From Chitinophagales bacterium (lineage in GTDB: Bacteria > Bacteroidota > Bacteroidia > Chitinophagales > LD1): DNA of 32,918 nt. Shown piece by piece: positions 1-32,918 of this stretch. Both the position numbers and the translations under genes were made by a program. Position 1 is the stretch's first letter, and every line of letters starts with the position of its first letter. Where the stretch lies: assembly GCA_025057415.1 (NCBI GenBank), contig JANWXI010000025.1, positions 1-32,918 of the forward strand, read 5' to 3'. The notes below the pieces were generated by a model. The model did no database searches. It was given only the letters and a program-made list of their open reading frames with translations, and had not been told where the DNA came from.

Positions 1-20
1 ATATTTCATGTAACTGCGCC

Positions 21-41
21 CGCGCCCGCGGCGCGGGCGCG
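21..41. repeat. Perfect GC-rich palindrome
   Basis: Arms CGCGCCCGCG (21-30) and CGCGGGCGCG (32-41) are perfect reverse complements around one central G. The tract is entirely G and C within an A/T-rich region. It could form a cruciform or hairpin with the central bases unpaired. No T-tract follows on either strand, so it does not look like a standard intrinsic terminator. Confidence 0.7.
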
Positions 42-75
42 ATGACATAGCACATCTATAAAACCCTACACATCC

Positions 76-110
76 TCTTGGGTCGCCCGCCACAGGCGGG
101 CGACCCAAGA
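76..110. repeat. Strong 16-bp stem inverted repeat
   Basis: Bases 76-91 and 95-110 are perfectly complementary, giving a 16-bp stem with the three-base loop ACA at 92-94. The stem core is GGGTCGCCCGCC. Neither strand continues into a T-run, so it is better read as a REP-like palindromic element, or as a transcript-end stabiliser of a gene outside the window, than as a textbook terminator. Confidence 0.7.
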
Positions 111-566
111 TCAAACCCAGTCAAATATGCCCGTAATTACCCTACAATATACCAATTACGCCAACACACTCCATCTCAACTGAATATTTTCGAGGTGATA
201 ACCGTTAACATACGTTCAAGCACAACGATATTTTCTTTTTGAGCAGCACTTTTCAAAAAACAAGAAAAAATCAAGAATGTAAATCTCTACATGGGCAACT
301 AAACGCCTGCTCCAATAAAAATAATCTCCAACTTCACCGTTGCCGCTTTATGCTTCGTTTTTTTTACATTATCTACCAGGAGTTTATTTTAGTTACATAG
401 AATTATCTTTATATACTTATTTTTTAATATACATACAAGTTAGTTAGCATTTTTATTTTTGAGATTTGCTGAGCTTTCATTAACGGTAAAAAAATACACC
501 CCCGACAGTTATTTGCAGAACTTTTCAATCTGGTATAAGCAAATTTCATAATTATTCAAAATGGTT

Positions 567-589
567 TAGGTTTGGCTCAAGGAAAAAGG
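567..589 (+). promoter_or_regulatory. Possible -7 element and purine-rich RBS for the 591 gene
   Basis: TAGGTTTG at 567-574 fits the Bacteroidota -7 consensus TAnnTTTG. No good TTTG -33 box is present; TTTC at 544-547 is at about the right spacing but has one mismatch. The start would leave a leader of only about 10 bases. GGAAAAAGG at 581-589 is a purine-rich possible ribosome-binding stretch almost touching the ATG at 591. The short leader makes the promoter call uncertain. Confidence 0.3.
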
Positions 590-590
590 C

Positions 591-2330
591 ATGCTCAAAC
601 GGCTCTTAACTCTTGTTGCATTCTCATACCCCGCCTGGGGCGCTGCGCAGGGGGCTTTCATGCCACTCGGAAGCGATGCATATCACATTGTTGACAGGTT
701 AGATATAAAATACAGTCGTATCATACCTATTCAACACACAGCCGATAAAAGTTATTACCGGGGGCAAATGGCAAAACTTGCCGAAACCCTGATGCTTTCA
801 AACCTTCGCTTCAACAGCGTACAGCAATTTCAAATACAATGGCTGGCAGATGAAGCGCCAGATTTTCTGGATAGCACCGAAAGCCGCACCAAACGACCCC
901 TTTGGAAACTCTACCGCGAGCCGGCATCATTTGCGCATGTTACTTCTAAAAACAAAGGTCTGTTTGACCTACGCTTTAATCCGATTTTTGATTTAAAAAT
1001 GGGGATAGAGAGCTACGACAGCCGGTTTGTGTTTACCACCAGCCGGGGAGTTGAAGTGCGGGGCAACATCCGGCGCGTTTTGAGTTTTTACTTCAATGGT
1101 TTCGGTAATGCCGCCCGCCACCACAAGTACATCACCGATAAAATCCGCAAAAACACCCCCTACGATATTTACACATACGTACCCGGGCAGGCATATTGGA
1201 AAGATTACTCCTCAAACATCTTTAAGTTTAACGATGGTATAGATTACTTTGATGCCCGCGGATATATCAATGCCAACATACTTAAATACATCAACGTATC
1301 TTTTGGCCGCGATAAGTTTTTTATCGGCAACGGACAGCGCTCATTTTTCCTCTCCGATTTTTCAGCGCCTTATTTATTTCTCAGGACCGATGTTTCTTTC
1401 TGGCGGTTCAGATATCAGAGCATCCTGGCTGAACTGACGGCACAGTACATCCGCGGAGCCGACCAGCTCCTTCCCAAAAAATACATGGCTGTGCATCACT
1501 TGAGCATTCAACCTACACATTTTCTTAATTTCGGATTGTTTGAGGGCGTAGTAATGCAGCGCAGTAAACATTTTGAATTACAATACCTCAATCCGGTAAT
1601 CTTTTATCGCGCTGTAGAGCACGCATTAGGTAGCCCTGACAACGTACTGCTCGGAGCAGATTTCAAAGCTAACGTCATTAATCATTTAAGTTTTTACGGG
1701 CAGTTTTTGCTGGATGAATTTAATTTCAAAAATGCTTTTGCCCGAAACGGCTGGTGGGCAAACAAATGGGCTTTGCAGTTGGGCATGAAGTATATCGACA
1801 TCGCTCCGAATTTAGATGGACAGATAGAGATGAACCTGTGCCGACCCTTTATGTACACGCACGAAGAAAACACCAACTTTACACATTACAACCAGCCGCT
1901 GGCTCATCCGTTGGGCGCCAATTTTATAGAGGTCATTACACAACTTCGTTATCAGCCCCTCACTTACCTGACCATACAAGGCAAGCTTATAGCCGCACAA
2001 GTTGGTGAAGATACTCTAGACCCCACCACCAATAAGCTGACGAACCTGGGGGCTGATATTTTCCGAAATTCGGGAGGCGGAAATAGTGTTACCAAAGAAT
2101 ACGGGAACAAGTTACTGCAAGGAGCGCGTAGCAACATTACTTTTTTTCAGCTACTTACCTCTTATCAACCCTGGCACAACGTGTATCTTGATTTAGAAAT
2201 ACTTTACCGTGCCAAGCGTGGCGAAAAAACGGAGAACGCCATTTCAAACAATTACTTGCTACGCCAGTCAACCTTCGGCATCAGCATCGGAGCACGCATG
2301 AACTTTGCCGCGCGCAGACATGAGTTTTAG
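591..2330 (+). CDS. Predicted outer-membrane beta-barrel protein (Wzi/RemB-like, family uncertain)
   Basis: The 579-residue product begins with a typical signal peptide: MLKRLL, a hydrophobic core, and probable cleavage after GAAQ near residue 20. The rest has alternating hydrophobic/aromatic stretches with many Tyr and Phe residues, as in porin-like barrels. It ends in an amphipathic strand with a C-terminal Phe (ARRHEF), common for outer-membrane barrels. Motifs such as GRDKFFIGNGQRSFFLSD and an N-terminal PLGSDAYHIVDRL stretch resemble large Bacteroidota barrel proteins annotated as capsule-assembly Wzi-family or gliding protein RemB-like; this resemblance is from memory and was not searched. 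It is transcribed alone and converges on the T9SS cargo gene, with only 17 bases between the stops and no visible terminator. Outer-membrane location is well supported. The precise role (capsule anchoring, adhesion or gliding) is inference. Confidence 0.6.
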   Translation: MLKRLLTLVAFSYPAWGAAQGAFMPLGSDAYHIVDRLDIKYSRIIPIQHTADKSYYRGQMAKLAETLMLSNLRFNSVQQFQIQWLADEAPDFLDSTESRTKRPLWKLYREPASFAHVTSKNKGLFDLRFNPIFDLKMGIESYDSRFVFTTSRGVEVRGNIRRVLSFYFNGFGNAARHHKYITDKIRKNTPYDIYTYVPGQAYWKDYSSNIFKFNDGIDYFDARGYINANILKYINVSFGRDKFFIGNGQRSFFLSDFSAPYLFLRTDVSFWRFRYQSILAELTAQYIRGADQLLPKKYMAVHHLSIQPTHFLNFGLFEGVVMQRSKHFELQYLNPVIFYRAVEHALGSPDNVLLGADFKANVINHLSFYGQFLLDEFNFKNAFARNGWWANKWALQLGMKYIDIAPNLDGQIEMNLCRPFMYTHEENTNFTHYNQPLAHPLGANFIEVITQLRYQPLTYLTIQGKLIAAQVGEDTLDPTTNKLTNLGADIFRNSGGGNSVTKEYGNKLLQGARSNITFFQLLTSYQPWHNVYLDLEILYRAKRGEKTENAISNNYLLRQSTFGISIGARMNFAARRHEF

Positions 2331-2347
2331 CGCTAATCAAATTCTCA

Positions 2348-4243
2348 TTACTGCAATAATAAACGGGTATTAAGATGATGTCCGTTTTTCTCAAGTTGCA
2401 GAATATATACCCCTTTGGCTAAATCGGTCAGGTCAATTTTCAATTCCTGTTTACCGTATTGCTGCTCCTGTTGCATTTCGCGTATGATAGAACCGATGGC
2501 ATCGGTAATGCGGATGCGCACGGCATGCTCACCATCTGTTGCATACGATACGGTAAACAAACCCGTACCCGGATTGGGGTACACCTGCAAGCCGATAATT
2601 CCGGCAGAAGGTACGTTATCAAATCCTACACCGTTAACAACAATCGGCTCAGCCACCGCACTGCATGCCGGAAAAGCAGGGTTGTAAACCTCGGCATAAT
2701 AACTGCCATTCCCCACGTAGTCCAGAAACTTGCCGTCTTGGCCGGTAATCAGGTTCCCATTGTAGTACCACCGTGCTTTCATGCCGTTCGGAAATGGTGT
2801 GATGAAGAGTTTCGTACCGTTATCAATCACCGTAATCGGATCAACACCCTGCATAACAGTTACGCTCTTAAACGTTGAGATGTTTTGACAGCCGGTTGAG
2901 AGGTTAGTTACTTTTACTTTATAGTTGCCGGCTGCATTTGTAAAGAAAGCAGAGTCATTTATCCCACTAAGAAATACCGTATCTCTCCACCATTCAAAAC
3001 TGTATCCTGCGTAATTACCTTGAATGGAAATCCGAATTGAGTCATTGGAGCAAAAAGTATCGCGGCTCGCCAGAACAACAGGTACAGGAGGAGTAGGGTG
3101 CACTACTACCCACAAAGTATCGGTGAGTATTACACCCGGCACAGTATCAATAACTACAGTACCTGTGGAGTTATTTAAATTGTCAAACAACGGGAAAGTA
3201 CCTAACTGAACGGTGACGTCATAATCGCCTATTTTATCATCCGGTGATGCAAAGATGGGTAACAAGCCACAATTATCATCATCCCATATTTCCATATCAA
3301 CGGTAAAGGTACCGGGTGTTAACTCCTGGTTAATGTTGGTATAGGATGGGTTTTTGGTGGAAGGGGCTGTGTTATTGCAATTATGGCTTTGATAGCCGGT
3401 TTGTATGATACGTAAATAAGGTTCAGGATCCTGGAGAGAAGTGGCTTCATTGATATCGGGATACCAACCGCTGTTGAGCTGGGCATTCACGCTTTTGATG
3501 CGATAGTTGTAAAAAACTGTTTTAAGCGATATAGGAAAGGTATCGGACTTGGTGCCGGAGGTGTTATTAAAAGTAAATTGACCGGGATTTTTTACCTCTG
3601 TTTGTGTGCCGGCAATGTTCCAGAAGTAACGGGTCAGGTTAGGCGCAGGCGCCTGTTTTGTTGCCTGAAGGTTAACGGTAATAGTGTTACATGCGCTTGA
3701 GCCACCGCTCCCGTATGTGAAAGTGGTTACACCTGATGATGTGTCGGGCAATACTACTACTGTATCAGAATATTGCTGATTCTGGTCATCGGCATCCACG
3801 TCACCAATAGGTGTACCGATGGCAGTTACATCTGCTAAAAGGTAAACCGTAATCACATAAGTACCTGCCACCAGCGGTGTACCGCAAAACGTGGCGCAAC
3901 CGATCGTATCCCCGTTTTGAATGTTGTAGCTTCCGTTTTGACTGAAGTACGGTGTCTGAAAACCACCGGGTAATCCGCTTACGCCTGTCACATCAATACG
4001 ACGGAGTTTTATACTGGTACAACCACCGCAAGGCGTTGAAATCTGGTTGGGGTTTATAAACCGCGGCATGTAAAAAGGGATAACTTTCGAAAATGGCTGA
4101 TTCACGTACACCGTGTCTAATTTGGCACATAGTCCCCCCGATGGAGGACAAGTGGACGTAAAAGAGGGTGTACACGAGTTGCACTGTGCGAAGGCATAAT
4201 ATGTTCCTAAAACACAAAAAGCAAGAGCTACAAACTTTTTCAT
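2348..4243 (-). CDS. T9SS type A sorting-domain secreted protein
   Basis: The 631-residue product has a signal peptide (MKKFVALAF..., cleavage probably after YAFA at about 19). The mature protein starts with a Cys-rich segment (CNSC, then CGGC). The middle is beta-rich. An Ig-like stretch around residues 395-470 carries the DTFCSNDSIRI and TGCQNIS cysteines. The last 80 or so residues form a T9SS type A C-terminal domain: VYPNPGTGLFTVSY, then ITDAIGSIIRE, then LAKGVYILQLE. Such domains direct export through the T9SS and are cleaved, usually with anchoring to surface lipopolysaccharide. No catalytic motif is recognisable, so the mature function is unknown; it is probably a surface or released structural/binding protein. 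It lies 84 bases downstream of the TonB-dependent receptor on the same strand, so it could be co-transcribed or use its own promoter in the gap. Confidence 0.85.
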   Translation of the reverse strand: MKKFVALAFCVLGTYYAFAQCNSCTPSFTSTCPPSGGLCAKLDTVYVNQPFSKVIPFYMPRFINPNQISTPCGGCTSIKLRRIDVTGVSGLPGGFQTPYFSQNGSYNIQNGDTIGCATFCGTPLVAGTYVITVYLLADVTAIGTPIGDVDADDQNQQYSDTVVVLPDTSSGVTTFTYGSGGSSACNTITVNLQATKQAPAPNLTRYFWNIAGTQTEVKNPGQFTFNNTSGTKSDTFPISLKTVFYNYRIKSVNAQLNSGWYPDINEATSLQDPEPYLRIIQTGYQSHNCNNTAPSTKNPSYTNINQELTPGTFTVDMEIWDDDNCGLLPIFASPDDKIGDYDVTVQLGTFPLFDNLNNSTGTVVIDTVPGVILTDTLWVVVHPTPPVPVVLASRDTFCSNDSIRISIQGNYAGYSFEWWRDTVFLSGINDSAFFTNAAGNYKVKVTNLSTGCQNISTFKSVTVMQGVDPITVIDNGTKLFITPFPNGMKARWYYNGNLITGQDGKFLDYVGNGSYYAEVYNPAFPACSAVAEPIVVNGVGFDNVPSAGIIGLQVYPNPGTGLFTVSYATDGEHAVRIRITDAIGSIIREMQQEQQYGKQELKIDLTDLAKGVYILQLEKNGHHLNTRLLLQ

Positions 4244-4293
4244 TTGGTAAAAGATTTATATTATATGAAAGATATTTGCAACATACACGATAA

Positions 4294-4301
4294 CAAAAGT
4301 A
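4294..4301 (-). promoter_or_regulatory. Possible -7 promoter element of the T9SS cargo gene
   Basis: On the minus strand this reads TACTTTTG, matching TAnnTTTG. It would place a transcription start near 4288 and a leader of about 45 bases before the ATG at 4243. No clear TTTG -33 box is found at the expected distance, so read-through from the receptor gene remains an alternative. Confidence 0.3.
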
Positions 4302-4327
4302 ATACAAATGCTAATGATTTTTCGTTC

Positions 4328-6889
4328 TTATTTCGCTGTTCTAAAGTAGTAAGCCACCTGTAGGGTGTAACTTCGGGGGGCTTCGAACCTTCCCGGGCGG
4401 GGCATCCACTCCCAGTTCAAAACATTCTTGATAATAAATGACATTTTGAAGTTATCTATGGGTTTGTAACCCAGCGCAATATTCAAGATGTTGTCGCCTT
4501 TGTAATTTCTTCGCTCCAACTCTTTGCGATATTCATACAAACCTCTGAATGATTGAATGCCCAATACAGCAGAAACCGGCACGCCGGCAAAGAACGGGCT
4601 CACAAAAGCATAGTCAATGTTCTTTTGATAAGCAATGAACTGGTAATCCATGTTAACCTCAAAACGCTTATGGATTATATTAAATATTAATTTAAATTGA
4701 TGATCCGGGCGGTATTTCAGCATGTTTTTACTGCTCGAGGAGAGCATGCCGTATGTAATATATTGGTTAGTATCCAAGCCGGCCGGGGCATTGGCGTTGT
4801 TGTATGAAGTTTGAGCAAATCCGCCTTCATTGCTCGGCTTAATTGTATCTCCCTCTGAATTGTAAATAATGATGGGCTTATCCCAATTAAGTGCAGTTGT
4901 GCTGATGTACGTGTAACCACCGAGAAGGTTAAATTCCACGGGGCCTGCAAACGTTTGAAAACCCAGTGCACCATCTACGCCCAGGATGCGTGTGTCGCCT
5001 ACATTCTGCGATGAAAATCCGACACCGTATTTTCCTGCCAGAAAATCAAACTTACCAAACTGACCGAAGATAAACTCCATCATATTGTCAAATTGATTCC
5101 AGAAACCCGCAACATCCACATAACCCATTGTGCGGGAATTTTTACCGAATTTGAACCCTTGCTTAACACCAATTTCTGCGCTGTACCCTTTCTCGGGCTT
5201 AAGGTTTACATTCGGAAAAATCTCCAATGCGCCTCCCACTTTGGTAGTCACAAATAATTCTGCGATAGATGGATAACGGAAACCCTGCCCGAATGAGCCG
5301 CGTACATAAGTAGCTTTAGCGGCTTGGTAGTTAATTCCGAGACGTAAAAGCGGATAGGGAAGATCTTTTAAACTGTTTCGTCCATCCACGTTGAAGTACT
5401 CCCAACGCAGGCCCAACGTTACATTTAGCCGGTCAAAAAATTTGCCGTCAACCTGCGCATAGATAGAGGCGTTATTACCCCGATGTTTTTTATCGCCATA
5501 CAAATACGGTATGGGATAATACCCGAGCGAGTCAATAATTTTTTGACGAATAGAGTCGGGGGTTAGGTCGTTGGGGTTCTTGGGTGGTGCAATACGATCA
5601 ATACGGCCACCCACGCCGGCAATAAAATTTAATTTGATATTTTCTTTAATTTCAAACGGGCGCTGGTAACTCACATCAAAAATATGGCGATGAGCGATAG
5701 AACCTTGCCCGGTGCTGTTGACGTTAGAGGAGTTCAACCAACGATAACGAAAAGTAAATTTGTTGTTTTTGGAGTCGTAACACGTAACAAATGGATCTAC
5801 TATGTAACGGCTGTTATCGTATTTGGTTATTGTGTTGGGCAAGGGTCTCATTCCCTTAGGCCCAACACTATCCCATAAAAAGAATGTTTTACCCCAGCTC
5901 CACATAGCTAATACATTTGCCCCGGCAGTAAGTCCGGTAACTTTTTTGAATCGGTGGCGAATCTTGGCGTTTACCCTGAAATCCTGACTGTCAGAAGAAT
6001 CGAGCCAGCCCCTGTCATTGTTGTAGGCAGTACCAGTGATGATATCCCACTGTCCGATTTTTCTGCGGTCTCCAAAGTTAAATCCTGCAAAATATTGGGG
6101 ATTACCTTGCCACCACTTCATGGAGCGTGTGCGGGTTGGGCCCTCGTAAAAGCCGACATACGTTTGCAAGCGTGTAAACGGGTCCTCGGTGGGATATGCC
6201 ATACGGGTGTTGATGACACCATTTAGCGCCCCGGAGCCGTAAATAGATGAAGCTGCGCCTTTCAGTACCTCAATCTGCTCAATATTTTCAACCGGTATCA
6301 TACCCCATTTGGCATCATCGGCATCGGCAGTGGTAATAAGCAAGTCATCGTATAACACTGCTACCCGGGAACCGGCCCCGTAACTCCAGCCCGAGCCACC
6401 GCGAATGTTCGCTTGCCCGTCCGCAATTGTTACACTGGGTATTTTCTGCACGGCATTGTCAACACTGGTTACGTTTTGGTTGTTTATCACATCTGACTTC
6501 AACACCTCCAGCGACACAGTTTCTTCGCTGAGTTTTTTCTCATATTTACTACCGGTTACAACCACCACATCTATAATCTGCTGCTTTTCTGCCAACGTCA
6601 CATTCAGTGTTTTTACCTCGCCGGGCGATAGAGTCACCTTAATATTTTGCTCCTCTTTACCTACATACTTGAATGAAACCGTATATGAACCCGGTGGCAC
6701 TGAAATCTCAAATTTTCCGTCAAAATCGGTTACGGCTGCCCATCCTTTGGCTGCGTCAATTATAACGTTGGCTGATACAAGCGGGTCACCGTTTTCCTCT
6801 TTGACCACCCCGATAACTTTGGCGTTTTGTGCTTTTACTAGAGCTGCGAAAATGCTGGATATTAGAACGAAGTAAATCTTACAACTCAT
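4328..6889 (-). CDS. TonB-dependent outer-membrane receptor with carboxypeptidase-like N-terminal domain
   Basis: The 853-residue product has a signal peptide (cleavage near residue 20, VKAQ). A carboxypeptidase-regulatory-like domain spans about 24-100 (VIGVVKEENGDPLVSANV ... TDFDGKFEISVPPGSYTV). A possible TonB-box-like segment lies near 107-115 (DVVVVTGSK). The plug domain runs from about 118 to 230, with NIRGGSGWSYGAGSRV and EQIEVLKGAASSIYGSGALNGVI, the typical end of TonB plugs. A beta-barrel fills the rest and ends in the aromatic strand SYTLQVAYYF. Length and domain order fit Bacteroidota receptors that import siderophores, cobalamin, peptides or glycans using TonB energy. No SusD-like partner is adjacent, so a glycan-utilisation pair is not supported and the substrate is unknown. 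The only same-strand neighbour downstream is the T9SS type A protein. No confident promoter was found in 6890-7068. Confidence 0.9.
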   Translation of the reverse strand: MSCKIYFVLISSIFAALVKAQNAKVIGVVKEENGDPLVSANVIIDAAKGWAAVTDFDGKFEISVPPGSYTVSFKYVGKEEQNIKVTLSPGEVKTLNVTLAEKQQIIDVVVVTGSKYEKKLSEETVSLEVLKSDVINNQNVTSVDNAVQKIPSVTIADGQANIRGGSGWSYGAGSRVAVLYDDLLITTADADDAKWGMIPVENIEQIEVLKGAASSIYGSGALNGVINTRMAYPTEDPFTRLQTYVGFYEGPTRTRSMKWWQGNPQYFAGFNFGDRRKIGQWDIITGTAYNNDRGWLDSSDSQDFRVNAKIRHRFKKVTGLTAGANVLAMWSWGKTFFLWDSVGPKGMRPLPNTITKYDNSRYIVDPFVTCYDSKNNKFTFRYRWLNSSNVNSTGQGSIAHRHIFDVSYQRPFEIKENIKLNFIAGVGGRIDRIAPPKNPNDLTPDSIRQKIIDSLGYYPIPYLYGDKKHRGNNASIYAQVDGKFFDRLNVTLGLRWEYFNVDGRNSLKDLPYPLLRLGINYQAAKATYVRGSFGQGFRYPSIAELFVTTKVGGALEIFPNVNLKPEKGYSAEIGVKQGFKFGKNSRTMGYVDVAGFWNQFDNMMEFIFGQFGKFDFLAGKYGVGFSSQNVGDTRILGVDGALGFQTFAGPVEFNLLGGYTYISTTALNWDKPIIIYNSEGDTIKPSNEGGFAQTSYNNANAPAGLDTNQYITYGMLSSSSKNMLKYRPDHQFKLIFNIIHKRFEVNMDYQFIAYQKNIDYAFVSPFFAGVPVSAVLGIQSFRGLYEYRKELERRNYKGDNILNIALGYKPIDNFKMSFIIKNVLNWEWMPRPGRFEAPRSYTLQVAYYFRTAK

Positions 6890-7068
6890 GTAAAATAATT
6901 TGATTATGAAACGAAGGAAAATATTTTTTTGAAAAGTTCAAATGTTGCCTTCAGGCCAGAAGCTATCGACCTTTGAGGCACAAACACACGAAACTAACGC
7001 CGTTAAAAGCCACAAATAAATAAGGGTAGTCATTTGAACACCAAAGCACAAATATGCATTTACACGCC

Positions 7069-8208
7069 TCATGTAAGGGCTTGTTGCAGGTCATCCAGTA
7101 GGTCCTCTACATCTTCTATGCCCACACTGAGTCGGAGCAGATTGTCCACTACACCCGCTTTTTCGCGTTCCGGCTTTGGGATGCTAGCATGTGTCATTGT
7201 GGCGGGATGATTCACCAGCGATTCAACCCCGCCCAACGATTCAGCCAGGGTGAACACTTTAAAATTAGATGCTATACGAAATGTTTCTTCCAACGATACA
7301 TCCTTCAGTACAAACGAAATCATGCCGCCAAAATCGCGCATCTGACGACAAGCTATTTCATGATTCGGATGGTCGGTAAATCCCGGCCAATATACTTTTG
7401 CAACACGGGGATGATTACGCAAATATTCCGCTACTCTGCGGCCATTGGCACTGTGCCTGTCCATTCTTACATGCAAGGTTTTGATGCCCCGTAGTACCAA
7501 AAAACAATCCATTGGGCCCGGATTTGCACCACAACTATTCAGTATAAAAAACAGTTTTTCATAAAGCGCATCATCATTCATAACCAAAGCACCCATCACA
7601 ACATCGCTGTGGCCTCCTAAATATTTGGTGGCGCTGTGCATAACTATATCGGCTCCGAGTGTCAACGGATTTTGTAGATAGGGAGATGCGAAAGTGTTGT
7701 CAACGGCTAAAAGGATATTATGTTTTTTTGCAATATCTGAAACGGCGGCAATGTCCACAATCTGCATGGTAGGATTGGTGGGGGTTTCGACCCATATCAG
7801 CTTGGTACGGGACGAAATGAGCGGCTCAATACCGGATACATCGGTAAGGTTAACAAAATGAAACTTTATACCGAGCGGTTCGAATATTTTTGTAAAAATA
7901 CGATAGCTGCCGCCGTACAAATCATCCCCGGTAATTACCTCATCGCCCGGGCGCAGCAGTTTAATAACCGCATCAATGGCGCCCATACCACTGCTGAAAC
8001 AAATGGCGTGTTTACCGTTTTCCAATGCAGCAATGTTTCTTTCGAGTGCTGTGCGCGTAGGATTTTTACCGCGTGCGTAGGCATATCCTTTGTGTTTGCC
8101 GGGGCTTTCCTGTACATATGTACTGGTTTGATAGATGGGAGTCATGATGGCACCGGTGGCAGGATCCGGCTCCTGCCCGGCGTGAATTGCTTTAGTGCCA
8201 AATTTCAT
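7069..8208 (-). CDS. Cystathionine gamma-synthase/gamma-lyase family PLP enzyme
   Basis: The 379-residue product is full length for the Cys/Met-metabolism PLP family. Visible hallmarks are YAYARGKNPTR near residues 42-52 (phosphate-binding Tyr/Arg region), SSGMGAID near 72-79, VDNTFASPYLQNPL with Asp170 that contacts the pyridine nitrogen, and SATKYLGGHSD with the Schiff-base Lys195. The C-terminal part has LAESLGGVESLVNHPATMTHA and LLRLSVGIEDVEDLLDDL. The AESLGG Glu and overall wording are close to eukaryotic-type cystathionine gamma-lyases, but synthases of this family share most of it. The enzyme therefore acts in transsulfuration (cystathionine formation or cleavage to cysteine, 2-oxobutyrate and ammonia); direction cannot be fixed by eye. 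It is cytoplasmic and functionally unrelated to the surface genes around it. It starts just downstream of the terminator of the giant operon, so it is probably a separate transcript. Confidence 0.9.
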   Translation of the reverse strand: MKFGTKAIHAGQEPDPATGAIMTPIYQTSTYVQESPGKHKGYAYARGKNPTRTALERNIAALENGKHAICFSSGMGAIDAVIKLLRPGDEVITGDDLYGGSYRIFTKIFEPLGIKFHFVNLTDVSGIEPLISSRTKLIWVETPTNPTMQIVDIAAVSDIAKKHNILLAVDNTFASPYLQNPLTLGADIVMHSATKYLGGHSDVVMGALVMNDDALYEKLFFILNSCGANPGPMDCFLVLRGIKTLHVRMDRHSANGRRVAEYLRNHPRVAKVYWPGFTDHPNHEIACRQMRDFGGMISFVLKDVSLEETFRIASNFKVFTLAESLGGVESLVNHPATMTHASIPKPEREKAGVVDNLLRLSVGIEDVEDLLDDLQQALT

Positions 8209-8256
8209 AAGAGAGTGTTGTTAAAGGGATTAAAAGTTATTCCGCACCAAAATAAA

Positions 8257-8283
8257 AAAATGCCGCACTAAGGGCGGCATTTT
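8257..8283 (-). terminator. Intrinsic terminator of the giant adhesin operon
   Basis: AAAATGCCGC (8257-8266) and GCGGCATTTT (8274-8283) form a perfect 10-bp stem with a seven-base loop. On the minus strand the stem runs directly into a T-rich tail (complement of 8250-8259). It lies about 20 bases after the stop codon of the OmpA-domain gene. This is the clearest terminator in the window and separates the adhesin operon from the PLP-enzyme gene. Confidence 0.85.
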
Positions 8284-8301
8284 GAAAGTGTTTTACATAG
8301 C

Positions 8302-10521
8302 TTAAAACTTCAGGATTTTAAACTCCGTTCTACGGTTCTCCTGGTGTTGTTCTTCTGTACAAGGAACTACAAAAGTACCCTCACATTGACATTTATTTAC
8401 TAAACGGGTTTCGCCATACCCTGCTGCAATCATGCGGCGAGCTTCTACACCTTGCGAAGCAATGTAGTTAACGGCACTTTCAGCACGCTTACTGGAAAGC
8501 TGCATGTTGTATTTTGCAGTAGCGCGACAATCTGTATGTGAACTCAGCTCAATCTCCATTGTGGGGTTATCTTTCATAATTTTCACTAGTTTATCCAATT
8601 CTTTAGCAGCATCCGGGCGTATAAACCATTTATCCAAGTCGTAGTAAATGTTTTCAATCTTGATAGCTACGCCCTTCTTAACTTTCTCCAACTCCATGGT
8701 TTGATAAGAAGTGGAGGGCACAGTTTTACAACTATTGGGTAAAGTGGTTGTAACAGTAAGGTATTTAGATTCGGGGTCTCCGGTTTCTTTTGATGCTTCT
8801 AATCTGTAATTTACGTCTTTTTCAATGGCAAAAATGCATTTGCCGTCCTTGTTGGTAGTACACACCTCCTCTTTATTATTAGCAATATTAGTCAATTTCA
8901 CCTTAGCTCCCTCCAGAGGGTCGCGATTCTTTTTATCAAGTACGGTCACCTCTAAGTTACATCCACCTTCCGCCACCATCGGAATTTTTGCTAATTCGGG
9001 TTTTTCTTTTACTTGGTACGATAATTCTGCAGGCATGTATCCAGGGGCTGTGGCATAAAATTTTAGTGTTTTACCGGGTGTACCGGGAAATATAAAATCA
9101 CCCTCTTTACCGGTTTTTAATTTACCCTTTTCAATATCCTCCTCTTTTACTACAACCTGCGCACCCTCAATGGGTAATCCTGTAGCTGCATCATAAACAA
9201 TACCATTAAAAATAACTCCGCGTTTGATAAAACTGTATATATCGTCATCACCTTTGCCGCCTGGCCGGTTAGATACAAAATAACCGCGTTTATTGTCTTT
9301 TGCGATTATGTACCCAAAGTCGTCAAAGTTGGTATTTATCGGGTAGCCTAGGTTTTCAGGTTCTGTCCAGTTGGTAATTTTGTTGCCTGTCTTGACCATG
9401 TTTGTGCTATAGACATCCAAACCGCCCAATCCCACATGGCCATTCGATGCAAAATAAAGCGTCCCGTCATCGGCAATAAAAGGAAACATCTCATCACCTG
9501 AAGTATTTACTTTTGGGCCTAAATTTATTGGGGTACTCCATTCTCCGCCAATTTCTCTTGTTGATACATAGAGGTCTACACCTCCGTATCCACCGGGTTT
9601 GTCGCTGGCAAAGTATAAAGTTTTACCGTCTTTGGACATTGAAGGATGCCCTACTGAATACTCTTTGTCGTTAAAAGGAACTGCTTCAACCAATTCATCA
9701 CCCCAACGGTTTTGGTCTTGCAACCATACAATTTTATATATTTTGAGCTTTACGGTTTTATCTGCGGATGTGAAAGCCCTGCGACCATTGTAGTTGCTAC
9801 GGTCTATGTAAAGTTCTTTCATTTTATCGTTGTAACTAGAAGTTCCTTCGTGAAATTTCCGGTTGGGTTGACGACCCGTTAGCATTTGCGGTGACTCCAG
9901 TCGCCCTGTTGAATCGTTTTTGTAACTTTGGAATATCTGCAGAAAGTTACCATGTGTCCAGTTGTCGCGATGCACAACGTATGCATCAGGAACGCGGTTG
10001 GAACAAAAAAATATCCCTGTATCATTGTAAAAACTTACCCCGAAATCAGAGTATTCAGAATTTATTAAATCTTCATTCTGTACTGCATAAAAACCATTGT
10101 CTCGGCTAAGTTGCTCAACCTTGTCAATGCCATTTAATCGTGACTTCACGCTGTTGTCGCTGGGAACAGCGGTAAGATATTCTTTGTAGTATATTTTAGC
10201 TTCTGTGTATTTTTGGTTTGCTCTTAACGCCTCAGCATAGTAGAGTTTATTAATTACGTTTGCATTTTGAATTTTTACCAGCTCAGCATAGTAAGGTTCT
10301 GCTTTTTCCCAGTTGTTGATGAGTCGGTAGCTATCGGCAAGGCGTTGTAATACATATACTCTGTTCTTAGTTTTTTTTAATGCCTTCTCATAATGAAAGA
10401 TAGCCCTTTTATAATCAAATTGTTTGAAATACCAATCAGCGATTTTCACAGATGGCTTTTCAGCCATTCCACATAAATAGATCGTAAAAAGGAGTATGGT
10501 CATGGGCTTTTTGGCGTACAT
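8302..10521 (-). CDS. PorE-like TPR / PD40 beta-propeller / CRD / OmpA-domain protein
   Basis: The 739-residue product has an N-terminal hydrophobic segment (MTILLFTIYLCG from Met7). The Cys there is not in a standard lipobox, so lipidation is doubtful. About three TPR units follow at residues 26-130 (DYKRAIFHYEKALKK, NWEKAEPYYAELVKI, KYTEAKIYYKEYL). WD40-like PD40 blades lie at about 165-435, for example DGKTLYFASDKPGGYGGVDLY. A carboxypeptidase-regulatory-like domain starts near 435 (GIVYDAATGLPIEGAQV) and a second related segment near 520-590. An OmpA C-terminal domain spans about 617-739 with SSHTDCRATAKYN and NRRTEFKIL, including the Asp and Arg that bind peptidoglycan diaminopimelate. 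This domain order matches PorE of the T9SS and relatives co-encoded with PorP/SprF. Inferred role: periplasmic tether of the PorP/SprF-adhesin assembly to the cell wall. It begins 33 bases after the PorP/SprF stop, supporting one operon. Start at residue 1 or Met7 is undecided. Confidence 0.88.
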   Translation of the reverse strand: MYAKKPMTILLFTIYLCGMAEKPSVKIADWYFKQFDYKRAIFHYEKALKKTKNRVYVLQRLADSYRLINNWEKAEPYYAELVKIQNANVINKLYYAEALRANQKYTEAKIYYKEYLTAVPSDNSVKSRLNGIDKVEQLSRDNGFYAVQNEDLINSEYSDFGVSFYNDTGIFFCSNRVPDAYVVHRDNWTHGNFLQIFQSYKNDSTGRLESPQMLTGRQPNRKFHEGTSSYNDKMKELYIDRSNYNGRRAFTSADKTVKLKIYKIVWLQDQNRWGDELVEAVPFNDKEYSVGHPSMSKDGKTLYFASDKPGGYGGVDLYVSTREIGGEWSTPINLGPKVNTSGDEMFPFIADDGTLYFASNGHVGLGGLDVYSTNMVKTGNKITNWTEPENLGYPINTNFDDFGYIIAKDNKRGYFVSNRPGGKGDDDIYSFIKRGVIFNGIVYDAATGLPIEGAQVVVKEEDIEKGKLKTGKEGDFIFPGTPGKTLKFYATAPGYMPAELSYQVKEKPELAKIPMVAEGGCNLEVTVLDKKNRDPLEGAKVKLTNIANNKEEVCTTNKDGKCIFAIEKDVNYRLEASKETGDPESKYLTVTTTLPNSCKTVPSTSYQTMELEKVKKGVAIKIENIYYDLDKWFIRPDAAKELDKLVKIMKDNPTMEIELSSHTDCRATAKYNMQLSSKRAESAVNYIASQGVEARRMIAAGYGETRLVNKCQCEGTFVVPCTEEQHQENRRTEFKILKF

Positions 10522-10554
10522 AGTTTTTTATTTTATTTCTTAAGGATTTTTTAA

Positions 10555-11538
10555 TCAAAAATACTTGATAAAACGTGGGGTTACAAATCTTTTCTTGTCA
10601 AACCAAAAGTCATATCCCAACATAATTTCGTGTGTACCGCTTGTGTATCTCCTTAAACCGGATATTTCAGCGTCATACGCATAACCGACTTGCAGTTGCG
10701 GGGTAACTTTGAATTGTGCAAAAGCAATAATGGCCTGACCCGGGTTATGAAATCCGCTCGTTTCGGTGCGATAACCGGCTCCTATCCAAAGCCGGTCTAT
10801 GAACAACAATGCCAGGTTAGCATCAAACTGGGGTATATTCTTAGGTAGGCCTTTTTGCCATTTCACTAGAATCGTTGGCCTGAATTTCACCACTGATGCA
10901 TCTTTTCCGAAAACATAACCAGCCGTAAATACATAAAAATTATAGACACGGGCAATTTCATCTGTGTACTTAACTATTCTTGTCTTTTTAGTTAAAGATG
11001 ATGGCATCAGATGTGGGGCAGATACGCCTACAAAATACCTAAGGCCGTAGGCATATATACCAAAACCCACATTGGGAACAAAAAGGTTCTCGTTAAGATT
11101 AAAAGAGTTGTCGGGGTTTTGAGTCGGTAATATAGCGCGCCCGTTATTTTGATAAAAATAGTTGAAAGATGTTTGAATGCCGAAACACAGGCGATTTTCC
11201 CTCGGTAAGCGCAAGCGGTATGCAAAGGCAGGCGTTACACTGAAATTGTTACTCAGCCCGAGGCGGTCGTTTGAAATCGTTAGTCCCAATGCATATTGAT
11301 CTTTGCGAAAGGGTGTGTGCACACTTATGTTTGCAGTACGAGGTGCACCATCAATACCCACCCACTGGTGGCGATATATGCCCATCACGCTGATTACCTC
11401 GCGGCTGCCTGCGTAAGCCGGATTGACAAACAATCCGTTAAACATGTACATACTGTAGGCGGCATCCTGCTGAGCATACATACCCGACAAGAACACAACC
11501 ATTCCAAGTAAGGTTAATAATGTCTTTTTCATATTCAT
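10555..11538 (-). CDS. PorP/SprF-family outer-membrane protein
   Basis: The frame is open from 11592, but the likely start is the ATG at 11538 (MNMKKTLL) or 11532 (MKKTLL). From there a normal signal peptide begins (MKKTLLTLLGMVVFLSGMYA, cleavage before QQDA), and the upstream residues would cover an intergenic hairpin. The product of about 327 residues shows family hallmarks: SMYMFNGLFVNPAYAGSRE near the mature N-terminus, RHQWVGIDGAPRTANISVH, and a C-terminal HEIMLGYDFWF ... RFVTPRFIKYF. Members are outer-membrane barrels. SprF is needed for export or surface attachment of SprB in Flavobacterium, and PorP is a T9SS component in Porphyromonas. Its position directly after a type B cargo gene fits a dedicated partner role for that adhesin. 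The spacing to the giant gene is about 66 bases. Confidence 0.93.
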   Translation of the reverse strand: MNMKKTLLTLLGMVVFLSGMYAQQDAAYSMYMFNGLFVNPAYAGSREVISVMGIYRHQWVGIDGAPRTANISVHTPFRKDQYALGLTISNDRLGLSNNFSVTPAFAYRLRLPRENRLCFGIQTSFNYFYQNNGRAILPTQNPDNSFNLNENLFVPNVGFGIYAYGLRYFVGVSAPHLMPSSLTKKTRIVKYTDEIARVYNFYVFTAGYVFGKDASVVKFRPTILVKWQKGLPKNIPQFDANLALLFIDRLWIGAGYRTETSGFHNPGQAIIAFAQFKVTPQLQVGYAYDAEISGLRRYTSGTHEIMLGYDFWFDKKRFVTPRFIKYF

Positions 11539-11564
11539 TGTTTTATTTATATGTAAGATTGCCC

Positions 11565-11592
11565 GTGCCCTACGATACATATCGCAGGGCAC
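11565..11592 (-). promoter_or_regulatory. Intra-operon hairpin between adhesin and PorP/SprF genes
   Basis: GTGCCCT (11565-11571) pairs with AGGGCAC (11586-11592). After one A-C mismatch the inner CGAT/ATCG continues the stem around a four-base loop; outer GCC/GGC bases (11561-11563, 11595-11597) may add pairs. No T-run follows on the minus strand, so full termination is unlikely. Its place just after the adhesin stop codon suggests an RNA-processing, stability or attenuation element that could set the ratio of the downstream proteins to the giant protein. Confidence 0.55.
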
Positions 11593-11604
11593 TTGGCATC
11601 AGTA

Positions 11605-14600
11605 TTATCGGTGGATGACAACAAATTTCTGTTCGCGTCTTCCGGTACCGTCGTTGTACTCATATACATAGTAGTAAGTGCCATCTGGCAAGGTTTGACC
11701 TTGTCTGTTGCGACCGTCAAAATCATTTTGATAGTGGCCATCGCTCCTCCACACCTCTACACCCCAGCGGTTAAATATGAAGAGGGTTGCTTGCGGATTA
11801 GCATCATTACATGGAATGATGAACAGGTCATTGGAACCATCACCGTTGGGTGAGAACGCGTTGGGGAATACACACGATGTGTCAACTACCGTTACACATA
11901 CAGCAGCCGTATCGCAGAACGAGAAGTTGCCAGTAGTAACACAAACCACATAGTTAAAGGTAAGCGTACCCGAATAGCCGGACTTGGGTGTTACGGTAAT
12001 GGTAAGGTCAGTATTCGGAGTGGCTGTGCCATTGTTTACAGTACCTACTACGGCTATGGTGGTATCAGCGCCCCAAGGCAGTATGTCATTGTTAAGCACT
12101 GAAATCGCCTTAGAAGTATTCACATAGGTGCTGTCTAAGTCGCACGGCTCATCAACGGCCTGTATGAGTGTGTCAAGTACGGTGATGTAAACCATTGATG
12201 TGGCGCACTTATTCATGGAGTCGCAAACCACAATGCAGAAGGAGTCAACGCCAAAGAAGCCCGGATCCGGTGTGTAGGTAAAGCAACTGTCGCTGGTAAT
12301 GGTAACGCTTCCGTTGGCAGGATCACACAGCGTATCAATTGACCATGGCATATTGCTGATTACCTCTACACCATTCACCAGACAGTGTGTAACCGGTACG
12401 TTGATAATGGTAGTATCAAATATCGGATTAACTACCGGAGCCAGGCAAGCAACCACGCGTATGGTTACAAATCCGGTATCGCAGAGCGACGGAGAGCCGG
12501 CATCGCAAACCGCGTAGGCAAACGTAGTATTAGCGACAATGTTGCCTGCTTGTATAATGAATGAATTGTTCTGCAGGCCGGTAATTGCAGCAATGTTGAT
12601 GTTCGGGTTAGTAAATGATGTAACCGAAATCGGTAAAGCATTGGGATCAACATCATTAGCCAGTACGGCAATGGAGCCGGTTTCTCCCTGACAAATCGTG
12701 ACAGTGTCATTGATTGCAATGGGAGCACAATTGACAGTAAAGAATACAGTATCCACGTCCTTACCACATTGGTTACGTACTTCGTACACCACAAAGTCAG
12801 GGCCACAGTAACCGGCTGCTGGTGTATATTGCATTACACTGTCTTTTACGAACACTGCGTTGCCATGCAAGCCGTTCTGAGCAACTTGGGTATTGAGCGG
12901 GAAACCACTACCGTTGTCATTCAACGAAACATTCACTGTAAACGGTAAATTGGGTGCTATCAGGAATGAATCGGCAACAGCCACGGGACGAAGACAGCAA
13001 TCAATGTAGATACAAGCAATACCGGTATCCGTAGCGCCATGAACATCTCTGATAACATAAGCAACTGAATCGGTGTAACCACATGAATCGGTTGTGCTGG
13101 GCACATAGTGGATAGTACCATTGGCATTAAGGGTTGCGGAACCTTTGGTACCAGGCAATGTAAGAACACTTATGATGTTGAATGAGTCATTCTCCGGATC
13201 AAAATCATTACCCAATACCGCAATATCAATTTCATTAAATCGGCCGGTAGCAAATGTGCCGCAATCATTAACAGCTTGTACAGAATTAGGTATAGTGATT
13301 ACTACTACTGCCGTATCGCACCGAACAGGGTTACCGTTATCGCATATTACATAACAGAATGTATCCGGATTAAGGGCATTGGCTCCCGGACCCGGTAAGT
13401 ACGTAATAGTACCGTTGGCATTAACAACCGCTACGCCATCTGCCGGCGGACAAGGCAAGGTGTTCTGAACGGTAACTGCTTGTCCCTCAGGATCACTGTC
13501 GTTGTTTTTCACCGGTATAGTAACAGGAGTCATATACGGTGTAGATGCGTAGTCGTTTGTGGCAGCCGGTGGATTGTTAGTATTAAGCGTAGTATTGACG
13601 CAAACAACAATCATAGCAGTGTCGCAAGCGTTAAACGGATCACAGATTTGATAGAGTACGGTATCGCAGCCGGTAACGGGTGAGGTGTATGTGAGCGTCT
13701 GGTTGGGGTTAATCACCATGCTGGCACCAGGCAAAGTCGGGCTGGTTATGACTGTAACCGTTAGCGGATCGCCATTCGGATCAAAGTCATTTGCCAATTC
13801 ATTAATTTGAATAGGTGTATTTACCAGGCCGGTAGCGGCATCATCACTGGCAACCGGCGGATTGTTACCTCCGTTGCAGGCAATCACGCTTACTTGTATC
13901 ACATTCGTATCGCACAAGCTGAATACAGGTATATTGCTCTGGTCACACACGTAATACGGCAGGGTGTAAGTACCCGGTGTGTTTGCTACAAATACTCCCG
14001 TGCCATTTCCGGTGTTTGTCCATTGCGCAAGGCCGGGGCCGCTGATGGGTCCGTAAGTAAATGTGTGCGGATCTCCATCCGGATCAGATGCAGAGGCATT
14101 CACGTTCACACCTACAGGCACGTTAGCGCAAACAGAAACAGTAACACGTTCAGCAAATGGCGGTCTGTTGACCTTTAATACAACCACTGTGAATACGCAG
14201 GTGTCTTTTGCTCCCGCGCTGTCTGTAGCAATAATCTGAATGTTCTGAACACCAAACCATCCCGTATTCGGAGTAAATACGATACAGTTGTTAGAAACGC
14301 TCACCGCGCCATTAACCGGAGCAAGCGGAGTTGCCGTGATGGTTACCGGATTCAGCTCGGGGTCTGATACGGGTACACAGAACGTTTCAGTTGTATTGGC
14401 ATACATCGTATCAGGTGCACAAGTAAGTACGGGCGGATCGTTGATTGGGCAAACGCTGATGTTTACGCTGGCTGTATCGCAAGCATTGGCGCATTGTGTG
14501 TTGCAGATGATATACGTAAGGGTAGTATTGCCATTAAAGTTGTTGGCGGGGGTGAAGGAAATTGTATTTCCGGTAACATTAGCTGAGCCGTTATTGACGG

Positions 14601-17600
14601 AAAGCACGCTAATGTTATTCGCATTACCCTCTGGATCACTGTCGTTAATAAGCACGGGGATCTGCACGGTTTGCTCTTCGCAGGTAGCCGCTGAATCGTT
14701 GTTAGCTACAGGCGGTTGATTTATATGGAGGAATACCGTGTCTCGTGTTACACAACCTACAGAATTGATAGCTGATGCTATTACACCTACATCTACTCCC
14801 ACGGGGCAGTAGTTAATCGGTGTTAACGACGATGTGATAACACCACCTCCAAGCAACGACCATTGAATATTCAATACATCCAAACTGGCACTGGGTGTAA
14901 GGGTAGTACAGCCACCCTGGCAAACCGTATCATGAGATGCAGTGATATTGAGGGTAGGTGCAGTTTTTATACCAATGGAAACATTCGTTGAGTTTGTACA
15001 GCCCGTTGTCGGGTCGGTGTAGGTATATGTAATAACATTATTGCCGATGTTGGCATTGGTGGGACAGAATATATTGCCACTTATACCGGGGCCACTGAAT
15101 GTACCACCGGCGGGTGTACCGGTGAGTGTAACACAAGGATCTGATTGACAGTAACCATTCTGGTTAAATCCTGAAATAGAAACTGTGGGTAGAGGATGTA
15201 CGGTAACACAGATAGTTGTATCATCCGAACAACCGTTGCCATCCACATAGGTGTATTTCACACACCAGTTACCCGGACCTGCAGCTGTAGCCTGGAAAAT
15301 GTTACCTGTCACAAATGGACCGCTAAAGGTTCCCCCTGCCGGGATACCCGTCATAATAATGTTACCTGCGTTTTGACAGTATTGGGTGTTAAGACCGCTG
15401 ATGCTGGCAACCGGAGCAGTGTTTATGATAACAGATGCTGTATCAGCCGCCTGACATCCGTTCTTATCAGTGACAACAAGTGTATAAGTGCTGGTGGCGG
15501 TGGGGCAAACCAATACATTCAGGTTGAGCGGGCTGCTATTGATATTAGGACCGCTCCATTGATATGTGAACGGAGGTATGCCGTTGCCGCTAACGGAACC
15601 ATTAAGTGTAACACATCCCCCTACGTTAGAGCAAATAAACTTATTCGGGCCTGCATCAACTAATAAAGTTGGCGGGTTTACTGTTACCGTAGCACAACTT
15701 GGTAGTGAAGAGCATCCAAAAATATCGGTGACCACTACACAGAATTGTGTGGTATTACCCAGATTGCTTACCGTAGGATTGGGTAAAGTGGGATTATTCA
15801 AACCGGCAGAAGGCGTCCAAAGATATGTGTAAGGCCCTTGAGTACCTGAGCCGGTGGGGGAACCGCCAAGTATAGCGCTGTCAGAAGAACATGCAAATAT
15901 AGAGTGGTTAGGACCGGCATTTGCAACAGGCAACTGCCGTACATTGATATTCACCGAACCACTGGCAGAGCAACCCAACGAGTCGGTTACGATAACGGTA
16001 TATGCAACATTGAAAGTTACATTCTGTGCAGTCGGATTAGGTGAGGTTGAAGAAGTGAGGAAGTTTCCTGGCGACCATTGATAATTCAATGTACCTGTAC
16101 CGCCTAACCCGGTTGGGTTACCGCCAAGTACAATAGATGAACCGCTGCACACAGAGGAGTTTGCTCCTGCATTGACACCTATACCAGGGCTTACATATAC
16201 GGTGACCGTATCTGCTTTAAAGCAGCCAACTGCATCAGTTACAGTTAAAGCATAGCTGGTTGTAACTGAAGGATTGGCGCATGGATTAGGTATGTTGGGA
16301 TTGTCTAAACCCTGTACAGGACTCCACTGGTAAATGTATGGAGGAATACCCCCGGTTACAGACGGGCTACCGCCAAGTGATACACATCCGTTGCTGTTAG
16401 TACAGAACACTTTGTCAGGTCCGGCATTGACTTGCAGCGATGTTGGAATCACAGGAATCACTACAGAGTCCACGGCAGAACAACCTGAGGCGTTGTCGGT
16501 CACGGTTACGTAGAAACGGGTCGTTACCGTTAGGTTTGAAACAATCGGATTCGGTATTGTATAGCTATTAAGGTTGTTTCCGGCAGGAACTTGTGCCCAT
16601 TGGTAGCTGTAGTTACCTGAACCACCGCTCGCTGTCGGCTGACCACCGATTGTTACAAATGATCCGCTGCAAGCGAACACATTAACTGATGGGCCTGCAT
16701 CGGCAGTAATAGATGGATTAACATACACCGTTTGACAAGCAGATGAGGAGCAACCAACCGCATCGGTAACAGTTACACAATACGCAGTTGTAGCTGCTGG
16801 GGTAGCAACAGGATTTGCAGCCAAAGTACTGCTTAGGCCGGTACCAGGCGCCCAATTAAATGAGTAGGGCGGTGTGCCTCCACCGGCAGTGGATGGATTA
16901 CCACCCAGGAGTGCGGCTGTGCCGGAACATATAGCTGTATCCGGTTCAAGAATAGCCGTAACAGCCGGGTTGGCAAATACCACCATTGAGTCAATTGAAA
17001 TACATCCGTGCGCATCTGTTACGAGCAATACATACGTGGTAGTATCGGTGGGGTTAACATCCGGATTAATTATAGAATTGCTGTTGCAGATACCAAACAC
17101 AGGGCTCCAGTCAATCACATAAGGTTGAGTACCCCCTGTTACACTACCATTGATAGTAATGCAGTTTGATTGTCCGGCACAAATGCTGCGGTCCGGACCG
17201 GCATTGGCAACCAGGGTGTGATTGGTCACCGAAACAAATACCTCATCTGTAGCCGTACAACCGTTAATATCGGTTACGGTAAGTACGTAATTAGTACTAG
17301 TTGATAGGTTACATGCCTGCGGATTCGGTAAACCGGTATTATTAAGACCCGCTGCAGGCGCCCAGGCATAGAAGTACGGAGGAGTGCCGCCCGTGGCAGT
17401 AGGTGAACCGCCCAAAGTAACACATGCCAGCGGGCACGACTCGATTACCTTGTCCGGACCTGCATTAGCAATAGGTTTCTGATTAACCCTAATGGTCACG
17501 TTTGCAGAATTGCTACAACCGATAGAGTCAACCACCAACACCTGATAGGTGATAGTGCTGGTAGGACATGCCAGCGGGTTAGCTGTATTGGGCGAGCCAG

Positions 17601-20600
17601 TGATGAATAACGTTGGTGTCCAAGAGTATGAGTAAGAAGATGGAGAACCTGTTCCACTATGGGCAGTGGGTTGACCACCCAGTTCCACACATGCTCCGGC
17701 ACAAACGGTATCATTAACTCCGGCGTTCACTACAGGGCGAGGGTTAATGGTTATGCGTACCGTGTCTGTAGCAATACAACCCGATGCATCAACTACTACA
17801 AGGAAGTAAGTGGTAGTTACTGCAGGTGATGTAACGGGATTTGGACTGTTTGAAATGAATCCCGGTGGAATTGATGTCCAGTTGTAAGTATATGGGTGCG
17901 TTCCGCCCTGCGCTGTAGGTGAGCCACCCAATGTTACTAATACGGAGGTGCCGGCACAGAATGAAATATTGTTGCCTGCCTCTGCCACCAGAGTAGGGTT
18001 GTTTACCGTTACATTAACCAAATCTGATGCAGAGCAACCATTGTTGTCGGTTACAATTACTGTGTAATTAGTAGTTGAACCCAATCCTTTTACGTAAGGG
18101 TTAGCCAAATTGGGGAAGAATACACCAACAGAGGGTAACCACTGATACGTATAAGGCGGTGTTCCACCAGTAGCGGTTGGTGAACCACCTAACATTACGC
18201 TGTCTTGTGAGCAGGCAGTAAGTGTCTTATCGGGACCTGCATTAGCAATCGGATTGGGGTTAACCGTAACAGTCATAGAGGCAGTAGCAGTACATGCGCT
18301 GGCATCCGTCACGGTTACAGTGAATATGGTTGTACTGGTTACACCAACTATTGGGTTAGATGCTATAGAGCCGTTAGACCACAGGTAGTTGTATGGGCTT
18401 GTGCCACCCGAAGCTGTAGGATTACAACCCAGTCGAACTTTACCACCGGAGCATACAGCCGTATCGGCTCCGGCACAAACCTCCGGCGCCGGATTGACGG
18501 TAATTGTTACTGAGTCATAAGCAATACAACCTTTGCTGTCAACTATCGTGAGGTAGTATGTAGTAGTTGACGCAGGTGAAACCACAGGATTAGAGCCAAT
18601 TAAGCCGCCTGACCATATATACGTGTATGGTGGCGTACCTCCCACCGCAGTAGGAATACCTCCCAGCGTAACAGATGTAGATGAACCGGCACAGATAGCT
18701 GCATTATTTCCGGCGTTAGCAGATAAGTTGCTCGGTACAACGGTCACCACAACCGCATCCTCAGCAGTACAACCATTAGCATCCGTTACCTTTACAGTAT
18801 ATAGTTGTGAAACATTTAATCCGGTTGCTTTAGGGTTAGGGATGTTTGTTGCATTAATACCTACAGCAGGTGACCAGTTGTATGTATAGGGTGGTGTTCC
18901 TCCGCTGGCAACCGGAGATCCTCCCAGAGTAACGGTGTCTTTAACACAAGGCGTAATGATTTTGTCGGGTCCTGCATCTGCAATCGGATTCGGGCGTACG
19001 GTTATAGTAACAGCATCCGAGGCAGTACAGTTGTTGCTGTCGCGAACCGTAACGATGTAAGTAGTGGTTACCAGTGGGCATGCCAACGGGTTAGGTGTGT
19101 TGTTGGCGTTCAAACCTACTGTCGGTGTCCATGAGTATTGGAGCGGAGCCGTACCGCTGCTTCCGGTAGGGTTGCCGCCTAATTGTACACAGAATCCCGA
19201 GCAGATTATGGTGTCAGCTCCTGCATTGGCCACCGGCGCCGGATTGAGATTGACACGAACCGAGTCAAATGACGTACAACCTTTTGAGTCAGTAACGGTG
19301 AGGTAATAGGTAGTGGATGCGGTAGGAGTAACCACCGGGTTAGCCAGGTTGCTGGTAAAGCCGCCGGCGCCTACCCAAGAGTAGGTGTAAGGTGGTGTAC
19401 CTCCCGAAGCTGTCGGATTTCCACCGATAGTTACCGGAGTTCCTGCAGCAGCACATACAGCAGCACCGTTACCGGCATTCGCTTGCAAAGTGTTGGGGAT
19501 TACATTTACTACTACAAAATCTACCCCGCTACAACCGAAAGCATCGGTTACCGAAATTTGATAAGATGTAGTGGTTGTAAGGCCTGTTATACAAGCATTT
19601 GGCACAGTAGGATTAATGATACCTGTGGATGGTGTCCAGAGGTATGAATATGGCGGAGTACCGCCGGTAACGGATATGAGGAAGCATGCTGTATCGCCAA
19701 CACAATTTACAAGATTCTTATCTGCACCAGCATCCACCACAGGATTACTGCGCGGTGTAACGACTACATTGTCGGTAGCTGTACATCCTTTACTATCCGT
19801 TACTGTTACTGTATATGTGGTGACTACAGGAGGTGTTGCAGTGGGGTTAGGAATGTTAGGGAAGTTTAATCCGGTAGTTGGCGACCATGTATAAGTGTAC
19901 GGCGGTGTACCGGATGAAGCGGTGGGTGCACCTCCTATTACTACAGGTTTACCCAAGCATGCAGATGTATCTGGACCGGCATTGGCAATCGGGTTCGGAT
20001 TTACTGTAACAAGCACTGATCCTGTTGCCGTACAACCTTTCGCATCGGTAACTACCACAGTATATGTTGTGGTAACTGATGGCGTAGCTGTCGGATTTGT
20101 AAGGGTGGGGTCGTTCAACGGGCCGCCGGACCATAGTACAGTGTAAGGAGGATTACCACCGTATATCAGGGGAACACCGCCTAACTGCACAGATTGACCC
20201 TGGCAAATTTGTTTATCGCTGCCAATGTTTACAAACAGATCGTTTGGCAACACATTCACGGTAACCGCATCGGTAGCCGTACAGCCACTTGCATCGGTTA
20301 CGGTGAGGAAGTATGTAGTAGTTACTACCAGGTTTTTAATAACCGGACGAGCCACGGTATTCGGTGTAACGAATCCGGTATTGGGCGACCAAGCGTAGCT
20401 ATATGGCGGCACACCACCGGTAGCAGTTGGGATATCGCCTATTATTACACTATCGTTCGGGCAGAAGGTAATGTCTTTATCGGGGCCTGCATGCGCTGAC
20501 GGTGAAGGACTAACTGTAATTTGTATAGCATCAGCAGCGCTACAACCGTTCGCGTCAGTAACAGTAACAATGTACGTGGTTAAAGCAGGCGGGGTGGCTG

Positions 20601-23600
20601 TCGGATTAGCAGCAGAAATGTTGCTTACACCAACTGTGGGTGACCACTGATAAGTGTATCCAGAGCCGCTACCACCTGAAGCCGTGGGAGATCCGCCAAG
20701 TTGGGCAGGCGACCCAGCACAAACGGTAGTATCGTTGCCTGCGTCCACAAACACAGCCGGATAAACGGTAACCGTAGTTGAATCAACCGCTGTACAACCA
20801 AGTTGGTCTGTAACGGTGAGTACATAAGTGGTAGTAGTTGATGGGAATGCAACAGGATTGGCAGGGTTGGTCAGATTGAGGTCGGTAGTGGGTGACCATG
20901 AATAAATATATGGAGCGTTACCTCCCTGAGCGGTCGGGAAGCCACCCAGTATTACAGTGGCGCCACTGCCCAAACATATCTGACCACCAGTGCCGGCCTC
21001 TGCACTGAGTGTAGCAGGCACAATCGTTACTAAAGCGGCATCGGTTGCCGAGCATCCTGCCGCATCAGTTACCGTAACGGTGTAAGTAGTGGTAGCAGGT
21101 ACAGCACATGCTACAGGGTTTGGCGCAGTAGTGTTGTTCAAAGCAGTTGATGGGCTCCATGCATACGTTAGTTGACCCGTACCTCCTGATCCGGTGGGAG
21201 AACCGCCCAGGTTGAAGCAACTAGCTGAACAGTTCACACCGGTGTGATCCGGACCGGCATCGGCAACCACTCTCGGCCTTACTACAACGGTAGCAAAAAT
21301 GGTTGAAGCGGCACATCCGTTGTAGTTGCCGTTAATCGTATAAGTAACTGTTTGATTGGTAGTGCTGTTGTTGAACGGGCTATCATTGATTACCGAAGTA
21401 TTTCCGCTGTTGCCTGAACTGCTTGTCCAGGTTATGTTGGTTCCCGGTACAGTAGAACTTACATTAATCGTAATGGGTGTGCCGCTGCAGACGGTCTGCG
21501 TACTCGGGTTGGCTGTAAGTACTGGTCTTGGCCTTAATGTTACATTCACATTCAAAGGTGTGCCTGTGCAGCCGTTTGCTGTTGGCGTAATGGTGTATGT
21601 AACCGTAATATCTGTTGTACCATTGTTGACAGGATTATCGCTGATGGGCGATCCGGTGCCGCTTGAACCGTTGCTACCACTCCAACTGTAGGTAGTGCCC
21701 GGTAAATTTGAAATCAGGTTAATCAGTACATTATCACCGGAGCAGAACGATACACCGTTCACAGAGGCGGTAACAAATGGACGGGGTCTGACGGTTACCG
21801 GTATGTTGATGGTCGTACTGGCACATCCACCGGGGCCCACTCCGGTTACCGCGTAAGTAACCGTGATATTGGAAGGCGTATTGTTGACTAAGGTGGTATG
21901 GATGTTACCGGTACCGTTCGTGCCATTAGAAGCAGACCATGTAAAGGTGGTTCCCGGGATGTTAGAAGTGAATGTGATATTTACACTGTCATTACTACAT
22001 ATCGTAAGTGAAGATACAGAAGGTGTGATGGTAGGATTACCGTAAACATTTATGACTGCCATTGCTGTATCGCAGAGTGAGGGCGAGCCATTATCGCAAA
22101 CGCGATAGATAAGCGTATCGCTGCCGTTAAAACCAATGGTAGGCGTGTATAGATATATTCCCAGCGAACCGGCAGTAAGCGTACCGTTAGAAACATTTTT
22201 AATGATAGTTACCGAACTCAAAGCATTGCCGTTAGGATCATAATCATTTTGCAAAACATTAAGTTGAACACTGGTGTTGCTGCAGATAATTTCAAACTCA
22301 TCAGCCGCTACAGGAGGATCGTTCACTTTGGCTGTAGAGTCGGTAGAAACAAAGATTACGATAAAGGCGTTGTCGCAGAGCGGTTTAGGCAGTTTAGTAG
22401 CCGCGGGGTCACATATAGTATAGCGAATGGTGTCATAGCCAAAGAAGCCGGTGTTAGGCGCATAATTGATAGTACCGTTCGGGTTGATGAGAAATGAGCC
22501 GTTTGCCGGAGCGCCGGTAACAGTAACTTGCAGCGGGTCGCCATCCGGGTCATAGTCATTCGCCAACTGATTGATTACAATAGGCGTGTTCTGCGGAGTG
22601 GTAACGTAATCGTTGCTGGCTACCGGTGCGTGGTTCACCAACGTATCGCCACCGGGCAATACGGTTACAATAATTACAGCCGTGTCGCAAAGTACGTTTA
22701 CAGGGAACGGACTCAAATCGCATACGCTGTACGGGATAGTTAGTGTGCCCGTAAAGCCGGGGTTCGGGTACACATTGATAGAACCATTACCAGATATAGT
22801 GAAAGTACCGCCGCCAGGTATAACGCCAAAGTATGTGTAGGTGAGCGGGTTACCTTCCGGATCACCGGTGGCGGCAGCTACATTTACCCCAATAGGTTGG
22901 TTTTCAAAAGTAACTACCTGTATGGTGTCAGCAAAAGGCGGATCATTTACAGGAGTTACGTTGATGGTAACATAAGAGGTATCGCAAAGCACGGGATTGC
23001 CGTTATCGCAGATTACAATACACAGTTGGTCAGGTCCGTTGTAGTTTATACCCGGAGTATAAGTAAAGCACAATACATCCGTAGCTTGGTTGATGGTTAA
23101 ACCACTCACGGTGCCCCATTGTGGCGGGCAAAGCAGGGTGCTGGTGTGGGTGTTGGCGCTGCCATCATTATCCGTGAAGGGGATGCACACTGTTACAGGT
23201 ACATCTTCCGGTGTAGTAACGGTGGTGTCGCGAATAACAGGTTGATCGTTTTGTGGCACCACATTGATGGTAACACAGGCCGTATCGAACAAGAACGGTG
23301 CCGGTGTGCCACTGTCGGTAATGCGGTAGCAGAATACATCGGTGCCACTGAAGTTCGGATTCGGTACATAAGTGAACGAACCGTTCGGATTGAGTGTGAG
23401 GGTGCCGTTGCTCGGGCCGCTTACTACACCGGCAACAGATACAGTTGTGCCGTCAGCAGGGTCGCTGTCGTTTGCCAAAACACCCGGCGCAGGGATGGTG
23501 AGTGGTGTATCCTCATTAGTTGTGTAGCTGTCATCATTAGCTACCGGCTGGTCGTTTACAGGTGTAACGTTGATATTGATGATGGCATTGTCACATTGGA

Positions 23601-26600
23601 AAGGAACACCGTTGTCACATATCGTCAAGCAAATCGCATCAGAGCCGTTGAAATTAGGATTCGGTGTATAAGTGAGGCACACTGTATGCGGATTAGTGCC
23701 GTTGTTTACTATCGGACCAAAGGTGATTGTGCCATTATCGGGTGCGTCACATATTGTTACCGTGTGGATTTGCGTTGCGCTTTCCACGTCAATAATCGGT
23801 AAACATACGGTAATCGGGTTGTCTTCGGGTGTAGTAATCGTAGTGTCGTTCACTACGGGCGGATCGTTTACGCTAATTACATTGATGGTAACGCAAGCTG
23901 TGTCAAAGAGGAACGGCGCCGGGGTGCCCGCATCGGTAATCCGATAGCAGAATACATCTGTGCCATTGAAGTTCGGATTCGGTACGTAAGTGAAGGAGCC
24001 GTTCGGGTTGAGCGTAAGTGTACCGTTGCTCGGACCGCTTACTACTCCTACTACCGTTACCGGTGTGCCATCCGCTGCATCGTTGTCATTCGTCAATACG
24101 CCCGGAGCAGGGATGTTAAGCGGTGTATCTTCATTGGTAGTGTAAGCATCGTCATTAGCAATCGGTGGATCGTTAACCGGTGTAACGTTTATTTTCACCT
24201 TCGTGGTGTCGCAACGGGTAGGTGTGCCGTTATCGCATATTACTATACACAAGCTATCGCTGCCGTTGAAGTTCGGATTAGGGGTGTAAGTGAAGCACAA
24301 CTGGTCGAATATGTTATTCACCGTCAATCCGCTGATGGTGCCATTTACCGGGCTGCACAATAATGTAGCGGCATGCAGATCGCTGGGGTCGTTATCGGTG
24401 AAAGGAATACATACGTTGATAGGTACATCCTCCGGTGTGGTAACCGTAGTATCGCCAATTACAGGAGGATCGTTCTGCGGCACAACGGTGATAGTAACGC
24501 ATGCCGTGTCAAACAGGAATGGCGCCGGTGTACCCGCATCGGTTATCCGGTAGCAGAATACATCCGTGCCATTGAAGTTTGGATTCGGTACATAAGTGAA
24601 AGAACCGTTCGGGTTGAGCGTAAGCGTGCCGTTGCTCGGACCGCTTACTACACCTACTACTGATACTGCTGTACCATCGGCAGGGTCGCTGTCGTTGGCC
24701 AATACACCCGGAGCCGGAATGTTTAGTGGCGTATCTTCATTGGTAGTGTATGCATCGTCATTAGCTATCGGCTTATCATTCACCGGTGTAACTGTAATCT
24801 TAATCTTAGTAGTGTCGCAACGGTTAGGAGTACCATTGTCGCAAACTACTAAACAGATAGAGTCAAGGCCGTTATAGTTCGGGTTGGGGTTGTAAGTAAC
24901 ACAAACCTGGTTGGTAGGCAATGATACAATAGAAGTAGTATAGGTACCGTTATTCGGACCACACACTGCTCCGGCCACATAGTACGACTGACCTGGGTCC
25001 ACATCCGTAATCGGCAAGCAGGTAGTGATAGGACAATCTTCGCAAGTGGTGATAGACGTATCCGGTACAACAGGCGGGTCGTTTACCGGTGTTACCGTAA
25101 TGAATACAAATGCCGTATCGCACTTCACTGGTGAACCGTTGTCGCATATTCTATATACAAAAGTATCTAAGCCGTTAAAGTTAGGATTGGGGGTGTATGT
25201 AAACGAGCCGTTGCTGTTTAAAGTAAGTGTGCCGTTGCTGGGTCCGGTAATTTGGGGTGTGGAAACTGTGATGATGCCGCCATCCGGATCAAAGTCGTTA
25301 GCCATAACACCGGGGGCAGAGATTGTCAGTACTCCGTCTTCGGGTACGGTATAGTTGTCATTATTCGCTACCGGAGGTACGTTCACACAACGATAGTCGA
25401 GCACGGCCGTAGCAGTATCACACAATACCGGAGATCCACCATCGCAAACCACATAAATAAATGAGTCAATACCATTAAACAGAGGGGATGGTGGTGTATA
25501 GGTAAATGCGCCAGTGCCGGAAATAGACAGGGTTCCGGAGAATGGTCCGGAGATGGTGCCGAAGAAGCTGAGCAGAGGTCCGTCAATGTCTATGTCATTA
25601 GCCAATACATTACCTGTGATGTTAGAGCCGGTACAATTAGTATAGTAATCATCGTTAGCCACCGGCTTGTCATTCACCGGAGTAACATTGATAGTTACAA
25701 TAGCAGTGTCACAGCGAGCGGGAGAACCATTATCGCATATCACTAAACATACTTGGTCTGTGCCGTTGAAGTTCGGATTGGGGGTGTAGGTGAAGCAAAC
25801 TGTGTGGGGGTTAGTGCCGTTATTTACACCCAAAGTACCTCCCAGTGTGCCATTGGCAGGCCCACCACACTGGGTTACGCTATGCAACTGTGTAGCTGAC
25901 TCGGGGTCTGTGATGGGCAAACATACGGTAATAGGAACATCTTCCGGTGTAGTAACGGTGCTATCACGAACTACCGGTGGGTCGTTTGTACAGTTCACCG
26001 TAATATAAGCTGTGGCATTAGCACACAAACTCGGTAGCGGAGTACCGGCATCACACACCGTATATACAAAGGAATCTTGTCCGCAGAAATTAGCATTGGG
26101 AGTATATGTAAACGAGCCGTTACCGTTCAATACTAAAGTGCCATGTGAAGGCGCTACAAACGGAGTAGTGTTCACCGTAAGTGAAGTTACCGGATTGCCA
26201 TCCGCAGCATCGTTGTCGTTGTTGCGCACTCCGGTGCTAACGGTTGTTACTAACGGTACATCTTCATTGGTCGTGTAATTGTCGTTTACTGCTACGGGCG
26301 GGTCGTTTACAGGCGTTATGTTGATGGTTATACGAGCCGTATCGCAACGTACCGGGCTTCCGTTGTCGCATACTACCACACAAACCTGGCCTGAGCCGTT
26401 AAAGTTAGGGTTGGGAGTATATGTTAAACAAACAGTGTGGGGAATGGGGCCGTTATTGACACTTAATCCACTCACAGTACCATTGGTAACTCCACACAAT
26501 GTAGCATTGTGCAACTGAGTTGCCGACTCCGGATCAGCTATTGGTAAGCATACGTTGATTGGAATATCTTCGGGTGTAGTTACCGTAGAGTCGTTCACCA

Positions 26601-29600
26601 CCGGTGGGTCGTTAATGGGCACTACGTTTATAGTAACACAAGCGGTATCGCAGGCGGCAGGCACCTCGGTATCGCAAACACGATAACAGAACACATCTGT
26701 ACCGTTAAAGTTAGGGTTAGGTGTGTAAGTAAAAGAGCCGTTCGGGTTGAGGGTAAGCGTACCGTTAGACGGACCACTTACCGGTGAAGTGGAGACAGTC
26801 AGGGGTTGTTGAGGATTAGCCGGGTCAAAATCGTTAGCCAGCACTCCGGGGGCAGATACGGTGAGTGGTACGTCTTCGTTGGTAGTGTAGGTATCGTCAT
26901 TAGCAACAGGAGGACAAGAATTTACCACCGCATTCACGGTAGCAGTGTTGGTACTGGAACATCCGCTCACAGTAACCGTAAGTGAGTAAACTCCGCTCAT
27001 GCTTGGTGTAGCGTTTGGACGCACCGGATTTTGTGCAGATGAGGTGAACCCGCCCGGTCCGGACCATGAGTATGTAGCACCTGATACCGTTGAAGCGAAT
27101 AATTTTAAGGTATCTCCCCAACAACGCGGGCTGTTTGATGTGGGAGTAGGAGCGGTAGGGGTTTGATTAACAGTAAGGAAAACAGGAGCTGACGATTGCG
27201 AAACACATCCGGTGACGGTTTGTGTTACAGTATAGTTACCTTGGTTGCTGAGCTGAACATTGTTTAACACGACAGGATTTCCGGTAGCGCTGAACCCCGG
27301 ACCAGACCAGTTAAATACTGAGCTTGGAGCGCCGGATGCTGTGAATGTTACGTTTTGTCCCGTACAGGCCGGGTTTGGATTAACACTGGTAATGATGGGT
27401 GGAGCCGGAGTAACATTAACGGTTACGGTTACCTGAGCAGTGTCAGAACTGCAACCATTGAGTGTTTGATACAAATAGTACGTTCCGGCATTTACAAGTT
27501 GCACATTAGTAATGGTAGGGTTCTGCAATGTGGAACTAAATGAGTTAGGGCCAAACCAGTTCCAGGTAGCAGAGCCGTTACCAGTACCTGTAAGATTGAG
27601 TGTTTGTCCGGTACATACAGGATTGGGGAAAGCGGATGCAGTAGGTGGGGCGGGTTTCGGTAATACAACCACTGAAGTGGAAGCAGTAGCAGTACATCCG
27701 TTTCCGTCGGTAACGGTCAAAGAGTAAGTTCCGGCAAACGCACTAGTGGCATTTGGACGGGAAGGATTTTGTAAAGAAGAAGAGAAAGAAGAAGGTCCGC
27801 TCCAGTTGTAAGTGTAAGTTCCTGTACCTCCGCTGGGTGTAGCGGTAAGGTTGATAGTCCTGGTTTCGCAAACCGGGGAGTTACTTGATACTGTAACAGA
27901 TGGTGATGGGTTAACTGTTACGGATGTGGAAGCGGTAGCGGTACATCCGTTGTTATCTGTTACGGTTACCGAATATGTACCGGAGTGTGCGGTAGTAGCC
28001 GATGGCCTTGTCGGATTTTGAAGCGTAGAGCTGAATGATGCCGGGCCGGACCAAGCAAACGAATATGGAGTAGCGCCACCTGACGGAGAGGATGTGAGGT
28101 TAATGGTTGCCCCCGAACATACCGGTGAATTGCTACCGGCAGTAACAGATGGATTTGTGTTAACCACTACATTGGTGGAAGCGGAGCCGGTACACCCGTT
28201 CACATCGGTAATCGTCACGGAGTACGTGCCGGCATGGGATGTTTGAATATTGGGGCGTGTAGGGTTTTGACCCGTGGCTGAGTAAGAAGCAGGTCCTGAC
28301 CATGTATAAGTAAAGGGTGAATTACCACCCGTAGGTGTTGCGTTTAGATTGAGAGTTGCGCCAACACAAACCGGTGAATTACTGCTTGCAGTAACCGCAA
28401 CACCTGTGTTAACTACAACATTAGTAGAAGCTGTGGCAGAGCAACCGTTAAAATCAGTTACCGTAACGCTGTAAGTGCCTGCAAAAGCAGCAACTACGTT
28501 GGGGCGAGAAGGGTTTTGCGCAGAGCTACTGAAGGAAGCAGGCCCAGTCCAGGAATATGTGAAAGGCGATGTACCTCCGCTAGGTGTAGCGGTTAGATTA
28601 AGAGTCCCACCCACACACACGGGAGAATTACTGCCTGCTGTTACGGTTACGGCAGGATTTACAACGATACTTGTAGTTTGCGCGGAGGCAGAGCAACCAA
28701 AGTTGTTCGTAACGGTTACTGAGTAAACACCGGAGTGACTGGGTTGTGCGTTCGGACGGGTAGGATTTTGGTCTGTTGAAGTGAAACCGGCTGGACCCGA
28801 CCAAGAATAAGTAAATGAAGTGCCGCCGCTGGCAGTTGAGTTGAGCTGAATAGTAGTGCCGGCACAATACGCTGCACTGCTGCTGCTTGCGGTTACAGTA
28901 GGCGATTGGTTTACAGTGATGCTTTGAGTAGAGGCGCTTGCTGTACATCCGTTAGCATCGGTTACGGTTACACTGTAAACGCCCGAGTGGTTCGTTTGCG
29001 CATTGGGGCGTGTGGGATTTTGAGTAGATGCCGTAAACGAAGCGGGTCCTGTCCAAGAGTAACTAATGGGTGTGGTTCCACCGGCAGGTGTACTACTGAG
29101 TTGAATAGTTTGCCCTGTACAGTATGTGTTGCTGCTACTGCTTGCCGTAACTGTAGGCGTGGGGTTTACAGTTACGTTAATAGTGGCGGGATTAGAGGTG
29201 CAACCTGCCACAGTTTGAGTAACACTGTAAGTACCACCATGAGCGGTAGTAGTAATATTTCGGGTAACAGGCGCACCGGAAGCAGTAAAGCCGGCAGGAC
29301 CGGTCCACGACAAATTGGTGCCGGAAGCATTGAGCGTCAAAACACCGCCAACGCATATCGGGTTGGGTGAAGCCGTAACGTTAGTGGGTGGGGGCGGTGT
29401 AGCTGGGTCTGAAAGGTTAAACGGACCAGCAAGCGTGTTGGAGTTACACCCTCCGATGCTTACGAATATGCTAGAGTAAGTACCGGCATTAAGCCCACTG
29501 ATAACTATCTGCCCGATAGAATTGGATGTTAAGTTGAAAGGGCCTTGAGGAGTACCGTTACGGGAATAGCTTACAGCGTAGTTGGTATTTGCAGCCAGCC

Positions 29601-31836
29601 CGCCAATAGTAATAGAGCCGTCAGTTCCGCCGCAAGTGGTGGGATTAGATTGAGATACGAAAGAAATGGTAGGCGGTGTGATCACAGTTACGGTTACACT
29701 TGCACCGCTCGAAGTACAACCATTCACAGTTTGTGTGACAGTATAGGTGCCCTGCATAGCAGTAGTTGCGTTTGTTCGTGTAACCGGATTGCCGGTAGCA
29801 GTGTAGCCGTCTGGGCCTGTCCAGTTAAATGTTGCGCCCGATTGACCGGATGCAGTGAGTGTAAAGGACTGCCCTACGCAAACCGGGTTGGGGCTAGCCG
29901 TAACATTTGTTGGCGCAGAGGGAGTTTGATTGACTGTTACATTTATACTTGCAGTAGATGTACATCCGCGAGCGTCTGTAGCTGTTACCGTGTAAACACC
30001 CGACATCGCTAAGGTAGCGTTAGGTCGTACTAGTGGGTTAACATTTCCAGCCGTAAATCCCCCCGGACCTGACCAGGAATATGTATATGGGGCTAATCCA
30101 CCACTAGCAGTGGCCTGTAAAGTCAGATTTCCTCCTGTACAGACAGGAGGAGATACAATACTGAGTGAGATGCCTGGATCGTCCCAACAAACTGTGATAT
30201 CTACTGAATCAACAGCGCCTACAGGGTTTTGAATACGTACCCGAACTACACCACATCCTCTAAAGGGCGTAGTGGGAACAAAGCGAATACACGTATCCGG
30301 CAATCCGGGCGCTGGTGAATATGATGTGGCGGTAAAATTGCTTCCCGAAATGACACTTACACTGATTACATCGTGCGGGTAAGCACAACTGCGCAGGCGT
30401 AGGCAATGTTCCTGCGTTACTCCGCTACAAACGGTGTTTAACTGATAGGAATTGGTAGGGATGTTTGTAGCAGGGTCAAGTATTTCAATATTTCGGTCGT
30501 ATCCGGTCAAGAAACCATACAGACCGGTTTGGCAATAATTGCCCGCAAGTATACCAACATGGAAATTTTCATCTGCCGTCATAATGTTGTTGCTTGCAAT
30601 GTGCGTATCGTGAAATGCCAGCGTAGAGAAGGCAGGTAAACCCGGTACTACTTGCGGTGTTACACCATAAAAGGATGCCGGTTGGTTGTTTAACTTAAAC
30701 GAGGATACTGCAGATGTAGGAATTATCACATACACATTATTTCCCAGGTTGGGCTGTCGTACAAAGTTTACATACCTGTTGCCTGTACAATTCAATTGCG
30801 GTATAATTGACATACCCACCTCTGTACAGAATTGACTGGATACGTGGTAAAGGTATGCCGGCTGTGAGGTGGTTACCAGATGGGGTGTGCCGTATGGACC
30901 AGAAGGTAATTGATATTGTAAATACTGACCGGCATTGATAGTGCCGATGCTGGTTCCGTTGAAAAATACTTGTGTACCGTTTACATCTGCAACGACAATA
31001 ATGTAATCAGCCCAAGCCACATTAGTACTGTCACCCCTTACAACTACATATTGAGTACCGATTTGGTTAGTGGGGACCAGGTTATCAATACCTGCATCGC
31101 AAGCTGGGCCGGTGAAGGAACCCAAGTGGTTACCACCACTGATAACACTTATCGGAAAGTTAGATGTAACAAGCGCCCCGGAAATTTGATTCGTGACGTG
31201 ACCATCATTGGTGCGTATGGCTACGGATTGTCCCGAGTCCAAAGCAAAGGTACGGGGGTTTCCACCGGCCCCGTTCCATCCTCCGGCGTTAGGATTGAAG
31301 AATGTGACCGTGGTACCATTTCGGGTAGCCATTACAGATACGAAGTGCGAGTTCTGCTCAGCATTGCTTCCACAACGACCCTGAGAACCTTGTGTTTGAG
31401 AGGCCACGCGAAAACGAGTACCCAATCCAACGGAACCTTTAAGAGGTATAATTTCCTGATTGTTTGAACGATTAACTTTTAGATATGCAGCTACGGGCAC
31501 GTTGGAGGTAATAATAAAGCCCGCATCTCCTCTAACAGCGTTGAGGTTACTGATAGCCAGCTGCCCGTACGTAGCGCCAAGCGCCGGTATTTGCGTGGTA
31601 AAGTCAATGATGGTGGGAGTACCGGCTACTACAGTGAAGTTCTGGTTATATGCGCCACCGGGTGTTTGTACGTTTACCGTGGCGCTGGGGAATGGTGTTG
31701 AGAGAACTATCTGAAATGGTTGGTCCTGATACTCCGGTATAGGCGGTGCAAAAAAGCGGCGGTCAAGCTGAGAAAAAGATATTGAAGCAGTAAGAGATAG
31801 AACTGCGAAAGTAAAGAGCCGTACAAAGTTTTTCAT
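11605..31836 (-). CDS. SprB-like giant multidomain adhesin with T9SS type B sorting domain
   Basis: One uninterrupted frame encodes 6743 residues, similar in size to the roughly 6500-residue gliding adhesin SprB. The start is supported by a signal peptide (MKNFVRLFTFAVLSLTASISFS, before QLDRR). Order by residue: IgGFc-binding-protein-like region about 110-455; linker beta region to 554; 13 Ig-like units 555-1641; 16 tandem-95/cadherin-like units 1642-3267; 3 Ig-like units 3268-3523; 23 PKD-like units 3524-5475; 3 Ig-like units 5476-5707; about 10 tandem-95-like units 5708-6654; type B sorting domain 6655-6743. Composition is rich in Thr, Asn, Val, Gly, Pro and Ser and poor in Lys and Arg, as expected for a long extracellular stalk. 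It heads an operon with PorP/SprF and PorE-like genes. It is inferred to be a cell-surface filament for adhesion or gliding; gliding itself cannot be shown from this window. Repeat units differ enough in sequence that a simple assembly artefact is unlikely, though collapse or expansion of near-identical units cannot be excluded. Confidence 0.93.
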   Translation of the reverse strand: MKNFVRLFTFAVLSLTASISFSQLDRRFFAPPIPEYQDQPFQIVLSTPFPSATVNVQTPGGAYNQNFTVVAGTPTIIDFTTQIPALGATYGQLAISNLNAVRGDAGFIITSNVPVAAYLKVNRSNNQEIIPLKGSVGLGTRFRVASQTQGSQGRCGSNAEQNSHFVSVMATRNGTTVTFFNPNAGGWNGAGGNPRTFALDSGQSVAIRTNDGHVTNQISGALVTSNFPISVISGGNHLGSFTGPACDAGIDNLVPTNQIGTQYVVVRGDSTNVAWADYIIVVADVNGTQVFFNGTSIGTINAGQYLQYQLPSGPYGTPHLVTTSQPAYLYHVSSQFCTEVGMSIIPQLNCTGNRYVNFVRQPNLGNNVYVIIPTSAVSSFKLNNQPASFYGVTPQVVPGLPAFSTLAFHDTHIASNNIMTADENFHVGILAGNYCQTGLYGFLTGYDRNIEILDPATNIPTNSYQLNTVCSGVTQEHCLRLRSCAYPHDVISVSVISGSNFTATSYSPAPGLPDTCIRFVPTTPFRGCGVVRVRIQNPVGAVDSVDITVCWDDPGISLSIVSPPVCTGGNLTLQATASGGLAPYTYSWSGPGGFTAGNVNPLVRPNATLAMSGVYTVTATDARGCTSTASINVTVNQTPSAPTNVTASPNPVCVGQSFTLTASGQSGATFNWTGPDGYTATGNPVTRTNATTAMQGTYTVTQTVNGCTSSGASVTVTVITPPTISFVSQSNPTTCGGTDGSITIGGLAANTNYAVSYSRNGTPQGPFNLTSNSIGQIVISGLNAGTYSSIFVSIGGCNSNTLAGPFNLSDPATPPPPTNVTASPNPICVGGVLTLNASGTNLSWTGPAGFTASGAPVTRNITTTAHGGTYSVTQTVAGCTSNPATINVTVNPTPTVTASSSSNTYCTGQTIQLSSTPAGGTTPISYSWTGPASFTASTQNPTRPNAQTNHSGVYSVTVTDANGCTASASTQSITVNQSPTVTASSSSAAYCAGTTIQLNSTASGGTSFTYSWSGPAGFTSTDQNPTRPNAQPSHSGVYSVTVTNNFGCSASAQTTSIVVNPAVTVTAGSNSPVCVGGTLNLTATPSGGTSPFTYSWTGPASFSSSAQNPSRPNVVAAFAGTYSVTVTDFNGCSATASTNVVVNTGVAVTASSNSPVCVGATLNLNATPTGGNSPFTYTWSGPASYSATGQNPTRPNIQTSHAGTYSVTITDVNGCTGSASTNVVVNTNPSVTAGSNSPVCSGATINLTSSPSGGATPYSFAWSGPASFSSTLQNPTRPSATTAHSGTYSVTVTDNNGCTATASTSVTVNPSPSVTVSSNSPVCETRTINLTATPSGGTGTYTYNWSGPSSFSSSLQNPSRPNATSAFAGTYSLTVTDGNGCTATASTSVVVLPKPAPPTASAFPNPVCTGQTLNLTGTGNGSATWNWFGPNSFSSTLQNPTITNVQLVNAGTYYLYQTLNGCSSDTAQVTVTVNVTPAPPIITSVNPNPACTGQNVTFTASGAPSSVFNWSGPGFSATGNPVVLNNVQLSNQGNYTVTQTVTGCVSQSSAPVFLTVNQTPTAPTPTSNSPRCWGDTLKLFASTVSGATYSWSGPGGFTSSAQNPVRPNATPSMSGVYSLTVTVSGCSSTNTATVNAVVNSCPPVANDDTYTTNEDVPLTVSAPGVLANDFDPANPQQPLTVSTSPVSGPSNGTLTLNPNGSFTYTPNPNFNGTDVFCYRVCDTEVPAACDTACVTINVVPINDPPVVNDSTVTTPEDIPINVCLPIADPESATQLHNATLCGVTNGTVSGLSVNNGPIPHTVCLTYTPNPNFNGSGQVCVVVCDNGSPVRCDTARITINITPVNDPPVAVNDNYTTNEDVPLVTTVSTGVRNNDNDAADGNPVTSLTVNTTPFVAPSHGTLVLNGNGSFTYTPNANFCGQDSFVYTVCDAGTPLPSLCANATAYITVNCTNDPPVVRDSTVTTPEDVPITVCLPITDPESATQLHSVTQCGGPANGTLGGTLGVNNGTNPHTVCFTYTPNPNFNGTDQVCLVICDNGSPARCDTAIVTINVTPVNDKPVANDDYYTNCTGSNITGNVLANDIDIDGPLLSFFGTISGPFSGTLSISGTGAFTYTPPSPLFNGIDSFIYVVCDGGSPVLCDTATAVLDYRCVNVPPVANNDNYTVPEDGVLTISAPGVMANDFDPDGGIITVSTPQITGPSNGTLTLNSNGSFTYTPNPNFNGLDTFVYRICDNGSPVKCDTAFVFITVTPVNDPPVVPDTSITTCEDCPITTCLPITDVDPGQSYYVAGAVCGPNNGTYTTSIVSLPTNQVCVTYNPNPNYNGLDSICLVVCDNGTPNRCDTTKIKITVTPVNDKPIANDDAYTTNEDTPLNIPAPGVLANDSDPADGTAVSVVGVVSGPSNGTLTLNPNGSFTYVPNPNFNGTDVFCYRITDAGTPAPFLFDTACVTITVVPQNDPPVIGDTTVTTPEDVPINVCIPFTDNDPSDLHAATLLCSPVNGTISGLTVNNIFDQLCFTYTPNPNFNGSDSLCIVICDNGTPTRCDTTKVKINVTPVNDPPIANDDAYTTNEDTPLNIPAPGVLTNDNDAADGTPVTVVGVVSGPSNGTLTLNPNGSFTYVPNPNFNGTDVFCYRITDAGTPAPFLFDTACVTINVISVNDPPVVNDTTITTPEDNPITVCLPIIDVESATQIHTVTICDAPDNGTITFGPIVNNGTNPHTVCLTYTPNPNFNGSDAICLTICDNGVPFQCDNAIININVTPVNDQPVANDDSYTTNEDTPLTIPAPGVLANDSDPADGTTVSVAGVVSGPSNGTLTLNPNGSFTYVPNPNFSGTDVFCYRITDSGTPAPFLFDTACVTINVVPQNDQPVIRDTTVTTPEDVPVTVCIPFTDNDGSANTHTSTLLCPPQWGTVSGLTINQATDVLCFTYTPGINYNGPDQLCIVICDNGNPVLCDTSYVTINVTPVNDPPFADTIQVVTFENQPIGVNVAAATGDPEGNPLTYTYFGVIPGGGTFTISGNGSINVYPNPGFTGTLTIPYSVCDLSPFPVNVLCDTAVIIVTVLPGGDTLVNHAPVASNDYVTTPQNTPIVINQLANDYDPDGDPLQVTVTGAPANGSFLINPNGTINYAPNTGFFGYDTIRYTICDPAATKLPKPLCDNAFIVIFVSTDSTAKVNDPPVAADEFEIICSNTSVQLNVLQNDYDPNGNALSSVTIIKNVSNGTLTAGSLGIYLYTPTIGFNGSDTLIYRVCDNGSPSLCDTAMAVINVYGNPTITPSVSSLTICSNDSVNITFTSNIPGTTFTWSASNGTNGTGNIHTTLVNNTPSNITVTYAVTGVGPGGCASTTINIPVTVRPRPFVTASVNGVSFCSGDNVLINLISNLPGTTYSWSGSNGSSGTGSPISDNPVNNGTTDITVTYTITPTANGCTGTPLNVNVTLRPRPVLTANPSTQTVCSGTPITINVSSTVPGTNITWTSSSGNSGNTSVINDSPFNNSTTNQTVTYTINGNYNGCAASTIFATVVVRPRVVADAGPDHTGVNCSASCFNLGGSPTGSGGTGQLTYAWSPSTALNNTTAPNPVACAVPATTTYTVTVTDAAGCSATDAALVTIVPATLSAEAGTGGQICLGSGATVILGGFPTAQGGNAPYIYSWSPTTDLNLTNPANPVAFPSTTTTYVLTVTDQLGCTAVDSTTVTVYPAVFVDAGNDTTVCAGSPAQLGGSPTASGGSGSGYTYQWSPTVGVSNISAANPTATPPALTTYIVTVTDANGCSAADAIQITVSPSPSAHAGPDKDITFCPNDSVIIGDIPTATGGVPPYSYAWSPNTGFVTPNTVARPVIKNLVVTTTYFLTVTDASGCTATDAVTVNVLPNDLFVNIGSDKQICQGQSVQLGGVPLIYGGNPPYTVLWSGGPLNDPTLTNPTATPSVTTTYTVVVTDAKGCTATGSVLVTVNPNPIANAGPDTSACLGKPVVIGGAPTASSGTPPYTYTWSPTTGLNFPNIPNPTATPPVVTTYTVTVTDSKGCTATDNVVVTPRSNPVVDAGADKNLVNCVGDTACFLISVTGGTPPYSYLWTPSTGIINPTVPNACITGLTTTTSYQISVTDAFGCSGVDFVVVNVIPNTLQANAGNGAAVCAAAGTPVTIGGNPTASGGTPPYTYSWVGAGGFTSNLANPVVTPTASTTYYLTVTDSKGCTSFDSVRVNLNPAPVANAGADTIICSGFCVQLGGNPTGSSGTAPLQYSWTPTVGLNANNTPNPLACPLVTTTYIVTVRDSNNCTASDAVTITVRPNPIADAGPDKIITPCVKDTVTLGGSPVASGGTPPYTYNWSPAVGINATNIPNPKATGLNVSQLYTVKVTDANGCTAEDAVVVTVVPSNLSANAGNNAAICAGSSTSVTLGGIPTAVGGTPPYTYIWSGGLIGSNPVVSPASTTTYYLTIVDSKGCIAYDSVTITVNPAPEVCAGADTAVCSGGKVRLGCNPTASGGTSPYNYLWSNGSIASNPIVGVTSTTIFTVTVTDASACTATASMTVTVNPNPIANAGPDKTLTACSQDSVMLGGSPTATGGTPPYTYQWLPSVGVFFPNLANPYVKGLGSTTNYTVIVTDNNGCSASDLVNVTVNNPTLVAEAGNNISFCAGTSVLVTLGGSPTAQGGTHPYTYNWTSIPPGFISNSPNPVTSPAVTTTYFLVVVDASGCIATDTVRITINPRPVVNAGVNDTVCAGACVELGGQPTAHSGTGSPSSYSYSWTPTLFITGSPNTANPLACPTSTITYQVLVVDSIGCSNSANVTIRVNQKPIANAGPDKVIESCPLACVTLGGSPTATGGTPPYFYAWAPAAGLNNTGLPNPQACNLSTSTNYVLTVTDINGCTATDEVFVSVTNHTLVANAGPDRSICAGQSNCITINGSVTGGTQPYVIDWSPVFGICNSNSIINPDVNPTDTTTYVLLVTDAHGCISIDSMVVFANPAVTAILEPDTAICSGTAALLGGNPSTAGGGTPPYSFNWAPGTGLSSTLAANPVATPAATTAYCVTVTDAVGCSSSACQTVYVNPSITADAGPSVNVFACSGSFVTIGGQPTASGGSGNYSYQWAQVPAGNNLNSYTIPNPIVSNLTVTTRFYVTVTDNASGCSAVDSVVIPVIPTSLQVNAGPDKVFCTNSNGCVSLGGSPSVTGGIPPYIYQWSPVQGLDNPNIPNPCANPSVTTSYALTVTDAVGCFKADTVTVYVSPGIGVNAGANSSVCSGSSIVLGGNPTGLGGTGTLNYQWSPGNFLTSSTSPNPTAQNVTFNVAYTVIVTDSLGCSASGSVNINVRQLPVANAGPNHSIFACSSDSAILGGSPTGSGTQGPYTYLWTPSAGLNNPTLPNPTVSNLGNTTQFCVVVTDIFGCSSLPSCATVTVNPPTLLVDAGPNKFICSNVGGCVTLNGSVSGNGIPPFTYQWSGPNINSSPLNLNVLVCPTATSTYTLVVTDKNGCQAADTASVIINTAPVASISGLNTQYCQNAGNIIMTGIPAGGTFSGPFVTGNIFQATAAGPGNWCVKYTYVDGNGCSDDTTICVTVHPLPTVSISGFNQNGYCQSDPCVTLTGTPAGGTFSGPGISGNIFCPTNANIGNNVITYTYTDPTTGCTNSTNVSIGIKTAPTLNITASHDTVCQGGCTTLTPSASLDVLNIQWSLLGGGVITSSLTPINYCPVGVDVGVIASAINSVGCVTRDTVFLHINQPPVANNDSAATCEEQTVQIPVLINDSDPEGNANNISVLSVNNGSANVTGNTISFTPANNFNGNTTLTYIICNTQCANACDTASVNISVCPINDPPVLTCAPDTMYANTTETFCVPVSDPELNPVTITATPLAPVNGAVSVSNNCIVFTPNTGWFGVQNIQIIATDSAGAKDTCVFTVVVLKVNRPPFAERVTVSVCANVPVGVNVNASASDPDGDPHTFTYGPISGPGLAQWTNTGNGTGVFVANTPGTYTLPYYVCDQSNIPVFSLCDTNVIQVSVIACNGGNNPPVASDDAATGLVNTPIQINELANDFDPNGDPLTVTVITSPTLPGASMVINPNQTLTYTSPVTGCDTVLYQICDPFNACDTAMIVVCVNTTLNTNNPPAATNDYASTPYMTPVTIPVKNNDSDPEGQAVTVQNTLPCPPADGVAVVNANGTITYLPGPGANALNPDTFCYVICDNGNPVRCDTAVVVITIPNSVQAVNDCGTFATGRFNEIDIAVLGNDFDPENDSFNIISVLTLPGTKGSATLNANGTIHYVPSTTDSCGYTDSVAYVIRDVHGATDTGIACIYIDCCLRPVAVADSFLIAPNLPFTVNVSLNDNGSGFPLNTQVAQNGLHGNAVFVKDSVMQYTPAAGYCGPDFVVYEVRNQCGKDVDTVFFTVNCAPIAINDTVTICQGETGSIAVLANDVDPNALPISVTSFTNPNINIAAITGLQNNSFIIQAGNIVANTTFAYAVCDAGSPSLCDTGFVTIRVVACLAPVVNPIFDTTIINVPVTHCLVNGVEVISNMPWSIDTLCDPANGSVTITSDSCFTYTPDPGFFGVDSFCIVVCDSMNKCATSMVYITVLDTLIQAVDEPCDLDSTYVNTSKAISVLNNDILPWGADTTIAVVGTVNNGTATPNTDLTITVTPKSGYSGTLTFNYVVCVTTGNFSFCDTAAVCVTVVDTSCVFPNAFSPNGDGSNDLFIIPCNDANPQATLFIFNRWGVEVWRSDGHYQNDFDGRNRQGQTLPDGTYYYVYEYNDGTGRREQKFVVIHR
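11608..11874 (-). other. T9SS type B (gliding-motility-associated) sorting domain
   Basis: Residues 6655-6743 of the giant protein contain FPNAFSPNGDGSNDLF, then LFIFNRWGVEVWRSDG, YQNDFDGRNRQGQTLPDGTY and a final VVIHR. These are the diagnostic blocks of the CHU_C / gliding-associated C-terminal domain. Type B domains target very large cargo through the T9SS and usually need a PorP/SprF-type partner, which is encoded immediately downstream. Confidence 0.95.
11875..14715 (-). repeat. Tandem-95-like block II (about 10 units)
   Basis: Residues 5708-6654 contain diverged units that open with P-P-V-A-x-x-D-like motifs and carry LANDFDPNGDPL, NGTITYLP and CDNGNPVRCDTA signatures. The family is the cadherin-like/Big_9-type domain of tandem-95 proteins, where D-x-D-rich loops often bind calcium. 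Units are less alike than in block I, and several lack the canonical opening, so this stretch looks older. Confidence 0.8.
14716..15411 (-). repeat. Three Ig-like units with GTFSGP motif
   Basis: Residues 5476-5707. The first two units share GIPAGGTFSGPFVTGNIF and GTPAGGTFSGPGISGNIF plus a paired C...C pattern, as in Ig-like/PKD-like domains of Bacteroidota surface proteins. The third (TLNITASHDTVCQGGCTTL) is diverged. They act as a spacer between the PKD-like array and tandem-95 block II. Confidence 0.7.
15412..21267 (-). repeat. PKD-like array of 23 units with a three-unit higher-order period
   Basis: Residues 3524-5475, averaging about 85 residues per unit. The common pattern is an opening AGPD, then C, then LGGSPTA-GG-PPY-Y-WSP, then NP, TTTY-VTVTD--GC. 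Units fall into subtypes A, B and C in strict order, starting with A and ending with A-B. A units have seven residues between AG and the first Cys, whereas B and C have five. B units are preceded by a Leu-containing linker (such as NTLQANAG) and usually have a longer Cys-to-LGG spacing. Every unit has two or four cysteines. Confidence 0.9.
21268..22035 (-). repeat. Three Ig-like/PKD-like units
   Basis: Residues 3268-3523. Each unit has VC/IC/FC near its start (SLTICSNDSVNI, GVSFCSGDNVLI, TQTVCSGTPITI), an SN--GT-NITW or GTTYSW middle, NNT or NNST followed by TVTYTI, and a late GC. They resemble the PKD-like domain common in Bacteroidota adhesins and bridge tandem-95 block I and the 23-unit PKD-like array. 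Confidence 0.75.
22036..26913 (-). repeat. Tandem-95/cadherin-like block I (16 units, alternating X and Y types)
   Basis: Residues 1642-3267, about 100 residues per unit. X units have NDD-YTTNED-PL, APGVLANDSDPADG, SGPSNGTLTLNPNGSFTY and NFNGTDVFCYR. Y units have D-TVTTPEDVPI-VCLP, a VNNG-NPHTVC-TYTPNPNFNG block and CDNG-P-RCDT, with six cysteines (eight in unit 7). Order from the N-terminus is X Y X Y X X Y X Y X Y X Y, then three diverged units. X units 8, 10 and 12 are nearly identical in protein and strongly similar in DNA (about 23250-24770). Confidence 0.9.
26914..30174 (-). repeat. Ig-like array (13 units)
   Basis: Residues 555-1641, about 83 residues per unit. Typical pattern: VTASSNSPVC, L-LTATPSGGTSPFTYSWTGP, F-S--QNPTRPN, AGTYSVTVTD-NGC, ending in a TNVVVN linker. 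The two conserved cysteines sit where the Ig-fold disulfide would be. Units 2, 4, 11, 12 and 13 form a variant with VTQTVNGC or a similar ending. Unit 3 (29404-29679) is different and resembles a SprB repeat. Confidence 0.88.
30472..31509 (-). other. IgGFc-binding-protein-like N-terminal domain of the adhesin
   Basis: Residues about 110-455 read as a non-repeated beta-rich domain: SNVPVAAYLKVNRSN, GTRFRVASQTQGSQG, HFVSVMATRNGTTVTFF, LDSGQSVAIRTND, FPISVISGGNHLG, a DNLVPTNQIGTQYVVV stretch and a YLYHVSSQFCTEVGMS stretch. This wording matches the N-terminal domain of IgGFc-binding proteins, also found in bacterial surface proteins. At the tip of a long stalk it is the best candidate ligand-binding head; the ligand is unknown. 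Confidence 0.75.
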
Positions 31837-31921
31837 GTATAAGTGTTTGATATTAGCGTTATTTTATAATTTATAAGCAGCCGGGCTGATATACCCCGTT
31901 TTATTTTGGCAAAGATTTTGG

Positions 31922-31953
31922 CAAATATACTGCCAAAAATTCAGAATGTCAAG
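31922..31953 (-). promoter_or_regulatory. Probable Bacteroidota promoter of the giant adhesin operon
   Basis: On the minus strand TATATTTG (31929 to 31922) matches the -7 consensus TAnnTTTG exactly. CTTG (31953 to 31950), 20 bases upstream, approximates the -33 TTTG box and is part of a TTGACA. Transcription would start near 31916, giving a leader of about 80 bases before the ATG at 31836. It is the best promoter match in the window. Confidence 0.55.
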
Positions 31954-31978
31954 AATAATTTTAACATTTTATATCAAT

Positions 31979-32018
31979 AGTGTCCTAAACGTTTTGGTGA
32001 GGGTTCAAAAAACCCTCA
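31979..32018 (-). other. Probable outer end of the IS element with terminator-like hairpin
   Basis: TGAGGGTT (31998-32005) and AACCCTCA (32011-32018) form a perfect 8-bp stem around CAAAA, about 33 bases after the transposase stop. No T-run follows on the minus strand. The adjacent AGTGTCCTAAAC near 31979-31990 may be the terminal repeat of the element. The opposite end is outside the window, so neither the inverted repeat nor a target-site duplication can be confirmed. Confidence 0.35.
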
Positions 32019-32051
32019 TAATCAACGCTTTGCGTCATCAAGTATATCCAT

Positions 32052-32918
32052 TTAAAAAAGTAACCCCTGTGATAGATTTGCGTCTGGTGGAGGTTTTGCC
32101 TCATCAAAGGGTTTATCCAGCCAACGCTGTAATTCAATCTTCACGAATAGATTTAACCGGATAAACGCTACCAGATTTGATAAATGCCAGTTGTATTTGG
32201 ATAGGGCTTTGAGGGCTTTTAGGATAAGAATGGTAATTAGAGCCGTCCAGATTTGAATCAGTACTGCATTTTCGGAGGTTCCGATGAAGGACTGGATGTG
32301 CAATAGCTGTTTGATTTCCCGGAAAAATATCTCTACCTGCCAGCGGCATTTGTAGAGTTGGGCAATGGTGCTGGCTGCCCAGTTCATTTGATTGGTAATC
32401 AGTTCAATTTTTTGTTGATTAACCTCATCCCAAATCATTACCCGCCTGAGGGGTTTGGGATACTTTTCTTTTGATGCTTCGTGCTTGAGTTCAATGATTT
32501 GGTCAACTAACAAATGTTGGTGTTGCTTTTCGGGCAGGTCTAACTCCCGCACCACATCAAATTGCAGGTTGTCTTTATGCCGAACAACGAAGAATACGCC
32601 TTTGCTGTCCCAAATGTACAGCAACGGAAAATCGTTGTAAAATCGGTCGGCAACCATCACGCTCCCCCTCAGCAAGGGAATGTCTCTGGCTGCTTTGTTA
32701 TCGGCTGTTTTGCCATCGCTGATATGAACATAGGCGGGCAAATTACCGTCAAAATCAAGCAGGGTGTGCATCTTAATAGCGCCTTTGGTCGTTTTATACC
32801 GCGCCCAGTCAAACAAACTCAGGCACAAACTAATGGTAGTGGAATCCAACAGAAAAATCTTGCTCTTGATTTTGAACTTCACCTGCTTAAACCTTGCTTG
32901 CTGTCCTAATTGTTCTAG
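32052..32918 (-). CDS. IS4-type DDE transposase, 5' part beyond the window
   Basis: The frame is open through the right edge. The GTG at 32880-32882 is internal, because the codons before it (LEQLGQQARFKQ) remain open and continue the protein. The 289 visible residues hold the catalytic core: first Asp in FLLDSTTI, second Asp in VMVADRFYND, and the YKCRWQVEIFFREIKQLL block with the catalytic Glu (the YREK-like signature of IS4 transposases). The expected N-terminal domain of about 100 residues should lie outside. No stop or frameshift is seen in the visible part, so the element may be intact. It is transcribed in the same direction as the giant operon, so read-through into it is possible. Confidence 0.88.
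   Translation of the reverse strand, partial: LEQLGQQARFKQVKFKIKSKIFLLDSTTISLCLSLFDWARYKTTKGAIKMHTLLDFDGNLPAYVHISDGKTADNKAARDIPLLRGSVMVADRFYNDFPLLYIWDSKGVFFVVRHKDNLQFDVVRELDLPEKQHQHLLVDQIIELKHEASKEKYPKPLRRVMIWDEVNQQKIELITNQMNWAASTIAQLYKCRWQVEIFFREIKQLLHIQSFIGTSENAVLIQIWTALITILILKALKALSKYNWHLSNLVAFIRLNLFVKIELQRWLDKPFDEAKPPPDANLSQGLLF

Follow-up and report, generated by a model that had tools for sequence, protein, structure and literature searches.

Giant proteins of the type IX secretion system (T9SS) consist of domains strung together over thousands of residues and, to our knowledge, it is poorly understood how they attain their reach and their resistance to pulling. The hook assembly of grappling hook protein A (GhpA) is heptameric and is used for catching prey. 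GhpA of Aureispira sp. CCB-QB1 (PDB 9flp and related entries) was both the best PDB sequence match (E = 1.3e-97) and the best PDB fold match (E = 2.2e-26; TMq 0.53-0.67 for a two-unit model) of the PKD-like chain in a 6743-residue protein encoded in the window, by which we mean the whole 32,918-nucleotide stretch of DNA analysed. Like the window protein, GhpA is a giant chain of PKD-like units, and its better-scoring matches recur every 248-249 residues over 1705-2700, near the three-unit repeat of the window array; a heptameric form of GhpA has been described (PMC11205867).

Three further systems bear on the window protein. The extender domains of RTX adhesins such as MhLap and AhLap form long beta-sandwich arrays with linkers stiffened by bound calcium (PMC7493085), whereas in the window array we propose a disulfide between the turns of neighbouring domains. 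Cytophagalysin CPL1 of Cytophaga has eight Ig-like domains and a predicted interdomain disulfide, C140-C434 (PMC11674741), but this is one bond from the catalytic domain to the first Ig-like domain rather than a repeated chain between like units. In the gliding system of Flavobacterium johnsoniae, the T9SS type B surface protein SprB has a PorP/SprF-family carrier, SprF, whose Cys-X-Cys tail links to GldK, and disulfides matter there (PMC12635249). The window likewise combines a T9SS type B protein with a PorP/SprF-family gene, but the Cys-X-Cys C-terminal tail, as defined in that report, is absent from the product of this gene. Matches to the SprB repeat (PF13573) in the 6743-residue protein fell just below the cut-off of 28 bits in two of three pieces (26.5 and 27.9 bits), with none listed for the third. 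The PhyloCys method infers pairing from tandem mutations of bonded cysteines and assumes that connectivity is conserved in a family and that no pair is regained (PMC4498770).

Among the results listed by our searches of the open-access literature, we saw no description of a domain-to-domain disulfide daisy chain combined with variable internal staples. Judging from its cysteine patterns, the window array is likely to be such a chain.

Cysteine parity in a giant surface protein

From its N-terminus onwards, the 6743-residue protein has a signal-peptide-like start (judged by eye), IgGFc_binding, Ig-like units, tandem-95/Big_9 units, the PKD-like array, Big_9 units again and, at the C-terminus, the CHU_C / T9SS type B sorting domain (Table 1). 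CHU_C (PF13585; 82.2 bits, cut-off 27) and TIGR04131 (T9SS type B sorting; 44.7 bits, cut-off 35) both scored above threshold, as did K319L-like_PKD (PF22352; 142.7 bits, cut-off 27), which matched four stretches of the array in the piece 17002-24501 (units 1-16 and part of unit 17). From these domains, the protein would be exported by the type IX system; the adjacent PorP/SprF-family protein would probably hold it at the cell surface. The array has a higher-order repeat of three units, and TRF detected no tandem array at the DNA level.

Table 1. Positions of the giant gene, its neighbour and the units discussed in the text. Extra pairs are given as profile columns.
Feature	Position	Strand	Description or basis
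ORF, 6743 aa	11605..31836	-	Pfam and NCBIfam profiles; signal peptide by eye
PorP/SprF-family membrane protein	10555..11592	-	PorP_SprF 230.7 bits; adjoins the 6743-aa gene; likely carrier/anchor
Nine adjacent Ig-like units	26920..29157	-	C14/C72 pattern as in array; domain detection
One further Ig-like unit, apart from the nine	29674-29910		domain detection
PKD_5-type domain preceding unit 1	21271..21528	-	C14-like Cys, proposed partner of unit 1 C72 from the neighbour rule
Array of 23 PKD-like units	15418..21270	-	core Cys C14 and C72 per unit
Unit 1	21010..21270	-	extra pair 18-55
Unit 7	19489..19743	-	extra pair 20-53; 36-50 or none in relatives
Unit 9	18988..19236	-	extra pair 18-55
Unit 12	18253..18489	-	extra pair 4-23
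Unit 15	17476..17736	-	extra pair 18-55
Unit 16	17215..17475	-	extra pair 18-55
Unit 17	16963..17214	-	extra pair 18-45
Unit 18	16711..16962	-	extra pair 63-77 (F and G strands)
Unit 20	16183..16437	-	extra pair 18-53
Unit 22	15667..15930	-	extra pair 63-77; second Cys in insertion past column 77
Unit 23	15418..15666	-	extra pair 18-55
Domain following unit 23	15193..15417	-	NGC Cys, proposed partner of unit 23 C14 from the neighbour rule

An earlier note on this DNA, counting by eye, had claimed that every unit of the array has an even number of cysteines. The counts for units 1-23 were 4,2,2,2,2,2,4,2,4,2,2,4,2,2,4,4,4,4,2,4,2,4,4; thus, 12 units have two, 11 have four and none is odd, and both of the lists given in the note were exact. 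When all unit boundaries were shifted jointly from -40 to +40 in 4-residue steps, no unit became odd at shifts of -28, -8, -4, 0 or +4; at the other 16 shifts, between 2 and 16 units were odd, which is what one expects when a boundary crosses a cysteine. We therefore rule out a boundary artefact as the source of the parity. The idea that residues of any kind tend towards even counts was likewise ruled out, since other residues showed no such parity: frequent ones were odd in about half of the units, rare ones tracked their low means, and Trp was nearly always single. The parity extends to homologues, as 492 of 510 unique homologous units (at least 40 bits and nearly full length, with identical-sequence duplicates removed) were even over the domain envelope, leaving 18 odd units, or 16 after trimming. 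Elsewhere in the protein, where Ig-like units other than the ten in Table 1 were cut by a hand pattern, these rough cuts gave odd counts in 2/14, 0/16, 1/3 and 3/14 pieces, several of the odd ones being partial cuts.

Covariation of the core cysteines between neighbouring units

We considered that all of the cysteine pairs, including the core pair C14/C72, might be within-domain disulfides, each unit standing on its own and held by a single internal staple or by two. The even counts in every window unit and in the 492 homologous units agree with this, and Ig domains usually form their bonds inside a single sandwich. However, a constant pair bonded within its domain should be lost jointly, and among 1365 domains both core cysteines were absent in only 3, while C14 alone was absent in 77 and C72 alone in 27 (104 single losses).

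The losses were instead matched in the neighbour. Among 935 neighbour pairs, from a set that contains the loci that first gave the idea (hits of 15 bits or more, identical-sequence duplicates removed), C14 of unit k and C72 of unit k+1 were both present in 915, C14 alone in none, C72 alone in 12 and neither in 8 (P = 9e-15). By comparison, the within-unit table for the same pairs was 897/18/20/0 (P = 1), and the reverse-neighbour table gave P = 0.18. Phi was 0.628 at offset +1 and at most 0.285 at six other offsets. Shuffling within arrays yielded a mean of 1.8 joint losses (maximum 6) against 8 observed, which amount to about four to five independent events (L065, L146, L147 and perhaps L071 form one orthologous family), and a mean of 14.5 cases of C14 alone (minimum 7) against none observed. 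Inspection by eye of the 12 cases of C72 alone revealed a linker cysteine after the unit in 7 and a misaligned C14 in 2, with neither explanation for 3. Moreover, the 15 of 510 units that lack one core cysteine (C14 in 11, C72 in 4) fit the neighbour rule when their flanks are read, L135 being the least informative. Thus, the earlier interpretation of even counts as within-domain disulfides is supported for the extra pairs described below but not for C14/C72, which covary between neighbours.

The placement of the two residues in predicted structures points the same way. In AlphaFold2 models of 172 aa (units 13-14) and 592 aa (units 12-18), with pLDDT values of 91.1 and 94.7 and read through DSSP strands and confidence, C14 is located where the A' strand ends or within the A'-B turn, and C72 occupies the F-G turn. 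In the Ig-type topology these turns are at opposite poles, an arrangement that speaks against a bond between them; by this topology and the predicted strands, C14 would sit at the C-terminal pole of each Ig/PKD-type sandwich and C72 at the N-terminal pole. We propose a bond from C14 of each unit k to C72 of the following unit, k+1, which would staple neighbours along the array into a covalently locked rod and, by doing so, make interior units even without any internal bond.

The ends of arrays depart from even parity. C14 was missing in 29 of 30 last units before CHU_C, compared to 31 of 1213 domains in other positions, and the sole exception among the last units carries a linker cysteine. Accordingly, in this first set interior units were mostly even (700 even, 22 odd) and last units mostly odd (29 odd, 1 even), an outcome that a within-unit bond does not predict. 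In a further set of 54 last units, collected with one of L268 and L292 as query, 48 were odd and 50 lacked C14. The four that keep C14 have a CHU_C cysteine (GxNDC; P = 6.6e-4), although the comparison had been prompted by two of them, L268 and L292, only L269 and L298 are new, and the partner rule was altered from a stricter one by assigning the final two residues of a unit to the linker and narrowing the CHU_C stretch. By the stricter rule, a partner was found for 3 of 4 C14-bearing last units and also for 3 of 34 without C14. A list of units first after the signal peptide (24; 17/7) was set aside, as the text rule that produced it was loose and the majority of its members were not true first domains.

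Units with both core cysteines and no detected neighbour of the family (132 in the neighbour set and 34 in the set of distant loci considered below) could be counted in favor of self-contained units, but most lie beside other cysteine-bearing stretches. Since last units retain C72 and mostly lose C14, and single losses are matched in the neighbour, we consider it improbable that the core pair is bonded within domains. Stapling between neighbours would have practical consequences: the rule predicts bonding partners and the start and stop of the covalent chain from sequence, which is testable in genomes, and an excised single unit would carry two unpaired thiols, a guide for choosing construct boundaries. 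By analogy with calcium in RTX adhesin linkers, the staples likely stiffen or strengthen the long stalk.

Paired gain and loss of extra cysteines

The cysteines beyond the core occur almost exclusively in twos. Over the 510 units, we counted no extra cysteine in 403, one in 1, two in 104 and four in 2; the single unpaired extra compares with a mean of 156 odd units expected from permutation of columns (minimum 129 in 2000 shuffles). Because the units are related by descent, comparison of orthologues is a better control than shuffling, and among 239 orthologous unit cells (12 arrays from 11 genomes) none had an odd number of extra cysteines. We inferred at least 21 changes among these cells (with 77/77.5 alignment variants merged), all of them pairwise, in agreement with the gain and loss in pairs noticed within the window. 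The extra pairs thus behave as within-domain staples, a reading that these comparisons support, and they may change as pairs because a lone thiol is costly in an exported protein.

The staples would occupy varying sites (18-55, 20-53, 18-53, 18-45, 63-77 and 4-23 in the window). The earlier note had proposed at least three types. Its first (units 1, 7, 9, 15, 16, 20 and 23) does consist of pairs, but splits into 18-55 (units 1, 9, 15, 16 and 23), 20-53 (unit 7) and 18-53 (unit 20); the different pair ascribed to units 18 and 22 and the separate pair of unit 12 were both recovered, and unit 17, which had been left unclassified, represents a fourth type. The positions add up to 73 both in 18-55 and in 20-53, as they would for two rungs of one antiparallel ladder. 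Relatives also have extra pairs 36-50, 46-49 and 2-29, and with alignment variants merged there are about 10 column pairs in the 510 units, in agreement with several alternative staple sites. Here, different pairs occur at one and the same unit across species; a single fold has acquired cysteine pairs at several sites, contrary to the premise of PhyloCys that pairs are conserved or only lost.

Even counts might also arise by copying of whole units through duplication or gene conversion, such that four-cysteine units are copies of each other and nothing pairs. Duplication did produce units, as the three-unit repeat indicates. Nevertheless, orthologous units hold their position across species, with 0.617 identity at matching positions versus 0.425 at non-matching ones, which implies little recent conversion. 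Furthermore, 18-55 is present in all three phase classes of the three-unit repeat, and the position of unit 7 carries 20-53, 36-50 or nothing, depending on the array. Since units that remain orthologous differ in the pairs they carry, we reject copying as the cause of the even counts and regard it as very improbable.

We found no DsbB or VKOR in 40 genomes, as might be expected if the cysteines bound metal or stayed reduced as redox sensors and pairing reflected shared ligands, but pairs at shifting sites that lack any third or fourth conserved ligand would make an unusual metal site and oxidation better accounts for how rarely an extra thiol is left unpaired, so that this explanation is hardly credible. 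DsbA-family matches were present in 7 of 20 genomes, with none in the source genome of the window. If the daisy chain is real, it raises the question of what enzyme could form dozens of bonds in organisms in which we found neither DsbB nor VKOR.

Possible daisy chains in other Bacteroidota arrays

We lean towards a general reading, in which Ig/PKD-type surface arrays of Bacteroidota are daisy-chained by disulfides that join each unit's A'-B turn to the F-G turn of the unit after it, with end caps and movable internal staples. Loss of C72 would cap the chain towards the signal peptide; towards the sorting domain, loss of C14 would cap it or the GxNDC cysteine would close it onto CHU_C, so that cysteine parity would read out where the chain ends. 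The movable staples would tune single units. Such arrays would be a redox-made counterpart to the calcium-locked rods of cadherins and RTX adhesins.

For distant lineages, the neighbour rule stands on less firm ground. In 40 more distant loci, filtered as the neighbour set was, the table for C14 of unit k and C72 of unit k+1 was 116/2/0/0, which has no power for covariation, and two exceptions (L253 and L255) have C14 without C72 in the following unit. For C14-bearing units without a detected following unit, the next 110 residues contained no cysteine in 4 of 321 cases in the neighbour set and 7 of 79 in the distant set; we hold the general reading more weakly because of such units in distant loci. 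Among last units of the distant set, C14 was missing in 3 of 5, and the other two have a cysteine in CHU_C.

Even cysteine counts and extra pairs

We cut aa 3523-5473 of the 6743-aa protein into its 23 PKD-like units and found 12 units with two cysteines, 11 with four and none with an odd number, which bears out the even counts (and the unit lists) of the earlier note. Named by profile columns, the extra pairs are 18-55 (units 1, 9, 15, 16 and 23), 18-53 (unit 20), 20-53 (unit 7), 18-45 (unit 17), 63-77 (units 18 and 22) and 4-23 (unit 12). The column numbers add up to 73 in both 18-55 and 20-53, as they would for rungs of one antiparallel ladder. The array also forms a three-unit higher-order repeat (~252 aa), such that units 1,4,7..., 2,5,8... 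and 3,6,9... are more alike within each phase (identity 0.459 vs 0.413; 0/10000 permutations as large), and all three phases include four-cysteine units. Similarly, in GhpA (grappling hook protein A of Aureispira sp. CCB-QB1), whose entries are the top PDB matches, the better-scoring matches recur every 248-249 residues.

Coordinates of the array, its gene and other features in the window
Feature	Position	Strand	Remark
PKD-like array, 23 units	15418-21270	minus	
6743-aa ORF with the array	31836-11605	minus	one reading frame
PorP/SprF-family protein gene	10555-11592		downstream of giant gene
Tandem-95/Big_9 units	21789-26920		
Tandem-95 unit directly before PKD-type domains	22027-22317		
IS4-family transposase reading frame	32052-32918		

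We extended the count to loci of 60 genomes (the window's genome is one of them) and to further searches, which together yielded 510 unique full-length units of at least 40 bits, those of the window counted in. Of these, 492 were even and 18 odd (16 after trimming). Extra cysteines numbered zero in 403 units, two in 104, four in 2 and one in a single unit, compared to ~156 odd units of 510 expected from shuffling. C18 occurs in 75 units, with its partner in column 55 (57 units), 45 (10) or 53 (8). Eight arrays of 23 units are colinear, with an identity of 0.617 between units at matching positions and 0.425 between others; in these and four partial arrays (two from one genome), an odd number of extra cysteines was found in none of 239 orthologous unit cells. 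The tree of these arrays, with strong support on 4 of 9 inner branches, has at least 21 pair-state changes over 13 unit/pair combinations and no single-cysteine cells; for unit 7, for example, two arrays carry 20-53, three carry 36-50 and six have no extra pair.

Core cysteines and the following unit

Odd units mostly miss one of the two core cysteines, C14 or C72 (11 and 4 units, respectively), while no unit of the 510 lacks both. C14-less odd units are followed by a unit without C72 (5), by CHU_C, the C-terminal T9SS type B sorting domain (5), or by another kind of domain (1, L135, the least informative); C72-less ones are the first domain behind a signal peptide (2) or follow a domain without C14 (2). 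From this flank pattern came the proposal that C14 of a unit bonds with C72 of the unit that follows. Using a broader profile, we compared neighbours in 130 loci, including those that prompted the idea (1365 full domains, forming 935 unique pairs of neighbours). Both cysteines were present in 915 pairs, C14 alone in 0, C72 alone in 12 and neither in 8 (P = 9e-15). In the same order, the same-unit table is 897/18/20/0 (P = 1) and the reverse-neighbour table 878/39/16/2 (P = 0.18). Phi was 0.628 at offset +1 and at most 0.285 at six other offsets. The 8 joint losses, which represent ~4-5 independent events, compare to a mean of 1.8 (maximum 6) in within-array shuffles. By eye, 7 of the 12 C72-alone exceptions show a cysteine in the linker, 2 stem from misalignment and 3 fit neither case. 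The within-domain disulfides proposed in the earlier note are supported for the extra pairs, but not for the core pair, which covaries with the next unit rather than within its own.

Flanking domains, read by eye, also fit the proposed chain: the PKD_5-type domain ahead of unit 1 carries a C14-like cysteine, the domain following unit 23 has NGC, and VCWDD and NSC stand ahead of the first and behind the last Ig unit. By eye, a C14-like cysteine (EIICSNTSVQ) is present in the tandem-95 unit that immediately precedes the PKD-type domains; most of its siblings have none in this position. Cysteine counts were even in 16/16 rough cuts of the tandem-95/Big_9 units, several of which alternate 2 with 6 or 8.

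We also examined a distant set of 40 loci (L228-L267; 204 domains), of which 31 belong to genomes labelled as same class or phylum and 9 to other families within the order. Its neighbour table is 116/2/0/0 of 118 adjacent pairs (exceptions L253 and L255), with losses too few to test covariation. Where no following unit was detected, C14-bearing units had a cysteine within the next 110 residues in 315/321 cases in the first set and 72/79 in the distant set; 4 and 7 had none, respectively, and the remaining 2 lay at an ORF or locus end. Given the distant exceptions, the neighbour rule is most secure close to the lineage of the window.

Array ends at the sorting domain

C14 is missing from the last unit before CHU_C in 29/30 cases, compared to 31/1213 domains not last in their ORF. 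Correspondingly, the cysteine count is even in 700 interior units and odd in 22; among last units it is odd in 29 and even in 1. In a first check, we detected the last unit in 38 of 57 CHU_C-bearing ORFs; C14 was missing in 34. Of the four that kept it, L187 ends in a cysteine, L100 has a linker cysteine, and L262 and L264 have one after GxND in CHU_C; a cysteine at the partner site also occurs in 3/34 C14-less units (P = 0.009, the terminal cysteine of L187 left out of the partner count). In the distant set, the last unit lacked C14 in 3/5 cases (keepers L262 and L264) vs 1/155 others.

A further 70 loci, found with the last unit of L262, contained 58 CHU_C-bearing ORFs; a last unit was detected in 54 of them (48 odd, 6 even), always with C72. 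C14 was absent from 50 and present in 4, all with GxNDC (P = 6.6e-4); two of the 4 are new cases, as L268 and L292 stand for the genes already counted as L262 and L264. Neither C14 nor a partner cysteine was found in 44; 6 lacked C14 but had a linker cysteine, and in each of these CHU_C contained one or more cysteines. A cysteine directly after NxDGxND coincides with C14 in the preceding unit in L262, L264, L269 and L298.

Structure, oxidant and gene context

In AlphaFold2 models of units 12-18 (pLDDT 91.1, pTM 0.49) and 13-14 (94.7, 0.73), C72 falls in the F-G turn and C14 either in the A'-B turn or at the A' end. In the Ig topology, the A'-B and F-G turns are at opposite ends of the domain. 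From the sequence patterns, we conclude that the core pair most likely staples neighbouring domains together and that the extra pairs most likely staple single domains internally; we infer oxidation of the cysteines, stiffness and a role in adhesion. Despite the many paired cysteines in these proteins, DsbB and VKOR had no match in 40 genomes (own and 39 relatives); DsbA family matches occurred in 7/20 genomes and none in the own genome. No account of such a disulfide chain appeared in titles and abstract openings of the open-access matches listed; one predicted inter-domain disulfide appears in PMC11674741.

The giant protein contains IgGFc_binding, Ig-like, tandem-95/Big_9 and PKD-like units and a C-terminal CHU_C domain (Pfam, NCBIfam), and an OmpA/PorE-like gene also lies downstream. 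The Cys-X-Cys C-tail of SprF, a motif treated in PMC12635249, was not found in the window's PorP/SprF-family protein, the putative carrier, which speaks against the giant protein being a track-driven gliding adhesin. Upstream of the giant gene, the transposase reading frame runs off the contig end. The named sequences nearest to units 15-18 are Chitinophagales MAGs.
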